IMG/VR virus record: IMGVR_UViG_3300024507_000369
Span: 62,001-126,000 of that record
Strand: one strand, 5' to 3'
Origin: a virus
Length of the DNA: 64,000 bases
The number at the start of each line of letters is the position of its first letter. Positions within the stretch are counted from its first letter, which is position 1. Below are positions 1 to 64,000 of the stretch, in pieces. The position numbers and the translations under genes are program-made. The notes below the pieces were generated by a model, which saw only the letters and a list, made by a program, of their open reading frames with translations, was not told the origin of the DNA and did no database searches.

Positions 1-1
1 A

Positions 2-262
2 GAAACTTACATTCCAAATCCAAATAATCTCCCTCAAGTTAATCACATTGATGGCGTAAAAACAAACAACAATGTCAGTAATCTTGAGTGGTGCAGTAAT
101 CAAAAAAACACGGAGTTGGCATTAGCAAAAGTTCATCGGTTAGTAACACCAACTGGAGAAATAGTAGAAGTTTTTAATCTTGGAAAGTTTTGTAGAGAAC
201 ATAAAATTGATAGGGGAGACCTTTATAAAGGGAAAAAGTCCAAAGGTTACTATTTGCAATAA
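2..262 (+). CDS. HNH homing endonuclease, 3' fragment
   Basis: Reading frame 2 is open from the left edge to a TAA at 260-262, so the start lies outside the window. The translation has the phage HNH signature VNHIDGVKTNNNVSNLEWCS, where the H and the two N residues form the beta-beta-alpha metal site, followed by a tail resembling the DNA-binding part of such enzymes (FCREHKIDRGDLYKG). It would nick or cut DNA and promote its own spread. It is on the opposite strand to nearly everything else and its stop abuts the stop of the next gene with no gap, as expected of an inserted selfish gene. Activity cannot be judged from a fragment. Confidence 0.85.
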   Translation, partial: ETYIPNPNNLPQVNHIDGVKTNNNVSNLEWCSNQKNTELALAKVHRLVTPTGEIVEVFNLGKFCREHKIDRGDLYKGKKSKGYYLQ

Positions 263-694
263 TCACCTTTTGTAAAGATATCCGGACGACCAATCTGCGT
301 TCTCAAACAACCATTCACGGTCCTTAATTAACAAGAGATTGTATCGCTCACCCTTTGCAGGACTACGCCACGACGCTGACTTGAAAACGCCTCCATTTTG
401 CTTGTCGATAAAACAGTGAACCGATCTCGATCCACCACCATTCACCAGAATGACTTTGTGATACTTTTTGCCAGTCTCAACAGTATAATCAATGTCACAC
501 TTGCCAGACTTGAGTTCATCAATCTTGCGCTGATGATACTCTTGATTATCAGCATCATTCACGAACTTTTGGTGACCGCGAATAGAATACTGACGATAGT
601 TGTCTTTCAGTGCTTCAATCAGCAGCAGAGTGTTCTTATACACATTCTCTGCAATAGTTTGTTGTGCTTGTGCTTGCATCGTAGGAGTGCTCAT
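263..694 (-). CDS. conserved cyanophage hypothetical protein (143 aa)
   Basis: The first ATG of the frame after the 28-bp intergenic element opens a 143-residue protein; a second Met lies five codons on (MSTPTMQAQ) and is the better start if transcription begins just after the TATAGT box. The protein is soluble and has no recognisable catalytic motif. It contains a Q-rich start, a helical segment (NVYKNTLLLIEALKDNYRQY) and a C-terminal half rich in aromatic residues ending GYLYKR. From memory it resembles conserved cyanomyovirus hypotheticals. Function unknown. Confidence 0.8.
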   Translation of the reverse strand: MSTPTMQAQAQQTIAENVYKNTLLLIEALKDNYRQYSIRGHQKFVNDADNQEYHQRKIDELKSGKCDIDYTVETGKKYHKVILVNGGGSRSVHCFIDKQNGGVFKSASWRSPAKGERYNLLLIKDREWLFENADWSSGYLYKR

Positions 695-722
695 ACTATA
701 GGTACACTTTCGAGGATCCAAG
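695..722 (-). promoter_or_regulatory. 28-bp intergenic element, copy 1 (promoter-like)
   Basis: Read on the minus strand it runs from CTTGGATCCTCGAAAG to a TATAGT box. It fills the whole space between the TAA of the ligase-like gene and the ATG of the next gene. The TATAGT matches a sigma-70 -10 box, with a weak -35 (TTGGAT) 15 bp upstream. Other copies are at 1641, 2212, 5565, 6649 and 10169. Confidence 0.7.
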
Positions 723-1640
723 TTACCAACTCTTTGCGATTGTGAAGTTGGCATGAGAGAATACCTCACGATCAACTACTTTGTAAGACCCAAACTTGTT
801 ATGAATGACATAACCCTCGTGGAAACCTGCAACATCCCAGAGGAAACATTCAATGTCATCCTCTTCATGAATGAACAGGAACAAATCATCCTTGATAGAC
901 TTCACCAACTTCCACAATCTGATGAGGTTGATGTCACAATCGCATTTTTCTGCAATTTCATCCTCACGGATGGTGCGTTGCTCTCGGATGCAAGCGTTAA
1001 TCTCTTTTTTGATTTGTGATGCTTTCTTGTCGCTCACAAACTCACACAGAGTGCTCATTTGTTTAGCAAAGTTACACACATCCTCCAAATCTTCACGATA
1101 AGGATTCAGCGACACAGCAGGTTGCACAAACAAACATTTCTTTGTGCTTGCAAACTTGCTAGTGATAGGATGTGCTACCATTTCAGGCAGACGCTCACCA
1201 GTGTAGTAAGTATGTGGAGCAACGATAATCTCTTGACGCACAACTTCAGGAAAACGATAGGTAATCGTGTTGGGCGTGAATGTATCCAACCCTTTACCGA
1301 AACCAATCCAATCTCCCTGATACACATTGTTAGTGCGAGGAAGATAATCCAGACAGAAGATGAGGATTTGTGCTACCCTTGGTTGTCCACCAAAATGAGT
1401 AAAGATGTCATCTTCGTTATAGCAAAGGCGAATCTTTTGCTTGTTAAATGCTGCTTTGGTGCAGACAAAAAACTTACCATTCTCAGGATTAGTGCCCCAA
1501 ACAATAGCAGGAGCACCATCCATCTTGACGCTGATAAAACTATCAACCTCAGAGAACCAATCAAGAACAGATAGATTACCCGTCAGGATTTCATCTTCAG
1601 GGTGCTCAAGGTGCTTATTTTGCATTGGTTGCTTACTCAT
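723..1640 (-). CDS. putative ATP-dependent nucleic-acid ligase / nucleotidyltransferase-like protein
   Basis: A 305-residue protein with VKMDGAPA near residues 38-45. This matches the KxDG motif of the covalent nucleotidyltransferase superfamily (DNA/RNA ligases, capping enzymes), in which the Lys takes AMP. Further motifs fit the fold: NGKFFVCTKAAFN around residue 60, and an EGYVIH motif near residue 274 like the E-G-hydrophobic motif of ligases. I infer nucleic-acid end joining or adenylation, but the substrate is unknown and it is not a close match to T4 gp30 or Rnl1. The ATG lies right after a TATAGT box; Met 6 (MQNKHLEH) may be the real start. The TAA stop touches the next regulatory element. 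Confidence 0.65.
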   Translation of the reverse strand: MSKQPMQNKHLEHPEDEILTGNLSVLDWFSEVDSFISVKMDGAPAIVWGTNPENGKFFVCTKAAFNKQKIRLCYNEDDIFTHFGGQPRVAQILIFCLDYLPRTNNVYQGDWIGFGKGLDTFTPNTITYRFPEVVRQEIIVAPHTYYTGERLPEMVAHPITSKFASTKKCLFVQPAVSLNPYREDLEDVCNFAKQMSTLCEFVSDKKASQIKKEINACIREQRTIREDEIAEKCDCDINLIRLWKLVKSIKDDLFLFIHEEDDIECFLWDVAGFHEGYVIHNKFGSYKVVDREVFSHANFTIAKSW

Positions 1641-1668
1641 ACTATAGGTACACTTTCGAGGATCCAAG
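1641..1668 (-). promoter_or_regulatory. 28-bp intergenic element, copy 2 (promoter-like)
   Basis: Same element as at 695, with GGATCCTCGAAAGTGTACC then TATAGT, directly followed by ATG. It follows the stop of the 67-residue gene by 10 bp. If TATAGT is a -10 box, the transcript would start inside the first codons and translation would begin at the second in-frame ATG, 15 nt on. Confidence 0.7.
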
Positions 1669-1678
1669 TTTCAATCAA

Positions 1679-1882
1679 TCAAACTTGCATCAGTTTAGCA
1701 AGACGATTGCGAATATCAAAGAGTTCCATTTCATCCATATCTACATCATCAAGACCTACGGGAGCAAACGCTTCAAGATCTACAGTGCCATTTTGCATAA
1801 TGGGAGAATAATATAACTCATCTCCATCTTCTTGCGACAGAGTATAGACGCAACCGTGACCAGGAACAGTGAGGAAAATCAT
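1679..1882 (-). CDS. hypothetical acidic protein (67 aa)
   Basis: The start MIFLTVPGHG was chosen because it lies 21 bp after the -10 box of a TTGCAA-17-TATTGT promoter at 1904-1932; upstream in-frame starts fall in that promoter. The protein has a short beta-like N-terminus (FLTVPGHGCVYTL) and an acidic C-terminal helix (DDVDMDEMELFDIRNRLAKL). I do not recognise a family. Confidence 0.7.
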   Translation of the reverse strand: MIFLTVPGHGCVYTLSQEDGDELYYSPIMQNGTVDLEAFAPVGLDDVDMDEMELFDIRNRLAKLMQV

Positions 1883-1903
1883 TGAAGTTTTACGAACAAA
1901 GGT

Positions 1904-1932
1904 ACAATAAAGGAGCACTTGCTAAATTGCAA
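1904..1932 (-). promoter_or_regulatory. sigma-70-type promoter embedded in a terminator hairpin
   Basis: The minus strand has TTGCAA at 1927-1932, a 17-bp spacer and TATTGT at 1904-1909. The -35 hexamer spans the loop and 3' arm of the hairpin at 1912-1939. It would drive the gene starting at 1882. Confidence 0.5.
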
Positions 1933-1939
1933 GTGCTCC
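1912..1939 (-). terminator. rho-independent terminator after the 80-aa gene
   Basis: A perfect 11-bp stem (GGAGCACTTGC / GCAAGTGCTCC) with a 6-nt loop is followed on the minus strand by TTTATTG. The stop-proximal motif AAACTGACAC (1941-1950) lies between the stop codon and the stem. Confidence 0.8.
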
Positions 1940-1950
1940 TGTGTCAGTTT

Positions 1951-2193
1951 TTATACTGCCACACGACGGGCAGATATTTGTTGTTCAATAAAGTTCAATA
2001 CTTGCTTCACATAAGGCGAAACAGTTTGAGTGAACTTCACCACATCTTCACGAAGTTTGTTGACTTCATACTGATGGATTTGCCAGCGAACCTGAATGTC
2101 TTGGAAGTATTGTTCACGAGTAATCAGTACCTGTGGGACGGACACTTCGGGAGCAACAGAGACATTAGCAGTTTGCTTGCGAGCGCGAGGCAT
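1951..2193 (-). CDS. hypothetical helical protein (80 aa)
   Basis: The start MPRARKQT is 18 bp downstream of the TATAGT box of element copy 3; the longer frame reads through the element and is unlikely. The basic N-terminus leads to a long predicted helix (REQYFQDIQVRWQIHQYEVN to LNFIEQQISARRVAV) that could form a coiled coil. Function unknown. A strong terminator follows the stop. Confidence 0.75.
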   Translation of the reverse strand: MPRARKQTANVSVAPEVSVPQVLITREQYFQDIQVRWQIHQYEVNKLREDVVKFTQTVSPYVKQVLNFIEQQISARRVAV

Positions 2194-2211
2194 AGGGTAA
2201 ATGCGTCTTAC

Positions 2212-2239
2212 ACTATAGGTACACTTTAGAGGATCCAAG
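2212..2239 (-). promoter_or_regulatory. 28-bp intergenic element, copy 3 (promoter-like)
   Basis: GGATCCTCTAAAGTGTACC then TATAGT on the minus strand. It starts one base after the TAA of the 59-residue gene and ends 18 bp before the next ATG. Confidence 0.7.
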
Positions 2240-2240
2240 T

Positions 2241-2420
2241 TTAATTCACTGGAAGTTTTGCCATTGACTTACCTTTTTTGTGGTCTGTGATATACTTTCG
2301 CGCAGAACTTTCGGTCCTACAAACTTTCTCAAGTTGCTGACCATTGTGAATGATAAGATACTGATTCCCAAACGGAATTGCAGCATATGTATCCTTGAAC
2401 ATTGTAAATCCTTCTTTCAT
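2241..2420 (-). CDS. hypothetical protein (59 aa)
   Basis: MKEGFTMFKDTYAAI opens a 59-residue protein two bases after the methyltransferase stop. It has a short beta-rich core (IPFGNQYLIIHNGQQLEKV) and a basic C-terminus (ARKYITDHKKGKSMAKL). It was probably translated with the restriction-modification pair; whether it takes part (for instance as a controller) is unknown, and no helix-turn-helix is evident. Confidence 0.65.
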   Translation of the reverse strand: MKEGFTMFKDTYAAIPFGNQYLIIHNGQQLEKVCRTESSARKYITDHKKGKSMAKLPVN

Positions 2421-2422
2421 CG

Positions 2423-3286
2423 TTACATAAACTTGGTAAGACCAACAGTTTCACTAACTCTCTTTTCAATCAATTTACCATACTCCTCGTGAAGTTCGCA
2501 TCCAACATAATTCCTTCCCAAAGATTTGGCAACAGCAGCAGTAGTCCCACTACCCATAAATGGGTCAAGAATAGTGTCACCTTCACGAGAACCAGCAATA
2601 ATACAAGGTTCAATAAGTTCTGGAGGATAAACTGCAAAGTGAGAACCTTTGTATGGTTTAGTTGTTACTTCCCATACACTACGTTTCCGTTTTAATTCCT
2701 TGCCATCTACAGTGGGTTCTTTAATCGAATCAACATCAAAATAATAGTTCTTGCTCTTAGATAAGAGGAAGATATATTCGTGAGATTTGGTACATCGATC
2801 TTTCATACTTTCGGGCATTGGATTTGGTTTGCTCCAAATAATATCCTGTCGTAGATACCAACCATCTGCACGCAAAGCAAATGCTAGCATCCAAGGAATA
2901 CCAATCAAATCTTTATCCTTTAGACCCTCAAGTTTATTTCCTCTTCTAGGATTTCGTATTTGTGGCAAATCTTGGTTGTTAGATGCCACAGATTGCTTAG
3001 GTAGTGTCTGACCTTTACCAGAACGATAGTTGTAATAAGAATCACCAATGTTAACCCACAATGTGCCATCATCTGTAAGAACATCACGCACACCGCGAAA
3101 CACCTCTACCAGTTGGGAGATAAACTCTTCAGGCGACTCTTCTAAACCAATTTGATTATCTTCGTTACCGTAATCACGCAGACCGTAGTATGGTGGAGAG
3201 GTCACACACATTTGTGCTTTTACACCAGCGTCTACAAAATGTTTAAGAGTTGAGCGGCAGTCACCATAAAGAATAACATCCTTCAT
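2423..3286 (-). CDS. site-specific DNA methyltransferase of a type II restriction-modification pair
   Basis: A 287-residue class-beta amino-methyltransferase. The catalytic motif IV TSPPYYGLRDYG is at residues 29-40 and the AdoMet-binding motif I DPFMGSGTT near residue 239, the order expected for N4-cytosine or N6-adenine enzymes; SPPY is most typical of N4-cytosine. The start ATG overlaps the stop of the upstream MvaI/BcnI-like endonuclease gene by 4 bp, so the two form one translational unit. M.MvaI and M.BcnI are N4-cytosine methylases for CCWGG and CCSGG, so a CCNGG-type site is my inference. It would protect phage DNA from the partner nuclease. Confidence 0.9.
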   Translation of the reverse strand: MKDVILYGDCRSTLKHFVDAGVKAQMCVTSPPYYGLRDYGNEDNQIGLEESPEEFISQLVEVFRGVRDVLTDDGTLWVNIGDSYYNYRSGKGQTLPKQSVASNNQDLPQIRNPRRGNKLEGLKDKDLIGIPWMLAFALRADGWYLRQDIIWSKPNPMPESMKDRCTKSHEYIFLLSKSKNYYFDVDSIKEPTVDGKELKRKRSVWEVTTKPYKGSHFAVYPPELIEPCIIAGSREGDTILDPFMGSGTTAAVAKSLGRNYVGCELHEEYGKLIEKRVSETVGLTKFM

Positions 3287-3978
3287 TCAAGAACCTCTTT
3301 TACAAACAATTTATCCATATTTGAGTGATTTATACGAAAGCAAGTGCCACGATTGCGAACACCCTTACCAGTGCCAACATTATACTGGGTTCTCAGTCGT
3401 AAGTCAATAGAAATTACATCATCTTCGATTGCCTTACGAAACAGATTTTTATCAATAGAAATGTAGACATACGCTTCATTGTAGTGAAAATACTCTATAC
3501 CATTACGAACTTCAACATCGGCAAATACTTTAACACAAGATGGAAATTTGTGAGCAAACTGTTTAATAAGTGAATCCCAATCCCACCTAACAATCTCCAG
3601 TTCTTCGTGCTTTATGGAAACATATTCATCATCAGTATGAATCCAAAATCCTCTGTTGTTTTTGGTTCTTGTCACAGTAGATTGTCCAGACAATTCCCCA
3701 ATGTGTTTTGTGTGAGGAAATCCAAAAGTTTCTAGGAACTTTAATTGAGGTATCTGCCATTCACCTTCCTTTGTAAAGAGAGTTTGTTTTCCACCAGCAC
3801 CTTTCCTTGCTGCTTTCAACTCTTTTCCATCAATATCTGGACCAGAGATACAATTCTCAGTCAAACCAAGTTCTTGTTCAAAAGTATGACCAACTCCAGT
3901 ATCACCTTTGCGATGAGACTTTATGAAACCTTTTGCTTTAATTCGGTTGTAAGCAGGAACGAACTCAACGAAATCCAT
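3283..3978 (-). CDS. MvaI/BcnI-family type II restriction endonuclease
   Basis: A 231-residue protein that looks full length for the MvaI/BcnI family (about 230-250 aa). The N-terminus (YNRIKAKGFIKSHRKGDTGV, then GHTFEQELGL) and the nuclease core GPDIDGKELKAARK at about residues 44-57 fit the family, with Asp, Glu and Lys spaced as in the D-x4-E-x-K active site; KQTLFTKEGEW follows. These enzymes nick and cut CCWGG or CCSGG as monomers. No frameshift is visible. The phage sequence itself has CCWGG sites (for example 1860, 4761 and 4790), so activity would require methylation by the adjacent methylase. Intact restriction endonucleases are rare in T4-like phages. Confidence 0.85.
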   Translation of the reverse strand: MDFVEFVPAYNRIKAKGFIKSHRKGDTGVGHTFEQELGLTENCISGPDIDGKELKAARKGAGGKQTLFTKEGEWQIPQLKFLETFGFPHTKHIGELSGQSTVTRTKNNRGFWIHTDDEYVSIKHEELEIVRWDWDSLIKQFAHKFPSCVKVFADVEVRNGIEYFHYNEAYVYISIDKNLFRKAIEDDVISIDLRLRTQYNVGTGKGVRNRGTCFRINHSNMDKLFVKEVLE

Positions 3979-4105
3979 GGTAAAATCTATACTTTAGTAA
4001 AAATCAGGAATTTGGTTGCAGTGGATGACCTATGACACCGCTGCAGTAGAATTGAAGAAAAATCAGGTTTTGACCCCTGACTGTGACTGGGTTCTTAGGC
4101 GAGAC

Positions 4106-5293
4106 TCACCGCCGCACTACACTATCAACCATCTCACCCTTCTCAAACACAGCATCAACAACTCGCTGGAGTGCTCGCTCTGTAGATACTCCAACTTTGG
4201 AATATACAGGCACCACACAGAGACCGAAGACCTTTTCTTTGCCGCCAAGGCGAAGAACCCGACCAATAGTTTGGGTCATTTCAATCACATCCATATTGCG
4301 AAGAAAGACGACCGCCTCTAGTTCGCTGACATTAATTCCTTCGCTCAAAATAGAGCGATGGAAGCAAACAAACTTCTTGTTAGGGTCACGACCCCAAGAA
4401 TTGAGCGTGTCAAAGAATACTTCACGATTGACTTTCTTACCATCAATAATCGCTCCAGTTTTTGAGGTGATGTAGAGGTAAGAATAACCACGCTGATTTA
4501 GTTGGGAAGCACAGTCAGTATGAGACATCAGGTTGATAAGTTGCTTCGCAGACTTAACACATACCAGGATTTTCTTGCAATCAATATCCTCCAGAGTGTC
4601 CATCAGATTGCTACTGTCACATTCAGCAGTTACCTGCTTTGGTGCAAGTACATCAAACTTCTTCGCTACAATCTTAGGAGCAATAATGTATCCTCCATCA
4701 ACAAGTTCAGGAGCAGAAACGCGGCAAATAATATCTCCATAGACATCACGATCGTTCATTCCAGGTTTAGAAGGAGTGAGCGAAGTCTTCCTGGTAGCAG
4801 TGAAGAAGTAGCAGCGGCGTGCATTAGCAGCAAAGTGCTCAGTTGCAGGGAAAAAGTGACGCTGAACAGAATTATGTGCCTCGTCAAAGTAAATGGTATC
4901 CACATCAACTTCTGCCACTTGAAGACGCGACAGAGAGTTGTAGGTGGTTACAATCAGGCGATGATTGTCGGCATTAGCATCAACCCAGTTGCGAATCTCT
5001 TGAGGGCGAGTAGAAGACTCGTGATGAGTTTCGCCACTGTGAACATGGAAAACAGCAGCGTTAGTGATAAACTCCAGGAACTCCGAAGACAGTTGCTCTG
5101 CCAGAAGAATACGCGGAGCAACAACAACAATGGTCTGGGGAGTTTGTGACTGCAACTCACGCAGACAATCATAGATCATCTTCAGAGTCTTGCCACCACC
5201 AGTAGGAACAATGACTTGACCTTTATCATGCTGTTGCATAGCAGCAACTCCGCGTTCTTGGTGAGGACGAAGATTGATCAGATGAGGAATCAT
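4106..5293 (-). CDS. superfamily 2 DNA/RNA helicase
   Basis: A 395-residue ATPase: Walker A PTGGGKT near residue 30, a VVAPRILLAEQL motif Ia, DEAH near residue 137, FTAT motif III, and motif VI GRVLRLGG near residue 343. It starts LRPHQERGV, the Q-tip-like entry seen in ResIII/UvsW-type helicases. It would unwind or remodel branched DNA during replication or recombination. It is shorter than T4 UvsW (587 aa), so I do not give that name. Its start is 42 bp after a TATAAT box that follows a terminator hairpin. The 127 bp downstream (3979-4105) hold no gene that I can see. Confidence 0.88.
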   Translation of the reverse strand: MIPHLINLRPHQERGVAAMQQHDKGQVIVPTGGGKTLKMIYDCLRELQSQTPQTIVVVAPRILLAEQLSSEFLEFITNAAVFHVHSGETHHESSTRPQEIRNWVDANADNHRLIVTTYNSLSRLQVAEVDVDTIYFDEAHNSVQRHFFPATEHFAANARRCYFFTATRKTSLTPSKPGMNDRDVYGDIICRVSAPELVDGGYIIAPKIVAKKFDVLAPKQVTAECDSSNLMDTLEDIDCKKILVCVKSAKQLINLMSHTDCASQLNQRGYSYLYITSKTGAIIDGKKVNREVFFDTLNSWGRDPNKKFVCFHRSILSEGINVSELEAVVFLRNMDVIEMTQTIGRVLRLGGKEKVFGLCVVPVYSKVGVSTERALQRVVDAVFEKGEMVDSVVRR

Positions 5294-5334
5294 TACGAAT
5301 TACAGAGTTTCAGGTGGTTTGGTATCTAAAAGAC

Positions 5335-5370
5335 ATTATAGCACCCTTCCTGACGCTTGGAAAGGGTGCT
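5335..5370 (-). terminator. terminator hairpin running into a TATAAT box
   Basis: GCACCCTTTCC pairs with GGAAGGGTGC (one bulge) at 5340-5370. Instead of a T tract it is followed by TATAATG at 5335-5340, with TG before it (extended -10: TGCTATAAT). It probably ends the upstream unit and starts the helicase transcript. The stop-proximal motif TTAACTGTCC is at 5374-5383. Confidence 0.6.
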
Positions 5371-5383
5371 GGCGGACAGTTAA

Positions 5384-5539
5384 TCAACCGCCAAACATTT
5401 CATCAAACAACCAATCACCAGAACGCTCTTTTTCTTCCCAGACTTTGTTAGCGTTTGCTTCAATCATTGCTCGCTCAATTTTCATGTCGATAGGAGAAAC
5501 AGTGCTGAACCAGTTACCGTTGCGGTCTTGCCAGAGCAT
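5384..5539 (-). CDS. conserved cyanophage hypothetical protein (51 aa)
   Basis: MLWQDRNGNWFSTVSPIDMK leads to an acidic helical end with WLFDEMFGG just before the stop. The ATG is 27 bp after the TATAGT box of element copy 4, and a terminator follows. The short acidic C-terminal tail ending in DEMFG is the kind of peptide used to bind a partner protein, but that is speculation. Confidence 0.75.
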   Translation of the reverse strand: MLWQDRNGNWFSTVSPIDMKIERAMIEANANKVWEEKERSGDWLFDEMFGG

Positions 5540-5564
5540 AATGTTGTTTCGTTTGAGTGCTTAT

Positions 5565-5592
5565 ACTATAGGGACACTTTAGAGGATCCAAG
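5565..5592 (-). promoter_or_regulatory. 28-bp intergenic element, copy 4 (promoter-like)
   Basis: GGATCCTCTAAAGTGTCCC then TATAGT; it has one change (GTCCC for GTACC) relative to the other copies. It lies between the 202-aa basic protein gene and the 51-aa gene. Confidence 0.7.
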
Positions 5593-5598
5593 TAAGTA

Positions 5599-6207
5599 TC
5601 AGCGAGAAGTGTATCGGTGTTGGAGGTCTTTCTCACTCTTAATGTTTTTACCTCTTTCTCTTTCTCCTGCAATTACAAGATCGCGGAGTTTCTGTTCTCC
5701 CTTTCTTGTAACATGCAATCTTTCTTGTCTGCTTAGACCAGATGCTTTTTGTGGTTTGTATCCAGGAGCGGGTTCTGCTGTTGCTTTCTTCTTAGAAAGA
5801 AGTTTAGTTGCTGCTTTTACTACTTCTTTTGCTTTTGGTTTTTCTGCTGCTGGTGCTGGTGATTCTCCACCTTTCTTAGCAGCAATTCTTGCCTGTGCTG
5901 CTTTTCTTCTTTCCTCTTTTGCTGCTGCCAGTTGTCTTTCTCTAGCAGATCCACGCTCTTGTTCTGGTTGTTGAATTTGTGAACCCTTTGGTTTTCCAAT
6001 ATCCTTGCGTGGTTTGTATTCTTTTGCTGGTTCCATTTTACCACCGCCAACTGCTTTCATACGGCGTTTTTCAGGAGTTGTCTTTTTGCGTTCAGCACCA
6101 ATACGACCGCCAGGTCTTGCTTTTCTGATTGTTGCTTGGAATCCAAGTGCTTTTGACTTGTCATCAACTTCTTCGCAAATAGACATAAACTCCTGAAAGG
6201 TTTTCAT
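5599..6207 (-). CDS. basic K/R-rich protein with putative capsid-targeting N-terminus
   Basis: A 202-residue, strongly basic protein starting MKTFQEFMSICEEVDD. This resembles the N-terminal capsid-targeting sequence of T4 internal proteins (MKTYQEFIAE), including an I-x-E motif (ICE, residues 10-12) of the kind cut by the gp21 prohead protease. The rest is low-complexity Ala/Lys/Arg/Pro sequence, typical of DNA-associated internal head proteins. I infer a protein packed in the capsid with the DNA and possibly injected. A late promoter (TCTAAATA) lies 25 bp upstream, which fits a virion protein. Confidence 0.6.
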   Translation of the reverse strand: MKTFQEFMSICEEVDDKSKALGFQATIRKARPGGRIGAERKKTTPEKRRMKAVGGGKMEPAKEYKPRKDIGKPKGSQIQQPEQERGSARERQLAAAKEERRKAAQARIAAKKGGESPAPAAEKPKAKEVVKAATKLLSKKKATAEPAPGYKPQKASGLSRQERLHVTRKGEQKLRDLVIAGERERGKNIKSEKDLQHRYTSR

Positions 6208-6231
6208 TGTTATCTAAACACTACTTTTTAG

Positions 6232-6239
6232 TATTTAGA
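6232..6239 (-). promoter_or_regulatory. T4-type late promoter (TCTAAATA)
   Basis: TCTAAATACT on the minus strand, 25 bp before the ATG of the basic capsid-targeted protein and overlapping the end of the gene upstream. It is a variant of the TATAAATA late box read by a gp55-type sigma factor. Confidence 0.55.
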
Positions 6240-6435
6240 ACTCTACTTCCTTTGCTTTATATGAACCCTTGAATACTCGTCCTTCAGTATAGAATTGCTT
6301 TACACGTTCGCGGCGAGTAGCAAGAAGCAAATCATATTCTTCTTGTTGCTGCTTAGTAAAGATAAAATCTTGACGACGCCAAGCATCTTTCAGTTCTTGA
6401 ATGTGAGGGAGCACGTTGGGGATGTGTTCAGTCAT
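6235..6435 (-). CDS. conserved cyanophage hypothetical protein (66 aa)
   Basis: MTEHIPNVLPHIQELKDAWR is followed by a second helix rich in Q, E and R. It is highly charged, helical and soluble. From memory it matches a small protein found in many cyanomyoviruses. No motif indicates its role. Confidence 0.78.
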   Translation of the reverse strand: MTEHIPNVLPHIQELKDAWRRQDFIFTKQQQEEYDLLLATRRERVKQFYTEGRVFKGSYKAKEVEF

Positions 6436-6495
6436 TTGAGAATAATAAAGGAAAAGTGTTCTGTGTGGGTGATTTGGTGGACAGTTTAGAAACTG

Positions 6496-6642
6496 TCAGT
6501 AATCATAGTTGGAGTTAAGATACTCATTAAGATTGAAGTCGTTAGATTCTTCAATGAGTTCAGTTAGATCTTTTTCAATAAAATCAAATCCATTAGATTC
6601 TTCAATTTGAATGTCATCGAAGCAGTCCATAATTTGTTTCAT
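6496..6642 (-). CDS. small acidic protein (48 aa)
   Basis: The start MKQIMDCFDDIQ is six bases after the TATAAT box of element copy 5; Met 5 would leave a longer leader. About a third of the residues are Asp or Glu, with only two Lys and no Arg, a composition seen in DNA-mimic or partner-binding peptides. No family recognised. The stop is followed by the inverted repeat GACAGTTTctAAACTGTC at 6481-6498. Confidence 0.65.
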   Translation of the reverse strand: MKQIMDCFDDIQIEESNGFDFIEKDLTELIEESNDFNLNEYLNSNYDY

Positions 6643-6648
6643 GCTTAC

Positions 6649-6676
6649 ATTATAGGTACACTTTAGAGGATCCAAG
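6649..6676 (-). promoter_or_regulatory. 28-bp intergenic element, copy 5 (perfect TATAAT)
   Basis: GGATCCTCTAAAGTGTACC then TATAAT, a perfect -10 consensus. The next gene starts 6 bp downstream. Confidence 0.72.
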
Positions 6677-6682
6677 TAAAAA

Positions 6683-6931
6683 TCAATCAATTTTTTTAAC
6701 AGATTTTGCTAACTTTTTCAGTCTCTTTGTTACTTCTTTTCCGCCACTACGCTTTACAATTAACTTATTAACTTCTTTCTTTGTTGGTTTCCCTTCTGGA
6801 CCTTCATATCTTTGAAGAGTATAAGTTTGCACACCAGTATCACTCCTCTTGTAAGTTCCAGGAACTGCTTGAGGTGGAGTGTCTGGTCTTTTTGCTTCGC
6901 AGATTTCGTAGAACTCTCTAAATGTTAGCAT
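6683..6931 (-). CDS. basic small protein with putative capsid-targeting N-terminus
   Basis: An 82-residue protein starting MLTFREFYEICEAKRPD. It shares the pattern M-x-T-F-x-E-F-x-x-I-C-E with the 202-residue protein at 5599, including the I-C-E site for a prohead-type protease. The mature part is basic, ending KRLKKLAKSVKKID. It probably belongs with the internal head proteins. It lies one base downstream of the 214-residue gene, so the two are likely co-transcribed from the late promoter at 7598. Confidence 0.6.
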   Translation of the reverse strand: MLTFREFYEICEAKRPDTPPQAVPGTYKRSDTGVQTYTLQRYEGPEGKPTKKEVNKLIVKRSGGKEVTKRLKKLAKSVKKID

Positions 6932-6932
6932 T

Positions 6933-7577
6933 TTATCCTAATTCTCCCATTGCTTTTTGCTTACGAAGTTTCTTAGGATTCTTCGTCTTATCTGCAGAGT
7001 AGTTATTATCATCCTCATTATCAGGATCTACAGCACTACGATGTCTCGTGCGTCTTTCTTCATCATCCATATTTGCACGACTTCTCTTTGCTTCATCTGG
7101 AGAATATCTTCTACCACTGTTATACCATTCCTTACCTACATGACCTCTCTTCTCAGCATCAGCAGAAGCAGATCTCCTCTTATTCTTCTGACGATTTGCC
7201 TTGAAGTCCTTCATAGTCATTCCTTCAGCAATCATAATACTCTCTCTCCACTCTTCACTCATATTCCCCATAATTGCCGTTGCTGCTTGTTCAGTATCAG
7301 CATATCCTTCATCAAGAAGGTGCGAAAGAATGATGTCGTATAGGTCATAATCCTCAACATATTGTGAACGATATTTGCCACCTGTTTTTTTATGAGTATC
7401 TTCAAGTTCTGCTGCTCTTGCGTCAGCATACTTTCTACTCTTTACTGGTTTACCAATCTTCTTCTCTTTCTTTCCATCAGGAGAACCCATTACTTGATAT
7501 GGCATCTCATCAAGTTGCTGGTTTTCAACAACTTCCATATATGCTTCTTGAAGATTGCGAATGTCTTGAGCGTCCAT
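6933..7577 (-). CDS. charged protein, possible internal head protein (214 aa)
   Basis: MDAQDIRNLQEAYMEVVENQ begins a 214-residue hydrophilic protein. The N-terminal 'NLQEAYMEV' helix recalls the start of other cyanophage virion-associated proteins. The second half is a disordered K/R/D/E-rich segment (KNKRRSASADAEKRGHVGKE, later RRTRHRSAVDPDNEDDN). The middle has DYDLYDIILSHLLDEGYAD, which looks like a small folded helical unit. An AATAAATA late box is 21 bp upstream. Probably a virion protein; function unknown. Confidence 0.6.
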   Translation of the reverse strand: MDAQDIRNLQEAYMEVVENQQLDEMPYQVMGSPDGKKEKKIGKPVKSRKYADARAAELEDTHKKTGGKYRSQYVEDYDLYDIILSHLLDEGYADTEQAATAIMGNMSEEWRESIMIAEGMTMKDFKANRQKNKRRSASADAEKRGHVGKEWYNSGRRYSPDEAKRSRANMDDEERRTRHRSAVDPDNEDDNNYSADKTKNPKKLRKQKAMGELG

Positions 7578-7597
7578 CTTATGAATAACTTTTTAGT

Positions 7598-7605
7598 TAT
7601 TTATT
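7598..7605 (-). promoter_or_regulatory. T4-type late promoter (AATAAATA)
   Basis: AATAAATAACTAAAAAG on the minus strand, 21 bp before the ATG at 7577. Confidence 0.6.
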
Positions 7606-7606
7606 G

Positions 7607-7897
7607 TTACTCAAACTCAAGGGGTTTATTTGCAACTCTCATAGGTGGAGTTTGATATTCTGGCATACTAGAAGTTTCAACAAATACTTCTATCTTAGTC
7701 TCATCATTCCAATGTCGAATTGCATTAGCGATAATGAAGCAGTTGGTAATAAAAATGCTCAAAAACATCAAAAGGCGGATAAGTGCTACCTTATCCGCTT
7801 CTTTATCACATTTACTTGCTTTTTCTCCAAGTGCCTTAGCAAGCAATCGCCAGACAGTTCTGTTCTTCTTCATATCTTGATTTTCTTGATTTAACAT
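7607..7897 (-). CDS. small membrane protein (96 aa)
   Basis: Conserved-looking cyanophage protein with a basic N-terminus, a K/E-rich segment (ALGEKASKCDKEADKVA) and one hydrophobic helix (LLMFLSIFITNCFIIANAI) at about residues 43-61, then a soluble tail. Met 9 (MKKNRTVWRLL) is an alternative start. The frame overlaps the upstream gene by about 60 bp (38 bp with the later start), unusual here, so one of the two starts may be wrong. A perfect hairpin lies inside the coding region at 7772-7800. Confidence 0.7.
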   Translation of the reverse strand: MLNQENQDMKKNRTVWRLLAKALGEKASKCDKEADKVALIRLLMFLSIFITNCFIIANAIRHWNDETKIEVFVETSSMPEYQTPPMRVANKPLEFE

Positions 7898-8099
7898 ACT
7901 TTAAATGTTTCCAATCTTCTTTATAACAAACAACAAGCAATCTTTCATTTGCGTGAATGGGGCAGGCGTGATAGTTTACTTGGTCTTTAGGACGAACAAC
8001 ATACTCAATCGTAACATATTCGTCATCCCTAAAATAAACCCAACCTTCAACACCTTTTGTCCATTCAACATAATCATTGACTTGTGGTTTGTATGTCAT
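7836..8099 (-). CDS. conserved cyanophage hypothetical protein (87 aa)
   Basis: MTYKPQVNDYVEWTKGVEGW starts a small beta-rich protein with repeated VYF/VTIEYVV strands and a Cys-His pair (YHACPIHANERLLVVCY). The final 20 codons overlap the next gene. From memory similar proteins are common in cyanomyoviruses. Its ATG overlaps the stop of the upstream gene by 4 bp. Confidence 0.78.
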   Translation of the reverse strand: MTYKPQVNDYVEWTKGVEGWVYFRDDEYVTIEYVVRPKDQVNYHACPIHANERLLVVCYKEDWKHLKYVKSRKSRYEEEQNCLAIAC

Positions 8100-8377
8100 A
8101 CAAAGAACGCATCCAATGGAGACTGCTTGATAGGCATTGCTGAATAGTTTCGCGTGTCGTTGATATTTACACGAGCACCAACTGTCTTACTATTGATTGG
8201 GGCAAAGTATTCTCTGGTCTTGGATTTGTAGAATCCCCAGATTGTCCTTGTGGGAGCACCATTATTGTAATCAAACTTACGATTGCAATACAACCATATA
8301 GCAATAACTCCACGCTTGAACTCTTCGAACTCATAATAATAATTTTCGGGTGCTTTATGCGGAAACTCAGCAATCAT
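8096..8377 (-). CDS. conserved hypothetical protein (93 aa)
   Basis: Start MIAEFPHKAPENYYYEF was chosen because it overlaps the end of the coiled-coil gene by 11 bp, the usual arrangement here; a longer frame to 8467 would overlap it almost fully. The protein is beta-rich with many aromatic residues (GVIAIWLYCNRKFDY, TIWGFYKSKTREYFAPI). Function unknown. Confidence 0.75.
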   Translation of the reverse strand: MIAEFPHKAPENYYYEFEEFKRGVIAIWLYCNRKFDYNNGAPTRTIWGFYKSKTREYFAPINSKTVGARVNINDTRNYSAMPIKQSPLDAFFV

Positions 8378-8534
8378 AGAACTTGTCACGCGACATATAC
8401 TCAATTTGTTTCTGCAGTTGTGAGATTTCGTGTTCTTGTTCTGCAATTTTACTTTGCAGTTGTTCAATACGTTCTTGGTACTGTTTCTTCAAATCAAACA
8501 CCATTTTATTGGTGTGAGTAACGTGGTGAGTCAT
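8367..8534 (-). CDS. small coiled-coil protein (55 aa)
   Basis: After MTHHVTHTNKMVFD come about 30 residues of heptad-patterned sequence (KKQYQERIEQLQSKIAEQEH) ending in SRDKFYDC. The start overlaps the upstream stop (TGATG). Likely a small oligomer or adaptor; no specific role can be assigned. Confidence 0.72.
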   Translation of the reverse strand: MTHHVTHTNKMVFDLKKQYQERIEQLQSKIAEQEHEISQLQKQIEYMSRDKFYDC

Positions 8535-8776
8535 CAGGTTGTAAAAGATTCAACTACTGCAGATTCTACATCCTCAGCAAGCGCATAAGTCCTCGCGCTT
8601 AACACATTTTCACGAAGAGTAGTATAGTGTTGCTCATAAAAATTGTCAGAATCTTCTGCAGAAATCAAATCAAAACATTCATTGTCGTTTTCCGCAATCA
8701 CATTCCAAAGTCCACCGTATTCACTGGACGGAAAAGGAATGTAGTGGTCAACGATGTAAAGAAACTTTTGTGCCAT
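8534..8776 (-). CDS. conserved cyanophage hypothetical protein (80 aa)
   Basis: MAQKFLYIVDHYIPFPSSEY is followed by an acidic helical C-terminus (SARTYALAEDVESAVVESF). The N-terminus reads like a beta strand, turn and helix. It is the first gene of a tight overlapping run extending left to 7.6 kb. Confidence 0.75.
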   Translation of the reverse strand: MAQKFLYIVDHYIPFPSSEYGGLWNVIAENDNECFDLISAEDSDNFYEQHYTTLRENVLSARTYALAEDVESAVVESFTT

Positions 8777-8808
8777 TTGTCTTTGTAAATTACCTCTTAA
8801 GTTTAAGA

Positions 8809-8901
8809 TTAGTTGTCGTTATTGTCAATGTCGGAAGCAACTATAAAAGAAACTCCTACAGTCAAAAGAATACCGATTCCCATACCAAGAATAAAAGTCA
8901 T
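8809..8901 (-). CDS. single-span membrane peptide (30 aa)
   Basis: MTFILGMGIGILLTVGVSFI forms one hydrophobic helix, followed by the acidic tail VASDIDNNDN. The start overlaps the upstream TAA (TAATG). Tiny cyanophage membrane peptides of this kind are common; function unknown. Confidence 0.6.
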   Translation of the reverse strand: MTFILGMGIGILLTVGVSFIVASDIDNNDN

Positions 8902-9038
8902 TAGTAAAACTCAGCGAGATAGTAGTCAACAGTTACCTCAAGTTTCGCTGCTTCACGCTCAACTTCTTTCCAGAACTCTTCTGCTACTTTGTCCATTTCT
9001 GCTTGTTTAATAAGGTCACGGAGTCGTTTGGGGATCAT
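8901..9038 (-). CDS. small helical protein (45 aa)
   Basis: MIPKRLRDLIKQAEMDKVAE leads to a charged amphipathic helix ending TVDYYLAEFY. The ATG lies in the stop region of the upstream membrane peptide gene. From memory it matches a conserved cyanophage mini-protein. Confidence 0.7.
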   Translation of the reverse strand: MIPKRLRDLIKQAEMDKVAEEFWKEVEREAAKLEVTVDYYLAEFY

Positions 9039-9160
9039 TTGGATTTCTCCTTAAGTTTTGCTTCTTCGCGTGAATACATTACCTTTAAGTAATATAGCAT
9101 AATGGAGGATACAAATGCAACCAGTGCTGCGTAGATTGCTACACCGAGTACAATACTCAT
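9035..9160 (-). CDS. single-span membrane peptide (41 aa)
   Basis: MSIVLGVAIYAALVAFVSSI is a transmembrane helix; the C-terminal half (YLKVMYSREEAKLKEKSK) is basic and charged, so it should face the cytoplasm. It overlaps genes on both sides by 4 bp. Confidence 0.65.
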   Translation of the reverse strand: MSIVLGVAIYAALVAFVSSIMLYYLKVMYSREEAKLKEKSK

Positions 9161-9315
9161 CTGATTTCTATAGAGGGTGGTTTCTTGAGATTCTCTATTG
9201 CCTTAGAGCGATAGTAAGCATCATACATTTTGTCATCACGCTGGATTAGAAAGACATTCCAACCAAGAATAACTGCAAAACCAATCAATCCAACAACAAT
9301 GTACTTTTTGTTCAT
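9157..9315 (-). CDS. single-span membrane protein (52 aa)
   Basis: MNKKYIVVGLIGFAVILGWN is a signal-anchor helix with a positively charged start, followed by a soluble tail (DDKMYDAYYRSKAIENLKKP). It is co-translated with the SPFH-like gene upstream by a 4-bp overlap. Confidence 0.65.
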   Translation of the reverse strand: MNKKYIVVGLIGFAVILGWNVFLIQRDDKMYDAYYRSKAIENLKKPPSIEIR

Positions 9316-9719
9316 TTGCTCATTTGAAGAGTAGGAACAGGCATACCACCTTCGGTGGGAACATAGATGGTCACATTACCTTTGTTAGATCCTTCTTCAA
9401 GACCAGTAATGTAAAGATACTGAAGATACTCACGGTTGTCCTTCAGACTATCACCAATGATTTGGTTTGCCTTAGCAACACCAGTAGCACGGATGATTTC
9501 AGCATCAGCAAGTTGTTGAGCACTATCTTTCTTTGCTTGTGCTTCAAGAACTGCTACCTGACGAGTGTATTCTGCTTTTTGCAACTCTGCTTTACCAGCA
9601 AGAGATTGCTGCCACACATTATATTGTGGACCACCAATAAAGATGAGACCACCAATCACAACCACACCGACAGCAATAGCAGCAACAGCAGGGTCAATAA
9701 ATCCGTTTTGTTGTTTCAT
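9312..9719 (-). CDS. SPFH/prohibitin-like membrane protein (135 aa)
   Basis: An N-terminal transmembrane helix (VAAIAVGVVVIGGLIFIGG, residues about 12-30) is followed by YNVWQQSLAGKAELQKAEY and an Ala/Gln/Glu-rich coiled coil with AEIIRATGVAKANQIIGDSL. This is the hallmark C-terminal part of SPFH (prohibitin/HflC/stomatin) proteins; the globular SPFH core is missing, so it is a short form. It may form membrane assemblies or act on host FtsH-type proteases; that is inference. Three tiny membrane proteins follow in the same run. Confidence 0.7.
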   Translation of the reverse strand: MKQQNGFIDPAVAAIAVGVVVIGGLIFIGGPQYNVWQQSLAGKAELQKAEYTRQVAVLEAQAKKDSAQQLADAEIIRATGVAKANQIIGDSLKDNREYLQYLYITGLEEGSNKGNVTIYVPTEGGMPVPTLQMSK

Positions 9720-9736
9720 AATAATTTACCTAAGAA

Positions 9737-10150
9737 TTAAACAGCAAGCGCAGCAGAGGGGATTTCAATCACTTCAGGAAGTTTTTGTTCATAACAATTC
9801 ATATTGTAGCACACCCATTCACCGTTGCGGAAGACATAGGCATACTCTTCACCATTAGCAGGCAGAAGATACTCACACAAATCAGCATCAAGACGAGGAG
9901 GACAATCATCGTTACGATAAGAATAATAGTTGGGTCCATAAACACCCTTCACTGCACTATCATTCCAGCGGTCATCAGTCCAGCAGCAAGACATATCACC
10001 ACCATCAATCAAGTCAGCAACTTTCTGACGAGTGTTGTAATGAGTGTTCAGGATACGACCCAACCATTCAGGATAACCATCCCAGTGGTGATACACAGAG
10101 AGAATAGAACCATTCTTAAGTTCAAGACCGATTCGTGCTCGGGTGGACAT
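9737..10150 (-). CDS. conserved phage hypothetical protein (137 aa)
   Basis: MSTRARIGLELKNGSILSVY, then HHWDGYPEWLGRIL, a Cys/Trp/Asp region (GGDMSCCWTDDRWND) and a C-terminus ending IEIPSAALAV. The arrangement is characteristic of a family widespread in myoviruses, with no known function. The ATG is 18 bp after the TATAAT of element copy 6, with no obvious ribosome binding site in the short leader. Confidence 0.85.
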   Translation of the reverse strand: MSTRARIGLELKNGSILSVYHHWDGYPEWLGRILNTHYNTRQKVADLIDGGDMSCCWTDDRWNDSAVKGVYGPNYYSYRNDDCPPRLDADLCEYLLPANGEEYAYVFRNGEWVCYNMNCYEQKLPEVIEIPSAALAV

Positions 10151-10168
10151 TTCAAGTTTGTTGCTTAC

Positions 10169-10196
10169 ATTATAGGTACACTTTAGAGGATCCAAG
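10169..10196 (-). promoter_or_regulatory. 28-bp intergenic element, copy 6 (perfect TATAAT)
   Basis: GGATCCTCTAAAGTGTACC then TATAAT. It begins directly at the TAA stop of the Dam gene (TAACTTGGATCC), with no spare bases. Confidence 0.72.
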
Positions 10197-11048
10197 TTAG
10201 TAAACTGCTATGAGTTCACTTGCTTTTTTCCTACTGCCGCCTTTTGCAGCAATCGTTCTAGTTACTTGAATTTGATAGATTGTAGCATTTTTGTAGAGTT
10301 CTCTTGTAATAGGAACATCGTGATTTGATACAATCACTTTGATACCTTTAGATGAAAGAGATTCTGCAAGTTGTGCTAACTGAACTTGTTGGTCAGAAGT
10401 AAATCCATCAGTCGCATAACTTGTGAAATTTGCAGTATTTGATGCAGGAACATACGGTGGGTCAAAGTAGACAACATCACCTGCTTCCAAATCCTCATAC
10501 AGAGATGAATCTTCAAAAGAAAGTGATGTGAACCTCACCAATTGTTTGGATAAGAAATACATCCTGAAGTTCATCATTTCCTCTCTGGGAAAGTAAGCAC
10601 TTTGTATTTCTTTCTCCCCAGTATCCTTATTTACAACTTCTCTACCATAAGGAACATTAAACATTCCTTTGCTATTATATCTTGATAGTCCATTAAAACA
10701 GTGCTTATTCAAATAAATGAATAACCTTGCTCTCTCTGTAGTATCTGTTGCTTGATTGAAGTGCTCTCGCAACTCCAAATATACTTCTCTTGTATTATTC
10801 TCTGGCGTGAATAGTTCTTCGCAGTATTGAATGAAACTATCATCATTTGGATTTACCAAATTCTGATAGATTGCTACCAAATCCTTATTCACATCGTTGA
10901 GGATATATTGCTGTGCTGGTGTATTCAAAGCAACAGCAAGACTACCACCAAAGGGTTCACAATAACGCTTTGGATAACCAATATGGGGAATAAGATGGGG
11001 CAGAACTCTTGTTTTATTGCCAGCCCATTTAAGAAAAGTTTTGTTCAT
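10197..11048 (-). CDS. dam: Dam-type DNA adenine N6-methyltransferase
   Basis: A 283-residue D12-class methylase, full length for the family. KWAGNKTRVLPHL at residues 7-19 and EPFGGSLAVAL near 31 form the AdoMet site, NDVNKDLVAIYQNL follows, and the catalytic DPPY is in VVYFDPPYVP near residue 197. T4-like Dam enzymes methylate the A of GATC. It would protect phage DNA or alter gene expression. It is transcribed from its own strong promoter (11055-11082), whose predicted start falls at or next to the ATG, implying a nearly leaderless mRNA. Confidence 0.93.
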   Translation of the reverse strand: MNKTFLKWAGNKTRVLPHLIPHIGYPKRYCEPFGGSLAVALNTPAQQYILNDVNKDLVAIYQNLVNPNDDSFIQYCEELFTPENNTREVYLELREHFNQATDTTERARLFIYLNKHCFNGLSRYNSKGMFNVPYGREVVNKDTGEKEIQSAYFPREEMMNFRMYFLSKQLVRFTSLSFEDSSLYEDLEAGDVVYFDPPYVPASNTANFTSYATDGFTSDQQVQLAQLAESLSSKGIKVIVSNHDVPITRELYKNATIYQIQVTRTIAAKGGSRKKASELIAVY

Positions 11049-11054
11049 TGGATA

Positions 11055-11082
11055 AGTATAGCATAAAAAAGAGGGTTGTCAA
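11055..11082 (-). promoter_or_regulatory. strong sigma-70-type promoter for dam, overlapping a terminator
   Basis: TTGACA (11077-11082), a 16-bp spacer, TATACT (11055-11060) with an extended TGC before it. The -35 sits in the hairpin GGGTTGACAACCC. Only six bases separate the -10 from the dam ATG. Confidence 0.75.
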
Positions 11083-11085
11083 CCC
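11066..11085 (-). terminator. terminator hairpin with T tract
   Basis: GGGTT GAC AACCC then TCTTTTTTATG on the minus strand, 10 bp after the stop of the 54-aa gene. The stem is short but the T tract is good. Confidence 0.6.
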
Positions 11086-11094
11086 CCCAGAAAC

Positions 11095-11259
11095 TCAACC
11101 ACCCTTTTCTCTCAAACTTCGCACAAGATACTCAGTAAATTGCTCCATCTTCTCAGGAACTACAGCAGCAGGGCGTTGATTGATTACATTTTTAAGTGCA
11201 GTCATTTCATTAAACTCTTCGTCTGTAAGTTTTTTATTTCCCTTTGAAGGAAGAGTCAT
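11095..11259 (-). CDS. conserved cyanophage hypothetical protein (54 aa)
   Basis: The start MTLPSKGNKKLTDEEFNEM was chosen for its GGGAG ribosome binding site eight bases upstream; an ATG at 11286 adds nine residues but sits too close to a CTTAAATA late box. The C-terminus (VPEKMEQFTEYLVRSLREKGG) is helical and basic. It resembles a short conserved cyanophage protein of unknown role. Confidence 0.72.
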   Translation of the reverse strand: MTLPSKGNKKLTDEEFNEMTALKNVINQRPAAVVPEKMEQFTEYLVRSLREKGG

Positions 11260-11296
11260 AAGTTTTGCTCCCGTGATTATGTCCATATCCTAACAC

Positions 11297-11304
11297 TATT
11301 TAAG
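11297..11304 (-). promoter_or_regulatory. T4-type late promoter variant (CTTAAATA)
   Basis: CTTAAATAGTGTTAG on the minus strand, upstream of the 54-residue gene. The near-identical CTTAAATAGTAGTAG is at 27296. Confidence 0.5.
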
Positions 11305-11352
11305 GGGGTTGTGTGGTTTCTTAATATTCTCTTTGGGATTGTTTAACAGTTC

Positions 11353-11577
11353 TTAATCGTTGAAGAAAGAACCAAAACTACCACGACTTCCTGGTTTTCT
11401 ATCTTCCAACATATCCATCAGTTCTTCGATTTTTTTGCAGTTTTCCATATCAAGAAGAACTTGTGACAGTTGTTTTACAACTAATGGTTTTTCTGATGTA
11501 GATGCAACACGAATAGCAGCACGAAGATGTGATTCTGCTTCCAAGATATGATCTAAAGTTTGTTTACTTAGTGCCAT
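11353..11577 (-). CDS. conserved cyanophage hypothetical protein (74 aa)
   Basis: MALSKQTLDHILEAESHLRA starts a two-helix protein ending in a Gly/Ser/Phe tail (GSRGSFGSFFND) that could bind a partner. It overlaps the upstream signal-peptide gene by 14 bp. Function unknown. Confidence 0.75.
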   Translation of the reverse strand: MALSKQTLDHILEAESHLRAAIRVASTSEKPLVVKQLSQVLLDMENCKKIEELMDMLEDRKPGSRGSFGSFFND

Positions 11578-11755
11578 TTAATCGGTCCTCGCATTTAGTG
11601 TAAAAAGTCCCTTCAACATAACAGGACTTACCAGCTTCGTAGTATCTTACCACAGATGGTTTGGGTTGGTCAAGAGCACAATATCCTTGATTAGATAATG
11701 CACTTTCGGCACATAACATTAAAGCAGCGGGTGCAAGAAGTTTGATTGTATACAT
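11564..11755 (-). CDS. small exported Cys-containing protein (63 aa)
   Basis: MYTIKLLAPAALMLCAESAL is a signal peptide with likely cleavage after ALS; the mature part (about 42 aa) has four Cys, enough for two disulfide bonds. It would act in the periplasm or in lysis or exclusion, but no family is recognised. The ATG overlaps the stop of the upstream gene (TGATG). Confidence 0.65.
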   Translation of the reverse strand: MYTIKLLAPAALMLCAESALSNQGYCALDQPKPSVVRYYEAGKSCYVEGTFYTKCEDRLNGTK

Positions 11756-12321
11756 CAACACTCATCCATTCCAAGTGGTTTAGTTACTTTACGCAACTCA
11801 AAACTACCGTCCCCACGGTCAATCCACTCCACAGTATCACCTTCCTTCAGATTTGCTGCTTCTAATAAATCATCAGGGAAACTGATAAAATATTCTGTCT
11901 CATCAGTATCAGTATCTTTACATTCTTCAACAGGAAGTTGCCACTTTACTACTCTATCTTTTACTGGATAAAGGTCTCCATCTTCAGTTATATGGACTTT
12001 GGATTTTTCTGAGCGATTATCAATATCTTCCCAAAAATCATCCCAAGCACTTTTACACTCTGGTGAAGAGTTATCTTTATCACAACTCAAGATTTCATTT
12101 AGATAATCCTTATATTTGTTATTATCAACACCACTATTCAAAAGTCCAAGAAGTTCATATGCTTCAGATGTTTTTTGTTTATATGTGTAGTAATTATCTT
12201 TTACTACACCAACAATTACATCATAAATCTCTTTTGGTGTTGCTTCACCAGAAGACATTGCATCATGCATCCAATTTTCAAGATTCTCAAGAGAATACTT
12301 TTTGTAATCAAAGTCAGTCAT
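11755..12321 (-). CDS. two-part protein with AbrB/SpoVT-like C-terminal domain (188 aa)
   Basis: MTDFDYKKYSLENLENWMHD begins a helical N-terminal half found in several cyanophage proteins. The C-terminal 60 residues read FPDDLLEAANLKEGDTVEWI then a short strand (FELRKVTKPLGMDEC), the swapped-hairpin pattern of AbrB/MazE DNA-binding domains. A transcription factor or antitoxin-like role is possible but unproven. The start was placed at residue 17 of the open frame, next to the previous gene end. Confidence 0.72.
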   Translation of the reverse strand: MTDFDYKKYSLENLENWMHDAMSSGEATPKEIYDVIVGVVKDNYYTYKQKTSEAYELLGLLNSGVDNNKYKDYLNEILSCDKDNSSPECKSAWDDFWEDIDNRSEKSKVHITEDGDLYPVKDRVVKWQLPVEECKDTDTDETEYFISFPDDLLEAANLKEGDTVEWIDRGDGSFELRKVTKPLGMDEC

Positions 12322-12520
12322 TTCTTGGTTTGTGTTTAGAGCAATCGTGGCAATAGTAAGAGAAACCATCGCGGAAGTATTTTACCACCTGATAGTGGTC
12401 TTTGTCAAGTGGTTTCACCACTCCACACTTATCACAAATCCTTGTCTTTCTTGATAGACTTTCGAACTCGTTTGAGTTCCTTGAGTTCCATTTTAATATT
12501 TTTGTAAGCAGCGTCAGCAT
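12314..12520 (-). CDS. zinc-finger mini-protein (start uncertain)
   Basis: The C-terminal 43 residues hold TRICDKCGVVKPLDKDHY and FSYYCHDCSKHKPRND: two CxxC knuckles about 24 residues apart, typical of a small treble-clef or HNH-like zinc-binding module. The only ATG in frame (12520) lies well inside the upstream gene, and no good start is nearer the finger, so the real protein may be shorter with a non-ATG start, or be produced by coupling. Confidence 0.55.
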   Translation of the reverse strand: MLTLLTKILKWNSRNSNEFESLSRKTRICDKCGVVKPLDKDHYQVVKYFRDGFSYYCHDCSKHKPRND

Positions 12521-12611
12521 CTAATTTGCCTCCCATTTCCATTGCAATAATTACATCGACTCTTGTGCCAAAGTGTGCAAGAGCCTTTTCAAAATCATCG
12601 AGTTCATACAT
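12432..12611 (-). CDS. small helical protein (59 aa)
   Basis: MYELDDFEKALAHFGTRVDV starts a charged protein ending in a Lys/Arg-rich helix (ELKELKRVRKSIKKDKDL). It overlaps the upstream gene by 8 bp, which sets the start. Unknown function; the basic tail could contact nucleic acid. Confidence 0.68.
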   Translation of the reverse strand: MYELDDFEKALAHFGTRVDVIIAMEMGGKLDADAAYKNIKMELKELKRVRKSIKKDKDL

Positions 12612-12825
12612 CGTTTTTATTCCAATTTTCAAGAGTCAGAATATCTATGCGTGCATCAACTGCATCAATAGAATTAGAGAGTTCATAAAAGCAATTGCTA
12701 TTCTCTACACTTTCCGCTTCAAGTGCTTCAATTCTCAATTCAAGTTCAAGTAACTTTGAATAAACATCATCTTCAACAAAAATTTCTGTTGAAGTAAAAA
12801 ACCATTCAATAAATTTTCTAATCAT
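12604..12825 (-). CDS. small coiled-coil protein (73 aa)
   Basis: MIRKFIEWFFTSTEIFVEDD then a heptad-rich segment (KLLELELRIEALEAESVEN). The N-terminal amphipathic helix could touch membrane. The start overlaps the upstream TAG. Confidence 0.68.
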   Translation of the reverse strand: MIRKFIEWFFTSTEIFVEDDVYSKLLELELRIEALEAESVENSNCFYELSNSIDAVDARIDILTLENWNKNDV

Positions 12826-12997
12826 TATCAAGAAGTCCAACAGATTTTAAGTAACGCCTATATGACATAAAACGCCCCAAAGATGGTTGTCCTGGAGCAT
12901 TTAATTGGTGGCAGATTTCGCAGTAACACAACCACTCATACCAAGGAGTAGTCTTATCAAGAACATGATAGGGATATTCTACAGCAGTTCTTTCCAA
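12818..12997 (-). CDS. small Cys-rich protein with TTG start (59 aa)
   Basis: Not found with ATG alone: a TTG at 12995-12997 is preceded by AAGGAGA seven bases upstream, the best ribosome binding site nearby. The protein has HVLDKTTPWYEWLCYCEICH, three Cys plus His that may bind zinc, then FMSYRRYLKSVGLLDND. It overlaps genes on both sides by 8-19 bp. No family known. Confidence 0.6.
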   Translation of the reverse strand: MERTAVEYPYHVLDKTTPWYEWLCYCEICHQLNAPGQPSLGRFMSYRRYLKSVGLLDND

Positions 12998-13152
12998 AAT
13001 TGTTCTCCTTTTTGTAACGCTAATACGACAGTTGTATGCTCTCTTGCGTGTCTATCGAGGTCTTTTTCATTAAAGTAAATGTTAGACCTTTCTACAGCAC
13101 AACGAAAGATATTTGCCCAAAATTGTTGATTAGGATTCAGTCGCATTTTCAT
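12979..13152 (-). CDS. hypothetical protein (57 aa)
   Basis: Start MKMRLNPNQQFWANIFRCAV was chosen over a TTG five codons earlier. It is charged and helical with His residues (DLDRHAREHTTVVLAL). It overlaps the previous gene by 23 bp. Confidence 0.6.
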   Translation of the reverse strand: MKMRLNPNQQFWANIFRCAVERSNIYFNEKDLDRHAREHTTVVLALQKGEQFWKELL

Positions 13153-13348
13153 TCTTATTGAATCCAAATTTAATCTTTTCTTCTTCTAAACGAAGTTTGT
13201 GTGCAAGATTACAGACCGTTTCCATTACCTTGAGCGTGTCTTCTGTTGTGGCATTTGTAGGCATACGACTATTAACAATGCGAAACAAAGGAAAGAATTG
13301 TTCTGCTGCTTGCTGTACTTCTTCAGGCGTTAGGGGTTTATTGTTCAT
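13130..13348 (-). CDS. hypothetical helical protein (72 aa)
   Basis: MNNKPLTPEEVQQAAEQFFP leads to two amphipathic helices (LKVMETVCNLAHKLRLEEEK) and a polar tail. No motif recognised. It is part of the tightly overlapping run at 11.7-18.7 kb. Confidence 0.68.
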   Translation of the reverse strand: MNNKPLTPEEVQQAAEQFFPLFRIVNSRMPTNATTEDTLKVMETVCNLAHKLRLEEEKIKFGFNKNENATES

Positions 13349-13493
13349 TTTTCAAATCAGGATGTGGTGCATAAAGAGGTCCGTTGTAATTACCAGCAAA
13401 CTTTGCAAGTTCTTGAACTGCTTTTACAGTCTCTTCTGTCTCAACCCATTCCCACGAATTGCCGTTTTTATCTACAAAATTGCGAATAGTCAT
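13338..13493 (-). CDS. hypothetical protein (51 aa)
   Basis: MTIRNFVDKNGNSWEWVETE followed by a short helix and GPLYAPHPDLKNEQ. An SD-like GGAGG lies seven bases before the ATG. The N-terminal strand-turn-strand 'DKNGNSWEW' resembles other small cyanophage proteins. Confidence 0.65.
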   Translation of the reverse strand: MTIRNFVDKNGNSWEWVETEETVKAVQELAKFAGNYNGPLYAPHPDLKNEQ

Positions 13494-13708
13494 AGTTTTC
13501 CTCCAACAGTTGAATCATAAGTTTTATCAGGTGATTTGTCAAACTCACCGTCTTGTTTTGCTTTTAAATACCAACGAGTAGCAGTTACACATTGGTCTTC
13601 AGTTAGTGATGTGATAATCCCACCACCATCTGGATAATGTGATTGCCAAGTACCCCAACTTTTTTGCTCCACATAAAAAGCATCGTCGTCATAAAACTGT
13701 TTACTCAT
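13490..13708 (-). CDS. hypothetical protein (72 aa)
   Basis: MSKQFYDDDAFYVEQKSWGT with a central helix (TEDQCVTATRWYLKAKQDGE). Its length and aromatic content suggest a small alpha/beta fold. Unknown function. Confidence 0.68.
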   Translation of the reverse strand: MSKQFYDDDAFYVEQKSWGTWQSHYPDGGGIITSLTEDQCVTATRWYLKAKQDGEFDKSPDKTYDSTVGGKL

Positions 13709-13850
13709 AATGATTCAGTTGCCTCTGTAGTTCAATTCGTGTGGAGATTAGTTTACTGTATAGAAAGTCTTGATACTGATTTCCTTTTAGTAGTTCAGTA
13801 AGATTATCAATCTGCATCATAGCAAGAATGAGTTTGGTTTTATCATCCAT
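13701..13850 (-). CDS. conserved cyanophage mini-protein (49 aa)
   Basis: MDDKTKLILAMMQIDNLTEL, then a helix ending RIELQRQLNHYE. It overlaps the next and previous genes by 8 bp each. It resembles a recurrent helical cyanophage protein of unknown role. Confidence 0.65.
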   Translation of the reverse strand: MDDKTKLILAMMQIDNLTELLKGNQYQDFLYSKLISTRIELQRQLNHYE

Positions 13851-13992
13851 CGTCTTTCAGTTTTTGAAGATGTTCCATAATGACTTTGATGAAGTCTTTT
13901 TCAGTCCAGGTGTTGAGAATACTTTCCGTAGGAGAATTTTCATCCCAGGAGATATCGAAAGATCCATCTTCATTTTCAATTACCTGTATCAT
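13843..13992 (-). CDS. conserved small acidic protein (49 aa)
   Basis: MIQVIENEDGSFDISWDENS, then a helix (EKDFIKVIMEHLQKLKDDG). The first 20 residues form a likely beta hairpin. Neighbour overlaps set the start. Confidence 0.65.
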   Translation of the reverse strand: MIQVIENEDGSFDISWDENSPTESILNTWTEKDFIKVIMEHLQKLKDDG

Positions 13993-14306
13993 TTTTTAGA
14001 CTTTGTAGAGCGAGTAGTGTTTCGATTGGAATCCACGCTGGGTTTTCGTTTGCGAACTGTACTTGAACTTCCGTCACTTTTTGGTTTAGACTTTTGTTCC
14101 ACACTTCTCTTGTGTTTTTTACTGGACTCAATGGGTTTTCCATCACGATAATCAATCTTTGTTGTCTTACTATCCAGTCTATACCTTTCTAGATATTTTT
14201 GCAAGTGTTCTTCGCAAGAAAAATAACAAACCGTAGGATTTTTCTTTTCACCAAACTCTAATCGGTATGGGTGATTCTCATGAGGAAACAGTTCAGTAGA
14301 AATCAT
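13989..14306 (-). CDS. basic-tailed protein (105 aa)
   Basis: A folded N-terminal half (HPYRLEFGEKKNPTVCYFSC and EEHLQKYLERYRLDSKT) is followed by a disordered Lys/Arg/Ser tail of about 45 residues. The tail suggests nucleic-acid binding. The conserved core resembles a cyanophage hypothetical. Confidence 0.7.
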   Translation of the reverse strand: MISTELFPHENHPYRLEFGEKKNPTVCYFSCEEHLQKYLERYRLDSKTTKIDYRDGKPIESSKKHKRSVEQKSKPKSDGSSSTVRKRKPSVDSNRNTTRSTKSKK

Positions 14307-14689
14307 CGTGTTCCAAACTCATAGTCCATAAGTCTACCATACTTGAAGTGGATTTTACAGCGAGGCCAGTCAGTCCATTCACCGTCCCAAGTTGGAGGAT
14401 AAACCTCAACATATTTGGTAATCATACAAGGACTAATTTTTCCGTGATTGCCATTGGGAACCCACTTAAAGTTACACCACAGATGTATAGAATCATATCC
14501 TTCATCACCTTCTTTGAGTTCTACAAAGTCTGCAGTGTGGGAGAAATCAATATGATACAAATATCCGTGAGGGTCTAACCAATAGTGAGACATTGTGCCA
14601 CCTATTCCGTCTTCAATATCTTTGGTGTGTAGTTCTACATTTGTGAATTGTTCTCCAAGATCATAGGAAGACCTCAAATAGTCAAACAT
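14303..14689 (-). CDS. conserved cyanophage hypothetical protein (128 aa)
   Basis: Start MFDYLRSSYDLGEQFTNVEL was chosen over MGMFDY two codons earlier. The protein is beta-rich with many Trp/Tyr/His residues (MSHYWLDPHGYLYHIDF; YPPTWDGEWTDWPRCKIHFK), suggestive of a small beta-sandwich. It has relatives in other T4-like cyanophages, function unknown. Confidence 0.72.
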   Translation of the reverse strand: MFDYLRSSYDLGEQFTNVELHTKDIEDGIGGTMSHYWLDPHGYLYHIDFSHTADFVELKEGDEGYDSIHLWCNFKWVPNGNHGKISPCMITKYVEVYPPTWDGEWTDWPRCKIHFKYGRLMDYEFGTR

Positions 14690-14855
14690 CCCCATCACTC
14701 TTCTCCCCAAGTTTAATAGGAAATTCTTTATCGTTTAAATCATTATACAACAGATTGGCAAAGATTTCATATGCAGGTTGTCTAGATTCAATTGCGGATG
14801 AAGTAGCAACACTCCACATAATACGCAATTCGTTTTTATCAGGTAATGTCTTCAT
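14682..14855 (-). CDS. hypothetical protein, paralogue of the 24594 gene
   Basis: MKTLPDKNELRIMWSVATSS aligns along its length with MTKPLPDKRELDIMWTVATS encoded at 24594-24752; both continue with an F-A-x-x-L-Y-(N/D)-(D/E) helix. The shared start places this ATG. Two copies in one phage indicate duplication or repeated acquisition. Confidence 0.7.
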   Translation of the reverse strand: MKTLPDKNELRIMWSVATSSAIESRQPAYEIFANLLYNDLNDKEFPIKLGEKSDGDV

Positions 14856-15192
14856 TGGGTAACTTTTCATTTAAATCAACTTCAATATCACCAACAAGGT
14901 CATCAAGTTTATCAATCATTTCTAGGGTAAATGGAATTGTTTTAACTTTACCAGTCTTTACATCTTCTGCCATTTGCTGCAGATGCTCAAGAAACTCCTT
15001 GGGTAAAGTATCGTCATCACCTAAACATTGCCAAAACCAAGACAAACACTCTTCATAAGGGTCGTCATACCACATCAGCGCATAGTCCTTATAGTTTCCA
15101 GAAATCAAATCACGCCAGATACGAAATGATCCGCGAATGTTTTGCCAACCAGTAAACCAGCAGTGGTTAATGTAGTAATCGATCCAAGTCAT
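14839..15192 (-). CDS. hypothetical Trp-rich protein (117 aa)
   Basis: The N-terminal half has many Trp residues (YINHCWFTGWQNIRGSFRIW, later MWYDDPYEECLSWFWQC); the C-terminal half is an acidic helical region ending DLNEKLPNEDIT. No family known. It has some likeness in layout to the 116-residue gene at 15349. Confidence 0.68.
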   Translation of the reverse strand: MTWIDYYINHCWFTGWQNIRGSFRIWRDLISGNYKDYALMWYDDPYEECLSWFWQCLGDDDTLPKEFLEHLQQMAEDVKTGKVKTIPFTLEMIDKLDDLVGDIEVDLNEKLPNEDIT

Positions 15193-15365
15193 TAGAGATA
15201 ATGCGGTTTTTCAGTATCAAATTGGTAAAACTTTACGTCTTTCATATCAAGACACATACGGATAGTTTCATGCTCTCTGTGCTCCCTATCTGTTCCTTTG
15301 TACATCCCTCTGCGTTGATAGGCACAACACCAGATATTGTAGTAGATTTTAGATTTCTCGTTCAT
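15192..15365 (-). CDS. hypothetical protein (57 aa)
   Basis: MNEKSKIYYNIWCCAYQRRG with a charged centre (TDREHREHETIRMCLDMKD). It starts in the last codons of the upstream gene and stops at the start of the downstream one. Confidence 0.65.
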   Translation of the reverse strand: MNEKSKIYYNIWCCAYQRRGMYKGTDREHREHETIRMCLDMKDVKFYQFDTEKPHYL

Positions 15366-15699
15366 CTTCCCAAGGTGCTTTACGACTTAATAATCTAGCA
15401 ATCTTTTCATTATATTCTGGTGGTTGATTGATTGCTTCTACAAGAGCATCATATGCTTCTTCTGATACATAAATGACTGGTGGTTTTTGGTCTAACCTCA
15501 ACTTGCGTTCAGGTGAAATAGTGATATTGTATGGGTCATCATAAGGATAGATGTACTCCATATACCATCCCAAAGATAAACCTTCCCAGAACTCACTATA
15601 TCCCCAATCATCCCCGTCATTATAACAATCCAGACAGTTCCAGAAGTTATGGAATCCATCAAGAAAGAGTTCCCATTTCGTTGGATTTTCAAATCTCAC
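15349..15699 (-). CDS. protein with DUF1778-like (ribbon-helix-helix) C-terminus
   Basis: The first 75 residues are Trp/Tyr/Asp-rich (FWNCLDCYNDGDDWGYSEFW). The last 38 (VIYVSEEAYDALVEAINQPP then NEKIARLLSRKAPWED) match the C-terminal strand-helix pattern of DUF1778-type antitoxins, including the helix followed by PP and N-x-x-I-x-x-L-L. It starts with GTG overlapping the upstream TGA by 4 bp. No partner toxin is recognised next to it. Confidence 0.6.
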   Translation of the reverse strand: MRFENPTKWELFLDGFHNFWNCLDCYNDGDDWGYSEFWEGLSLGWYMEYIYPYDDPYNITISPERKLRLDQKPPVIYVSEEAYDALVEAINQPPEYNEKIARLLSRKAPWEDEREI

Positions 15700-15881
15700 G
15701 GGGTTTCATCACTCCAATAGTACCTCAGTTTATCACCATCCGCAGAAATATTCAAGTGATAGATTTTATCGTCTTCAGTATACACACCAACCCATAAGGT
15801 GCGTTCATTCATACTTTCAAGATGAAACATTTGAATGTCTTGAAGTACAATTTCGTCTGGGTTTTCAGTAAATCTACTCAC
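15696..15881 (-). CDS. hypothetical protein with GTG start (61 aa)
   Basis: MSRFTENPDEIVLQDIQMFH followed by two beta strands (RTLWVGVYTEDDKIYHLNI; DKLRYYWSDETP). GTG starts by 4-bp GTGA overlaps at both this gene and the next indicate tight coupling. Confidence 0.65.
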   Translation of the reverse strand: MSRFTENPDEIVLQDIQMFHLESMNERTLWVGVYTEDDKIYHLNISADGDKLRYYWSDETP

Positions 15882-16027
15882 TCTACTTCCTCATAAGCAT
15901 CTTGAATCATCTGTGCAAGTTCCATAACTTCCAACTTCATTTCAGAAGGTGCTGTCTTTGCAATCTCATCATAGAACAAAGTAAGGGCAGTTGTCAATAG
16001 AACCAGTTGGCGTTTTGTGAAGTCCAT
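15878..16027 (-). CDS. hypothetical helical protein (49 aa)
   Basis: MDFTKRQLVLLTTALTLFYD and a second acidic helix (LEVMELAQMIQDAYEEVE). A small two-helix hairpin. Function unknown. Confidence 0.65.
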   Translation of the reverse strand: MDFTKRQLVLLTTALTLFYDEIAKTAPSEMKLEVMELAQMIQDAYEEVE

Positions 16028-16704
16028 TATGAGAAGTTATAATGAACACGGGTGTAGAAGTCTTTGAAGCAACTTCTATTAAGGAGCTTCATCATTGCTG
16101 GAGGAATGTAGTATGAATATTCACTGAAGAAATCTTCTTTACTGAGAAATCTGAGACCATGAAGATACCAAGTGCCAAACTGCTCATGAAATGCCCTTAC
16201 AGCACGATATTGCTGTGTAGTACAAGCAACATACTTATTGGTAGAGTTTTCAAAATCTTCTTTATGACCAGGATTTGCCTGTGTCATCATAACACACACA
16301 GTTTGACCCTCCCCTGTGCCGAAATATTCGGAAACCATATACACCCAATGCTCATCCACTGGGAATACATCACGATGATACTTCTGCTCATATTCTTTCA
16401 TACAAGCATCGGCAACCAGTTGGAAGTTTTCTTTTTTCTTTGCTTGCAGTTCTTCAATTAGTTCTTCATGCTCAATCTTACGAAGTTGTTTCATTGCTTC
16501 TGAATGTTCTTCAATGAAATCAATAGCAATCTTTAATACTTCATTCTCTTTTTCTCGTTTTGCCGCTTCTTCAAGCATTTCTTCGTGGGTCATTTCTTTG
16601 ATGTGCAACTGTGTTTCTGGAGTTTGGACTTTTCCCCAAGAACTATCATCAATTGTGAGAGTTTCTTTTCCTTTATCATAAAACCTCAACTTACCATCAG
16701 TCAT
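16027..16704 (-). CDS. hypothetical protein with central coiled coil (225 aa)
   Basis: A short beta-like start (GKLRFYDKGKETLTIDDSSW) is followed by a charged coiled coil (residues about 37-95) and a globular C-terminal part (YMVSEYFGTGEGQTVCVMMT; FSEYSYYIPPAMMKLLNRSC). It is the largest gene in this stretch. No family recognised. Confidence 0.68.
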   Translation of the reverse strand: MTDGKLRFYDKGKETLTIDDSSWGKVQTPETQLHIKEMTHEEMLEEAAKREKENEVLKIAIDFIEEHSEAMKQLRKIEHEELIEELQAKKKENFQLVADACMKEYEQKYHRDVFPVDEHWVYMVSEYFGTGEGQTVCVMMTQANPGHKEDFENSTNKYVACTTQQYRAVRAFHEQFGTWYLHGLRFLSKEDFFSEYSYYIPPAMMKLLNRSCFKDFYTRVHYNFS

Positions 16705-17003
16705 CGTAGATTTTCCCTAATCATTCTAATACACTCATTCCACTTATAACTGTTAGTTTCGTGTTCTTTCGGCAACCAATCCTTTACGATATTCACAATC
16801 TCATTTACCAGAACATCTCTGGATTGTGCGAAGTTTCCATAATCAACCCACTCTTCTAGTTTATTATAAAGAGTTGGTTTTTTATTCATAAGTTCTCGGA
16901 TTTTCTGTTTGCCGTATTCTGTGAGTTCTTGTTTATTGGTGCGGAGTTGTTGGATTTCTTCATCAGTTAGTCCAATCACCCAAGGCATATCTTCATTAGT
17001 CAT
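16701..17003 (-). CDS. protein with C-terminal WLP-x-E ... WN-x-C motif (100 aa)
   Basis: A helical N-terminus (LTDEEIQQLRTNKQELTEYG) and the ending VKDWLPKEHETNSYKWNECI. The same C-terminal pattern, WLP-x-E then an aromatic-rich W-N-x-C helix, occurs in the proteins at 19353 and 19663, so this is one of a paralogous module set. Confidence 0.68.
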   Translation of the reverse strand: MTNEDMPWVIGLTDEEIQQLRTNKQELTEYGKQKIRELMNKKPTLYNKLEEWVDYGNFAQSRDVLVNEIVNIVKDWLPKEHETNSYKWNECIRMIRENLR

Positions 17004-17236
17004 TGTGATACAGGTATAAAATCCAACTCAAATAGTTGGTTGTTCTCATTACAATAATAAAGTTTAGCATCCTCATCGTCAGGATAATACCAGAGTAGTT
17101 GGTTTTTGAGATTATACTTATCTGGTTGTAATGGTTTTTTACCTCTTCTCAACTGAAAGATACCACCATCCTCCATAGCAGGATGATTGAGATTGATACC
17201 TTTTGCTCCGTCAAATCCTGCGTTTTTTGGTTTCAT
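17000..17236 (-). CDS. hypothetical protein (78 aa)
   Basis: MKPKNAGFDGAKGINLNHPA, a basic centre (FQLRRGKKPLQPDKYNLKNQ) and a strand-rich tail (DAKLYYCNENNQLFELDF). No motif known. Confidence 0.65.
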   Translation of the reverse strand: MKPKNAGFDGAKGINLNHPAMEDGGIFQLRRGKKPLQPDKYNLKNQLLWYYPDDEDAKLYYCNENNQLFELDFIPVSQ

Positions 17237-17499
17237 CGTTCATTATAAAATACAAATCCAGTTGAGGTTTTTTCGTCGTAGTAATAATACTCTTGAAACA
17301 CTCCGTTTTCAAAGTGTTCAATAGGTTCAAGTTCATCACTACCCGTTGAATAGTAACAGTCTAACACAAAATCAGAATATTCACCAACAAAACCACAGAA
17401 ACGGTCAGGAAACTTTGAAATACTTTTGTCTGGGAACAGTTCGTAGTATGTGTCTAATACTTCCTGTCCATATTCTTCTAGGATTTCTTCAAGTGTCAT
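17233..17499 (-). CDS. hypothetical acidic protein (88 aa)
   Basis: Very acidic and aromatic: FCGFVGEYSDFVLDCYYSTG, then FQEYYYYDEKTSTGFVFYNE. The acidity and the F-x-G-x-Y-x-S-x-x-D-F pattern are loosely reminiscent of ArdA-type DNA-mimic antirestriction proteins. That resemblance is weak and I do not rely on it. Confidence 0.65.
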   Translation of the reverse strand: MTLEEILEEYGQEVLDTYYELFPDKSISKFPDRFCGFVGEYSDFVLDCYYSTGSDELEPIEHFENGVFQEYYYYDEKTSTGFVFYNER

Positions 17500-17674
17500 A
17501 AGGTTGCTGTGGGTCTTTTTTCCAAACTTCTTTGTAGATAATCCAAGGTTCTTCTTGGTGGGTCATTTGAGCAGACCAATGGTATCCATTCTCATCAACA
17601 GCATCCAGATAATGAATGCGTGTCTTTGGGTCAATCACTCGTGTGATAGTTTTGAATTTTACTCGTTCAGTCAT
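17489..17674 (-). CDS. hypothetical protein (61 aa)
   Basis: MTERVKFKTITRVIDPKTRI then HYLDAVDENGYHWSAQMTH. A small beta-rich protein; no recognised family. Confidence 0.65.
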   Translation of the reverse strand: MTERVKFKTITRVIDPKTRIHYLDAVDENGYHWSAQMTHQEEPWIIYKEVWKKDPQQPYDT

Positions 17675-17997
17675 TTTACTCCAAGCAAGTCCTTTTCAAA
17701 ATCAGTCAAACGAGCAAGAAGTTCTTGTCGTTTTTGTTCTTTGATTTCTTCTTGTCGTTTTTCTTCTAACTTTTCATCAAGAACATCCATCATATAATCA
17801 AAACTATAACATCTCTTATCCCAATTAGTTTCACCTTGTTGATTGATGAATACTGTTTCATCAAATCCTTCTGGGTGGTACATTTCGTAGATACGAACTA
17901 TATAATCACCATCTTTGTCCTCACGAATTTCAACACTTAAATCAAGTTGCTTTGCTTTGGAAAAGAGTTTGAGAAGTTCAGTTGCTTTGATAGTCAT
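17671..17997 (-). CDS. hypothetical protein (108 aa)
   Basis: MTIKATELLKLFSKAKQLDL, a beta-rich core (KDGDYIVRIYEMYHPEGFDE) and a coiled-coil C-terminus (EEKRQEEIKEQKRQELLARL). Unknown role. Confidence 0.68.
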   Translation of the reverse strand: MTIKATELLKLFSKAKQLDLSVEIREDKDGDYIVRIYEMYHPEGFDETVFINQQGETNWDKRCYSFDYMMDVLDEKLEEKRQEEIKEQKRQELLARLTDFEKDLLGVK

Positions 17998-18323
17998 TTC
18001 AGTTCTCCATAAGAAAGTGTTTTGATTTCTTCTTTACTCAAAGGTTCTGTAGGATAATATCCAGAAGGATAATCATTCATACCAGCATCAAAGATAAACA
18101 CAGGAATGTCTGCTTTTTTACAGAATTCTTTGAACTTTTCTCCATCCAATTCAAACTTACCAACATACTCAACATTTGGATACATATCCCAAGATGCTAC
18201 AAGTCCTTCTGGATAATAACTCCACTCAAACTCATCAAGTAATTTGATAATATCTTCTACAACTTGAATGTGTTCTGGATTAGTGTAGATGCGTCCGTAT
18301 CCTTTGTAAGTGAAGGCAGTCAT
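17994..18323 (-). CDS. hypothetical protein (109 aa)
   Basis: MTAFTYKGYGRIYTNPEHIQ, then alternating strands and helices (VVEDIIKLLDEFEWSYYPEG; FKEFCKKADIPVFIFDAGMN). It looks like a compact alpha/beta domain. No family recognised. Confidence 0.7.
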   Translation of the reverse strand: MTAFTYKGYGRIYTNPEHIQVVEDIIKLLDEFEWSYYPEGLVASWDMYPNVEYVGKFELDGEKFKEFCKKADIPVFIFDAGMNDYPSGYYPTEPLSKEEIKTLSYGELK

Positions 18324-18541
18324 TTCAAATGAGGTTCAATTTGTGTTTGAAGTTTAAGTTGTTGAAGCAAATCACGAGCAAATGTTATTTCACCATACTC
18401 AAATCCCGCATCAAAAGCATCATCATAATTTCCAGCGTCTGAAGGAGAATAATCATCACCACATTCATCATAACAATGCTTACTGTCTGCAGTTTCTTGA
18501 AGTTTGGTGAGAAGGAATTGAAGTTTTTGTGTATCAGTCAT
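18320..18541 (-). CDS. conserved cyanophage hypothetical protein (73 aa)
   Basis: MTDTQKLQFLLTKLQETADS, then ECGDDYSPSDAGNYDDAFDA and a helix GFEYGEITFARDLLQQLKLQ. The acidic centre looks like a metal-binding or turn-rich loop. The start was placed beside the previous gene end; a longer frame overlaps it fully. Confidence 0.72.
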   Translation of the reverse strand: MTDTQKLQFLLTKLQETADSKHCYDECGDDYSPSDAGNYDDAFDAGFEYGEITFARDLLQQLKLQTQIEPHLK

Positions 18542-18542
18542 T

Positions 18543-18716
18543 TCAGTTCTGGTGTTGTTTGAGATGGAGTTGGATACATTCCATAACATCATCAAGTGTG
18601 GAAGCACTACCCTCATAGTAGTAATCCATATTCATTACATCTGTGACTTTGAGTTTGTAATAAAAATCACCATCAGATGAATACTGATGAATGATGATGT
18701 CAGTTTCGTAGTGCAT
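18543..18716 (-). CDS. hypothetical protein (57 aa)
   Basis: MHYETDIIIHQYSSDGDFYY and a helix (LDDVMECIQLHLKQHQN). It is the first gene of the left-going run; a TATAAT box (18738-18743) lies 21 bp upstream, so the longer TTG-initiated frame would read through the promoter and was rejected. Confidence 0.68.
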   Translation of the reverse strand: MHYETDIIIHQYSSDGDFYYKLKVTDVMNMDYYYEGSASTLDDVMECIQLHLKQHQN

Positions 18717-18737
18717 CGGTTTGTTTGTTATGAAGTC

Positions 18738-18743
18738 ATTATA
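18738..18743 (-). promoter_or_regulatory. TATAAT promoter box for the 11.7-18.7 kb run
   Basis: Perfect -10 TATAAT preceded by TTG, right after a terminator hairpin. No convincing -35 is visible at 16-18 bp. Confidence 0.5.
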
Positions 18744-18746
18744 CAA

Positions 18747-18772
18747 CCAAAAGGAGCACCTGTGGGATGCTC
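18747..18772 (-). terminator. terminator after the 187-aa gene
   Basis: GAGCATC/GGTGCTC stem with loop CCACA (one G-U pair), then CTTTTGGTTG. The stop-proximal motif TAAACTGGCAC lies at 18775-18785. Confidence 0.65.
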
Positions 18773-18792
18773 TTGTGCCAGTTTAGAAAGTG

Positions 18793-19356
18793 TCACTTGT
18801 CGTTCCAAGTAAAGTCAAGAAGTAGCTTAGTAAAGTATCTCACAATCACATTTGGTTTCTTTTCCAGATACACTTTGATGTTTGGTTTGATGTCCCAGTA
18901 TCCTACCACATCTTTACCAATTCTAAATTCTGTAGTCCAATCTACAGCACTGCTCACACCAAGAGTAGAACAATCTAAATTACCTACTGTAAGTCTGACT
19001 GGGAATTGTCCGTGTTCCTTCGCATACTTAAAGTTCTCAATAATTCTATTGAACTTTTGATTGTAGTAATACTCTTGATGACATTTGAGTTCAGCAAACT
19101 TATGCTTGATACTCTCAATATGTTTATCAATCTTCTCATCAAACTCTTGTGAGATTTCTTCTAATGACTTGCGTGGTAGTTCAAATTTGATTTCTTGTGC
19201 TTCGTTTGGAATTGTGAAGTATTCTTTGAGGAGTTCATACTTTTCGTGGTCTTCTTCAGCATAAGAATACAAATTCATACACTCAAAGACATTCTTTACA
19301 TCTGTGAGTGTTTTGATTTTACTTACATCTAATTTATGGTTTAATGGTTCAATCAT
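18793..19356 (-). CDS. hypothetical protein (187 aa)
   Basis: MIEPLNHKLDVSKIKTLTDV, a long charged helical middle (FDEKIDKHIESIKHKFAELK) and a conserved-looking end (GYWDIKPNIKVYLEKKPNVI then RYFTKLLLDFTWNDK). The C-terminal block resembles the tail of several cyanophage hypotheticals. Function unknown. Confidence 0.7.
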   Translation of the reverse strand: MIEPLNHKLDVSKIKTLTDVKNVFECMNLYSYAEEDHEKYELLKEYFTIPNEAQEIKFELPRKSLEEISQEFDEKIDKHIESIKHKFAELKCHQEYYYNQKFNRIIENFKYAKEHGQFPVRLTVGNLDCSTLGVSSAVDWTTEFRIGKDVVGYWDIKPNIKVYLEKKPNVIVRYFTKLLLDFTWNDK

Positions 19357-19661
19357 TTCAACCTCAACTTCAACTTCTCAACACAATCATTCCAACCACA
19401 AGCATATCTATCATCACCACCATCTTCATCAGGCAACCATCTTTCAACAATATCACAAATAACTTCTCTATTTACAAACTCCAATTGTTCTTTACAGAAC
19501 ATCTCATAAAGTGTTTGTGGTTTTGGTTCTTCTACTTTTTGATACTTCACACCATCAATCATTATGGTTTCTTCATCAAGTTTTTGATAAACTCTCATAG
19601 TATAATCCACAGCACATCTTCCGTATTTTTTTCTTTCTACGATGATTTCTGGTTCAGTCAT
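19353..19661 (-). CDS. protein with WLP-x-E ... GWN-x-C C-terminus (102 aa)
   Basis: An N-terminal beta part (EIIVERKKYGRCAVDYTMRV; KLDEETIMIDGVKYQKVEEP) and the ending VERWLPDEDGGDDRYACGWN then DCVEKLKLRLK. The C-terminus is paralogous to those of the proteins at 16701 and 19663. It overlaps the upstream gene end by one codon. Confidence 0.7.
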   Translation of the reverse strand: MTEPEIIVERKKYGRCAVDYTMRVYQKLDEETIMIDGVKYQKVEEPKPQTLYEMFCKEQLEFVNREVICDIVERWLPDEDGGDDRYACGWNDCVEKLKLRLK

Positions 19662-19662
19662 T

Positions 19663-20238
19663 TCAGTTTTTCCTCTTGATTTCGTTCAAACAATCATTCC
19701 ATCCTTGATTATATCCCATCTCATCTTCTTCATATTCTAACTCATCAGGCAACCATTCTTCACCCACATAAGTATAATTTCCCTTTCGCACCTCATTAAA
19801 CCAAAGTCCTTCAAGCAGACGACGAGTTTCACCATCAGTAATACGAACCAGCATCATACCATCAGCAGGTTTCTTTTTCTTATACCAAATAACATCAGTT
19901 GGATATTCCAGACGATAATAATTCTCACCATTATAAGAGACAACCTCATACTTCCCAGAGTTTTCAAGATACATTCTTGGTTGAGATTTATGTGTCTCAA
20001 TCTCTTTGAGGAGTTCAAGTTTCTTTTGAAGCACTTTGATTTCTGCTTCTGTTTTTTCAATATCAGATTTGAAAGTCATAGATTTAAAATAAGGAGTAGC
20101 ATCCATCACACCATCTTTGATTGCTTGTCTAAAAGCATCACGAAGTCCATTTGCGACTTCTTCGGGGTGTTGCTTCCTTGGTTCCCAGTTTGTTGATTGT
20201 CCTTCGTTGATTTCAGTTGGTTTCCAATCGTTATTCAT
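19663..20238 (-). CDS. protein with coiled coil and WLP-x-E ... GWN-x-C C-terminus (191 aa)
   Basis: A coiled coil at residues about 52-75 (IEKTEAEIKVLQKKLELLKE), a beta-rich middle with YEVVSYNGENYYRLEYPTDV, and the C-terminal module EEWLPDELEYEEDEMGYNQG then WNDCLNEIKRKN. It is the first gene after the TTTACA-17-TATACT promoter at 20261-20289. Confidence 0.72.
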   Translation of the reverse strand: MNNDWKPTEINEGQSTNWEPRKQHPEEVANGLRDAFRQAIKDGVMDATPYFKSMTFKSDIEKTEAEIKVLQKKLELLKEIETHKSQPRMYLENSGKYEVVSYNGENYYRLEYPTDVIWYKKKKPADGMMLVRITDGETRRLLEGLWFNEVRKGNYTYVGEEWLPDELEYEEDEMGYNQGWNDCLNEIKRKN

Positions 20239-20260
20239 TTAAGTGATTACTCATAAGGTC

Positions 20261-20289
20261 AGTATACAACAAAAAAGGTGCCCTGTAAA
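20261..20289 (-). promoter_or_regulatory. sigma-70-type promoter embedded in a terminator
   Basis: TTTACA (20284-20289), a 17-bp spacer and TATACT (20261-20266). The -35 is the loop of the hairpin at 20275-20297, so folding of the upstream RNA and promoter use share the same bases. Confidence 0.72.
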
Positions 20290-20297
20290 GGCACCTT
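20269..20297 (-). terminator. terminator after the GIY-YIG gene
   Basis: AAGGTGCC TTTACAG GGCACCTT followed by TTTTGTTG. It follows the stop-proximal motif AAACTGGAAC at 20298-20307. Confidence 0.8.
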
Positions 20298-20318
20298 GTT
20301 CCAGTTTGTAAAGTGTCC

Positions 20319-21104
20319 TTATACCACTCTCACTCGTTTAGTGATGTCTATTCCATTTTTCTTTTGATAATTTGAAAGAGCACCTGCGTTTGTGATAAAT
20401 CCAGTTTCAAGACACATCCATCTTTGAGAACTTGTTTTTTTACCTCCTATTTTTCCACCTCTTCTTCCATTTTCCGTCATTTTTTCTTTGCTTTGTCCGT
20501 GTATTCCAATTCCAAGTTCATATGTTCTATTTCCACACTTTCTACCATTTTCAACCATCTGGTCTTTGGTTCTTCCGTGTATTCCTATTTTAAGTTCGTA
20601 TGATTTTTTTCCTCCTTGTTTCCCATCTTCACTCATCTGTTCTTTTGTTCTTCCGTGAACTCCAACACCAAGTTGATATACTCTTTCACCTCCTTTTTTT
20701 CCATAAATTTTACCAGTTCTTTTAGCATTTTCACTTCTTTGCTCTTTGGTTAGTGAATGAACTCCTAAACCAAGTTCATAACATTTATTTCCACTTTCAC
20801 GCAAAACTTTTAGAGATACTTTACCACCACAACTTTCATTTAGACACCATTTATCTGTATTAAAAAATGGTTTTATCAATCTTTCTTCAATTTCTTGTGC
20901 TTTCAACCAACCTTCATCCGTATAATCAAAAAATTGAAGTATTTGTTTCTTTGGTGTATAAAGTTCCCAACACCACTTGTTTGTTGTAGGAGAACCCCAG
21001 TATTCTTCGTTGAAGTATTTTTCCTTATGAACTCCATAATAGTAATATGGAACTTCTTCAAAGGTAATTTTGTATATGTAAATTCTTGGACTTTGGTAAG
21101 TCAT
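20319..21104 (-). CDS. GIY-YIG homing endonuclease with four NUMOD-like repeats
   Basis: N-terminal domain PRIYIYKITFEEVPYYYYGV and GSPTTNKWCWELYTPKKQIL (residues about 6-60) match the GIY-YIG fold of phage homing endonucleases, with the E-x-x-x-I-K-P-F-F-N-T-D region near residue 93. Residues about 105-215 hold four tandem repeats of the form YELG(L/I)G(V/I)H-x-x-(T/S)KEQ-x-x-E-(N/D)-(A/G)-(K/R), like NUMOD3 DNA-contact units. A TATAAATA late promoter lies 26 bp upstream, as for several T4 homing genes. Its presence between terminators suggests insertion as a unit. Confidence 0.85.
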   Translation of the reverse strand: MTYQSPRIYIYKITFEEVPYYYYGVHKEKYFNEEYWGSPTTNKWCWELYTPKKQILQFFDYTDEGWLKAQEIEERLIKPFFNTDKWCLNESCGGKVSLKVLRESGNKCYELGLGVHSLTKEQRSENAKRTGKIYGKKGGERVYQLGVGVHGRTKEQMSEDGKQGGKKSYELKIGIHGRTKDQMVENGRKCGNRTYELGIGIHGQSKEKMTENGRRGGKIGGKKTSSQRWMCLETGFITNAGALSNYQKKNGIDITKRVRVV

Positions 21105-21129
21105 CGTTATTCTACAGAAACCGCATTAG

Positions 21130-21137
21130 TATTTATA
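21130..21137 (-). promoter_or_regulatory. late promoter of the GIY-YIG gene (TATAAATA)
   Basis: Perfect TATAAATA on the minus strand, 26 bp before the ATG at 21104 and directly after the terminator at 21142-21163. Confidence 0.7.
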
Positions 21138-21161
21138 ATAGAAAAGGTGCCCGAAAGCACC
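21138..21161 (-). terminator. short terminator after the 68-aa gene
   Basis: AGGTGC TTTCGG GCACCT followed by TTTCTATTATAAATA: a 6-bp stem with a tetraloop-like loop and a short T tract. Confidence 0.6.
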
Positions 21162-21200
21162 TAATCTGTCCGTAGAGAATTGCGGTTTCTATAGACATTT

Positions 21201-21208
21201 TATTTATA
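21201..21208 (-). promoter_or_regulatory. second TATAAATA late box
   Basis: TATAAATAAAATG on the minus strand just after the stop of the 68-aa gene and before the terminator. Its transcript would meet that terminator at once, so its role is unclear. Confidence 0.4.
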
Positions 21209-21210
21209 AG

Positions 21211-21417
21211 TCATTTTTTACTCCAACTACCTCGTTCATATAATGCTTCTGTAAGTTTGTTATGCCATTCCAATCTGGCATCTCGTTGTTCTTCGTATTC
21301 TTCGTCAGTAGGAATGGGAGCAAGTTTTGCCCACCAACTACCATCAAGTTTCCATAAGGTATTGTCGGAACATAATACCATATCACCAGAGATTTGTATA
21401 GGTTTTCTTTCAGTCAT
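21211..21417 (-). CDS. hypothetical protein (68 aa)
   Basis: MTERKPIQISGDMVLCSDNT, then LWKLDGSWWAKLAPIPTDEE and a helix ending ALYERGSWSKK. The frame one base over (21204) is a shadow. The C-terminal helix begins the end of the 21-26 kb run. Confidence 0.7.
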   Translation of the reverse strand: MTERKPIQISGDMVLCSDNTLWKLDGSWWAKLAPIPTDEEYEEQRDARLEWHNKLTEALYERGSWSKK

Positions 21418-21658
21418 CACAGGTTTCCTTTGCTATTTTTTTAATCCAAATAATATCAAGTTTGTTTGCCTTTTTTACTACTCTACCATATTTACTATAA
21501 CGAAGTCCCCCACCATTTCCCAAATCAAATACAAAAGGACGGTCATCATCTGGATAGGTGGGAGAATTTCTAATTTTACCATAAAGAGTTGTATCGTCTC
21601 TGCGAACAACTTTGACGACATAATCAACACATTCTTCAAGATTAACAATTTCAGTCAT
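21410..21658 (-). CDS. hypothetical protein (82 aa)
   Basis: MTEIVNLEECVDYVVKVVRR and a beta-rich core (FVFDLGNGGGLRYSKYGRVV). Possibly a small SH3-like barrel; no family recognised. Confidence 0.68.
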   Translation of the reverse strand: MTEIVNLEECVDYVVKVVRRDDTTLYGKIRNSPTYPDDDRPFVFDLGNGGGLRYSKYGRVVKKANKLDIIWIKKIAKETCDD

Positions 21659-21831
21659 CTTGCCCTCATCGCAGCAATCACAGCATCACGGGCACTTTTA
21701 CCTTTTGCTCTACTCATAGGAAATCCACTATTCATAAAAACCCAATCGTGTTCTCCATTCATTTTAGGAGAACACATCTTGAATTGATTGAGTAGAAATT
21801 CAAGGATTTCTGTGTCTGTTGGTTCAGTCAT
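21655..21831 (-). CDS. hypothetical protein (58 aa)
   Basis: MTEPTDTEILEFLLNQFKMC, then EHDWVFMNSGFPMSRAKGKS and a basic end. The start was placed at the ninth codon of the open frame, beside the previous gene end. Confidence 0.65.
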   Translation of the reverse strand: MTEPTDTEILEFLLNQFKMCSPKMNGEHDWVFMNSGFPMSRAKGKSARDAVIAAMRAR

Positions 21832-22183
21832 TTTCTTCATCGGGTAGTTTTTCATTCAAATCAATACCATCTAAAACTTTATCAGACCATTTTAGCACAT
21901 TCTCAATCAGTTTATCATTAACTTCTTTTTTCTTTTCCACAAACTTTTCAATCAGTTCATCATTAGGGTCGTTGAGGATTTGTTTTACTGGGTCTTTCTC
22001 TTCAATCATCAGTTTGATTTGTTTGAGATTATCATAAAGTTCTTTATTGAAATCATAACATTCAGTCAAATGGTCTATGTTGTTGTCCTCAAAGTTAGTT
22101 TCCTCACGGATTTCCCAAGACAAACCATCCATATCTGCTGCGGTTTCTGTGAGAAAGTATTCAAGTGTTTCAAGTAAATTCAT
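21824..22183 (-). CDS. acidic helical protein (119 aa)
   Basis: MNLLETLEYFLTETAADMDG, a long charged helical body (LYDNLKQIKLMIEEKDPVKQ) and the ending DLNEKLPDEEND, which recalls the DLNEKLPNEDIT end of the 14839 protein. The shared tail is a hint of common ancestry. Confidence 0.7.
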   Translation of the reverse strand: MNLLETLEYFLTETAADMDGLSWEIREETNFEDNNIDHLTECYDFNKELYDNLKQIKLMIEEKDPVKQILNDPNDELIEKFVEKKKEVNDKLIENVLKWSDKVLDGIDLNEKLPDEEND

Positions 22184-22326
22184 TTTCTAATTACAGCAAT
22201 TACTTTACGATTTGGATACTTCTCTACAATTATATCACGAGCACTCTCATAATCAATAGCATCCTTTACGGTTTCATAATACACAGTTTTATCTGCATCA
22301 TCCCAAGTTTGAACTTCGTAAGTCAT
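22180..22326 (-). CDS. hypothetical protein (48 aa)
   Basis: MTYEVQTWDDADKTVYYETV, a helix, then NRKVIAVIRK. A beta-alpha-beta mini-fold with a basic end. It starts by 4-bp overlap. Confidence 0.65.
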   Translation of the reverse strand: MTYEVQTWDDADKTVYYETVKDAIDYESARDIIVEKYPNRKVIAVIRK

Positions 22327-22577
22327 TTCTCCTCCCAATTTGCTCTCACATCTTTATAAGGTTCTGCTTTTACTACATTATGAATAGTAGGAGTAGTGCT
22401 TGAAGCAGGTGGAATATAAGGAGTGCTATAAAGTGGTGGAGATTTACTCAAATACTCTTCAATAATATTACAAGACCATCCATCCTCATAGAATTGCTTA
22501 CCATAGAAAACAGCATCTTCCTTATTTGGAAAGGAAGCAACATAAGTTTCGTTGTGATAGAGTGAATAAACTTTCAT
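22323..22577 (-). CDS. hypothetical protein (84 aa)
   Basis: MKVYSLYHNETYVASFPNKE, then a Ser/Pro/Thr-rich linker (SPPLYSTPYIPPASSTTPT) and a short charged end. The N-terminal 40 residues look like a small beta domain; the rest is disordered. Confidence 0.68.
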   Translation of the reverse strand: MKVYSLYHNETYVASFPNKEDAVFYGKQFYEDGWSCNIIEEYLSKSPPLYSTPYIPPASSTTPTIHNVVKAEPYKDVRANWEEK

Positions 22578-22774
22578 TTCACATTCTCCCTTGCTTTGCG
22601 AGCAGCATCATAAAGTTCCCGAAGTCGTTGAGACCTATCCTTTCGTTTATTGACTTGTTCTGGACTATTATACCACACACTATCAGTTCCGTGTAATGGG
22701 CAATCTGGATTGAGGTTTTTGCTATTGGAGGTCTTGGTTCCTATTTGAATGTAAGAACAGGTGCATTTAGTCAT
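22574..22774 (-). CDS. zinc-ribbon-like protein (66 aa)
   Basis: CTC near the start and DCPLHG at residues 24-29 give the C-x-C ... C-P-x-H-G pattern of a small zinc module; a basic helix follows (RSQRLRELYDAARKARENVK). The N-x-D-C-P-x-H-G element also ends the protein at 25229. Confidence 0.68.
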   Translation of the reverse strand: MTKCTCSYIQIGTKTSNSKNLNPDCPLHGTDSVWYNSPEQVNKRKDRSQRLRELYDAARKARENVK

Positions 22775-22989
22775 TTTACAGAACTCACAAATACAGGAAC
22801 TTCACCACAAATGTTAGTTGCGGAATTAATCACATTATAAGACTTCCTACATTCTATCACAATCTCATAAGATTTCAAGAACATCTCTCTGTCCTTTTGA
22901 GTATTGTAAGTATTCAGTAGTTCCATAGAAAGGAAATAACCAGTAATGATGAGAAGTGGAATGATGAAGATAAAGATAAAGGGTTTCAT
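22771..22989 (-). CDS. membrane-anchored protein, paralogue of the 24090 gene
   Basis: MKPFIFIFIIPLLIITGYFL is an N-terminal membrane helix. The exposed part ends YEIVIECRKSYNVINSATNI then CGEVPVFVSSVK. The same ECR ... ICGEVPV ... VK pattern ends the protein at 24090, showing they are paralogues with two conserved Cys, perhaps a disulfide in the periplasm. Confidence 0.72.
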   Translation of the reverse strand: MKPFIFIFIIPLLIITGYFLSMELLNTYNTQKDREMFLKSYEIVIECRKSYNVINSATNICGEVPVFVSSVK

Positions 22990-22990
22990 T

Positions 22991-23164
22991 TCACTCATAG
23001 TAGGACATATCATAACTACCTTCATTATAACCCATTTGAAAGATTTCTTGGGCAAACTTCACAAAGGCATCAAAGTTTCCAGAATACTCCCAACCATCAT
23101 TTTCATCCCAATCTTCTTCAAAGTGTTCTTTTACAAGTTTGATGACTTCTTCATCTAAAATCAT
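22991..23164 (-). CDS. acidic protein (57 aa)
   Basis: MILDEEVIKLVKEHFEEDWD, then GWEYSGNFDAFVKFAQEIFQ and MGYNEGSYDMSYYE. The net charge is strongly negative. An ATG two codons earlier is also possible. Confidence 0.65.
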   Translation of the reverse strand: MILDEEVIKLVKEHFEEDWDENDGWEYSGNFDAFVKFAQEIFQMGYNEGSYDMSYYE

Positions 23165-23318
23165 AGTCATTTTTCTCCTGTTCTAAAACATCACGGGCAC
23201 GGTCAGCAATCTGTCTCAAACTAATGCGAGGGTCATTATAAGATGTCGGAGTCCAATTATCACACCAACTATCAAGTTCAATAATAACTCGTTCTAATGC
23301 TGATTGAGTTTTAGTCAT
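23151..23318 (-). CDS. hypothetical helical protein (55 aa)
   Basis: MTKTQSALERVIIELDSWCD, then NDPRISLRQIADRARDVLEQ. Two amphipathic helices with a Trp-rich turn. The ATG overlaps the upstream stop (TGATG). Confidence 0.68.
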   Translation of the reverse strand: MTKTQSALERVIIELDSWCDNWTPTSYNDPRISLRQIADRARDVLEQEKNDYDFR

Positions 23319-23608
23319 CACCAATCCAACTCCACATAAATGCTCCACCCCAAATTATTAGGCAGATTATCTTTCAGGTATTCTAACATATAATCCTGAA
23401 AATCATAAGCAGTTGGAGAACATTCTTCAATCAACACACCATACTCCAAATCCTCTTCGTGAATACTATATTTCACCCACACATCAACCACTCGTAGGTC
23501 AGCATAATTTACACCACCAAATCGTTCTGTGGAATTCTTGAGTTCTTCAAGTGCCTTTGTAGCAACCTCCTGAATGAGTGTGAGGTTCTTATTAAGTGTT
23601 TCGTTCAT
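23318..23608 (-). CDS. hypothetical protein (96 aa)
   Basis: MNETLNKNLTLIQEVATKAL, a central strand-rich part (LRVVDVWVKYSIHEEDLEYG) and the ending NLGWSIYVELDW. An alpha/beta protein with no recognised family. Confidence 0.7.
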   Translation of the reverse strand: MNETLNKNLTLIQEVATKALEELKNSTERFGGVNYADLRVVDVWVKYSIHEEDLEYGVLIEECSPTAYDFQDYMLEYLKDNLPNNLGWSIYVELDW

Positions 23609-23760
23609 CGTATCCCCGCATCAAATAATTTTTTTAGTTCATGATAAACAAGTTTTAGTGTATTATCAGTTTCTAAATTTACATCTCTCAAAATCCAATA
23701 GAGTTCTTTTGCTTGTTGTTCTGTTAGTTCCAAGACATAAGATTTTTTGATTTCAATCAT
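23605..23760 (-). CDS. conserved small protein (51 aa)
   Basis: MIEIKKSYVLELTEQQAKEL, then YWILRDVNLETDNTLKLVYH. A beta strand followed by two helices. Resembles a recurrent cyanophage mini-protein. Confidence 0.68.
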   Translation of the reverse strand: MIEIKKSYVLELTEQQAKELYWILRDVNLETDNTLKLVYHELKKLFDAGIR

Positions 23761-23935
23761 TTTCAATCTCCTCTACATTTACATAAGGAGCAGTTTTCCA
23801 TTCACTCCATTCCTCACAATCATAAAGGATGGGAGGACATAAATTACCAGAAGCATCAGTAGTAAAAATATGATACCGATACTGAATGTCTGGTTTCACT
23901 CCCAGTTCATTCTCAACGATACGAAGTTCAATCAT
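23753..23935 (-). CDS. hypothetical protein (60 aa)
   Basis: MIELRIVENELGVKPDIQYR and a Cys/Trp-containing end (ILYDCEEWSEWKTAPYVNVE). Unknown. Confidence 0.65.
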   Translation of the reverse strand: MIELRIVENELGVKPDIQYRYHIFTTDASGNLCPPILYDCEEWSEWKTAPYVNVEEIEND

Positions 23936-24093
23936 TTTCCAAGTTCCTTTTGAATACGATACTCACACCATTCTGTATGATTTTTAAGTTCTCCGTTGAT
24001 TTGTGGGTCACTTATCTTACAATAAGAACAGCAGTAATAAGGATTACCACCACCAATAGGTTCTTTTGGATAGTCGTTATAATATTGGTTCAT
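23932..24093 (-). CDS. zinc-finger mini-protein (53 aa)
   Basis: NPYYCCSYCKISDPQINGEL then KNHTEWCEYRIQKELGK: CxxC followed 14 residues later by H-x4-C, a C2HC zinc knuckle. The start MNQYYNDYPKEPIGGG was chosen at the thirteenth codon of the open frame beside the previous gene end. Could bind nucleic acid or another protein. Confidence 0.7.
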   Translation of the reverse strand: MNQYYNDYPKEPIGGGNPYYCCSYCKISDPQINGELKNHTEWCEYRIQKELGK

Positions 24094-24308
24094 TTCACAA
24101 AATCTCCAATCACAGGAACTTCTCCACAAATCTCATTCACTCTTACTACTGTTTGGTCTTTGAGTGCTTGACGACACTCCAAGTTTTTATTGTATGTTTG
24201 TTGGAATAATACTCGTTGTTGTTGGGCATCATAGGTGATGATAGCACCAGCAACGATTGCAATAAAAAATACAAACAAAACTGCCCAATCAATTCCATCA
24301 AATTTCAT
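24090..24308 (-). CDS. membrane-anchored protein, paralogue of the 22771 gene
   Basis: MKFDGIDWAVLFVFFIAIVA gives an N-terminal membrane helix with an Ala/Gly-rich second half. The soluble part has NLECRQALKDQTVVRVNEIC then GEVPVIGDFVK, matching the paralogue at 22771 in both Cys positions and the GEVPV end. Confidence 0.72.
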   Translation of the reverse strand: MKFDGIDWAVLFVFFIAIVAGAIITYDAQQQRVLFQQTYNKNLECRQALKDQTVVRVNEICGEVPVIGDFVK

Positions 24309-24597
24309 ACTTAGCCTCCACTTCTTTCACCCGTTCCATAAAACTATCTTCACCATGATCACCTGAATACAGATAATCAATATGCCTCATAATCTCTGCC
24401 ATCTTTTTCATTTTTGGCAGTTGTTCTTTTAGATATTCGATAGTTTCTGGTTCAAAAGCAGGATAATACTCTTCACCATAGTATCCACCATCTTCACGTT
24501 TCTGACCATTTTTGAGAATCTCATCTTCCAATTCATCAGCAAACTGATAAACTTTGTAGTAATCGTAACCACAGTTACCAAAATGTCCACCACTCAT
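24298..24597 (-). CDS. MSGGHF-type hypothetical protein (99 aa)
   Basis: MSGGHFGNCGYDYYKVYQFA, then a long acidic helical region (DELEDEILKNGQKREDGGYY; IEYLKEQLPKMKKMAEIMRH). MSGGHF starts are shared by a family of phage and bacterial hypotheticals of unknown function. Confidence 0.72.
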   Translation of the reverse strand: MSGGHFGNCGYDYYKVYQFADELEDEILKNGQKREDGGYYGEEYYPAFEPETIEYLKEQLPKMKKMAEIMRHIDYLYSGDHGEDSFMERVKEVEAKYEI

Positions 24598-24752
24598 TTT
24601 CCAAGTCCTACTGGGGGTTTGATGTCGTTGAACTCATCATACAGCATCCTGGCAAAATGGATGTTAGGTCTTGTGCCAGTTTCCAAACTGGTACTGGTTG
24701 CAACAGTCCACATTATATCAAGTTCTCTTTTGTCAGGTAGAGGTTTAGTCAT
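24594..24752 (-). CDS. hypothetical protein, paralogue of the 14682 gene
   Basis: MTKPLPDKRELDIMWTVATS, then a helix (NIHFARMLYDEFNDIKPP). It aligns with the 14682 product and, within codons, carries the same AAACTGGCACAAG string used elsewhere after stop codons. Confidence 0.7.
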   Translation of the reverse strand: MTKPLPDKRELDIMWTVATSTSLETGTRPNIHFARMLYDEFNDIKPPVGLGK

Positions 24753-25038
24753 CTTTCAACTTCATATAATCTTTTGCTTGATAGAACAACTCATCACGCC
24801 AGTTTCTCCCCCAGATATCAAAAGTAAATCCTAAACGACCAAGAGAGAATAGAAAGGAAAACAGTCTACCATATCCCATAGAGATTTGAAGATAAGGCCA
24901 CTCAATCCACTTACCATATTCACCAAAATCAACTGCAACTTGAAGCAGTGAATATCGTTCAGTAAGAAAGAGTGATAGGTAGAACTCTTTACCATAATCC
25001 TCTCTTACACCCCATTTTGCGACTTGAAAGATTTTCAT
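24745..25038 (-). CDS. hypothetical aromatic-rich protein (97 aa)
   Basis: MKIFQVAKWGVREDYGKEFY, then LQISMGYGRLFSFLFSLGRL and a charged end. It is rich in Phe, Tyr and Trp; the central hydrophobic part may be a membrane-associated strand set. Unknown. Confidence 0.65.
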   Translation of the reverse strand: MKIFQVAKWGVREDYGKEFYLSLFLTERYSLLQVAVDFGEYGKWIEWPYLQISMGYGRLFSFLFSLGRLGFTFDIWGRNWRDELFYQAKDYMKLKDD

Positions 25039-25232
25039 TGGTTTAGTTCCTCTGCAAGTCGAATCATATCACCTTTATCCAAAACAATTCTACCATCTTG
25101 AGCCGTAAAGAACTGCACTTTTTCTGCAGCAAGACAAAGAATAGCAGAAACTAACTTTTCTTCAGTATCAGCACCGAAATTATTTCGGTGTTCCCATACT
25201 TCATTCATAAATTCTTGTGCTCGTTCAGTCAT
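25035..25232 (-). CDS. conserved cyanophage hypothetical protein (65 aa)
   Basis: MTERAQEFMNEVWEHRNNFG, then ADTEEKLVSAILCLAAEKVQ and a beta hairpin (FTAQDGRIVLDKGDMIRLAE). It matches from memory a conserved cyanophage protein of similar length. Confidence 0.75.
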   Translation of the reverse strand: MTERAQEFMNEVWEHRNNFGADTEEKLVSAILCLAAEKVQFFTAQDGRIVLDKGDMIRLAEELNQ

Positions 25233-25783
25233 TTTACTTTACCGTGAATAGGACAATCAGCATTAACCCACTTGCGTTCTTCAGGCATCTCTTCATTATC
25301 CATTACAGGACACTTACAACCTTTCTCAACTGCTTCAGGAGACCCAGGAACAACACCATTCCATTCTTGATGAGTCATTGCTGACATTTCCTCATCGGTA
25401 TATTGAGGATTTTCGGGTTGCTGGCAGCGTGAAAGTTTTGCTTTCAGATCATAAATCTCATCTTCCAACCTACGGAGTTCTTTAGAATAATCCTCTGACA
25501 TCATCAGCTCAAACTCTTCCGAAATTTTACGCATATCTTCTTCACTACGCATATCATTAAATGCAAGCGAACAAGCACCTTTCATAATACCAATTTCATT
25601 ATGTCCCATCGTGCGGGCAACAGTTCCAAAGAAACGGAAGAGTTGAATGGTGTTGATGTCTTCACAGGGAATCTCAAAAGTATAATGCTCCTCAGGAAGA
25701 GTTTCGTCGTCATACATTCCAGACGAATAACTTGGAGTCCATTCAGTATCAAAAGAAACTTTGAGTTTTGCTGTGTAGGTCAT
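25229..25783 (-). CDS. two-domain conserved cyanophage protein (184 aa)
   Basis: The N-terminal 110 residues (MTYTAKLKVSFDTEWTPSYS; IGIMKGACSLAFNDMRSEED) resemble a conserved cyanophage hypothetical. A short coiled coil (RLEDEIYDLKAKLSRCQ) links to a C-terminal unit NGVVPGSPEAVEKGCKCPVM then DCPIHG, which looks like a stand-alone zinc-type module shared by many phages and bacteria. So it is a fusion. It is the first gene after the promoter at 25806-25834. Confidence 0.75.
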   Translation of the reverse strand: MTYTAKLKVSFDTEWTPSYSSGMYDDETLPEEHYTFEIPCEDINTIQLFRFFGTVARTMGHNEIGIMKGACSLAFNDMRSEEDMRKISEEFELMMSEDYSKELRRLEDEIYDLKAKLSRCQQPENPQYTDEEMSAMTHQEWNGVVPGSPEAVEKGCKCPVMDNEEMPEERKWVNADCPIHGKVK

Positions 25784-25805
25784 TGCTTTGGATGTCTATG
25801 CACCT

Positions 25806-25834
25806 ACTATAAAACCCTTGACCGCGAAAGTCAA
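25806..25834 (-). promoter_or_regulatory. sigma-70-type promoter embedded in a terminator
   Basis: TTGACT (25829-25834), exactly 17 bp, TATAGT (25806-25811). The -35 lies in the 5' arm of the hairpin at 25815-25837. It drives the 21-25.8 kb run from 22 bp upstream. Confidence 0.75.
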
Positions 25835-25837
25835 GGG
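25811..25837 (-). terminator. terminator after the 57-aa gene
   Basis: A perfect 8-bp stem CCCTTGAC / GTCAAGGG with loop TTTCGCG, then TTTTATAG. Confidence 0.75.
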
Positions 25838-25861
25838 TGAATGGACAGACTTTAAACTGGT

Positions 25862-26035
25862 CTATGTGGTCAAGAGTTTTCTACATATTCTTCTACAACT
25901 CTGCGTATCCTCATCACATTCAGTTAGACATTCAAAATATGAATTCATAATTTCGTGCTGGTCTATAAACTCATCTAGCGTATTACCGATTTTTTTCCAC
26001 CCAGCAAGTTGATTGTAAGAAATTAAATTGTGCAT
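25862..26035 (-). CDS. Cys-containing small protein (57 aa)
   Basis: MHNLISYNQLAGWKKIGNTL is preceded by GGAGG at 5 bases, which fixes this start over a TTG upstream. The end (FECLTECDEDTQSCRRICRK) has four Cys in C-x3-C-x7-C-x3-C spacing, probably two disulfides or a metal site. Confidence 0.65.
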   Translation of the reverse strand: MHNLISYNQLAGWKKIGNTLDEFIDQHEIMNSYFECLTECDEDTQSCRRICRKLLTT

Positions 26036-26144
26036 AATGACCTCCACGCACAAAGAATATCATAATAAAGAGTTTTCAGTTCATTTTTATGACCTTACTA
26101 TTCTACCACTATCTAGGAGGTTTATGTGGATTGCTTAATACAAC

Positions 26145-26366
26145 TTAATTATAAATTGAACAAGGAACTCTGACTCGTTCTCTCCAAGTCCTTACATATC
26201 CAGGATTCCATCTATTGCCTGGCACATATTCTTCACGATACACAACTTCTGTGCAAATTGGTTCTCTATAATAAACTCTTGGTTCAAAAGGTTCCCAAAA
26301 CTCTCTCCAAGTGATAGCACTTGCGGGTAGAGTTGCAAATGGCAAAAGTAAAAGTAAATATTTCAT
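26145..26366 (-). CDS. exported protein (73 aa)
   Basis: MKYLLLLLPFATLPASAITW is a signal peptide with cleavage after ASA. The mature part is rich in aromatic and Arg residues (FWEPFEPRVYYREPICTEVV; WNPGYVRTWRERVRVPC) with two Cys. Likely periplasmic; role unknown. Start overlaps the upstream stop by TGATG. Confidence 0.7.
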   Translation of the reverse strand: MKYLLLLLPFATLPASAITWREFWEPFEPRVYYREPICTEVVYREEYVPGNRWNPGYVRTWRERVRVPCSIYN

Positions 26367-26683
26367 CAGTCTCTTTGTCGCCAATCGTCTGGTTTGTCTC
26401 CTGTGAAGAAATCAATAATATCATCAGCTCCATTGAATCCAGTGCGGTGATTTGAAGGGTCGGGATCACCCAAATCCAATGCGTTCATAAAGTCATCTAA
26501 ACTTCCTTCTTGCATATCTGGATTTGCAGCACGGCGTCTTGCTTGCCTTAGAAGTGTTGCAGCGGAACGATTTGCTTTTGCCAACTTCTCTGCCCAAATC
26601 ATGTCGCTTAACTCTACAGATTCGCCTTTTACAATTCGCTCACAGATTGCTTCAAGGCGAAGACGGTATTGAGTGGAGAGCAT
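26366..26683 (-). CDS. conserved cyanophage hypothetical protein (105 aa)
   Basis: MLSTQYRLRLEAICERIVKG, then SVELSDMIWAEKLAKANRSA, a basic ARRRAAN turn and a disordered acidic end. An AATAAATA late box lies 22 bp upstream. From memory it is conserved in cyanomyoviruses near structural genes. Confidence 0.75.
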   Translation of the reverse strand: MLSTQYRLRLEAICERIVKGESVELSDMIWAEKLAKANRSAATLLRQARRRAANPDMQEGSLDDFMNALDLGDPDPSNHRTGFNGADDIIDFFTGDKPDDWRQRD

Positions 26684-26703
26684 ATGTATTACTCAGATAA
26701 TGT

Positions 26704-26943
26704 TTATTTATTTCTTGATTTTAACTCCTGTTGCAATTCCTTCGCAAGTTTATATGCTCTTCTCCACATAAAATACTTTACAATTGGATTTGCTGGATTA
26801 TGTAAAATCCACCACTTTGTCTTTTCATACTGTACTCTTGCTAGTTGAGTTAGCATATAAAATGCCCTCGCTACTGATTGGTCTGTAGCAATAAAATACA
26901 AAACAAAAGCAAATATAATCAACCAAAAGGTATAAGAACTCAT
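26704..26943 (-). CDS. small membrane protein (79 aa)
   Basis: MSSYTFWLIIFAFVLYFIAT is one membrane helix; the rest is basic and helical (MLTQLARVQYEKTKWWILHN; FMWRRAYKLAKELQQELKSR). A 4-bp overlap couples it to the gene upstream. Confidence 0.7.
   Translation of the reverse strand: MSSYTFWLIIFAFVLYFIATDQSVARAFYMLTQLARVQYEKTKWWILHNPANPIVKYFMWRRAYKLAKELQQELKSRNK
26705..26712 (-). promoter_or_regulatory. T4-type late promoter (AATAAATA)
   Basis: On the minus strand, 22 bp upstream of the ATG at 26683. Confidence 0.5.
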
Positions 26944-27113
26944 TGTCTCAATGTCTTAAGATATTGTAGGACTTGTTCACGAACTGCCATAAGTTCATTA
27001 AAACACTTTTGGTTATGAGCACAGTTGCGAAGTTCAGGATCTGGTTTCAATACACTTTCCTCAAAGAGAGTCAGTCCACGATTCCACTTGTCAATTTGAG
27101 ATTCTTCATTCAT
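26940..27113 (-). CDS. hypothetical protein (57 aa)
   Basis: MNEESQIDKWNRGLTLFEES, two Cys (NCAHNQKCF) and a basic helix at the end. 4-bp overlaps on both sides. Confidence 0.68.
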   Translation of the reverse strand: MNEESQIDKWNRGLTLFEESVLKPDPELRNCAHNQKCFNELMAVREQVLQYLKTLRQ

Positions 27114-27274
27114 TGTTTTACTACTTTAACGGGACAGGAAGGAATAACTTTGCGGATTTCTTGAATAATTTCTGTTCTTTGAACTTCAGTTAATCCCACA
27201 ACTTTAGAAATGCGTTGAATCACACTCAATGCGTCAGAGCAAGTAATAATGGTTGCAGTAAGAAATACAACCAT
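27110..27274 (-). CDS. conserved cyanophage hypothetical protein (54 aa)
   Basis: MVVFLTATIITCSDALSVIQ, then RISKVVGLTEVQRTEIIQEI and RKVIPSCPVKVVKQ. The hydrophobic start may be a signal or anchor; two Cys. An SD (AGGAGA) precedes the ATG and a late box is 22 bp upstream. Confidence 0.75.
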   Translation of the reverse strand: MVVFLTATIITCSDALSVIQRISKVVGLTEVQRTEIIQEIRKVIPSCPVKVVKQ

Positions 27275-27295
27275 GGTTTTCTCCTATTCTACTAC

Positions 27296-27303
27296 TATTT
27301 AAG
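27296..27303 (-). promoter_or_regulatory. T4-type late promoter variant (CTTAAATA)
   Basis: CTTAAATAGTAGTAG on the minus strand, 22 bp before the ATG at 27274. Confidence 0.55.
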
Positions 27304-27318
27304 GTAGTTTATAATTTT

Positions 27319-27492
27319 TTAAGAAATTAAGTCATGTCGAAGGCAGACCAACTTACCAATCAAAACACCATAGCGTAGCAAAACAGCACGATCTTCATGC
27401 TCTTTTGATTCTTTCTTAACCAATCGAATTAGTTCGATAATATCGTCCAAATTCAAGTCTGTATCTTGAATGTTATGTTCAGTAACTTTCAT
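27319..27492 (-). CDS. hypothetical helical protein (57 aa)
   Basis: MKVTEHNIQDTDLNLDDIIE, then a basic helix (RLVKKESKEHEDRAVLLRYG). Start by TGATG overlap. Confidence 0.68.
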   Translation of the reverse strand: MKVTEHNIQDTDLNLDDIIELIRLVKKESKEHEDRAVLLRYGVLIGKLVCLRHDLIS

Positions 27493-27869
27493 CAGTCCCA
27501 ACTAATATTTTCAAGAAGAACACCTGGCATTACATAAGTCCAACCACTACCACCAACTTTATAATCAAACTTATATTCAAATTTGTTGTGACTATCCCAA
27601 GTCACATATCCTTTCTCTTTATCAAACCGTCCTTTGATAGTCAAACCAAACTTATTGGAGAAAATGTTACGAGTTCTCAATGCTCCACCAGTTTCACGAG
27701 TTTCAATGACTTTACAAACATCATCATAGGTTTGAACACCATACTCTAAAATACAGTTTGTTTCATATACAAAAGGACGATAAACTTTTACCTTAGGAAC
27801 TACTGGTGCAGACTGTGCAAAAACAGGAGAACCAAACAATAGTGCAGCAAGAACAATCAGTTTTTTCAT
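27492..27869 (-). CDS. exported protein (125 aa)
   Basis: MKKLIVLAALLFGSPVFAQS is a clear signal peptide (cleavage after VFA). The mature protein is beta-rich with two Cys (YETNCILEYGVQTYDDVCKV) and a Gly/Trp end (GSGWTYVMPGVLLENISWD). It is co-translated with the RlpA-like gene by a 4-bp overlap, so a role at the cell wall in lysis or entry is plausible. No family recognised. Confidence 0.72.
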   Translation of the reverse strand: MKKLIVLAALLFGSPVFAQSAPVVPKVKVYRPFVYETNCILEYGVQTYDDVCKVIETRETGGALRTRNIFSNKFGLTIKGRFDKEKGYVTWDSHNKFEYKFDYKVGGSGWTYVMPGVLLENISWD

Positions 27870-28177
27870 CCAACAACCCTCCAACAAACGACAGCGTTAC
27901 CTTTTTTTACAGAAGAAATGTGAGCAAAAGCAGCATAAGAAAGATCCAAATCAGCATGTGAGTATGGACCACGATCATTTACACGAACAATAACTTGTTT
28001 ACCATTGTCTTGATTTGTCACCCGTATGCGTGAACCCATAGGTAGATAAGGGTGAGCTGCAGTCCAACGATAAGCGTCAAACCGCTCACCATTCGCAGTA
28101 ACTTTTCCATGAAATCCGTCTCCGACTCCATAGTATGTAGAAATTCCACAAGTCAACGCAGCAATCAATCCAATCAT
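27866..28177 (-). CDS. RlpA-like exported double-psi beta-barrel protein
   Basis: A short hydrophobic start (MIGLIAALTCGISTYYGVGD) is followed by the DPBB core: GKVTANGERFDAYRWTAAHP, LPMGSRIRVTNQDNGKQVIV and RVNDRGPYSHADLDLSYAAF. These match the RlpA family, in which the Asp of V-N-D-R-G-P is catalytic in bacterial lytic transglycosylases. About 103 aa, a minimal domain without SPOR. It may cut peptidoglycan during lysis. Confidence 0.9.
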   Translation of the reverse strand: MIGLIAALTCGISTYYGVGDGFHGKVTANGERFDAYRWTAAHPYLPMGSRIRVTNQDNGKQVIVRVNDRGPYSHADLDLSYAAFAHISSVKKGNAVVCWRVVG

Positions 28178-28392
28178 TTCTCAATTTTCCAATGTTCATT
28201 ACCAGACTTGGGAATCCAAGTGCAGTATTGTCGATTGATAGAAACCAAAAATAACATGTTATCAGTTTCTTGTTCCACTTCCATTGTATGAAGTGATTGC
28301 ATGATATTCACAAAGCGATTCTTTGCCTTGGAACTTAGCGGTGTTACACTTACAAATTTCTTCTTGGTCTTAGGAGCTTTCATAGTGATCAT
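28174..28392 (-). CDS. conserved cyanophage hypothetical protein (72 aa)
   Basis: MITMKAPKTKKKFVSVTPLS, then FLVSINRQYCTWIPKSGNEH. It starts 8-10 bases after GGAGG and 25 bp after the TACAAT box of a strong promoter. The C-terminal strand pair is a feature shared with a recurrent cyanophage protein. Confidence 0.72.
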   Translation of the reverse strand: MITMKAPKTKKKFVSVTPLSSKAKNRFVNIMQSLHTMEVEQETDNMLFLVSINRQYCTWIPKSGNEHWKIEK

Positions 28393-28416
28393 AGTTTTTC
28401 AACCTCCACAAAGGTC

Positions 28417-28445
28417 ATTGTACAGAGTTTTCAGTGTTGTGTCAA
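28417..28445 (-). promoter_or_regulatory. strong sigma-70-type promoter (TTGACA-17-TACAAT)
   Basis: TTGACA at 28440-28445, a 17-bp spacer, TACAAT at 28417-28422. It overlaps the last codons of the metallopeptidase gene and should drive the run at 27.3-28.4 kb. Confidence 0.75.
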
Positions 28446-28856
28446 GTAGTCTAAGTATTCATTGAAAAGCACTTCTTCCATTTGAAATGCTTGTTGTTCC
28501 CATGGTTGGTCTTCATAGTCCGTCTCAGAGTGGTCTATGCCCCTCCAGTACCTCTTTCCGTGCTTATCCTTCAGAGCACCCATAACATGCTGATAAACAT
28601 GCCAGAGTTCGTGTAGAAGGGTTCTGGTGTAATGGTCAGGGTCCATATGATTGTGTAGTTCAATCTCAAAGCATCTTGGTCTCCAATTACAACCAATTAC
28701 TCCTACCCAACCATAAACTCCATCGCGTAACATTCCACGATGATTGACAATGATTTCAAGTTTATATCTTGGAAGGTGTTTGGAAATGAACCAATCTACA
28801 ACTTGATTGCAACGACGCTTGCTATAGTTGTATCCACTGGTGTATAATGTAAGCAT
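28431..28856 (-). CDS. SprT-like zinc metallopeptidase
   Basis: A 141-residue protein with HELWHVYQH near residue 82, a HExxH-type zinc site (H-E-L-W-H), then a downstream acidic region (HSETDYEDQPWEQQAFQMEE) that could give the third ligand, as in SprT/WSS1-like peptidases. It starts MLTLYTSGYNYSKRRCNQVV, lacks a signal peptide and is probably cytoplasmic, where it could cleave host DNA-bound proteins. That role is inference. Confidence 0.82.
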   Translation of the reverse strand: MLTLYTSGYNYSKRRCNQVVDWFISKHLPRYKLEIIVNHRGMLRDGVYGWVGVIGCNWRPRCFEIELHNHMDPDHYTRTLLHELWHVYQHVMGALKDKHGKRYWRGIDHSETDYEDQPWEQQAFQMEEVLFNEYLDYLTQH

Positions 28857-28960
28857 CAGAATAGTGCATTAAACACTGCTTCGGTTACTTTGGTTGCCCA
28901 ATGAGCAACCCATACAAAACTGCCGACAAAAATCAGTCGGTTCAGATTTGAGTACCTCAT
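28856..28960 (-). CDS. single-span membrane peptide (34 aa)
   Basis: MRYSNLNRLIFVGSFVWVAH, then WATKVTEAVFNALF: a basic start and a hydrophobic helix. It is coupled by TGATG to the metallopeptidase and lies 24 bp after the TATAAT box at 28984. From memory it matches a conserved cyanophage mini-membrane protein. Confidence 0.68.
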   Translation of the reverse strand: MRYSNLNRLIFVGSFVWVAHWATKVTEAVFNALF

Positions 28961-28983
28961 TCGTTTCTCAGGTGTCTTTAGAC

Positions 28984-29016
28984 ATTATAAAACCTCCCAA
29001 GTCGGTTTTGGGAGGT
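28984..29016 (-). terminator. terminator of the tail-fibre region running into TATAAT
   Basis: A 9-bp perfect stem (ACCTCCCAA / TTGGGAGGT) at 28992-29016 is followed by TTTTATAATG. The TATAAT (28984-28989) may start the 28.4-29 kb transcript. The motif AAAACTGTCC (29021-29030) lies between the stop and the stem. Confidence 0.75.
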
Positions 29017-29049
29017 CAGTGGACAGTTTTATGAGTGTCTACCTCAAGT

Positions 29050-29517
29050 TCAATTTGGAATTAAATTTAGTAAAGATTCTAAATCACTTATTGAACTGAA
29101 CGAATATCTGTTTTTCAGAGGAAATTCTGGAAAGACATATTCTTCAGGATATAAATCTTCGTTAGAAAGAAAACGAAGATTTGATCTATATTCAACTAAA
29201 CTTGAATATTCCGCATCGGATAAAGATGTTTCTCCATTAGAACTAGATTGTTCAGAATGTCTTTGAACTAACCAATCAGTTTCAGTTAAAACTAAAGAAA
29301 CTTTAGTTTTTAATTCTGTTTGATAACTTTTCTTAAATGTGTTGCGATTAAATTGTTCAACCTCAGTTTCGGAGAATGGAACTACTTCCCCATCAACAAG
29401 TTTATAAAAACTATGACCTTCATGTTCAGTTGGAATTAAATACCAACCATCACCTTCTTGTTCAGATGATACTTGAACTGTACTAATATTTTGTTCGTTA
29501 AATTGTACGTATGCCAT
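29050..29517 (-). CDS. putative tail-fibre assembly chaperone
   Basis: The C-terminal half has TDWLVQRHSEQ ... SLSDAEYSSLVEYRSNLR, the pattern of tail-fibre assembly (APC/Tfa-like) proteins: DW-x-x-x-R-x-x-E ... L-x-x-x-Y-x-x-x-R-x-x-L-R. It is 155 aa and sits directly downstream of three fibre genes, the normal place for such a chaperone. The N-terminus (AYVQFNEQNISTVQVSSEQE) resembles the fibre-contact part. The ending (PEFPLKNRYSFSSISDLESL) is atypical. Confidence 0.65.
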   Translation of the reverse strand: MAYVQFNEQNISTVQVSSEQEGDGWYLIPTEHEGHSFYKLVDGEVVPFSETEVEQFNRNTFKKSYQTELKTKVSLVLTETDWLVQRHSEQSSSNGETSLSDAEYSSLVEYRSNLRFLSNEDLYPEEYVFPEFPLKNRYSFSSISDLESLLNLIPN

Positions 29518-29535
29518 TAGAGTACTCCTTTTATA

Positions 29536-30798
29536 TTATCTATTACCATACATGTCTGCACATGCATTATAAACTTTGTAGAATTGATACTGATTAGTTG
29601 AAGTTAGACCGTATCTATACCAATCAGCAAATTTCATAGTATTAATCATTCTACTATCAACTTGAATATATGGATCAGAAAAAGTAGATGATAAATTATA
29701 GAATTTATTTTGGTCATACATCCAAAAAATACCACCAGTATTTGTCCAATAGTATGATGTTGCAACTTGCATGACAACATAAGTTGTTTGTGCTGGAATT
29801 GTAATGTTTGCCGACCAAGTAAGTCCGTAACTACTATTACCAGTTCTTTGCCCAAGATTTGTCCAAGTACCAGATGTTACTCCACTATAAGTTCCGTTTT
29901 GTCCCGGAGAATATACCCACAAAGAACTTCCATCATGTCCAGATGACCAATATGATGAATGCATTCCATAAATTGTAATTGTCTTAGAAATGTTGGAATG
30001 ATTACGAATTGGCATCATTAAGATGCTTACGGGGTTGTAAGAAGTACTGTTTGGATATGCTCCTGATAGAGCTTGAGAACCTATATTATTCCCAGTCACA
30101 TTCATCTGCTGTCTAGTGAGAGGATAATTTTGTCCAGTATCTCCATAATTATAAGTACTATCATTTACTCTTGGGATAAATCCTAAACCAAACCAAGACC
30201 ACTGTTCGGCATCAGACTGTCCATTGGCACCATATGCACGAAGATCGCTGACCAATGGACCAGCAGCTACAGCAGGACCATTAGTTGCCCAACCATTCAG
30301 AGTATTTTGTCTTGCATTAATACTATAGATTGCCGAAATACTTTTTCTTGTTCCGCCAAAAATCTGCTCAAGAGAGTTATAATCGGCAGATGTGACTGGT
30401 TGCCAAGTTTGATCACCTCTTAAGAAAGTTCCTGAGTTAGCAGTACCTGATGCTAATCTTGCAGTTGGTATTGTACCAGAACTAAGATTTCCTGCATTAA
30501 AAAATATCGAACTATCATATCCATCAAGTAAATCTGCATTCAGATTGTTTACTTTAGTTGTAGATGAAACTGTAAATGGCGCGGTGCCTGAAGCAGTATT
30601 TGATGTAAAAGTAGGTGCAGTAATAGTACCACTAGAAACGGTAAATCCCGAGGGGAAATTGGCTGAAGAAAGAGTTGTAATTCCAGTTACATTCAGATTT
30701 CCTTGAACAGTAATGCTACCCGTAGATGTCAAAGCAGGAACAGTAGGTCCACCTGTCCCTAATCTATTTGCAATATTATCAACATTTAGTTGAGACAT
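29536..30798 (-). CDS. tail-fibre protein (420 aa)
   Basis: The N-terminal 160 residues are fibre repeats: MSQLNVDNIANRLGTGGPTV, TSTGSITVQGNLNVTGITTL and LNADLLDGYDSSIFFNAGNL followed by TIPTARLASGTANSGTFLRG. The C-terminal 250 residues form a Trp/Tyr/Ser/Asn-rich globular domain, probably the receptor-binding tip. A TATAAATA late promoter lies 22 bp upstream. Confidence 0.82.
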   Translation of the reverse strand: MSQLNVDNIANRLGTGGPTVPALTSTGSITVQGNLNVTGITTLSSANFPSGFTVSSGTITAPTFTSNTASGTAPFTVSSTTKVNNLNADLLDGYDSSIFFNAGNLSSGTIPTARLASGTANSGTFLRGDQTWQPVTSADYNSLEQIFGGTRKSISAIYSINARQNTLNGWATNGPAVAAGPLVSDLRAYGANGQSDAEQWSWFGLGFIPRVNDSTYNYGDTGQNYPLTRQQMNVTGNNIGSQALSGAYPNSTSYNPVSILMMPIRNHSNISKTITIYGMHSSYWSSGHDGSSLWVYSPGQNGTYSGVTSGTWTNLGQRTGNSSYGLTWSANITIPAQTTYVVMQVATSYYWTNTGGIFWMYDQNKFYNLSSTFSDPYIQVDSRMINTMKFADWYRYGLTSTNQYQFYKVYNACADMYGNR

Positions 30799-30819
30799 AT
30801 CCCTAATTTGTTTTTTAGT

Positions 30820-30827
30820 TATTTATA
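30820..30827 (-). promoter_or_regulatory. late promoter (TATAAATA) of the fibre gene
   Basis: CTATAAATAACTAAAAAAC on the minus strand, 22 bp before the ATG at 30798. Confidence 0.75.
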
Positions 30828-30829
30828 GT

Positions 30830-32083
30830 CTATTTATTTAATCCCAGTGGATTTATAACTACAACCTTATTGGAATCAATGTTTAAAGTTCCGTTAAAAT
30901 CTATCACTAACTTTGCAAAATTTCCTACAACATAACTTGACGAGACTCCTGTATTTTGATTTCCAATTGTGATTGTTTCATTCGCTAATATTCTTTTTTC
31001 AAAAGGTAGATGCCCAAACATATCTTTTGCATCTTCAACATATGATCCAAGAATACCTTCATCTCTCATTGCAACTTCAATTCGTGAAGTTGAGTTATTG
31101 ACCCTAACGCTTACTCCAGTTCCAACAAAGTCTAATGTCGTAAGACCTGCACCAACATATATTCCATTAGAGTTTATACCAACGATTGCACCTGCTGTGA
31201 TATTTAATAATCTTCGGTTGAAATCAATAACTGGTACATTGCCTGCTCTGTATTGTCCTGTTATATTAAAGTTTGCTGATGTTGTGACTCCGGATATGAA
31301 AGAATCGCCATCAACATAAAGAGCTGATGTTGGAGCAGCAAAATTAATACCCAAAGATCCGTTAAAATATGCACCGCCAGCAACTTGAAGTCTTTGGTTT
31401 GCCGTTCCAGTTGGGGTATCTGCGCCAATTAATAGAGCACTTGAAGCGTGTCTCCATCTAAATCTATTTGTAGAGTTAGTCTGGAATATAATATCTTGAG
31501 AATCATTATGATTAATGATTAATCCACCTGTAGTTGATGTTATCAGAGTTCTATTCCCAGTACCACCAACTTCAGATAATCCTAAAGTTCCGGCAATAGA
31601 AACTTGAGTTGTTGGCGTAACTGTAAGAGCAATTCCAAGTCTTGATGATATATATGCGTTGCCAGTTACTTGAAGTGATTGTGATGGAGTGCCAGTTGAA
31701 GTGGCAGATCCAATTATAACTGGATTTCCTCTAAAAAGCGTAGTATTTGTAAATGTGGAAATTCCAGTAAAAAGAGAAGTGTCAGTTACATGAAATTTTG
31801 ATGTTGGAGTTGAAATTCCGATACCAACATTATCAGTACCTGTATCATAAAAAAAGTTATTTGCACCCGCAGGATATCCACCATTATTCAATTGAATTGA
31901 TTTTGCTGGACCCGTTGGAACAAATGATGCGACAATATTAGTTAAATATCTACCATCTCCATGATAATAATTGGCAGTAACAACACCAGAAACATTTATA
32001 TCTGTTAATATTCCTATTCTTTTAGCCGCATCATTTACACCCAAATAAGATGCAAACTGCGATAGTTCTCTGTTGTATGCCAT
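30830..32083 (-). CDS. tail-fibre protein (417 aa)
   Basis: MAYNRELSQFASYLGVNDAA, then repeated shaft units of the kind VGIGISTPTSKFHVTDTSLF, and GIALTVTPTTQVSIAGTLGL. Many strands of 15-20 residues with Gly/Ser/Thr turns indicate a beta-structured shaft. The C-terminus (KLVIDFNGTLNIDSNKVVVI) is short, so receptor contact probably comes from the neighbouring fibres. Confidence 0.8.
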   Translation of the reverse strand: MAYNRELSQFASYLGVNDAAKRIGILTDINVSGVVTANYYHGDGRYLTNIVASFVPTGPAKSIQLNNGGYPAGANNFFYDTGTDNVGIGISTPTSKFHVTDTSLFTGISTFTNTTLFRGNPVIIGSATSTGTPSQSLQVTGNAYISSRLGIALTVTPTTQVSIAGTLGLSEVGGTGNRTLITSTTGGLIINHNDSQDIIFQTNSTNRFRWRHASSALLIGADTPTGTANQRLQVAGGAYFNGSLGINFAAPTSALYVDGDSFISGVTTSANFNITGQYRAGNVPVIDFNRRLLNITAGAIVGINSNGIYVGAGLTTLDFVGTGVSVRVNNSTSRIEVAMRDEGILGSYVEDAKDMFGHLPFEKRILANETITIGNQNTGVSSSYVVGNFAKLVIDFNGTLNIDSNKVVVINPLGLNK

Positions 32084-32104
32084 TCTTGTAGATCTCCTAT
32101 GTCT

Positions 32105-32112
32105 TATTTAGA
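32105..32112 (-). promoter_or_regulatory. T4-type late promoter (TCTAAATA)
   Basis: TCTAAATAAGACATAGGAG on the minus strand, 22 bp before the ATG at 32083; the ribosome binding site AGGAG lies between. Confidence 0.6.
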
Positions 32113-32127
32113 ATTGGAGCGAAATAA

Positions 32128-35049
32128 TTAAGCAATATTTCCAATTGAGTCTGAATTTCCTAAGCACCTAATTTTTAGATAACTATCCTTAAGCGGCGTA
32201 ATTGTACCAGCACTGACAAATGCTTTTAAAGTCACTCTGCAGTCTGCAGATGGTATAGCAAGTCCTTTAACCTGAATCAATCCTCCTGCACCATTAATAA
32301 TAGATGCTGATGGAGACATTGTGACTGTTTGACCAGTTCCTGCAAGTACTCTTCCACCAACAATGTCAATATTACCAGTAACATTACCAGTTGCAGTTAA
32401 TGATGCAAATCCAGACCCGGAAGAAGAACTGAAGAGCAATGTGCAAGTTCCTGCTGTCGTTTTCGTGAAGAAGAGATTATAGTCAATTTCATAATAATGT
32501 CCAGAGAGAAGTGAAACTCCTACATTGTTTCCAAACCAAGAAACTGAGGTTTCTGCCGTTGTTGCACTAATATCACTACCGTTTGCATTTAATCTATAAA
32601 ATTGCGTTGAGTCAATAAATGCTCTCTTAGTTCCATTTGTAATATCATTTTGTGTTACGAATAGATTCACTCCATCATATTCAATTGCATTTGATTCTGG
32701 CGTTGTTAATAAAGATCCTGCATTAACTTTGATTGGAGCTCCATTAGGAGTTGTTCTACCAGCACCAATATGCAAATTGCTACTGATTGTTGTTGTTCCA
32801 ATTCCAACACCGGGAATAGATGTGTCAAAAACAAATGGTTTTGACGAATCTGAACTTGAAATTTGAGTAGTAACTCCTGCGGAGGATGATGTTAGAACAA
32901 CATTAAATGAACCAGAAGACCCAACATTCAATAATACACCATCTTGTCCAGCAAGTCCCTGAGTACCTTGAACACCTTGTGGACCTGTATTGCCGAGAGG
33001 ACCTAGAGTTCCTTGTGAACCTTCAGTTCCTTGCGCTCCCTGACCAGCAAAGGCTCCCTCTCTTCCTTGAACACTGGTGCCTTGAGTGCCTTGTGTTCCA
33101 TTAGAACCTTGAAGACCTTGAACACCTTGATTTGATCTACCTTGAATTCCTTGAACACCTTGAGAACCTTGGGAACCATCTTGACCAACATAACCTTCAT
33201 TTCCCTGAATTCCCATGAGACCTTGAATACCATCAAGTCCCTGAATTCCTTGAGCACCTTGGATTCCTAATGTTGAACTATTAATCCAAGAAACATTAGA
33301 ACCATCACTTCCTAAGACATAACCCAAAGAACCAAAATTTCCATCTTTATCTAAGATATTTCCCGTTACTTTAAGATCTCCTTGTACATGCAAGTCAGTA
33401 TCTGCTTTTGTTGTACCTATACCAACTCTACTTTGTCGGTAAATTGTTGTTCCTGCTCCAGTAGTCCAACGCGAAGCGACAAAAAGACTGCCATTTTGAT
33501 ATAATGAACCACCAAAGTTAATATCAGAATTTACATCTAAAGAATATGCTGATTTTGCCGTTGTTCCTATGCCGACATTAGATAATGTATGAATTCCAAC
33601 TGATGTTTTATTCCAATATTGGGTGCTACCAACACTTACGCCAAGTAAATATTGTCCATCACCATAGTATGTTATAATACCAGATGATGCAGTAACAATA
33701 CCCGCAGATATTGATACATTTCCTACAGAAAGACCGGAAGAATTTACAAATCTTTGTACCAATACAGAACTTGCAGAACTAATTCCGGTTGATATTGTGC
33801 TGGATGCTCCAATTTGAACTACATCTTTTTGAGTAACTCTACTTGAGAATCCTACTGGAGAATTAATCGGGATTACAGTGGTTTTTGCAAATCCGGGACT
33901 GATTAAAACCGCATTAACATAACCACTTTGAACTAAAATTGTTGAGAATCCAACAACTGGAACATCTGTAAAAATACCAACGATACTGATAGAACTTCCA
34001 ACAGATACTCCAATTGTACTTGCAACACCAATTGCTGTTGAACCTATTCCAGTGTTAATTGCTGTTGAAGTATTTAAAAATGTTCTATTATATGGAGTAA
34101 CTGCAGTTGTAGTTATTGCAACAACAGGTGCTGAAGTTAGCACTCCAACTACAGTAATTCTATCTCCAACTATAATATCGGAACTACTGTCTAAAATTAT
34201 TTCTGTTGATCCAATAGAAACTGGATTATCTACTGTCTTTGTAAAATTTAAACTTGAATATTGTTGTCCAGTTACATTTAATTCGTCAGTTGTGATAGTT
34301 CCAGTATCAATTTTATTTTGTGGACCATTTATAGTTACACTTGAAGAACCTACAGTCAATATTCCAGTGATTCTTGCATCACCATCGATATAGTTTATGT
34401 CAGTTGGTGTAATGAATACTGTAACTCCTGCACCCGTGCCAGCAGCAACTACATCACCGCCAACAAAGTTAATTGATGTAACTAAATCAACTGTACCTAC
34501 AGGTGTTCCTTCATCAAGAACTGTAATACCATTAATAGTTGATCCGCCAGTATATGCGCCGAGCACACCATAACCAACAAGTTCTACAATATCACCCTGA
34601 TTTGTTGAAGAAACTAAAGTTACATCGACACTGCTATCATAGTATTCTGAACTTGATAATTTTACACCATTGACAAAAACATCAAGTTCATTTGGTGTAT
34701 GAGTAAATGGAAACTCAAATTGTCCATCAAAAGCAGTATAAGTTTGTACCGTTCTAAAATTAGGAAAACTTGACCACTCAACTCCACTATAAGTTGTTCT
34801 TAGATACTGTCCAGTTGATCCTAAACTTGTTAGACTTCCTGCAGCTACTGGTCCTTCAAGTACAAGAGTTTGGAAAGTTGCAATTCCGGTTAAATTTATA
34901 TGAGTTGCGGCAATACCACCACGAACATCTAAAGTTGCTCTTGTTACGGTAGTACCAATACCAACTTTATCGTTTGTAGCGTCGGCAAAGATAAGATTAT
35001 TGTTTACTTCTAAACCGTTTTTGACAACAAAATTCTTATTTATTCCCAT
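32128..35049 (-). CDS. long tail fibre with collagen-like region (973 aa)
   Basis: MGINKNFVVKNGLEVNNNLI and VGIGTTVTRATLDVRGGIAA start a fibre shaft. Residues about 590-715 carry Gly-x-x collagen-like repeats rich in QG (GIQGAQGIQGLDGIQGLMGI), known in cyanophage fibres as flexible rods. The C-terminal 250 residues (after GIGTTTISSNLHIGAGRTTP) form a beta-rich knob. Its start codon lies 27 bp from a late box that overlaps the oppositely oriented late box of the 87-residue gene. Confidence 0.85.
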   Translation of the reverse strand: MGINKNFVVKNGLEVNNNLIFADATNDKVGIGTTVTRATLDVRGGIAATHINLTGIATFQTLVLEGPVAAGSLTSLGSTGQYLRTTYSGVEWSSFPNFRTVQTYTAFDGQFEFPFTHTPNELDVFVNGVKLSSSEYYDSSVDVTLVSSTNQGDIVELVGYGVLGAYTGGSTINGITVLDEGTPVGTVDLVTSINFVGGDVVAAGTGAGVTVFITPTDINYIDGDARITGILTVGSSSVTINGPQNKIDTGTITTDELNVTGQQYSSLNFTKTVDNPVSIGSTEIILDSSSDIIVGDRITVVGVLTSAPVVAITTTAVTPYNRTFLNTSTAINTGIGSTAIGVASTIGVSVGSSISIVGIFTDVPVVGFSTILVQSGYVNAVLISPGFAKTTVIPINSPVGFSSRVTQKDVVQIGASSTISTGISSASSVLVQRFVNSSGLSVGNVSISAGIVTASSGIITYYGDGQYLLGVSVGSTQYWNKTSVGIHTLSNVGIGTTAKSAYSLDVNSDINFGGSLYQNGSLFVASRWTTGAGTTIYRQSRVGIGTTKADTDLHVQGDLKVTGNILDKDGNFGSLGYVLGSDGSNVSWINSSTLGIQGAQGIQGLDGIQGLMGIQGNEGYVGQDGSQGSQGVQGIQGRSNQGVQGLQGSNGTQGTQGTSVQGREGAFAGQGAQGTEGSQGTLGPLGNTGPQGVQGTQGLAGQDGVLLNVGSSGSFNVVLTSSSAGVTTQISSSDSSKPFVFDTSIPGVGIGTTTISSNLHIGAGRTTPNGAPIKVNAGSLLTTPESNAIEYDGVNLFVTQNDITNGTKRAFIDSTQFYRLNANGSDISATTAETSVSWFGNNVGVSLLSGHYYEIDYNLFFTKTTAGTCTLLFSSSSGSGFASLTATGNVTGNIDIVGGRVLAGTGQTVTMSPSASIINGAGGLIQVKGLAIPSADCRVTLKAFVSAGTITPLKDSYLKIRCLGNSDSIGNIA

Positions 35050-35075
35050 TGGAGGAGAGCGCCTACCTTTTTACT

Positions 35076-35083
35076 TATTTATA
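35076..35083 (-). promoter_or_regulatory. late promoter of the collagen-like fibre gene (TATAAATA)
   Basis: TATAAATAAGTAAAAAGG on the minus strand, 27 bp from the ATG. It shares four bases with the plus-strand late box at 35080-35087. Confidence 0.75.
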
Positions 35084-35087
35084 AATA
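35080..35087 (+). promoter_or_regulatory. plus-strand late promoter (TATAAATA)
   Basis: TATAAATATTATAAAAG on the plus strand, 25 bp before the ATG of the 87-residue gene. The two boxes overlap, giving a symmetric divergent late promoter. Confidence 0.72.
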
Positions 35088-35111
35088 TTATAAAAGTATT
35101 TCAGAATTAAT

Positions 35112-35375
35112 ATGGCTTCTCAAGTTTTAAGTGGAAGTACTAATGCAACATATACCAATAGCACCGGTCAAAATGTAAGATTAGTGATAAACTTCATGGC
35201 AAATTGTACTTTGATGAATTGGGGTGGAATATCCCTTACTGGAGGTTCAACAAGTATAGCAAAAGGTCGTGAGCCTCTTGTTTTTCCTAATGAAATTGTT
35301 CTCTCCGCAAATCAATCATTTAGTGCAACATGCGGTGCTTACAATATTATTGTAATCAAAGAAGACGGAACCTAA
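35112..35375 (+). CDS. small fibre-region protein on the opposite strand (87 aa)
   Basis: MASQVLSGSTNATYTNSTGQ then NVRLVINFMANCTLMNWGGI. It is beta-rich, Ser/Thr/Asn-rich and fibre-like, probably a small adhesin or cap protein made late. It has its own late promoter (35080). Its stop abuts the stop of the 68-aa gene with no gap. It is the only complete plus-strand gene in the window; the composition fits structural neighbours, so it is a true inverted gene rather than an antisense shadow. Confidence 0.85.
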   Translation: MASQVLSGSTNATYTNSTGQNVRLVINFMANCTLMNWGGISLTGGSTSIAKGREPLVFPNEIVLSANQSFSATCGAYNIIVIKEDGT

Positions 35376-35582
35376 TCAAATAGGATTAGAAAATCCATTT
35401 GTTGTAAATGGAGTCTTAAAAGAAACATCAGCAGCAAGTTTATCTTTTGTGATAGTTGCGGCAGCAATTTTTGCTGCCGTAACATTCCCGTCAGCAATTT
35501 TTGCAGTTGTGACTGCAGAATTGGCAATATCTGCAGTCCCCACTGCTCCATCTAAAATTAAATCTACTTGTGTTTGAGACAT
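35376..35582 (-). CDS. short fibre repeat protein (68 aa)
   Basis: VDLILDGAVGTADIANSAVT, then TAKIADGNVTAAKIAAATIT: three repeats of (T/A)-A-x-I-A-x-x-x-V/I-T, the helix-turn unit of tail-fibre linkers. It starts 17 bp after the giant structural gene and probably works with it or with the inverted neighbour. Confidence 0.75.
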   Translation of the reverse strand: MSQTQVDLILDGAVGTADIANSAVTTAKIADGNVTAAKIAAATITKDKLAADVSFKTPFTTNGFSNPI

Positions 35583-35599
35583 TTTAGTAACCTCCTAAT

Positions 35600-38500
35600 T
35601 TAGAATAATCGCCAACCAATGGTGCTATTTACAAACATGAGATTCAGCGAAACATAACCGACATCCATTATCATGTCTTCCGCAAGTCCCATGAGTAAAC
35701 TACCATTTCTTGCGATGGTAATATTTTGGAAATTGCCTGTGTTGTTTATTGTAACAAACCACCCAGCCACTGGATTTGTTGGCAAAGTTATTGTGGTATT
35801 ATTTTGAGTTACGGAACAAAATTCCTTGTTAACTAACACTTTGTTTGCTGTAGTCGATGTTGTTGAATATAGATTTTTCCAAGTTATGCCAGCACCTACA
35901 GTTGAATCAATTGTTAACATAGTACCTTCAGGTCCAGGTCCAACAATTATTGCACTGTTGTTTGCAGATCCAACAACAAGTTCACCTTTGTTCTTCCAAG
36001 AGTTATCAGATAATAATGCACCCTGAGCACCTAATGCAACTATGAAGTGAGATTTTCCTGCCTGTGGTGGGGTTAAAAAGCGAATTGTATTTGTGTTATC
36101 CCCAGCAGTTTGTAGAACTGTATAGTCAGTTCCTGGTTTCTGAATAACTCCCCCAATAGAAACTATAAGGTTTGCCGCATTACCTGATGGTATATAGTTA
36201 GTACCATTAATCTTCATGGAGAAATCAGTTCTTGAACCATTGAAAGGTCCACCATTAATTGCCTGATCAATACTATCAACAACAGCTGAGTTTCCTAATG
36301 GATATGCACCAGTAAGAGAGGAACTGTTGGTGGGAACAAATCCAAGAGCTGTGGTAACTTCGGAATATGATAATGGGGCATCTGCACCATTTGCCTTTAA
36401 GAAATTAGTTGGCGTTGCGTTCAATTTAATAAACTGATTTGCTCTATAAATTGAAGTTTCACCAAGTCCAATAATATTGACTGTAGAAATGCCAGTTGTT
36501 GTATTGTATTGAGTATCTACACGAAGATTTGTGCCTACAAACTTAATTTGAGTTGTTAATCCAACATATGAGGTACTATTAGCGAGACCAATAGCAATAT
36601 TGTCGGAAGAAACTGTAATGGTTGCGATACCTATCGCAGATCCAAAAGAACCATTAATCTTAATCGGACCAGATCCTCTTATGTCTATGTTGGATGCAAC
36701 ACCAACAAAGTTTCCATTTGCAGATAGTCCAACAGCATTTTCCGAATATGGGAAGATTCTTCCAAACTTTTCCCATCTATTATTATTAGTATAAACCCAA
36801 CCAATATAATCACCCGTAGATGGAATAGCGTTATAATGAACATCACCCGGGTTACCAGCAAGTGCTGGAGTAGAAATTCCTACAGTATGCTTTCTTGAGA
36901 CTGCTGCATCTCCTTGTAAGAAGAGAGAAACTACTTCAATACCTTTAGATGAATTTGAAGTTATCTTCTCATTGAAAACTACTGGTCCATTGAACTCAGA
37001 AATTGCTCTTCCGTTTGCCCCACCTTCAACACGGATAGAACGATTAAAAGTCCCTTCAATAGCAGTCAAAACATTAAGAGACGGTTCATTTCCAATATCT
37101 TCACCAGTTACGGTTAAGATTGGAGTATCAAATACTTCTTCCTGTCCAGTAACTGTGCTTAATTTCTTATTACCCGCATATGAAATTCCTTTATCATTCA
37201 TACCGGTGTAGAAATTAACACCACCTTCTCTTCTTGTAGATTGTGCTAATAATTCTTCTTCTGTGGAAGTTTGTCTATCTTGCTTATCGGGGAAAGCAGT
37301 TGAATAGTTACCTGGTCCAAATCCAACATATTCGAAGGTATGACCAGATGCACGAATAATTGAATTTCTTCTTAACTCAACTGGATTTACACTTATTCTT
37401 CTTACTGTAGAGTTAATTTTGTGACTTACTGCTTTAGTACCAAGAGCACCTCTAAATACAAAAATTGGATCTCCACTAACAATTGTTGATGGTACAGTTG
37501 TTTTAACTCTTACAACTTCTCCGTCTATTTGCAAGTAATCTCCAATTTTAATATCCAAATTATCAATTCCTCGGATGGTCACATTATCCGTGGTTGCATC
37601 GGTAATACCAAAAAGCAAAGTAGTAGTGATTCCAGCATAATTATAATTCACTCTTCCAGAAATATTTTCATTATCGGGACTTATATCTCCATAATTTGAA
37701 GTTACTCCTTCTGGATAAACATGACCAAAACTTGTACTGTTTTGAGCTGTGGTAGCAATTCCAACATTTACTACAAAGGACGTTAACCCAACATTATTAA
37801 TAATAGAGAATCTTCCATTATGAATTGGAAGTTGATTTCCACTCAGTCTAACAGTATTGTCTATACTAAAACCATGATTTTCTAATGTTACAATCGTAGC
37901 AATTCCAGTTGTATGGGTATATCTAATCGTTGAAATTCCAATAGATCTTCCAGTTAAATAAACAAAGGAATTTTCTGAGAATGTTCTTCCAACCCCAGTT
38001 GAACTTCGATTAGGCACGGGATTTGCTGAAACTGCCACAAAGCTCTTTGCAGCGCCAACCTTAACATCGGTAATTCTATATAAATCATTATATTCCAAAT
38101 AGGAGACTGAAGAAATTCCAGAAACCCTCACTACATCTCCAACATTATTATAAATTTTCGAAACAGTAACAACTCCGTGAGTGTGTCCAGTTGTTGTTGC
38201 TATACCGACTACAGCAAGTGTATTTCCGATTCCATATGCACTACCACCATGCATAATTTGAACTTGGGAAAGACTTCCGTAAGAGTCAATTACAACTTTT
38301 GCAGTTGCATCTTGACCTGCAGCAGACCCAACAAATCCGACTAATTTTGCATTATAATATGTGCCGGGAACATATTTTGCTCCAGTATTTGCAATACTTA
38401 CTTTAGTGACTCGATTTAGACCATGTTCTATTGATGTATAAAAGTCATGATTTGTTTGAGATGATGATTTGATGTCAGTAATACCAACTCCAACATCATT

Positions 38501-41500
38501 ATCTTTAAGAAAATCATTAATAGTTTCTTTAGTAATACTATTTTGTACATCATCAACAACAACTTGTCCAATTAAAGATGGAGTTGCAAATGAATTTGCT
38601 GCATCTGGATCAGATTCTGGATTGTCTCTGTTTAGTTGTGGGTAAAGATCTTTTATTGATTGTGAATATTTTTCTTCTGTAAATGGAGTAACTGTGGGTG
38701 CGTTTGAGGAATTTAATATAGTTAAGTAATATATACCATCTTGTTTTTCTGGTATGTATTTTTGAACCTCTTTGTTTTGTTGAATATAATAAACTGAAGT
38801 ATATTTCTTTCTCTTGAAGTATGGAAGATCTATATCTCTTTCTGTGGTATCATTTAAATATTCGCCGGGATTTGTATTTAATCCAACCGAAAATTGTCTG
38901 GAGCTTGAAATGCCAGAAACTGTAAATACTCTATTAAATCCTGTTTGGGATACGCCAATTGGATTATATTCGCTCTTAATGTTGACAAGTTCAACTTGAG
39001 AACCAACTGATAAATTATGTGGCAATTCTGTTAAAATATTCGCAACATTTCCACTCCAATTTGCATCAGCAATAAATTTGAAGTTTCTTTGTTGATTAAT
39101 ATTTGATAAAGTTCCTGTACCAAAATATGTTTGTATTTCTCCAGTGGTTGACCCAATAGAAGCATTTGATTCTTGAATAACAAAACCATCACTTGGTGGT
39201 CTTGCATATAATCTACCAGTTTGTGCAGGAATTACATATCTTAATCTATAAATTCTATCCGATAAAATTCTATTATCTTTTTTACGAGTTATATAAGTTC
39301 TTGGAGTTGCATTTCCTAATGCAGAAACACCAAGAGTCTTTATAATAGAATTAATTGTATTTTCACTTGATGCAGTTGCTACCTTTATATACCATTGTTG
39401 CTGAATATTATCATATTGAACAGGGTGTCCAATATCTCCAGGATTCTTATCAGAAACTCTACTGACTATTCTTAAAATTCCACCATTTGAGTTAATTGTG
39501 ATCTGATTTCCATTAATTGCATCATTTAAATTTTTTGCAAGTTTAAGAGTTGTATTTGTAGTCAATCCACTTAATGGATTTGCATTCGTTATTGCATAGT
39601 AAATATTATTTGGAATTAACCCATCGGGCAAATGTCCATTTCTACTTAAAATGCGAACTGTTTCTCCATTTTCGAAATTATGAGCTGTTGGAAAAGAAAT
39701 GATGCTTGATGTATCGATGCTATTAATTCCAACAATGCTTCTACCAACATAAAAACTCTTTTCAGAACTCGTTTGAGAATTCTGCATCACAATACGAGAG
39801 CGATATTCTTTTACTGTCTCATTAACCGATAGTGTAAGATTTAGATAGTCGTTCTCTTTTGCACCAACTCTATATCCTTCTTTTATGGTTTCTGGAAGAA
39901 CATCTGGGTCAGTCTGACCGTATAAGTATAACCTTTCGTTTGTTGTAGTAACCCCTACAACTTTTTGAACATCTATAGAGTCAAATTCAATTGCATATTC
40001 TGTTGGGGAAACATCCTTTGGTGGAATAATATGACTGATATAACCAAAATCATCTTGGGGGAAAGCATTTCTTCTGAATCCACTTGAAACTAATGACTTC
40101 GCACCAAAGTTAGAGTTGGAGTTTGTGATTGATTGGTCTCCACCAGTATCAACAGAAAAATGCTCTGCATAACCAATTGCAAAAACAGAGACATTCTGAA
40201 TGAATGCATCGTTAACACATTTGATGTGGTAGTTTTTATATGCTGGTTTAAAGAGTGCTTTTGAATTGGAACTTATATTTTCATTACCAGTTATTGTATT
40301 GTCTTCATAAAGTCCCGTGTCAGAGTTATAAACAACAAATGCATTATCATCTTTCTGTAGTCCAATTCCAGTAAATTGGGCAACAACCATGGATTTAAAT
40401 CCACTTGCCTTATCCCCATCTGCAAGAAGTCCACACATTCCGTATACAGAACGCAATGAACAGTTGAAGATGTATGGAGAAGCAGAGTTAACGGTATCGG
40501 ATGCTAAAGCGAGTGTAGATCCAGTTGGTGATGGTAAAGCTACTTGTGGTGCATTTTGAACTCTATAGACAAATGTGGTATCATTTAATTTTTCCGATAT
40601 TACATATTGTCCATTATATCCAGGAACTTCTATTCCGTTAATTTTGATTGGAGTATCTGGTTCTAAACCAGGAACATTATCTACAGTGGTTACTGTAATT
40701 TTATTTGTTGGGGTGATTCCATTACCAGCTTTAATACTGCTTATTCCTACTGATAGACCAGTTGATCCAACAATTCTGTATTCATCAATTTTTGGTTCAA
40801 TATCTAAACTTGCTGAAGGATAATCTGGTTCAATTGCACGACCAGATGATGCTCCATAAGCAAGACCAATCTTTTCATAATACATGTCAAGATCAGTACG
40901 ATCATATTCTAAAGCAGAGGGATAAAATGCGTCTTGAATTCTGACACCATTTACACCATCCGCATATTCAAAAACTGTTAACTTATGGTGAGAAAAATTA
41001 GGGACAAATAGATTATCTGTATAATCTGTGTAGCATATTCCATTTGGATCTGCATCAAAAACAGTGAACTGCCAGAAATAGCATCCACCAGTTACTCTAA
41101 AAATAGCAGTTCTCTCAATGTTATCATTAGTTGGGTTCGGAACATATAGGGGACGAATCTTTGTTTTACGAAGATCCATTCCAACGATAGATGTTCCACG
41201 AGGGATAATAACACCACCATAAACACTATTAAGTTTGTATAGAGAGTTATTTCTGTCGGTTAAATCAAAGCTTGTTGTGGAATCAAATGGTGGGAAATCA
41301 TTTGAAGTTAGTCCATTTCTCAGTCTATAATTATTCTCTCCATCTGGAATATATCCGGGTCTGTTATCTACTAAGTGATCTCCCGGATACAATAGAATCG
41401 TAGTTTTTCCGAATCTATCGTTGTTTAATCCTCTTTGATACGAAAATCTTGCAGATTCAATTAATGCTCTCTGAATCGTTTTAAATGGACGAGTTAGAGA

Positions 41501-41608
41501 GTTTCCTTGATTTTCAACACTATCCGTAGAATCTAAACTATTGGGATCTACGTATATAATTGTACCACGAACTGATTTCAGAAAATTATCTAATCTGGAG
41601 AGACCCAT
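35600..41608 (-). CDS. giant virion structural protein (2002 aa)
   Basis: The largest gene here. The N-terminus (MGLSRLDNFLKSVRGTIIYV, NQGNSLTRPFKTIQRALIES) and following parallel-beta-like region match a conserved giant cyanophage structural protein, usually found in virion proteomes. About residues 1-560 look like a right-handed beta solenoid entry; the rest is repeated beta domains with Gly/Ser/Asn turns, VGIST-type repeats and a C-terminal part with fibre character (KINGTNYIPSGNAANLIVSI; FILVAL-type strands). Likely a baseplate-attached fibre or long tail fibre component. A late box AATAAATA is 32 bp upstream. Confidence 0.78.
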   Translation of the reverse strand: MGLSRLDNFLKSVRGTIIYVDPNSLDSTDSVENQGNSLTRPFKTIQRALIESARFSYQRGLNNDRFGKTTILLYPGDHLVDNRPGYIPDGENNYRLRNGLTSNDFPPFDSTTSFDLTDRNNSLYKLNSVYGGVIIPRGTSIVGMDLRKTKIRPLYVPNPTNDNIERTAIFRVTGGCYFWQFTVFDADPNGICYTDYTDNLFVPNFSHHKLTVFEYADGVNGVRIQDAFYPSALEYDRTDLDMYYEKIGLAYGASSGRAIEPDYPSASLDIEPKIDEYRIVGSTGLSVGISSIKAGNGITPTNKITVTTVDNVPGLEPDTPIKINGIEVPGYNGQYVISEKLNDTTFVYRVQNAPQVALPSPTGSTLALASDTVNSASPYIFNCSLRSVYGMCGLLADGDKASGFKSMVVAQFTGIGLQKDDNAFVVYNSDTGLYEDNTITGNENISSNSKALFKPAYKNYHIKCVNDAFIQNVSVFAIGYAEHFSVDTGGDQSITNSNSNFGAKSLVSSGFRRNAFPQDDFGYISHIIPPKDVSPTEYAIEFDSIDVQKVVGVTTTNERLYLYGQTDPDVLPETIKEGYRVGAKENDYLNLTLSVNETVKEYRSRIVMQNSQTSSEKSFYVGRSIVGINSIDTSSIISFPTAHNFENGETVRILSRNGHLPDGLIPNNIYYAITNANPLSGLTTNTTLKLAKNLNDAINGNQITINSNGGILRIVSRVSDKNPGDIGHPVQYDNIQQQWYIKVATASSENTINSIIKTLGVSALGNATPRTYITRKKDNRILSDRIYRLRYVIPAQTGRLYARPPSDGFVIQESNASIGSTTGEIQTYFGTGTLSNINQQRNFKFIADANWSGNVANILTELPHNLSVGSQVELVNIKSEYNPIGVSQTGFNRVFTVSGISSSRQFSVGLNTNPGEYLNDTTERDIDLPYFKRKKYTSVYYIQQNKEVQKYIPEKQDGIYYLTILNSSNAPTVTPFTEEKYSQSIKDLYPQLNRDNPESDPDAANSFATPSLIGQVVVDDVQNSITKETINDFLKDNDVGVGITDIKSSSQTNHDFYTSIEHGLNRVTKVSIANTGAKYVPGTYYNAKLVGFVGSAAGQDATAKVVIDSYGSLSQVQIMHGGSAYGIGNTLAVVGIATTTGHTHGVVTVSKIYNNVGDVVRVSGISSVSYLEYNDLYRITDVKVGAAKSFVAVSANPVPNRSSTGVGRTFSENSFVYLTGRSIGISTIRYTHTTGIATIVTLENHGFSIDNTVRLSGNQLPIHNGRFSIINNVGLTSFVVNVGIATTAQNSTSFGHVYPEGVTSNYGDISPDNENISGRVNYNYAGITTTLLFGITDATTDNVTIRGIDNLDIKIGDYLQIDGEVVRVKTTVPSTIVSGDPIFVFRGALGTKAVSHKINSTVRRISVNPVELRRNSIIRASGHTFEYVGFGPGNYSTAFPDKQDRQTSTEEELLAQSTRREGGVNFYTGMNDKGISYAGNKKLSTVTGQEEVFDTPILTVTGEDIGNEPSLNVLTAIEGTFNRSIRVEGGANGRAISEFNGPVVFNEKITSNSSKGIEVVSLFLQGDAAVSRKHTVGISTPALAGNPGDVHYNAIPSTGDYIGWVYTNNNRWEKFGRIFPYSENAVGLSANGNFVGVASNIDIRGSGPIKINGSFGSAIGIATITVSSDNIAIGLANSTSYVGLTTQIKFVGTNLRVDTQYNTTTGISTVNIIGLGETSIYRANQFIKLNATPTNFLKANGADAPLSYSEVTTALGFVPTNSSSLTGAYPLGNSAVVDSIDQAINGGPFNGSRTDFSMKINGTNYIPSGNAANLIVSIGGVIQKPGTDYTVLQTAGDNTNTIRFLTPPQAGKSHFIVALGAQGALLSDNSWKNKGELVVGSANNSAIIVGPGPEGTMLTIDSTVGAGITWKNLYSTTSTTANKVLVNKEFCSVTQNNTTITLPTNPVAGWFVTINNTGNFQNITIARNGSLLMGLAEDMIMDVGYVSLNLMFVNSTIGWRLF

Positions 41609-41639
41609 CTTATTAATACTTATAGTTTCCGTTATAAGT

Positions 41640-41647
41640 TATTTATT
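41640..41647 (-). promoter_or_regulatory. T4-type late promoter (AATAAATA)
   Basis: AATAAATAACTTATAAC on the minus strand, 32 bp before the giant structural gene. Confidence 0.55.
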
Positions 41648-41652
41648 AAACG

Positions 41653-41688
41653 AAAAAAGAGACTAGGATTACTCCCAGTCTCTTTTCG
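41653..41688 (-). terminator. terminator after the Mom-like gene
   Basis: A 10-bp perfect stem AAAAGAGACT / AGTCTCTTTT with a 12-nt loop, then TTCG: a clear rho-independent terminator on the minus strand. Confidence 0.85.
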
Positions 41689-41696
41689 CACTTCCT

Positions 41697-42320
41697 TCAC
41701 ACCTCAATATTATACCATGACTCTTCTTTCCAAGTCAAGCGTTTTTGAAGTTGTTTATCAAATACCATTAAATATCTGTGCTTTCTACTTCGTTCTTTCC
41801 ACTCACCTTCATAACCTTTTACTTTTCCACGAGAGTGTTTAGTTCCGTCTGAATAGTAGAAATCTTTTTTTCTATCCGTGAGACCGTAATATTTAAAATT
41901 GCAAGCCCGATAGATTGTACCAGAATGGTAATCGTTATCAGCATAAGAGAGGATTGCTTTAACTTCAGTATCTCTCCGAAGTTGTCTAATCGCTTTTGAA
42001 ACAAACCAAGAAGTGATGTTATATTCACTAGATTGTGTATCAGGTCTGATGCATAATCTGGAGAGTTCGAAGAGTCCTTGTTGTTCGTGTCTTTCAAGTC
42101 CAAATGCTCCTTTCGCTACTTCAGGTACTGGCAGTCCAGTGAATATACAAACTCCTTGAAGACCACCTATATTCAAAGGAGAGAACTCATTATTTTTAAA
42201 GAGTCCGTAATTATATCCAGACTTGAATCCTTTTGATATATCTTTAAGATAATGGTATTTTAGTAAAAGTTCTTCTGATTGTTTTTTTGTTACTTTATCA
42301 ATATAGAAGTCAGACTTCAT
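41697..42320 (-). CDS. Mom-like DNA modification protein
   Basis: A 207-residue protein with the GNAT-type features of phage Mu Mom: KYHYLKDISKG near the start, LFELSRLCIRPDTQSSEYNI (residues about 82-101), ILSYADNDYHSGTIYRACNF and KYYGLTDRKK. Mu Mom adds an acetamido-type group to adenine. Here the neighbours are tRNA genes and structural genes. It would modify phage DNA to resist host or phage-borne nucleases. A terminator follows. The exact modification is unknown. Confidence 0.78.
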   Translation of the reverse strand: MKSDFYIDKVTKKQSEELLLKYHYLKDISKGFKSGYNYGLFKNNEFSPLNIGGLQGVCIFTGLPVPEVAKGAFGLERHEQQGLFELSRLCIRPDTQSSEYNITSWFVSKAIRQLRRDTEVKAILSYADNDYHSGTIYRACNFKYYGLTDRKKDFYYSDGTKHSRGKVKGYEGEWKERSRKHRYLMVFDKQLQKRLTWKEESWYNIEV

Positions 42321-42490
42321 TCAGGTTGCTTACATTCCATCATATATTCTACAGTGTTTGCTACATCATTCATAGCATCACGGAGAAATGGTTGTTGACC
42401 AGATTCTTGTTTAATGATTGGTCTTGAATCATCAGTGAGAATCCAACGCCACTGCTTCATGGACTCACAATACCATAGATTAATTTTCAT
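42317..42490 (-). CDS. conserved cyanophage hypothetical protein (57 aa)
   Basis: MKINLWYCESMKQWRWILTD, then SRPIIKQESGQQPFLRDAMN and DVANTVEYMMECKQPE. It resembles a conserved cyanophage mini-protein. The start was chosen at the conserved MKINLW, in the overlap with the upstream gene. Confidence 0.78.
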   Translation of the reverse strand: MKINLWYCESMKQWRWILTDDSRPIIKQESGQQPFLRDAMNDVANTVEYMMECKQPE

Positions 42491-42638
42491 GTTTGAAGTG
42501 CTCCAGTTCGACCCAGTTAAGGAGTGTTTGGAATGCACTGATAGAGGCAGGAGTGCAGTTATCTTCCTTAAGTTTTTGAACATAATATTCAAGTGCTTCA
42601 ATGACCATTTGACGGTCTTGTTGTGAAATAAGTGACAT
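42480..42638 (-). CDS. hypothetical helical protein (52 aa)
   Basis: MSLISQQDRQMVIEALEYYV, then QKLKEDNCTPASISAFQTLL and NWVELEHFKHEN. It overlaps the next gene by 11 bp. Unknown. Confidence 0.65.
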   Translation of the reverse strand: MSLISQQDRQMVIEALEYYVQKLKEDNCTPASISAFQTLLNWVELEHFKHEN

Positions 42639-42656
42639 TGGAGTTATAGAACTCAG

Positions 42657-42728
42657 AGCCCCCGACTGGATTTGAACCAGCGACCAACGGTTTACAAAAC
42701 CGTTGCTCTACCACTGAGCTACAAGGGC
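42657..42728 (-). tRNA. tRNA-Thr (UGU)
   Basis: A complete cloverleaf on the minus strand: acceptor GCCCTTG with CGGGGGC (two G-U pairs), anticodon stem ACGGT/ACCGT with loop TTTGTAA giving anticodon UGU, T arm CTGGTTCAAATCCAG. No CCA is encoded. It reads ACA and other Thr codons used by AT-rich phage genes. Confidence 0.93.
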
Positions 42729-42729
42729 A

Positions 42730-42999
42730 TTAATCAACAGGTAACATTTCTGGATTTTCCAGTTCAAGTTCAAACATAAGAGGATGACATTCTTCAAGCA
42801 TTAAGTAATATGATGCTTGATAAAGGTCCTCTGGTTCAAATCTTCTTTCGTTATCTGCTAATTTGATAAGTTCCAAATCGAATATTGATTCGTCTGGAAG
42901 GTCGTCAAAAGTAAAAGGAATTTGATTTATGAAATACATCAGAACAATTTGTGTTCCGCGATTGTACCAAACATATCTGGCATCTATTCTGTATTTCAT
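42730..42999 (-). CDS. hypothetical acidic protein (89 aa)
   Basis: MKYRIDARYVWYNRGTQIVL, then MYFINQIPFTFDDLPDESIF and a helical acidic end (LMFELELENPEMLPVD). It sits between the two tRNA genes, with a TCTAAATA late box 23 bp upstream. No family recognised. Confidence 0.68.
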   Translation of the reverse strand: MKYRIDARYVWYNRGTQIVLMYFINQIPFTFDDLPDESIFDLELIKLADNERRFEPEDLYQASYYLMLEECHPLMFELELENPEMLPVD

Positions 43000-43021
43000 A
43001 GAATAGTCCCTTACTTTTGTT

Positions 43022-43029
43022 TATTTAGA
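43022..43029 (-). promoter_or_regulatory. T4-type late promoter variant (TCTAAATA)
   Basis: TCTAAATAAACAAAAG on the minus strand, 23 bp before the ATG at 42999. Confidence 0.5.
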
Positions 43030-43041
43030 GGTATAACCTCA

Positions 43042-43125
43042 TAGGGCGAGGGAGACTTGAACTCCCACGGGCATAAGCCCAACAGATTTTAAGTCTGGTG
43101 TGTCTACCGATTCCACCACCGCCCC
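43042..43125 (-). tRNA. tRNA-Leu (UAA)
   Basis: A complete cloverleaf with a long variable arm (GGGCTTATGCCC): acceptor GGGGCGG with TCGCCCT, anticodon loop CTTAAAA giving UAA, T arm GGGAGTTCAAGTCTCCC. Class II shape and anticodon fit Leu. It would help translate UUA, frequent in AT-rich genes. Confidence 0.92.
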
Positions 43126-43132
43126 AAAAAAC

Positions 43133-43339
43133 TTACGCTTTGTAAGTAGTAGGATTATACTTGATGTACTCCCAGAATGTCAACTTCATTTCTTTTTGTG
43201 ACATTCCGCAGTGCTTTGCTGCTTGAGGGAGATTCCACTTTGCTGAAAAGAGTGCTTCATTTGCCTCTTTTACATTCTCTGGAGTGGTCTTGATTGGTTC
43301 CTCTTTGAGGTCTTTATATGAAATTTTATATGGACTCAT
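43133..43339 (-). CDS. conserved cyanophage hypothetical protein (68 aa)
   Basis: MSPYKISYKDLKEEPIKTTP, then WNLPQAAKHCGMSQKEMKLT and FWEYIKYNPTTYKA. The middle looks like a helix-turn-helix (LPQAAKHCGMSQKEMKLTFW). It could be a small DNA-binding protein, possibly of the T4 gp33/late-factor type, but this is a guess. Coupled by 4 bp to the upstream gene. Confidence 0.75.
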   Translation of the reverse strand: MSPYKISYKDLKEEPIKTTPENVKEANEALFSAKWNLPQAAKHCGMSQKEMKLTFWEYIKYNPTTYKA

Positions 43340-43518
43340 AGGGGACTTGCGTAAGAGAGAGTTTCTTCATCCACTGTAGCACGAACGAACTCTAGCACAT
43401 TCATAAATTCATCTACCGTATCACAGGTCACTTGCTTTTCTGAACCTTCACTGGAATACAGGTACACTGTACGCTTGATAGGGTCCACAACACAGCGTGA
43501 GAGGTACTCGTCTTGCAT
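43336..43518 (-). CDS. conserved cyanophage hypothetical protein (60 aa)
   Basis: MQDEYLSRCVVDPIKRTVYL, then EGSEKQVTCDTVDEFMNVLE and FVRATVDEETLSYASPL. Two conserved Cys and a beta-hairpin/helix layout; it resembles a widely conserved cyanophage small protein. Unknown role. Confidence 0.8.
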   Translation of the reverse strand: MQDEYLSRCVVDPIKRTVYLYSSEGSEKQVTCDTVDEFMNVLEFVRATVDEETLSYASPL

Positions 43519-43576
43519 TCGGTCGTCCGTTGATTACCCATGTATCATAGCACGGTCAGGGGTCGGTGTCAAGGGT

Positions 43577-44254
43577 TTAGAGTTCCAACCATTGAGAGGG
43601 GTGCGTCGAACTCTGGTGATAGTTAAAATGTTCTTCTTTCAAAGTAACACGAATATCACCAGGAATTACAATACGCTCTTCTTTTCTCTCCGTAAACTTT
43701 TGCGTAAAATGACCAACATTACTCGGAAAGATAACAACTGTCCCTTCTTTTGGAGTAATCGTATAGTAATTGCAATTATACTTATTGTAATTACTGATTA
43801 AATTGTTTTGAGAGGATGTTTCAAATATTCCACCAACACATTCATTTTTATTTTTATCCTGAACAATACACAATCTATCAGAAGTTTCGTCAGTCTTTAG
43901 ATAATAAACATAACTTAAATTAGATTCATTGTGCGTATGTGGTTTTAATGGTGGTTCTTCATCACTAAAATGGCATCCAACCCACGATTTGATGTTGTGA
44001 TAACTCAGTTTACTATAATCTACATTGAGAATTTTGAAGTAATTGTCTATGTGAGTACGAAGTTCTTTAAAAAAAGACTTATATTCTTCTTTTGAATGGA
44101 CAAATATTTTTCCAGAGTACTCAGGACTTTCGTTCTCATATCCATTAAACCAATAATCACGAAGACGATCTAAATTATTTTTTTTAAATTCTTCATGACA
44201 TTGGACATCACCTTGATAAATTATCAAAGGAAATAATTCGTGTATTTTACTCAA
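43577..44254 (-). CDS. 2OG-Fe(II) oxygenase
   Basis: A 225-residue protein with the TIGR02466-like pattern: KSWVGCHFSDEEPPLKPHTH near residue 90 to 105, then NESNLSYVYYLKTDETSDRL and VVIFPSNVGHFTQ near 178, giving the H-x-N/H ... H ligand set and a final basic residue (R) in EERIVIPGDIRVTLKEE. Such enzymes hydroxylate substrates; the phage substrate is unknown. It begins with TTG in a TTGA overlap with the preceding fibre gene. Confidence 0.85.
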   Translation of the reverse strand: MSKIHELFPLIIYQGDVQCHEEFKKNNLDRLRDYWFNGYENESPEYSGKIFVHSKEEYKSFFKELRTHIDNYFKILNVDYSKLSYHNIKSWVGCHFSDEEPPLKPHTHNESNLSYVYYLKTDETSDRLCIVQDKNKNECVGGIFETSSQNNLISNYNKYNCNYYTITPKEGTVVIFPSNVGHFTQKFTERKEERIVIPGDIRVTLKEEHFNYHQSSTHPSQWLEL

Positions 44255-45024
44255 GTATATCTTTTTCCATTAATAACATACTCTCTATTATCTCCTGGAT
44301 AGTCTTCAGGTGTCAAGCCTTCATATTCTGGTATATTTTTAGTTGTATCTTTTCTTTCAGCAAAGACAGTGTAATCGCAATTGATTGTGGCACCAGAATT
44401 ATTTTTTACAATAATCTTTGTACCCCATTCAATTTTATCAACAAACAATTCTTGATAATGTCCAACAGGAGTTAATGTTACTCCAAGTGTTTCAAAATCT
44501 ACAAGATTTCTCCAGTATTCTGGAAGTTCAATTGTATTTGAATCTTTAAGTTTTCCCCTCAAATAAACTTCTGCAGATGGACCTTCTACGCAAATATATC
44601 TTAGCCTGTGGTCTTGTTTTGTTGGATGGGGAATATCAAATCCTTTTTTTCCATCCCAGCTACTAGCTGCAGAATTTAATGATCTTCCTCCCCATATTAA
44701 ATTCTCTGCTGTTAGAGTTTTTTGTACTTCAAGATTGCGATCAATATAAACATCTTTACTAAAGTTAGTTAGATCTGCCTCAATGTTAAAAGTTGGAATA
44801 GGACCACTGTTTCTCTCTAGAGTTACATTGGAAGTACTACTTCCATCCAAATGCAGAGTAACATAATCTGATGGAGATGCTGTAGTGTTAACCAAAAGCA
44901 TTGAAACATCGCTTAGGTTAAAGTAACCATCAAATGGGTCTAATGAAAAATCGTCATTATCTCTAAATTCAACATTTGTTCCGGGACCAGTAAAGGTCCC
45001 ATATTTTTCAAAAGTATATGCCAT
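44251..45024 (-). CDS. virion structural protein with conserved C-terminal module (257 aa)
   Basis: The N-terminal part (MAYTFEKYGTFTGPGTNVEF) is a fibre-like beta region. The C-terminal 130 residues (HRLRYICVEGPSAEVYLRGK, then IELPEYWRNLVDFETLGVTL) match the C-terminal module of the protein at 46412. Shared key blocks are C-(V/L)-EGP ... YLRG/YVRGR ... IELPEYW ... LTPVG. Probably a tail or fibre tip protein. Confidence 0.8.
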   Translation of the reverse strand: MAYTFEKYGTFTGPGTNVEFRDNDDFSLDPFDGYFNLSDVSMLLVNTTASPSDYVTLHLDGSSTSNVTLERNSGPIPTFNIEADLTNFSKDVYIDRNLEVQKTLTAENLIWGGRSLNSAASSWDGKKGFDIPHPTKQDHRLRYICVEGPSAEVYLRGKLKDSNTIELPEYWRNLVDFETLGVTLTPVGHYQELFVDKIEWGTKIIVKNNSGATINCDYTVFAERKDTTKNIPEYEGLTPEDYPGDNREYVINGKRYT

Positions 45025-45410
45025 TATTGACTAATCTCCACCTTCTTCCATTCTTGATTTTGCTCATCCCAGTTATAGATTGCTGGATTTTCTGGATCTC
45101 GCTCTGGCATGGGCACTGGAGATTCCCATAAACAAGTTGCCTCATTTAATCTCCAACTTTCATAAGGTTTTGGTGGAATAAAAGCATTTCTCATATCATC
45201 ATAAGTGTATCCAACTGATGGATAATTTTTCCTTAGACTGCCATTATAGCTTGCTTGTCTCCAGTTTGTATAATCTCCAAAGAGAGACTTGCAAAATGCA
45301 ATTCCTACTTCTTCAGATTCTTGACCATATTGGTCTCTACAATCATCGTTTCCGACAACGACTACACGAAGAACTTGATTTTCGTGATTAATTTCTGCAA
45401 AATGTGCCAT
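45024..45410 (-). CDS. conserved marine-phage protein (128 aa)
   Basis: MAHFAEINHENQVLRVVVVG, then GIAFCKSLFGDYTNWRQASY and KNYPSVGYTYDDMRNAFIPP followed by ESWRLNEATCLWESPVPM. From memory this is a very widespread marine phage protein, usually beside tail fibres, and likely virion-associated. Its exact function is unknown. SD AAGGAG lies before the ATG. Confidence 0.85.
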   Translation of the reverse strand: MAHFAEINHENQVLRVVVVGNDDCRDQYGQESEEVGIAFCKSLFGDYTNWRQASYNGSLRKNYPSVGYTYDDMRNAFIPPKPYESWRLNEATCLWESPVPMPERDPENPAIYNWDEQNQEWKKVEISQ

Positions 45411-45424
45411 ATTTTTCTCCTTAA

Positions 45425-46345
45425 TTAATTAAAACGAATAGAACCAGAAGTTGTAAATCTATAAACCCTATATCCGGAACGAGTTGGATTGGTTACAGTT
45501 CCACTTACTACAGTGGCAGCTGGATAACTGTCTTTGTATGCAATAATTACAATGCCAGATCCACCATTACCAGCAGGTTCTCCATTACTATATCTATCAT
45601 TTCCTCCACCACCACCTCCGGTGTTAACAGTTCCATTACCGCCAGCAACAGTATACCAATTACCATTACCACCACCACCTAATCCACCAGAAGTTTGTGA
45701 TTGGTATGGATGATATGCTCCACCACCTCCTCCACCACCATAATAAGTTTGTGTTCCTGTAATTGAATATTGGAGTCCATTTCCACCACTTCCACCATAG
45801 GTTTGACTTCCTCCATCAGCGCCAGCTCCGCCACCACCACCACCGCCACTATTTCCTTGTCCTCCATTATTTCCAGAACTAATTAAGAAAGCCGCAGTGT
45901 CTACAGAAGAAACGAAATTATAACTTGCAATTGATTGGTAAAGAGTTCCTCCAACACTACTAGAATTATTATTAGAAGCACCTCCTCCAGATCCGCCCGA
46001 TTTCCCACCAGTAGTTATGGATGCTCCACCGGAACCACTACCACCTCCACCACCACCTTGAGCTATTAATTTGGAAAAATATGAATCCGATCCAGTAAGT
46101 CCATCATATCGAGAACCAGACCAATTTCCTCCAGCTCCACCTGCACCAATAACTACTGAATAATCTGTTGCAGGAATAACCAAAGTATCTGAGGTATAGA
46201 CAACTCTACCTGCACCACCACCACCACCTAATGATACTCCACCCCCACCTCCACCACCTACTACCAAAATTTCAACAGGAATGGCTCTAGGATCTACTTT
46301 AAATGGTATTGTTCCCCCAAATCCAAATTGACTTAATCTACTCAT
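45425..46345 (-). CDS. glycine-rich fibre / adhesin (306 aa)
   Basis: More than a third of residues 30-260 are glycine, in blocks (GGGGGGGVSLGGGGGAGRVV; GGSGGNGLQYSITGTQTYYG) separated by Ser/Thr/Asn/Tyr loops. T4-like adhesins such as gp38 use glycine-rich loops to bind host receptors, so it may set host range. The C-terminus (SGYRVYRFTTSGSIRFN) closes the domain. Confidence 0.8.
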   Translation of the reverse strand: MSRLSQFGFGGTIPFKVDPRAIPVEILVVGGGGGGGVSLGGGGGAGRVVYTSDTLVIPATDYSVVIGAGGAGGNWSGSRYDGLTGSDSYFSKLIAQGGGGGGSGSGGASITTGGKSGGSGGGASNNNSSSVGGTLYQSIASYNFVSSVDTAAFLISSGNNGGQGNSGGGGGGGAGADGGSQTYGGSGGNGLQYSITGTQTYYGGGGGGGAYHPYQSQTSGGLGGGGNGNWYTVAGGNGTVNTGGGGGGNDRYSNGEPAGNGGSGIVIIAYKDSYPAATVVSGTVTNPTRSGYRVYRFTTSGSIRFN

Positions 46346-46376
46346 TTTATTTTTACTTTTATGCTGATTTAGTAGT

Positions 46377-46384
46377 TATTTAGT
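46377..46384 (-). promoter_or_regulatory. T4-type late promoter (ACTAAATA)
   Basis: On the minus strand, 32 bp before the ATG at 46345. Confidence 0.5.
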
Positions 46385-46411
46385 ATTAAAATCCAAATCA
46401 AATTTTCACAA

Positions 46412-47074
46412 TCAAGAATCAATTTCCACTATCAATCTTGGAACATCCTTTCTTGTAGCAAAAACATGATAAAAACAATTTATAGGAATTCCTGCTTTTG
46501 CTTGAAGATAAATTTTGTTGTCTTGTATTCTTTTTACTATAATATCCTGATGTGATCCAACGGGAGTTAATGATACTGTAATTGTATCACTATCTACAAG
46601 TTCTGTCCAGTATTCTGGCAACTCAATTACTGTTTGATTTAATGCTCTACCACGAACATAAACACCATTTTCTGGTCCTTCAAGGCAAGTATGAACTAAT
46701 TTTTTACCTGCTTTAGATGGGTGGTCAATTACAAAGTTTTTAATTGATGCTTGAAGAACTTTTGTCCTTACAACTTCAGCTTCAACATATTTTGCTTTTA
46801 AGAGTAAATCAACTCTTACAAAGCTTTGAAATCTTGAATATAATCTTGACCACAATGAATAAAGTGGTTGCGTTTTTGCGTCGGGATTTTTTAATTGCCC
46901 AATCATTAAAGATGCCTTTGCTGTGCTATGTTCTCCTGCTGCACCAACTTGAAATGGTCCTTCACAAAATCCAGACCCTCTTATTTTTTCATCAGCAACC
47001 CCAAGTGCTTTGGGGAAACCTGACCCAACCATCAATTGTCCACCAACTGCATTATCATCCATTAAAAATGCCAT
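46412..47074 (-). CDS. virion structural protein with conserved C-terminal module (220 aa)
   Basis: Start MAFLMDDNAVGGQLMVGSGF was chosen for the AAGGAG seven bases upstream; the longer frame overlaps the next gene. The N-terminus (GSGFPKALGVADEKIRGSGF) is fibre-like. The C-terminus (HPSKAGKKLVHTCLEGPENG, VYVRGRALNQTVIELPEYWT) is paralogous to the 44251 protein. Likely a tail component. Confidence 0.8.
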   Translation of the reverse strand: MAFLMDDNAVGGQLMVGSGFPKALGVADEKIRGSGFCEGPFQVGAAGEHSTAKASLMIGQLKNPDAKTQPLYSLWSRLYSRFQSFVRVDLLLKAKYVEAEVVRTKVLQASIKNFVIDHPSKAGKKLVHTCLEGPENGVYVRGRALNQTVIELPEYWTELVDSDTITVSLTPVGSHQDIIVKRIQDNKIYLQAKAGIPINCFYHVFATRKDVPRLIVEIDS

Positions 47075-47084
47075 AATTTTCTCC

Positions 47085-47750
47085 TTATTTGTTGTTTCTT
47101 GATTGTACAGATCTTCCGCCAACTTTAGAATCTTTGTTGGCAACAGAATCGCTTACCCCTCTAATTATTGGAGCATAAATTTCCATGACAGTATTTGCAA
47201 CAATTTCTGCTGTTCCCGGTGTCGCCAATTTATATAAAGATTTGGCATTAACTAAAACTTTTTTCGCATCTAATTCGATATTTTCGCTTGCATTGATGCG
47301 AATGTTTCCTTTGCTACCACCTTCACCAACAGCGACTAATTCGATATCAGTTCCTTGAAGTCTGAGTTTTCCGTTAGAAGCAATGATAGCAATACTACCA
47401 TTCCAAGAATGAATAAAAAGAGTCTCTTCAGATTCTGTTAAATCTTGTCCAGACTCAATAACAACTCTTCCTGGTGCCGTAATTTGACTACAACCTTTTC
47501 TTGGACCATCATTATCCAAAATGACAGAATGTCTGGCATCAAATGCCTGAACCATAACACCGGCAGTTACATCAGCATTTTTGTGAATGTGACCGAAACT
47601 AATCGACCCATGATCATTACCATACCTCATTGCAGTATAATTCTGCTTAGCAGTATTATTTCTTGAGATATTATCTGCAAGAAGTTCCTCTCTACCTGCT
47701 CTAGGCGGTGTTGCAACCTTTGTATTAAAAGTATTTTGGGCTGTTGCCAT
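47085..47750 (-). CDS. needle-like / spike protein (221 aa)
   Basis: The C-terminal half has repeated short strands (GNIRINASENIELDAKKVLV, then NAKSLYKLATPGTAEIVANT), like the triple-stranded beta-helix of T4 gp5C or VgrG spikes. The N-terminus (NTKVATPPRAGREELLADNI; SISFGHIHKNADVTAGVMVQ) may be the attachment part. I infer a stand-alone membrane-piercing spike next to a gp5-like hub that has no such C-terminus. A late box is 26 bp upstream. Confidence 0.65.
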   Translation of the reverse strand: MATAQNTFNTKVATPPRAGREELLADNISRNNTAKQNYTAMRYGNDHGSISFGHIHKNADVTAGVMVQAFDARHSVILDNDGPRKGCSQITAPGRVVIESGQDLTESEETLFIHSWNGSIAIIASNGKLRLQGTDIELVAVGEGGSKGNIRINASENIELDAKKVLVNAKSLYKLATPGTAEIVANTVMEIYAPIIRGVSDSVANKDSKVGGRSVQSRNNK

Positions 47751-47775
47751 TAGTAGTAAAAATTCAATATACTAT

Positions 47776-47783
47776 TATTTAAT
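47776..47783 (-). promoter_or_regulatory. T4-type late promoter variant (ATTAAATA)
   Basis: ATTAAATAATAG on the minus strand, 26 bp before the ATG at 47750. Confidence 0.45.
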
Positions 47784-47790
47784 AGGGTTA

Positions 47791-50700
47791 TTATTGCTCC
47801 GTTGTCGATTGCGGAGTTCCTGGAATATTGAGTCTTGGATTGTTACTATTAATATCAGTACCAGATCTCTGAATTGCGCTTGGAGCTGTAGTAACCTGAG
47901 CAGTAATGCTTTCTTGTAGAGTGTTGTAAACTCTGACTTGAGTTCCAACAGTCTTATAGAATCCAGCATATGGAATGCCATTATCGTAGTAAACGGCACC
48001 ATAGTATGCTCTTCCATCTACATATCCAGTTTGCTTGAGACCAACCAAATCTGTAACTTGAATTAATTTTTCTGGAATTTGTTGGACTTCTAATATTGGA
48101 TCTCTAACAACACGAAACACTGGTCTAAATGTGGCATTAACACCAGTTTCTGACTCAATAGTAATTTCTGGATATACATCAAATCCAATTCCCGGAGTAA
48201 CAACTGAAACTCCAACAATTCTACCAAAAGAATCGCAATTATAATCAAGCACTGCACCATTGCTCGGAGTAATTTTTATCTGATCAACCCCACAGTTATA
48301 ATTAATTCCCGAATTCTCTACAATAATTCTATCTAAAACAAGTAGAACTGTATATTCTCCACCTTGTGGTGGTGGAGGAGTATATCCATTTCCTGGATCT
48401 AAAATTTCTACTCTTTCAATAACTCCTCTACCACTTATTTTTTTCGCACATGGTGGTGGAATCAGAATTGCAGAAACTGCCATAGGATTGTCTGTCCAAG
48501 CAATTGTATCTGAAGAAGAACTTTGAATATCTTTACTGATGTATAGTGCAACTCCCATCGGATTCTTTTCAAAAATAAACTCATCGCGAATTTTTGCCTC
48601 AGACTTAGTATTCTGCAATATTATCTCAATAGTATGGTTTCCAGCTGTTGCATTAAATGTATATTGAACTTTTTGCCCAACAAAATCGGATGTGCTATAA
48701 ACTTCTACACCATCAACTTTAAATATGGCAGCATTATCTGCTTGAAAATTGAATTTATAAACTCCACCCTGAGGGAAATTAACATTAGTCCATTTTAATG
48801 TAAAATCTCCAATAATTGCTTCATCTTCTTGACTTATAGATTTAAAAACTTTTGGAGAAATAGAGAAGTCGTTCATGTATGTACTCCAACGACTATCCTG
48901 ATATTTAAAAAGTGTTGGACCGCTGTAGGTTACTCCATTTTTTGTAGTAGAACCTCCTGCTGGAGCTCCCGCTTCAACTCTAAAAATAAGATCATAAGTA
49001 TTTCTTCCCAAAGGAGTTCTTCTTCTATTTGAAGATTTAAAAATACCCGATGAAGCTGTAATTTGAATGTCGTCATTATCATTGTTGGTTGCAATGTAGT
49101 CTGCAAAAATTTTATTACTTTCACCTTCACCGGCTTCTTTTGCCTTAGTTCCGTTTTTAATTAATCCTTGCTCAACACTTTTAAATTTTGCAGAATTTTC
49201 TTTTGCAACTACTCTATAATTAATACCAGGTCTTACTTTTATTTTTTCCGTTCTTGTTTCTTTAACCTTTTGGGCACCCAAGATGGTAAATGAATCTTTA
49301 CCGTCTTCAGATGTAAATGAAAAGGATAAATCTCTTATTGCCCCTTCTCCATATACATTGAAAGAGACTTCTGTGCTCTGAGCGGCAGTTGGTGGAGATG
49401 CCCAATCTTGTGTACTAAAAACTTTAGTATCTACATATTTTTTTATTTCTTGTGGTTTATTGTTAACCTCAACTGTAATTGTATGTCTACCTTTAGTTAG
49501 ATATTTCTTTGCTAATTTTGGATTGGTTACATTAAATCCATCTAAAGTCGATACTTCTTGCCCATCGATTAATAATCTTCCAGTATTATCTCTGGTTCCT
49601 TTAACACCATAAAATCCAGCATAAGGAAGATCAACTTCCCAAGAATTACTGAAAGTAACTCCTGCAGTATCGCTTCCCGGAGTATTGAGAGGAAGAACCG
49701 GAGATATTGCATATCTATTCATGAATGGACTCCAAGCATTTCCTCTGGTAAATCTCACTGGATACCATTTTTGAGAAGAACCCGGAAATCTGGTAGACCA
49801 AATTGGATTAGGTGGACATCTTCCAGTTTGTATTGGTGGTTGCTCTTGAGGGATGTTTGGCATTGGAGCAACCATAGATAAAGAAACTCCCATTGGATTT
49901 TCATTCCAAGATTTTGGAGAAATTGTAGTTTCTGTCTGGGAAGTTACTGCGGATCCTGGAACTTCAAAGGTAAGATCATAAGTGTTTCTTCCGTAAGGTG
50001 TCTTTCTTCTATTCGAAGATGTAAAAGTTCCTAAAGAAGTGGTAACCTGAATATCATCATTGTCATTTCTAGTTGAAGTATAATCCGCAAAAATTTTGTT
50101 ACCATTACCCGCAGGAAGTTCCTTACTTTTTACCCCATTTCTAACTAATCCCTGCTCAACTCCTTTAAATTTTGTAGAGTCCTCTTTTGCCTTTACTTTG
50201 TATTTTACTCCAGGTCTTACCTTTATCTTCTCTATTCTTGTTTGTCTGTTGCTCTGAGCCCCTAAGATAGTAAATGAATCTTTGCCGTCTTCGGATGTGA
50301 ATGAAAAAGATAAATCTCTAAAGGCACCCTGACCATATACTGTGAAATCTACCTCAACAAAATTTGGTTTAGTGGTAGTTGTAGATTCATATATTTCCTG
50401 ATTACGCAATTCAACTCTTATTATATGACTTCCTTCTTGAACTGTTTTTTGGATTGGTTTTGGATTTTCTGCAAATCCATTTAACTTGCCAACTTGATTA
50501 TCGTCAATAAAAAGAGTTGCAATATTATCACAATTGCCTCTAAAGATATATTCTCCAGTAATCGGAAAATACTCTTCCCATTCTAAATTAAAAACAAGAC
50601 CACTATAATCACTTCCCTTTAAATCGGATGGAGGAACTGGAGAAACTGCATATTTGTTCATATGCTCTCCCCATCTCGGGAAGGTAACTTGATTTACTTC

Positions 50701-51420
50701 GTAAATTTCTCCATTAGAGTCTGTAATTGACCTTGGATTAGTTTGTCTCGAAGTCCAGTAAGGATTTTTTAATACGCTTTGGTATAAATCAATCTCTCTT
50801 CTAATGGGGTCTTCGGTTATTGATGTGTATCCAGATGGATCCCATCTACCAAGATTTTCGCCATTTACTCCAAAAGATTCTCCATATCCAACATCAGTAT
50901 CTTCGCATAATTCATATTCCTCAAAATCTTCTTCTCCCTCAAATACTTCTATTTGGTCTGGAGTTTCTCCAAGAATAGATCTTAAAACAGTTCCGTTGCC
51001 AAATAAACAATCATCCTTTGCAATAGTGATTGGTGGATACTTATATCCATGACCACCTCTAACAACATCAACAGCAAGTAAAGAACCGTCTCTACCAATA
51101 ATAGGATTTGCTGCAGCACCTACACCATCTCCACCAAAAAATATAATTTTTGGGGGTCCACACTCACGGTAAGATTGAATTCCGTCACATTCTCCAGTTG
51201 CATTGAGTAAGTCGTTAGGAGTTAAATCATTAACTTCATTGATATTCAGATATCTAATGTTATTATTGCCATCAGTAAAAATAAAAGTTGTTCCTGGATT
51301 ATCTTTAGCGTAATTATTTGCTTCACAAATAGTTATTTCCGTAATATATCCAAAGTTTGGGTCTACATATCCGACTTTAATATCATCTTTTGTTGGATTA
51401 GAAAATAAATTAAAAGTCAT
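47791..51420 (-). CDS. large structural protein with internal duplications (1209 aa)
   Basis: Two near-copies of a unit: a PA14-like sugar-binding-type sandwich (GEYIFRGNCDNIATLFIDDN near residue 300, and GFYGVKGTRDNTGRLLIDGQ near 600) followed by RDLSFSFTSEDGKDSFTILG (about residues 370 and 700) and SSNRRKTPYGRNTYDLTFEV-type ends. A third, partial copy of the sandwich is near residue 900 (GVYKFNFQADNAAIFKVDGV). The N-terminus and the YGAVYYDNGIPYAGFYK end are unique. Likely a fibre or baseplate protein binding cell-surface sugars. Confidence 0.75.
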   Translation of the reverse strand: MTFNLFSNPTKDDIKVGYVDPNFGYITEITICEANNYAKDNPGTTFIFTDGNNNIRYLNINEVNDLTPNDLLNATGECDGIQSYRECGPPKIIFFGGDGVGAAANPIIGRDGSLLAVDVVRGGHGYKYPPITIAKDDCLFGNGTVLRSILGETPDQIEVFEGEEDFEEYELCEDTDVGYGESFGVNGENLGRWDPSGYTSITEDPIRREIDLYQSVLKNPYWTSRQTNPRSITDSNGEIYEVNQVTFPRWGEHMNKYAVSPVPPSDLKGSDYSGLVFNLEWEEYFPITGEYIFRGNCDNIATLFIDDNQVGKLNGFAENPKPIQKTVQEGSHIIRVELRNQEIYESTTTTKPNFVEVDFTVYGQGAFRDLSFSFTSEDGKDSFTILGAQSNRQTRIEKIKVRPGVKYKVKAKEDSTKFKGVEQGLVRNGVKSKELPAGNGNKIFADYTSTRNDNDDIQVTTSLGTFTSSNRRKTPYGRNTYDLTFEVPGSAVTSQTETTISPKSWNENPMGVSLSMVAPMPNIPQEQPPIQTGRCPPNPIWSTRFPGSSQKWYPVRFTRGNAWSPFMNRYAISPVLPLNTPGSDTAGVTFSNSWEVDLPYAGFYGVKGTRDNTGRLLIDGQEVSTLDGFNVTNPKLAKKYLTKGRHTITVEVNNKPQEIKKYVDTKVFSTQDWASPPTAAQSTEVSFNVYGEGAIRDLSFSFTSEDGKDSFTILGAQKVKETRTEKIKVRPGINYRVVAKENSAKFKSVEQGLIKNGTKAKEAGEGESNKIFADYIATNNDNDDIQITASSGIFKSSNRRRTPLGRNTYDLIFRVEAGAPAGGSTTKNGVTYSGPTLFKYQDSRWSTYMNDFSISPKVFKSISQEDEAIIGDFTLKWTNVNFPQGGVYKFNFQADNAAIFKVDGVEVYSTSDFVGQKVQYTFNATAGNHTIEIILQNTKSEAKIRDEFIFEKNPMGVALYISKDIQSSSSDTIAWTDNPMAVSAILIPPPCAKKISGRGVIERVEILDPGNGYTPPPPQGGEYTVLLVLDRIIVENSGINYNCGVDQIKITPSNGAVLDYNCDSFGRIVGVSVVTPGIGFDVYPEITIESETGVNATFRPVFRVVRDPILEVQQIPEKLIQVTDLVGLKQTGYVDGRAYYGAVYYDNGIPYAGFYKTVGTQVRVYNTLQESITAQVTTAPSAIQRSGTDINSNNPRLNIPGTPQSTTEQ

Positions 51421-51424
51421 TATT

Positions 51425-53155
51425 CTATGAATCCGATTTTAAATCTTCTTGATTTTGTCCAGGAGAAGCAAATGGTTTAGCTGGTTCTGGAGTTATTTTT
51501 GTGGTTGGGTTTTGTGCCTTAGAGTCAACTTCACCAACTCTTGGTTGTTGAGAGTTTGCTGCTGCACCACTTCCATTTTGGATGATAAAATAATCTGATG
51601 CAGGACAACTTGGAGTTAACTCACATCCAAAAATATTTAAAGATATATTTCTGAAACTTAAAGCTGAAGTAATACTTCCAGTTACATCTCCTATTAAATT
51701 TTTCTTATCTTTTACAAACTTGGTAATTTCTCCAATTCCAGACAATATATCATAAAGAAAATTATTCACATTGTCTAATATTTTAGTAACTGTCTTATTT
51801 ATTTCTGGCATCTGTCCGGATATTATATTTCCAGTTAATCCTTCTACGGAGCAAATTGGAGTTGTTGGGGTCGATGGTTTTGTTTTTATCGGCAATTCTT
51901 TTTTTAATTGACCGTTCAAAAATCCTCTTATTTGATCACACAAATTATTGGTTATTTTACTGAATAAACAAGTAATTAATTCGGTTATTCTTTTTTTTAC
52001 ATCAAAATACTTATTCCTTTGATTTGGTGGTATCAAATTTACAGTTTTTGCTAAAGATTTATTAATCTGTTTCATTATATATTCCATAATCTTATCAAAG
52101 ATTATTTTCATGTATTTTGCAATTTCACATGCAAAATTGTTAATCAATTCTTGTATCTGGCTAAAAATTAAAGAAACTGCATCAACATAACTTTGGACAG
52201 CATTCAAAATCTTATCAATATCCTTCGTTAGGTTTTCTAAAGCAACTTGAATTGCTTTTAATGCAGATTTGACTTTATCGCATGGTGAAAGAATAGCAGT
52301 CTTTCTGTGATAATAGTCATTTCTAACAATATCCGCTTTTGACTGCTCATGAACAGCATCTACATTTTCCTTTGTTGCTCCAGGTTTTGTGGGAGATGTT
52401 GGAGAATTTGCTGCTTCACATCTTGCCTTAATTCCATTTTGAACTGCTGTTTTTACAAAATTAATAAACTCTGGAGTTCCGCGAGTTAGATTTCTTGCCT
52501 CTGCTTCAGCAGAAGCACTTTGAATATCTCTTAATTGGAAAGAAGTTGGTTGCCTATCTCTTCTTAATCCATATTGGTCTACTTGAACTCCCGGTGGAAT
52601 ATCAGCACATTCTTGAGATGTATCTTGGTCTTTTGGTTTGGTAATTACAAGACCTTCATCCGGAACTTTAATATATGGATCTTTATTACCATCAGCAGGA
52701 TTTGCATATCCGCTTACAGCAAGACTTCCTGGTTGAGTGTTTGTTACCTTGCTACCGCCAATTGATGTTGCAAGTTGCGTTTGTGCATTATTACCAAGAA
52801 CTCCCATGATAACAGGAACTTGCTGATCCTGTCCATCAAGGAAAAATCCAAAAACAAACATCCCCTGCCTTAATGCAGAGGTTGCTCCTGCATTTGCTTG
52901 TCCTCCACCACCAGTCACGGGATACATTACCTGTGCCCAAGGAAGGTCTTGAGAACTTATTTCTTCTTCACCTTGATCATGAAGACCTATAATTCTAACT
53001 TTATATCTGCGAGATTGTCCAGATATTTGCTCTTTAGACTCAAATTTGCTTGAGAGCATATTATCTCTCCAAGTGGAATCGCTGGCAATTTGCCCTATCC
53101 ACCAATTGAAATGTGCTCCAAGAAATCCTGGATTAAATAAGGTTCCTTCAGACAT
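51425..53155 (-). CDS. baseplate hub gp5-like protein (576 aa)
   Basis: N-terminal OB-fold features: FNWWIGQIASDSTWRDNML, YKVRIIGLHDQGEEEISSQD, LPWAQVMYPVTGGGG and MFVFGFFLDGQDQQVPVIMG, matching gp5-type hub domains. T4 gp5 continues with a lysozyme and a beta-helix; neither is seen here. The middle is a coiled coil (ALENLTKDIDKILNAVQSYV; LINNFACEIAKYMKIIFDKI). The ATG overlaps the CP12 stop (TGATG). Confidence 0.78.
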   Translation of the reverse strand: MSEGTLFNPGFLGAHFNWWIGQIASDSTWRDNMLSSKFESKEQISGQSRRYKVRIIGLHDQGEEEISSQDLPWAQVMYPVTGGGGQANAGATSALRQGMFVFGFFLDGQDQQVPVIMGVLGNNAQTQLATSIGGSKVTNTQPGSLAVSGYANPADGNKDPYIKVPDEGLVITKPKDQDTSQECADIPPGVQVDQYGLRRDRQPTSFQLRDIQSASAEAEARNLTRGTPEFINFVKTAVQNGIKARCEAANSPTSPTKPGATKENVDAVHEQSKADIVRNDYYHRKTAILSPCDKVKSALKAIQVALENLTKDIDKILNAVQSYVDAVSLIFSQIQELINNFACEIAKYMKIIFDKIMEYIMKQINKSLAKTVNLIPPNQRNKYFDVKKRITELITCLFSKITNNLCDQIRGFLNGQLKKELPIKTKPSTPTTPICSVEGLTGNIISGQMPEINKTVTKILDNVNNFLYDILSGIGEITKFVKDKKNLIGDVTGSITSALSFRNISLNIFGCELTPSCPASDYFIIQNGSGAAANSQQPRVGEVDSKAQNPTTKITPEPAKPFASPGQNQEDLKSDS

Positions 53156-53367
53156 CAATCCTCGTAAATTCTACATTCCAGAGCATTTGGGTTATCATTA
53201 CAATAAAGTTCTAACCCAGTAGGGTCATGATCATCATCTGGATGGTTTTTAACCCATCTTTCTAAAGATTCTAATTCATCTTGAGCATGTCTTCTTGATT
53301 GCGAAGACACTGTTGGGTCGTCAAGAATTTTTCTGTCATGCTTAATGTGTTGTTCTACATTATCCAT
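53155..53367 (-). CDS. cp12: CP12-like Calvin-cycle regulator
   Basis: A 70-residue protein whose end DPTGLELYCNDNPNALECRI (then YED) matches the C-terminal half of CP12, with the C-x8-C redox pair. CP12 binds GAPDH and PRK and switches off the Calvin cycle in the dark; cyanophages use it to redirect carbon toward pentose phosphate. The N-terminal Cys pair of host CP12 is absent, as in phage versions. The late box GTTAAATA is 25 bp upstream. An auxiliary metabolic gene inside a structural cluster. Confidence 0.88.
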   Translation of the reverse strand: MDNVEQHIKHDRKILDDPTVSSQSRRHAQDELESLERWVKNHPDDDHDPTGLELYCNDNPNALECRIYED

Positions 53368-53391
53368 AGTAGAATTTTTTTATGCTATTAC

Positions 53392-53399
53392 TATTTAAC
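53392..53399 (-). promoter_or_regulatory. T4-type late promoter variant (GTTAAATA)
   Basis: GTTAAATAGTAATAGC on the minus strand, 25 bp before the CP12 ATG; upstream it lies just after the stop of the hub gene. Confidence 0.45.
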
Positions 53400-53403
53400 A
53401 ACT

Positions 53404-54795
53404 TTATATTGCATTATAAGATGGACTTCCCCTTTTTCCTAAAGAATCTCTAACTAAAGTTAACTTAGTATAACCACCATCCTTTAAACTTAAATAATGG
53501 CATAGTTCAGCAATAACATAAAACCCGCCAAATTGTTTATTAAGTTCTTGAGTATCCTTGCTTGATAGTTCTGGAGAGTCAATGAAAATTAAATCGCCCG
53601 CATGTAAACTAAAATCTGCACTAATTGTTATTGTAACCTTAGTTGAAAAAAACTGATTATATCTCATCACAGATTGATTCAAAATATTTTTTGGATCAAA
53701 ATTTGGATCTCTTGATTTATTAATTTGCTCAGAAACTGGACCAGTTGGCAATGTTCCCCTGTCAATTAGCATGTACTGTGTTCTTGTAAAATCTTTATTT
53801 TTTCCATCTCTAAAAAATTCACTATTATACTTTGGAAATTCTTTACCAGCTTTTTGCAAATTTGATTCTGAACCAGGAGTTCCACTTGAATTCGCATTTG
53901 CATTTATGACTTGATAGTAACAATTAAATGGATCGAATAAAATTGTCCTCGTTGAGTAAGATCCTATCTCAAATTTGGACTGAACATTTCCTGTAGCGGT
54001 GTCAATATTATGTTCTAATATCTTTCCATCATATCCTGAAGGAACATTTGCTCCCCTACTATCAGGTGTTTGATTAAATATTAAACTTTTATAATTTTTT
54101 TTAGAACCAGAAGGAGTATTCTCCGACAAGAGATTTTCTATTGATTTGAATTTAAATCCATCTGAGGTCTCATAGAAAAAGAAACCTGCACTATTTCCTA
54201 TTGCCGTTTGTAGTTTTGGAATTGATTTTTTAGCAAGCCAAAGTAAAACATAAAAAGGTCTGCGATTATTTCCTATAAAATTATAATTATTCTCGGTTTC
54301 TTCTATATCTACATTTTTTTGAGTTCCAAGATATTTTGATTCCGTTAATATTTTCCTAACATGGTCAGATATTTTGCCATCAAACCGAGAGTTAACTACT
54401 GTTTTATAGTTAAAAATAGATTCCTTAGAAACAAGATTTAAAGAAACTACAGTTCTTTGAGTATCTTGACCAATTGGTTTTATATTGTCAATATACAAGT
54501 CTAATTTTAATTCAACATCATTTGGATCAGTCATCTTAATTGTTGCTTTTTCAGTTCCAACTAAAGGCATACCCTCAATCAAAGTCTTATACGCATTTTC
54601 TGATTCTACAGTCTTACCACTTTCAACATACATCAAATCCAATTTGATAGCTGGATTTAAAATACTTTCATAATAATATAAGTCAGTAATTATTTTTGAG
54701 ATATCCTTTTTCTTAGACTTATTATTAGATTCAATAAGAAACTGTTTAATATTATAATCTCTGGATTGTGCAACAGTAATTGGTGTATTTGCCAT
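53404..54795 (-). CDS. baseplate hub protein, gp27-like (463 aa)
   Basis: A hub-type layout: ITDLYYYESILNPAIKLDLM near residue 40, VELKLDLYIDNIKPIGQDTQ and a C-terminal barrel with FSLHAGDLIFIDSPELSSKD and FYVIAELCHYLSLKDGGYTK then LTLVRDSLGKRG. These are typical of gp27/gp44-type hub proteins that bind the tail tube and the gp5 hub. Next to gp5, this fits. Late box 23 bp upstream. Confidence 0.72.
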   Translation of the reverse strand: MANTPITVAQSRDYNIKQFLIESNNKSKKKDISKIITDLYYYESILNPAIKLDLMYVESGKTVESENAYKTLIEGMPLVGTEKATIKMTDPNDVELKLDLYIDNIKPIGQDTQRTVVSLNLVSKESIFNYKTVVNSRFDGKISDHVRKILTESKYLGTQKNVDIEETENNYNFIGNNRRPFYVLLWLAKKSIPKLQTAIGNSAGFFFYETSDGFKFKSIENLLSENTPSGSKKNYKSLIFNQTPDSRGANVPSGYDGKILEHNIDTATGNVQSKFEIGSYSTRTILFDPFNCYYQVINANANSSGTPGSESNLQKAGKEFPKYNSEFFRDGKNKDFTRTQYMLIDRGTLPTGPVSEQINKSRDPNFDPKNILNQSVMRYNQFFSTKVTITISADFSLHAGDLIFIDSPELSSKDTQELNKQFGGFYVIAELCHYLSLKDGGYTKLTLVRDSLGKRGSPSYNAI

Positions 54796-54817
54796 GCTTC
54801 TGTATGTTCTATATTAG

Positions 54818-54825
54818 TATTTACT
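54818..54825 (-). promoter_or_regulatory. T4-type late promoter variant (AGTAAATA)
   Basis: On the minus strand, 23 bp before the ATG at 54795. Confidence 0.45.
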
Positions 54826-57712
54826 ACATGAAAAGTATGTCTTTAGATGGATCTTCACTTCCACTAATATAAGAGGAATTTTTTGGTGGTGAAGGCAATA
54901 CTCTTGGCGGAACAACGGCAGTTATTGGTTGTTCTGGAACATGATACATATAATCTTCCTCAGTTTCTGGAAATCCATCTTCGGTATATTGACTCAACAT
55001 GGATATTAAACTTTCTGATGCTCTTTTTCTTTGAGAAACAGTTTCTGTCTTATTAATCAAATCATAAAATGGAATTCCAAATAGTTTAACGGAATCAGCA
55101 TCAACAACATATTCTCCTGGGTGCGTGACTGCATAATCGGTTTTTCTAATTAAACCACCATGTTCATAAGCAACATGCACATGATCACTGTGTTCAGATG
55201 GTTCATTTCTTGCATGTAGTAGTTGAACTGGTTTAACACCTTTCATTTTATTAAACTCTGCGATAGCAGCAAGAATCGGACCTTGTTCATAAGCATACGC
55301 ACCTAAATCAATTGCTCTACCTTGATAATGGTAAGAGTTTGCAGCGTGTCTACCAAGAACTCCACCAAATTCTGGATGCTCATGAATACTTCCCGGAACA
55401 ACACCCAATTTCTGAACATATCTTCCAAGTTCTCCTGCAATCTTACTACCAAGACTTCCATATCCTTTTCCGAGGTCTAAACCACCCATACCTTCAGCAC
55501 CAGAAGTTGGTGCGGTATCGACTTCTCTTTTTTGTTTTAATTTAGAATAATCTTCCGCTGTTCCATGTATTTGGTCTTTTCCACCTCTAAATCCACCATA
55601 AAAGTAAAATCCATACTTTCTAACCAATTCATTTAACTTTTCATTAATACCACCATTTTTCTGACTGAATGTATCAGAAACTCCAAGAACTCTAACTTTT
55701 GCTCCTATAGATTTTAAATATGAAAGTTGAGATTCAACAGAAGAAAAGTCATCCTTAGAATTTGCAATGCCAGTTGAAAGGTCAATCAATTTCCCCTGAA
55801 GGGCATCGCCTTTTGCTTTTAAAATCTTTAAAACATTTGCCGCACTCCTGCCAACTTGAGTGTCGTCACTATCAGTTCCCTTTCCACTCCTACCGGCAAA
55901 TCCATGTGCTATACTATCACCAATAACAAATTGTGCTTGTCCACCAAATTGTGCGAGTGGATTTTCTTGGGTGTCCCCTACTTTTTGTGCGGAAGGACTT
56001 ACTGCCCCACCTTGTGTGCTATTTGCCTTCAGTGTTAATTGATTTGATAAATTAGATATAATTGAATTAATTGGATCAGTAATAGCATCTTTTACTATAG
56101 AACTAATCCAATTTGATATATCAATAGGTCCTGTCTTATCACTGATTACTCCACCTTTAACATCTGGAGATTTTGCAGTATCTAAAATATCATTCAGAAG
56201 ATTATTAAGACCTACACCAACTGCTTTAAAATCACTCTCTGGTGGTTTGTCTCCCATTAAAGTTTTAACACTCATTTCAAGCAAAGGATGTACAAATTTT
56301 GTAGTGCCAACAATATCATAAGATTTTTCTAAGTATTCGTATGGATTTGTTATACTGACATCAGAAAAATTCTGATAGAAAGTTGATATTTTTGTATTAG
56401 TTGAATTTTGATATGGAGATAAACCTCCAACATCAACACCAGGCTGTAGCGGAGAAGTTGAAATAACCTCAGTTCTTCTTGCCTTAACTCCTTTACCTGC
56501 TGTTCTTGTGACTGCCCCCATATACATTCCGCCTCTGGTAACCTCTCCTCCTTCAGCGTATCCCATTGCTTCTGTGGCACCTTTACCATATAAACTTCCA
56601 AAAGAACCTTTCTTTTTAGCAAGAAGTCCAAAACTAAGAACATTAACCATTTGTCTTAGTTGCTCTCTAATTCTGGCATCAAGTTTTCCAAGATTCTCTC
56701 TTTGGGTTCTTATTCCTTTACTATCCCCCATTAAGGACATCACCGCAAAATTTATTAACTCAACTGCATATCTAAAGGGAGCACCAATAATATCAAGCAA
56801 TGTTCCTATACCGGTAGAAAGAAAATTATAAAATCTGAGTCCGGGAATAGCAAATGTATTGTAAAAAGCAAGTTTGGCTGACCTCGTAATGAGATTTGGA
56901 TCTTTTTGTGCTTCCTCCACTTTCTTGTAAGCATCTGATTCAAGTTTTGTAGTAAATTTTCTCTGTTGAAAAAGTAATTCACCAACAAGAGATGATGCAA
57001 GTCCAACGAGACCAACAACTCCGACAGTGGAGCTTGCTATTCTTTGAGCAATAGCTTGCATAGAAGCTCTAAATCCTTGCCTTTTAACAACCTCTTGAGT
57101 AACTTTTTCTTGAATAGTATCAACTGCTTGCCTTTGAACACCTGACTGAGAATCGATTTCAATCAGATCGGAAAAAAGCATTCCAGCAATAAGCATGGAA
57201 TTCATTACATTTTTTGCGGTCCCTAATGCTTTCTCATAATTTTGTAGACCTTTATCGCCACCTAATAATTTTGCTTGTTTTTTACCAAAATCAACTATCT
57301 GATAAACTTTATCGACAAATGTGACAAATGAATTTAGTAATGCACCAGAAAACTGAAGAATGAAATCACTAAACTTCATTGCACCCACCAAAACACCTTT
57401 TAGTTTTGGTGCATGGGGTAAAAGTTTAATTGCAAATGCCCCTAAAAGAACTTTGAATAGGAAATTTTTTACAACATCAAGAAATCCAAGTTTTTTGACA
57501 GGCATCTTAGTGGATACTTGTCTTTCAGAACTATCCGTTGTATCCTCTAATTTTCTTTCCTTTTCTTCAAATCTCTTTCTTTCGTTCAGTAAATTTTGAC
57601 GCTTGAACGCAATATCCTTAAATTTGTTTTTTTGTCCAACAAGTTTTTCGACTCGAACTACTTGCTTTTTAAGTATGAAAGTTGTTGGATTCTTGAGTGT
57701 AATGTATGCCAT
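54824..57712 (-). CDS. tape-measure-like tail protein with SGNH and M15-like domains (962 aa)
   Basis: Residues 1-100 are charged and helical; hydrophobic segments lie near residues 75-110 (NFLFKVLLGAFAIKLLPHAP) and 225-240. Near residue 598 QFVIGDSIAHGFAG is block I of SGNH hydrolases, and DQIHGT near 715 is block V (D-x-x-H). Near 797 SYHYQGRAIDLG and near 843 EHSDHVHVAYEHGG give the S-x-H-x-x-G-x-A-x-D and H-x-H pattern of M15/VanY-type peptidases. The end (GEYVVDADSVKLFG) is shared with the next gene. Probably a tail core protein that deacylates and cleaves cell-wall components. Confidence 0.78.
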   Translation of the reverse strand: MAYITLKNPTTFILKKQVVRVEKLVGQKNKFKDIAFKRQNLLNERKRFEEKERKLEDTTDSSERQVSTKMPVKKLGFLDVVKNFLFKVLLGAFAIKLLPHAPKLKGVLVGAMKFSDFILQFSGALLNSFVTFVDKVYQIVDFGKKQAKLLGGDKGLQNYEKALGTAKNVMNSMLIAGMLFSDLIEIDSQSGVQRQAVDTIQEKVTQEVVKRQGFRASMQAIAQRIASSTVGVVGLVGLASSLVGELLFQQRKFTTKLESDAYKKVEEAQKDPNLITRSAKLAFYNTFAIPGLRFYNFLSTGIGTLLDIIGAPFRYAVELINFAVMSLMGDSKGIRTQRENLGKLDARIREQLRQMVNVLSFGLLAKKKGSFGSLYGKGATEAMGYAEGGEVTRGGMYMGAVTRTAGKGVKARRTEVISTSPLQPGVDVGGLSPYQNSTNTKISTFYQNFSDVSITNPYEYLEKSYDIVGTTKFVHPLLEMSVKTLMGDKPPESDFKAVGVGLNNLLNDILDTAKSPDVKGGVISDKTGPIDISNWISSIVKDAITDPINSIISNLSNQLTLKANSTQGGAVSPSAQKVGDTQENPLAQFGGQAQFVIGDSIAHGFAGRSGKGTDSDDTQVGRSAANVLKILKAKGDALQGKLIDLSTGIANSKDDFSSVESQLSYLKSIGAKVRVLGVSDTFSQKNGGINEKLNELVRKYGFYFYGGFRGGKDQIHGTAEDYSKLKQKREVDTAPTSGAEGMGGLDLGKGYGSLGSKIAGELGRYVQKLGVVPGSIHEHPEFGGVLGRHAANSYHYQGRAIDLGAYAYEQGPILAAIAEFNKMKGVKPVQLLHARNEPSEHSDHVHVAYEHGGLIRKTDYAVTHPGEYVVDADSVKLFGIPFYDLINKTETVSQRKRASESLISMLSQYTEDGFPETEEDYMYHVPEQPITAVVPPRVLPSPPKNSSYISGSEDPSKDILFM

Positions 57713-57716
57713 TTAC

Positions 57717-60700
57717 TTATCCTCTCATACTTAGTATGTCTTGTTCCCAATTAATTTCTTCATCAATAATTGTAGTAGAGGACTGAGGTTTGGTCAGAAT
57801 CGAAGGAGACATTATAAAGTCCACTTCACTATTATCAACGATTATTTCTGGTCTTTGGTCTATTTTTCTACCGGTATATTTACTCAAATGCTTTATCAGT
57901 TGAGATGATTTTTCATTTCTTTGTTTTTCATTCTCAATGCCATTGATCATACTGAAGAATTGGACTCCACCAAACAAATCAACAGAATCTTTATCAATCA
58001 CATATTCACCTTCGTGCAATAGTCTAATACCACCAGATAAAGTAGGTCCACCACTCTGACGAGAAGAACTTAACATAGATTTAACTTCAAGATAATTCAA
58101 GAATGAAGTTTGATTTCTGTCGCCCACATAACCAACATGAACATGAGGAACTTTATTTGCTACACCAGATAATCCAAGCGGAGTTCCTGCATTTATTTTG
58201 ATTCCCGATTTATTCTTAACAGCACTCGATAGTTCATACAAGTGAGTTGCATAAAAGAAATTAACTGTTTTGCCTTTGTGTGAAAAAGGTTTATCCAATT
58301 TTATTCTTACACTATGCTGATCTTGTTGACCGGGCATATTTGGATTTGCATCTTGACCCATTTGAGCAACATGTCCACGCTCTGCATACTCTAAAATTCC
58401 ACTAACAGATGCAACAACTTTTGAACCTATAGGCGTTAAAATATCAAGACCAGTATCAGCAGCATATCCTCCTTTATTTGAAGCAATATTCTGAGAAGGA
58501 ACTGGGTTTACAACACCAGAAATTGAAGTAGAGACACTCTCTGCACCCATATTTAATCCACTACCATCAGGAGTTTCTGGGTCACAAATGCAAGGATCTA
58601 CATTTGCGGCAGGGGAACCTGGTGCTATTTTTGCAGTTGACGGACCTGCACCTTTTTTTATTTGTGCCAATCGTGCCATAAAATTAGATCTTGACATACC
58701 AGCCCTATTTCCACCAGCGTGTCTGTCAGGATATGTTCCACCACTACTATGGGGAAGACCTCTCCAAGTCGCAGAAAGACGATTACCAAACTCTTCATCA
58801 CTCATCTGACCACTTCTCCACCTTGAAAATCCATGTCCAGAATATAACATTTTTAATGCTGTTCTATCTTGCAATTCTGGCGTAAACTTATCACTTCCTT
58901 TACCACCAGCTGCAACTACACGCTCTAAAAGATATTCTGGCATTTGTTGATATCTACCAACAGCACCATTTGCATTTGATGCCAACCAAGAAACACTCAT
59001 TTGAGTTGGTTTTCCTGCAGTTGCACCGCGAGAAACATTAAATGCATCATATTCTTTAGGTCCAGATTCGACTGAAGCAATCAAATCTAAAATTGCTTTA
59101 TCAATTGCATCTCCAGCAACAGCAAACCCGCTACCAGTATCGCAAGCAGCAGCACAAGCATCCGCACTTGTTTCTTCAGCAACACCCGGTGGAGGAAGAA
59201 GACCTAATTGAATTCTAAGTTGATTTTGTATCTGAGAAAATTTGTCCTGCAAACTTTTTGAGATTTCTTGTTCGATAATATTCTTAAATTCATCAGTTCC
59301 TAAAGATGTGTATATTTGATTATACGCTTGCCTATTTTCTTCATAAACTCCGGATAATAATAAAGAGGACAATGAACCACTTGCATTAGAATAATCTCTA
59401 TTCGTAATTCTATCTCCAAGAATGGATTTTACAGTTAACCCCATTAAAGGTCCAATTGAACCACCATCATATAAACTTTCATAAGAAGAAATCATATAGT
59501 TATATTGATTCATTCTATCATTTTCTTTTGGATATGGAAAAATCTGTGTCATCATTCCAGTTCCGCCTATTGCAGATCCAGGTTGCAATGAACTCGATTG
59601 TGGATTGAATGTTCTTGGTATTTCTACTTTTTTACCTTTATTATTTTGAGTATATCCACCCCCAGCAAATTTTTTAACTACTAACCCACCACTATAATAT
59701 CCCATATCTTTAACTGCTTTCTGCCCATACAAACTTCCAAATGACCCAGGAGTTTGTAGTTTATTGGCAACGCTATCCATTTTGAAGAATGAGAAAAGAG
59801 GAGCAAATACAGATAGACCCTCTCTTATATTGTCTCGCACTCTTGCATCAAACTTTCCCAAATTTTTATTTTGTTCTTCAAGTCCTCTTTTATCATTATT
59901 AATTTTCATTGCTGCAGCACGAATCAACTCAACACCGTATCTAAAAGGAGCACCAATAATATCCAGAAGAGTTCCAACACTACTTAAGAATGCTATCGGA
60001 ACTTTAAACATTGCGGAGAGAACACCGAATTGGTTCAATCCTTTGGAATATTTTTTAATTTGATATATTCCTTCACCTAAAGCCGAGGATAATAGACCTG
60101 CGCCAAGAACTATTCCAGCAGCACCCAAAGGTCCAATTGCTGCTCGTGCTGCTACCTTTGATCCTTCTTCTGCCGCTTTTGCTGCTGCTTCTCCTTTTAT
60201 CTTTTGTTGAATAATATCGGTGCCAGATTCTATTGCTTGACTTGCTGCAGGTATTCCACTACCAACTCCACCAAAATCACTGAATATCATTCCGGCAATC
60301 ATGATAGAATTCATTAAAGAATTCGCTTGATTGTTCAATCCATCCAAAGAATCAACTGCTTTTTGTCCGCCAATAGTCTTTACTAATTTTCTTGCATGTT
60401 CGGCTGCTTGATATCCTTTATCTACAAATGTGACTAATCCATTTAATAATTTGCCACTCATATCAAGAATAAAATCACTGACCTTAAACATTGTGGTCAA
60501 TAATCCCATCATTTGTGGAAGATATTTTAACAGACGAACTGCTACAAATCCTAATAAAACATTAACAATAAATTGTTTTAAGGAATCTAAGAAACCAAGT
60601 TTTTTTCCTATCTTCTTTATTGGTTTTCCTATAAACTTTAATGTTTTTTCAAGTCTTGATTCATAATCAATAAATCTTTCTCTTTCAGAATTTTTTCTCT

Positions 60701-60815
60701 TATCATCAATACTTTTTTTCTGAGTAATTAATGATGACTTAATAAGTTTTTCCTTTGCAACAAATTGTCCCTTTACGGATTTAAGAGTTGTTGTGAATGG
60801 AGAAACTATTTTCAT
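57717..60815 (-). CDS. tape-measure-like tail protein with lysozyme-like and M23-like domains (1032 aa)
   Basis: Helical start with a membrane-like segment near residues 82-110 (LKQFIVNVLLGFVAVRLLKY). Residues about 580-715 (DLIASVESGPKEYDAFNVSR, GAVGRYQQMPEYLLERVVAA, TALKMLYSGHGFSRWRSGQM) match a muramidase-type lysozyme fold. Residues about 780-900 (GGYAADTGLDILTPIGSKVV, FFYATHLYELSS, VPHVHVGYVGD) match LytM/M23, but the first metal ligand His of the H-x-x-x-D motif is Asp (D-T-G-L-D). The end GEYVIDKDSVDLFGG repeats that of the neighbour. Paralogous to the 54824 protein in its N-terminal third. Confidence 0.8.
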   Translation of the reverse strand: MKIVSPFTTTLKSVKGQFVAKEKLIKSSLITQKKSIDDKRKNSERERFIDYESRLEKTLKFIGKPIKKIGKKLGFLDSLKQFIVNVLLGFVAVRLLKYLPQMMGLLTTMFKVSDFILDMSGKLLNGLVTFVDKGYQAAEHARKLVKTIGGQKAVDSLDGLNNQANSLMNSIMIAGMIFSDFGGVGSGIPAASQAIESGTDIIQQKIKGEAAAKAAEEGSKVAARAAIGPLGAAGIVLGAGLLSSALGEGIYQIKKYSKGLNQFGVLSAMFKVPIAFLSSVGTLLDIIGAPFRYGVELIRAAAMKINNDKRGLEEQNKNLGKFDARVRDNIREGLSVFAPLFSFFKMDSVANKLQTPGSFGSLYGQKAVKDMGYYSGGLVVKKFAGGGYTQNNKGKKVEIPRTFNPQSSSLQPGSAIGGTGMMTQIFPYPKENDRMNQYNYMISSYESLYDGGSIGPLMGLTVKSILGDRITNRDYSNASGSLSSLLLSGVYEENRQAYNQIYTSLGTDEFKNIIEQEISKSLQDKFSQIQNQLRIQLGLLPPPGVAEETSADACAAACDTGSGFAVAGDAIDKAILDLIASVESGPKEYDAFNVSRGATAGKPTQMSVSWLASNANGAVGRYQQMPEYLLERVVAAGGKGSDKFTPELQDRTALKMLYSGHGFSRWRSGQMSDEEFGNRLSATWRGLPHSSGGTYPDRHAGGNRAGMSRSNFMARLAQIKKGAGPSTAKIAPGSPAANVDPCICDPETPDGSGLNMGAESVSTSISGVVNPVPSQNIASNKGGYAADTGLDILTPIGSKVVASVSGILEYAERGHVAQMGQDANPNMPGQQDQHSVRIKLDKPFSHKGKTVNFFYATHLYELSSAVKNKSGIKINAGTPLGLSGVANKVPHVHVGYVGDRNQTSFLNYLEVKSMLSSSRQSGGPTLSGGIRLLHEGEYVIDKDSVDLFGGVQFFSMINGIENEKQRNEKSSQLIKHLSKYTGRKIDQRPEIIVDNSEVDFIMSPSILTKPQSSTTIIDEEINWEQDILSMRG

Positions 60816-60817
60816 TT

Positions 60818-63166
60818 TTATCTAATACCTAAGATATTAGCATTTCTTCTATTTGAACTTGACGAAGCACTGAAGGATGGAACTGATGGATTTGAACCAC
60901 TTCCTCTTCCTCCTCCCATTCCACCTCCAGCAACTTTTGGCTTAGATGAAACAACTTTAGGTGCTGGTTTTGGTGTTGGGGTGATTGGTCTTGAGTTTGG
61001 AGATGTTTTACCTATCTTTGCCATTCTCAAGTCTCTTGCTCTCTTCGCCTCAGCATAACTTCCATAATATTTTCCATCCGAAGATGAATAGTATTTACCC
61101 ATTGCCGCAGCACCAGATTGCTTTATTCTTGCCTCAGATGCTTTGTCGGCAGCATTTGCTTTATCTATTTGGTCATATGTACCAAACATTCTGGTTAATC
61201 CACGACCAACTCCACCAAGAAGTCCACCCCTATTCATAAATTCTTGATTTGCAGTTCTTACCTTAGCATTAGTTTCTCTTTCTCTTTGCTGTGGGGTAAT
61301 TGAAATTGATAACTTTTTCTTTGCATTTGAATCATTTACTGCTCTTGAATATCCATTAGGTCCAAGGCGTTCATTCATCATTTTTTTAATATTTTCTTCT
61401 TTCATTCCACGCCTTCTCATATCTTCCAAATCACTAATAGCAGTGAGACGCATTTTTCTTGCGTTTAAAGTCTCCTCTCTGCCAGTAGAACCTTTTGGAT
61501 CAAAGAAGTCTGCAATAGACTCCAACATTCCTTTGTTTCTTTCAGTTGCTCTTTGATAAGTTGGTTCTCCTCCTTTAAAAGACAAGTAAGCAACAAAAGG
61601 TCCATCAGGTCCCATCATAATTTTAGTTTTTGGTAGGTTCTTTTTATCTACATTTCCAAGACCACTACTCATCAAACCACCACCTTTACCACTATATCCT
61701 TTATTTCTGGCACCATACTTATCAACTTGTCCAGAAAGACCCTTTGCAAAATTAGAGGAGTATATAATATCCTTTCCTCTTTTTTGAGCAAAATATCTCA
61801 TTCCACCGACATTAATTTCATTAATAGGAATACTATCGGCACCCGTTCCTGCACCAAGGGTTTTTACTCCACCTTTAACAAGGATTGATTGTCTACCACC
61901 ATAAGTTGTTCCATAACCAGCACCAAGAGGTGTTTTTACTCCTTTTCCGGATGAAAGTGCTCTTTGAACTCCTACTTGGTCTTCTATTCTCTTTAATCTT
62001 TGGTCTAAAGATAATCTTTTATTATCTTCAAGAACAGGATCTCTATAATTAGGATCTTCTCCAATCAATCCACCACCTACAGCATGAACTGCATGTCTTA
62101 CAATTTTGGGGCGATTAGTTCCACCACCAGCAGAGTTCATTGCTTCAAGTGTGCTCACACCAAACTTCTGAACTGCTCCACGAGACATAACAAATTCACC
62201 GTCAGTAAGCATTGCTGGGACTTTATCAATTCCCTTTGGACCAGAAATGCTTCCACCAAGTCCTTGAGTTATATTAGCAAGACCACCAGAAGCTAAAAAT
62301 GCTGTAAATGGATTGAGTTGGGAAGATACTTCTGCTCCAGTTGACTTTAAAATACCTTTTAAGTCGGCAAGACCACCACCAGCAGCTTCCATTGTGGGAA
62401 CTGACTGAGGTTCAGGAACTGCTATTTGTGGTGCTTCTCCATCACCCATGAATTTATTGATTGCAAGACCAGTTCCAACAGCAGCTGCACCGGCAACTCC
62501 AAGTTGAAGAAGACCACCGCGCAATCCACCAATTTTTCCACCACCAGCAAATACGGAGGCAATCCCCTTTCTTTTTAGTATTTGTCCAGTGGCAATTGCT
62601 TTTGCTAATCTTGCTGCAATTACAATAAGTCTGGTTGTTAACCCAACGGCAACTCCAGCAACTTTTCTTACAACTCTACCAAACCCAGTACCAAATAAAA
62701 TATAACCAGCAACCAGAGATGGCCACCAATCACTCAAAAATCTCATTATGGAGCGAATTTTGCTCCTATTTTTTTCGTCCGCAAACCAATTTAATAATAA
62801 TATAAGTGCTCTACCAAGAAATACGGTAACAAAAAATTGTATTATCTGGTCTAATATACTTTTAACTGGAGCAACAACAGATTGTGCTACATTCTTTACG
62901 GTTGCAAAAGATCTTTCCAGACCAAGTTCTATACCCTGTCTTCTACTTCTTTCCTGACTTTTTCTTGTTTCATCAACATCTCTCTTTGTCTGAACATTTT
63001 GTTGAGAGAGAAGTTGAATGATATTTGTTAATGATTTAGATATGTCCTGCAGGATGGCAGTGTCTGCAGGGGATGATATTAATTGTTGTTGAGGTTGAGC
63101 AGCAAAAGCAGAAGAACGAACCGTTGTCGTTCTACCCATCATTTTTTGTGCATTTACTGTTGCCAT
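60818..63166 (-). CDS. tape-measure-like tail protein (782 aa)
   Basis: The N-terminus (MATVNAQKMMGRTTTVRSSA) is disordered, followed by a coiled coil (TAILQDISKSLTNIIQLLSQ) and membrane-type segments at residues about 105-130 (IIQFFVTVFLGRALILLLNW) and 150-165. A Gly-rich middle has ISGPKGIDKVPAMLTDGEFV then MSRGAVQKFG, the DGEFV motif found in tape measures. The C-terminal third is basic and Gly/Lys-rich. It stands third in a trio with the two hydrolase-bearing proteins, likely co-assembled. Confidence 0.72.
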   Translation of the reverse strand: MATVNAQKMMGRTTTVRSSAFAAQPQQQLISSPADTAILQDISKSLTNIIQLLSQQNVQTKRDVDETRKSQERSRRQGIELGLERSFATVKNVAQSVVAPVKSILDQIIQFFVTVFLGRALILLLNWFADEKNRSKIRSIMRFLSDWWPSLVAGYILFGTGFGRVVRKVAGVAVGLTTRLIVIAARLAKAIATGQILKRKGIASVFAGGGKIGGLRGGLLQLGVAGAAAVGTGLAINKFMGDGEAPQIAVPEPQSVPTMEAAGGGLADLKGILKSTGAEVSSQLNPFTAFLASGGLANITQGLGGSISGPKGIDKVPAMLTDGEFVMSRGAVQKFGVSTLEAMNSAGGGTNRPKIVRHAVHAVGGGLIGEDPNYRDPVLEDNKRLSLDQRLKRIEDQVGVQRALSSGKGVKTPLGAGYGTTYGGRQSILVKGGVKTLGAGTGADSIPINEINVGGMRYFAQKRGKDIIYSSNFAKGLSGQVDKYGARNKGYSGKGGGLMSSGLGNVDKKNLPKTKIMMGPDGPFVAYLSFKGGEPTYQRATERNKGMLESIADFFDPKGSTGREETLNARKMRLTAISDLEDMRRRGMKEENIKKMMNERLGPNGYSRAVNDSNAKKKLSISITPQQRERETNAKVRTANQEFMNRGGLLGGVGRGLTRMFGTYDQIDKANAADKASEARIKQSGAAAMGKYYSSSDGKYYGSYAEAKRARDLRMAKIGKTSPNSRPITPTPKPAPKVVSSKPKVAGGGMGGGRGSGSNPSVPSFSASSSSNRRNANILGIR

Positions 63167-63172
63167 GATGCC

Positions 63173-63355
63173 TTACAGTTGTGAGCTTTGCTGTTGTTGC
63201 TTCATCCTCTCTTCTTCAAGATGTTGCTCCAAAAGACCAACATAAACATCTCTTTCCCACGGGATCATATTTTCAATCTCCCATAAAGAATATTTATGGT
63301 ACTGTACTAAGGCAAAATTAAGTCGGAAGTAGTTTTCGAGGTCCATATGGACCAT
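63173..63355 (-). CDS. small tail/baseplate assembly protein (gp51-like)
   Basis: MVHMDLENYFRLNFALVQYH, then YSLWEIENMIPWERDVYVGL and LEQHLEEERMKQQQQ. Phage tail assembly proteins downstream of gp26-like genes have the same size and the I-P-W-E-R-(D/E)-(V/I)-Y signature. I assign gp51-like (hub assembly catalyst) with caution. Confidence 0.62.
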   Translation of the reverse strand: MVHMDLENYFRLNFALVQYHKYSLWEIENMIPWERDVYVGLLEQHLEEERMKQQQQSSQL

Positions 63356-63357
63356 GG

Positions 63358-64000
63358 CTACGCGAAAAAAGACGCTAACCCTTCAAGAACTACTTCACTT
63401 TCAACACCAGTAGTTGGGTTCTTGACAGTGATTTTATGAGAAAGTTTTGGCATTGTTTCAAAGAACTTTTCAATTTCTTTGAACTGTGAGGAATTCATTT
63501 GATCTAAAAATTCAGTAACCTCTTTTTTAGTTACATCTGCCGTAGACCATACTTCTTCTTCAGTATAGATTTTATCAATGCAAGATGCAATCAAATCAAA
63601 AGATTGTTCCATTGCATTTTCATTTTTAAAATCGAAGTTAGTTTTGATGAATTGGTCAAGTGATGGATATTTCATTTCCATCATAATACTACTATCTACC
63701 TTAATTTTATTGGTATGTTCTGGATTTTTTTGTACTTTAATATCATCCAAGTTAATACTCACAGAAACATTAGTTTCATTATCATCAGGGCAGATAATAT
63801 TAACCTCAACATCTTCTCCGACAGATTTGCCGCGAATATTGAGAAATAAAAACTCAATGTCAAAAGTTGGTAAATTTTCTACTTTAATGTCTTTAGTCAA
63901 AATACAACTTTTGATGACATTCTTAATTGCATTAGTAATTTGCTTATTGTCTTCGCTTTCTAAAGCAATTACTAATAACTTTTCTTCCTTAACAAGAAAT
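63358..64000 (-). CDS. gp26-like baseplate hub protein, 5' end outside window
   Basis: The frame is open to the right edge, with FLVKEEKLLVIALESEDNKQ then NAIKNVIKSCILTKDIKVEN before the listed TTG, so the apparent start at 63900 is internal. FDIEFLFLNIRGKSVGEDVE and TEFLDQMNSSQFKEIEKFFE then TMPKLSHKI match the T4 gp26 baseplate family. It belongs to the central hub of the baseplate. Only about 213 codons are visible. Confidence 0.85.
   Translation of the reverse strand, partial: FLVKEEKLLVIALESEDNKQITNAIKNVIKSCILTKDIKVENLPTFDIEFLFLNIRGKSVGEDVEVNIICPDDNETNVSVSINLDDIKVQKNPEHTNKIKVDSSIMMEMKYPSLDQFIKTNFDFKNENAMEQSFDLIASCIDKIYTEEEVWSTADVTKKEVTEFLDQMNSSQFKEIEKFFETMPKLSHKITVKNPTTGVESEVVLEGLASFFA

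Follow-up and report, generated by a model that had tools for sequence, protein, structure and literature searches.

The stretch of DNA analysed here, 64,000 nucleotides long and hereafter called the window, corresponds to positions 62001-126000 of the viral record IMGVR_UViG_3300024507_000369 (G000) and contains six copies of a bipartite element of about 37 bp, composed of a 5' word of about 10 bp and a 3' constant half, CTAAAGTGTNCCTATARTRTRAGC. The constant half recurs in at least 118 viral contigs, and the upstream word, a feature beyond the first-pass annotation of this DNA, varies among phages and is nearly uniform inside each phage. Comparison of the copies suggests that the element is probably a promoter of early genes in a T4-like cyanophage, whose upstream word would be read by a putative phage-specific factor. 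The assignment "early" refers to genome position and gene families.

Copies of the element in the window and in other phages

Positions in the element are numbered from the first base of CTAAAG (index 0), the constant module extending to approximately index 25 and the word occupying -11 to -2; the box TATAAT/TATAGT corresponds to index 12-17, TAGTRT to 14-19 and TAAAGT to 1-6. A search of the window with the 17-mer TTGGATCCTCNAAAGTG, allowing up to 3 mismatches, gave only six matches, every one with 0 mismatches, and none of 100 shuffled windows reached six (mean 0.85, largest 4). These are the six copies which the first-pass annotation had described as lying between a stop and a start codon and on the same strand as the genes; all were present at those places, and all are on the minus strand, in this region the coding strand. 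The box variants were also as claimed, the copies at 6647 and 10167 having TATAAT and the remaining four TATAGT. The length of 28 bp was an underestimate, since 31 bp are nearly exact and about 37 bp are included with a weaker RTRAGC end.

Copy 1 (687..723) has the word ACTTGGATCC at 723-714 and the constant half from 712, and the ATG of its gene (263-694, DUF7717) at 694 abuts TATAGT, with a second in-frame ATG at 679. The ATG at 1640 likewise abuts TATAGT in copy 2 (1633..1669), with a second in-frame ATG at 1625; the gene (723-1640, DUF6267) belongs to a family named T4-GC 71 in other cyanophages. The first ATG after copy 3 (2204..2240) is at 2193 (index 36; gene 1951-2193) and that after copy 4 (5557..5593) at 5539 (index 43), opening a gene of 51 amino acids. 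Copy 5 (6641..6677), of the TATAAT form, is associated with two ATGs in the same frame, at 6642 (index 24) and 6630 (index 36; gene 6496-6630), so that the distances from box to first ATG in copies 1, 2 and 5, given earlier as 0-6 bp, measure 0, 0 and 6 bp. After copy 6 (10161..10197), also of the TATAAT form, the first ATG to open a long ORF is at 10150 (index 36), and this gene (9737-10150) has 82 % DNA identity with an S-PM2 gene labelled T4-GC 66. All six genes are on the minus strand.

Restriction of the copies to the first 10 kb holds within the window but is partly an edge effect, because the copies in G000 span 60969-72197, across the window start. This record has 7 full copies on a single strand, the seventh lying just outside the window, and one more core-like site (G000:129801), without a word, which was taken as a chance match. 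A near-identical contig, G001, has 14 copies; both contigs are possibly fragments.

With up to 3 mismatches allowed, the core was matched in the cultured T4-like cyanophages SynMITS9220M01 (M01; 11 forward, 0 reverse) and S-SM2 (9 forward, 0 reverse), but not in S-PM2 or Syn9 (0 in each). AG-345-O18 carries the element, and the T4-like cyanophage S-B05 has the constant half in divergent form. It had been proposed that the whole sequence was conserved and spread by phages, a view to be given up if the element were absent from other phages; its presence in M01 and S-SM2, and that of the constant half in cultured phages and viral contigs, agrees with the proposal. Among 456 occurrences of the words in 78 contigs, 452 were followed by the constant half at up to 5 mismatches, and in these copies conservation was high at T14 (0.99), A15 (0.96), T17 (1.00) and T19 (0.93), with A at index 24 in 0.77. 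Identity drops to 0.70 at index 1, the values at word positions being biased upward by the way in which these copies were selected.

Genome-specific word

For analysis of the word, near-duplicate contigs were removed, as were those then left with under 3 copies, leaving 57 of 120 contigs and 317 of 523 copies, with 28 words. The mean distance between words within a contig was 0.58 of 10, compared with a permuted mean of 5.52, and none of 1000 permutations was as low, although the copies are not independent, as the same gene families recur. In 43 of the 57 contigs all copies were within one base of their own consensus word, and in the other 14 at least one copy was two or more bases off; three contigs (L062, L072 and L111) each had one copy with the word of another lineage. 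Multiple copies per genome, a single orientation and a genome-specific sequence, features of a stoperator-type operator set, are all present.

A recombinational or mobile repeat resembling the PeSL modules, homogenised by gene conversion without any sequence-specific factor, could also give rise to uniform words. The early region in which the copies lie is plastic, G000 and G001 share 99.7-100 % identity for approximately 16 kb and thereafter differ in their early modules, some of which have elements and some none, and word distance shows almost no relation to gene phylogeny, both for the gene family downstream of copy 2 (rho 0.11, 61 contigs) and for the helicase (rho 0.05, 58 contigs). Conversion should, however, even out neighbouring positions alike, whereas in the constant half ten variable positions showed a within-contig difference of 2.04 of 10 (2.88 when permuted), compared with the much lower value for the adjacent word. 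The fall in identity at index 1, and flanks (-29 to -19) which show no relationship among the copies of a contig (7.27 of 11, compared with 7.75 between contigs), also make this explanation improbable.

Start codons, terminators and the predicted start of transcription

The positions of the first ATG were bimodal in 365 copies, 146 being at index 18, 6 at 19-32 and 127 at 33-44. In 146 of the 365 the frame that begins with the ATG at index 18 stays open for 40 codons or more; among 154 copies with an ATG at 18, that frame was open in 146 and the other two frames in 0 and 6. Among 164 copies with the ATG at index 18, 45 were open and had no second in-frame ATG within the stretch examined, and two copies of this type are downstream of a detected terminator. 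The numbers of copies used for counting second in-frame ATGs (384), first ATGs (365) and terminators (372) differ because different flank lengths were required.

Of 372 copies, 12 have a detected intrinsic terminator ahead of the word, a count without background control; its T-run starts 11-18 bases upstream of the word in 10 of them and 36 bases upstream in two, and in 7 of the 12 the ATG follows right after the box. As far as they go, these terminators would count toward a promoter role. They are at the same time evidence against an RNA-level element of the 5' UTR, i.e. a translation or processing signal with no promoter, which would be consistent with the proximity to start codons and with the 360 copies in which no terminator was detected upstream and read-through transcripts are therefore possible. 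Such an element appears quite unlikely, as an Rfam search of positions 1-20000 of the window gave no match and copies without an ATG at 18 vary in their distance to the start codon.

To place the start of transcription, downstream ATGs were matched to the leader lengths of S-PM2-type promoters. The reference consisted of 48 pattern hits, 13 of which had no start codon and were omitted, and 4 of the remaining 35 had negative offsets and are probably spurious; some of the contigs are near-duplicates. The fit was best at index 20, 2 nt past the box (log L -473), compared with -504 at index 18 (about 32 units worse), -684 at 24 and -700 at 13. With the index-18 copies counted the values were -1270 for index 18 and -1151 for index 20, from a reference set containing few or no leaderless cases; the lower values at index 18 count against a start at that position itself. 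In 12 other isolates the gene family of copy 2 was read as a -10 hexamer, 6 nt and the ATG in 5 cases, 2 of these 5 being less clear; AG-345-O18 is left out of this reading. We infer from these positions that the RNA probably starts at about index 18-21, 0-3 nt past the box, which leaves no recognisable -10-like hexamer 6-7 nt upstream. TATAGT, then TAGTRT, then TAAAGT were considered as the -10, and none was favoured by start-codon positions or leader lengths. A hairpin inside the element was also considered and was dropped on inspection by eye.

The annotation had regarded the element as a promoter or factor-binding site with TATAAT/TATAGT as -10. The first part was in the right area, the element being conserved, intergenic and located before genes of an early-type region, but the role of the box is doubtful because of the 146 copies in which the ATG right after it opens an ORF: with the box at -12 to -7, that ATG would escape transcription. 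The same difficulty applies to ordinary host sigma-70 promoters in general, with TATAAT/TATAGT or TAGTRT as -10, RNA starting 6-7 nt downstream, and conservation reflecting recent copying. Two copies do have a perfect TATAAT, index 14, 15, 17 and 19 are strongly conserved with A common at index 24, and S-SRM01 has TATACT-GTAAGC upstream of the copy-2 gene family. The cyanobacterial -10 is TANNNT, which the highly conserved TAGTRT resembles, and this is counter-evidence favouring a conventional start near index 26. On the other hand, a sigma-70 scan listed nothing on the minus strand at the six copies, a -35 with a 16-18 bp spacer is lacking and the positions concerned vary among phages, the fit is poor at index 24, and the copies without a second in-frame ATG, two of them past a terminator, would be deprived of a transcribed start codon. 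The genome-private words also remain unexplained by sigma-70 promoters, which we consider an unlikely, though not negligible, explanation.

Search for a polymerase and a word-binding factor

The element could in principle be the promoter of a T7-like single-subunit RNA polymerase, and we take CTATAG beside the predicted start, together with a constant block of the size of a T7 promoter, to resemble T7/SP6-type promoters. Searches with PF00940 and the Syn5 polymerase at E values up to 10 gave no match in any of five element-bearing records (G000, G001, M01, S-SM2 and S-B05), and the positive control, Syn5, was found at 4e-77, so that this explanation is largely refuted and highly improbable.

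Candidate factors were sought by ranking protein distances against word distance for 59 families, each from at least 12 contigs, which remained after merging 122 overlapping ones and include some spurious frames. No credible word-binding factor or cognate repressor was found among these 59 families from partial contigs. There was one outlier, an acidic protein of 67 amino acids (rho 0.88, 12 contigs), encoded at 37474-37677 in M01 and at 13130-13348 in the window and present in 150 phage records. It was rejected as the factor: in Sf-FS3 (87 % identity), Syn19 (81 %) and S-CAM9 (79 %) the core was matched 0, 1 and 0 times with up to 3 mismatches allowed, and only 4 of 80 loci examined had any core match, 3 of them a single one, although many of these loci may stop short of the early region. 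The correlation was judged a small-sample artefact. An AbrB/MazE-like gene (11755-12369) was not found in M01, S-SM2 or S-B05. Comparison of gene content gave 47 frames common to four element-bearing genomes and absent from Syn9 and S-PM2.

Proposed mechanism

In the promoter reading preferred here, a constant module common to many phages would be joined to a lineage-specific 10-bp word directly upstream. Host RNA polymerase, suggested by the failure to find a T7-like enzyme, would transcribe from about index 18-21, giving a leaderless mRNA where the ATG abuts the box and otherwise a leader of about 15-20 nt; TATAAT/TATAGT would then end 0-3 nt before the start and would not be a sigma-70 -10 hexamer. 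The word would be bound by a putative phage-specific factor co-evolving with it, so that the early genes of each genome would answer to their own factor. More tentatively, lytic T4-like cyanophages may have a private promoter code, in which a core without a sigma-70 -10 and a 10-bp word read by a fast-evolving putative factor would let a lineage control only its own early genes, co-infecting relatives being neither served nor silenced.

A promoter that is in part lineage-specific would imply a regulator still to be discovered, would account for the way in which genes exchanged among phages come under the control of the recipient, and would suggest that operator-type divergence, known from temperate phages, also occurs in phages regarded as lytic. 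How the early and middle genes of these phages are transcribed was, according to PMC2984593 (2010), unclear at that time, with no homologues of motA, asi, alt or mod.

Comparison with known systems

Early promoter elements of T4-like cyanophages are already known. In the accessible portions of the open literature searched, which includes PMC4503421, PMC3037559, PMC5780444, PMC6359870, PMC6414667, PMC9964418, PMC2984593, PMC6550527, PMC5082946 and PMC5931967, no report of genome-specific early-promoter words in cyanophages was found.

The S-PM2-type early promoter has an inverted repeat, TG[AC]CA[GC]TT..AACTGGCACA, about 29 bp upstream of TATAAT. On inspection the repeat with the right arm AACTGGCACA was absent from the six copies and occurred once elsewhere in the window, in a promoter-like site on the minus strand (18717..18795) with the arms TGACACTT..AACTGGCACA, TATAAT, 6 nt, a further 15 nt and the ATG at 18716 of an ORF of 57 amino acids. 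Single core-like sites in Syn19 and S-MbCM6 lie, by eye, within inverted repeats upstream of S-PM2-type -10 boxes. The present element resembles these promoters in the kinds of genes downstream, in leader length (about 14-20 nt in theirs, with apparently no leader in a few cases) and in a similar initial sequence, RTNANC. It differs in that their upstream motif is much alike across the phages looked at, whereas the word is genome-specific, and in that they have a clear TATAAT-like hexamer six bases before the inferred start, which the present element lacks. Doron et al. 2016 reportedly described a "novel regulatory element" of cyanophages, which is possibly the same as the S-PM2-type early promoters.

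The PeSL promoter/stem-loop modules of T4-type phages (Arbiol 2010; Comeau 2014; both as given in PMC4503421) likewise recur as early-promoter modules where T4-like genomes are plastic. They join a promoter to a terminator stem-loop, unlike the present copies, few of which have a terminator upstream, and genome-specific words are not mentioned in the portion of that account covered (PMC4503421). In Cluster A mycobacteriophages, which are temperate, the stoperators serve as the sites of a known repressor and diverge in step with genome and repressor distance (PMC6550527). As in that system, many short asymmetric sites are present per genome, mostly in one orientation and with a genome-specific motif, but in the present element each site is joined to what appears to be a promoter, gene phylogeny is barely reflected in the word and the factor is putative.

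Element copies in the window phage

The window forms part of a 144,882-base virus record (G000) with T4-like cyanophage genes on board. The first-pass annotation had described six intergenic copies of the element on the strand of the genes, and all six were located, at 693-723, 1639-1669, 2210-2240, 5563-5593, 6647-6677 and 10167-10197 (copies 1 to 6), each intergenic and on the minus strand, on which the genes of that region are also encoded; a seventh copy lies outside the window, at G000:60969. The six window copies have the sequence ACTTGGATCCTC[TG]AAAGTGT[AC]CCTATA[AG]T[AG]T and are not due to chance, six matches being reached in 0 of 100 shuffles. Positions are given as an index whose zero is the leading C of CTAAAG, or of CGAAAG in copies 1 and 2; the box, TATAAT or TATAGT, then occupies index 12-17.

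The early module at G000:51900-59930 differs from that of a second contig, G001, the two being otherwise 99.7-100 % identical over about 16 kb. The G001 module contains seven further element copies and the corresponding G000 module none; either the modules were exchanged in nature or an assembly is chimeric.

Distribution among viruses and isolates

The full element was found in 21 stretches of 12 IMG/VR contigs and the constant half in at least 118 stretches among the viral contigs scanned; loci from the two scans together represent at least 118 different contigs, as counted from the locus list. At up to three mismatches, the isolates SynMITS9220M01 (M01) and S-SM2 have 11 and 9 matches, respectively, all forward, and S-PM2 and Syn9 have none; a separate search of the first 20 kb of S-PM2 likewise gave no copy. 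S-B05 has two scattered matches at this threshold, besides a divergent version missed by the search pattern, with TTACTCACC at 12 places within 20 kb and TATAGT following at 9 of them. The element is widespread, real and early-promoter-like, with a constant half and a lineage-private half.

A genome-specific word upstream of the constant half

Ahead of the constant half, most copies in M01 read [AG]TTACTCACC, those in S-SM2 AGGGGGGTCG and those in the window phage ACTTGGATCC. Among 79 contigs with at least three copies each, this word differed at 0.58 of 11 positions within contigs versus 5.81 between contigs, and the flank from -29 to -19 at 7.27 versus 7.75, the flanking bases being unrelated among copies of one contig. 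After removal of near-duplicates (57 contigs, 317 copies, 28 words) the within-contig word distance was 0.58 of 10, against a permuted mean of 5.52, with 0 of 1000 permutations as low, and in 43 of the 57 contigs all copies were within one base of the consensus word. When 78 contigs were searched with their own word (up to one mismatch), the constant half adjoined it (up to five mismatches) at 452 of 456 places. Within contigs, copies still differ at 2.04 of ten variable constant-half positions (permuted, 2.88), so they have not simply been block-converted. Three contigs (L062, L072 and L111) have one copy each bearing the word of another lineage. Of the findings, it is the private word that is both firm and unexpected.

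Distances between words hardly track the phylogeny of the genes nearby: rho is 0.11 for the family of the gene at copy 2 (61 contigs with 27 words), and the helicase gives 0.05 (58 contigs). Several proteins of contig L064 are 80-92 % identical to those of the window phage and others far less so, down to about 35 %; it has GTTAGGATCG 14 times, 13 with the constant half, and a search of it for the window-phage word ACTTGGATCC found none. Genes appear to move between phages, the word remaining uniform within each genome, and we infer that it is kept under selection by a putative factor reading it.

The early genes of the window include a phage-encoded restriction-modification pair (2423-3978, minus strand), a DNA methylase (PF01555) adjoining a restriction endonuclease of the MvaI/BcnI family (PF15515). 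A D12-class adenine methyltransferase (PF02086; 10197-11048, minus strand) lies just upstream of copy 6. Since GATC is present in several related words (ACTTGGATCC, GTTAGGATCG and GTTATGATCG), methylation of the word is conceivable.

Transcription start and promoter type

The first ATG of an open reading frame of at least 40 codons lies at index 18, right behind the box, in 146 of 365 copies, at index 19-32 in 6 and at 33-44 in 127, 36 being the commonest downstream position. Of 154 copies with ATG at index 18, 146 are open in the ATG frame versus 0 and 6 in the other frames. In a slightly larger set (n = 164), a second in-frame ATG follows at +15 bases in 58 and +18 bases in 22, and 45 are open without one within the stretch examined. 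Many of these copies belong to gene families that recur from phage to phage and are hence not independent.

The other early promoter of cyanophages consists of an inverted repeat with AACTGGCACA, then TATAAT; with its start set 6 nt past the -10, 26 of the 35 pattern hits that bear a start codon have leaders of 14-20 nt. The first-ATG positions of the element were matched to this leader-length distribution, assuming equal leader lengths for both promoter types. For downstream ATGs the best start was index 20 (log L -473), with 19 and 21 near (-481 and -485), 18 worse by 32 units, and 24 and 13 by more than 200. With the index-18 copies included, 20 was again best (-1151; index 18, -1270), against a reference with few or no leaderless cases. 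In the copy-2 gene family, by our reading, 5 of 12 isolates show -10, 6 nt, ATG (P-SSM2, S-SSM7 and Bellamy; less clearly S-CREM1 and S-BM3), six have leaders of 14-17 nt and S-SKS1 is ambiguous. The two modes, leaderless or with a leader of about 15-20 nt, fit an RNA start at index 18 or slightly beyond. That start is well argued from these positions but unproven, and would place the end of the box 0-3 nt ahead of it.

An intrinsic terminator is detected upstream of the word in 12 of 372 copies, a raw count; in 10 of these its T-run begins 11-18 bases ahead of the word. Behind such a terminator, transcription would have to begin anew at the element or close to it. An RNA-family search of window positions 1-20000 gave no match.

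A sigma-70 scan gives no minus-strand site at any of the six window copies. We lean somewhat towards an early-gene promoter in which a constant module is combined with a word read by a putative phage-specific factor, and rate as rather unlikely the alternative that the copies are ordinary host sigma-70 promoters with the box as -10. The poorer fit of index 18 than of index 20 as the start shifts the balance very slightly towards this alternative.

Candidate readers of the element

Queries with PF00940 and the Syn5 RNA polymerase had no match in G000, G001, M01, S-SM2 or S-B05, the control Syn5 being found; host RNA polymerase would be the default enzyme for transcription from the element. Among 59 protein families screened, none emerged as a credible word-reading factor, and the best statistical candidate failed. 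A family of acidic proteins of 67-72 amino acids (window 13130-13348, minus strand) occurs in 150 cyanophage records and is 89 % identical between M01 and S-B05, above most families compared. A protein of 204 amino acids whose C-terminal domain resembles MazE/AbrB (PF04014; window 11755-12369, minus strand) has partial relatives in S-SRM01 and P-SSM2.

Comparison with known systems

For Syn9 and P-TIM40, a new early regulatory element was reportedly described by Doron et al. in 2016. Both phages carry the other, S-PM2-type early promoter, but that study may not be confined to this type. Other repeats were seen in S-SRM01, with eight exact copies of CTCGACGAG (L149:13731-16404), and in S-SKS1, with TCTTATAAA five times at 22-bp spacing, head to tail between annotated genes (L147:4112-4200). 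In Syn19 and S-MbCM6 one core-like sequence each was seen, apparently the right arm of an inverted repeat that precedes an S-PM2-type -10; this hints at a possible relationship between the sites AAAGTGTCCC and AACTGGCACA. Cyanomyoviruses are described in a 2010 review as having no homologues of alt, mod, motA and asi, with unclear early and middle control (PMC2984593). Repeated sites with genome-specific sequence have a described counterpart in stoperators (PMC6550527).
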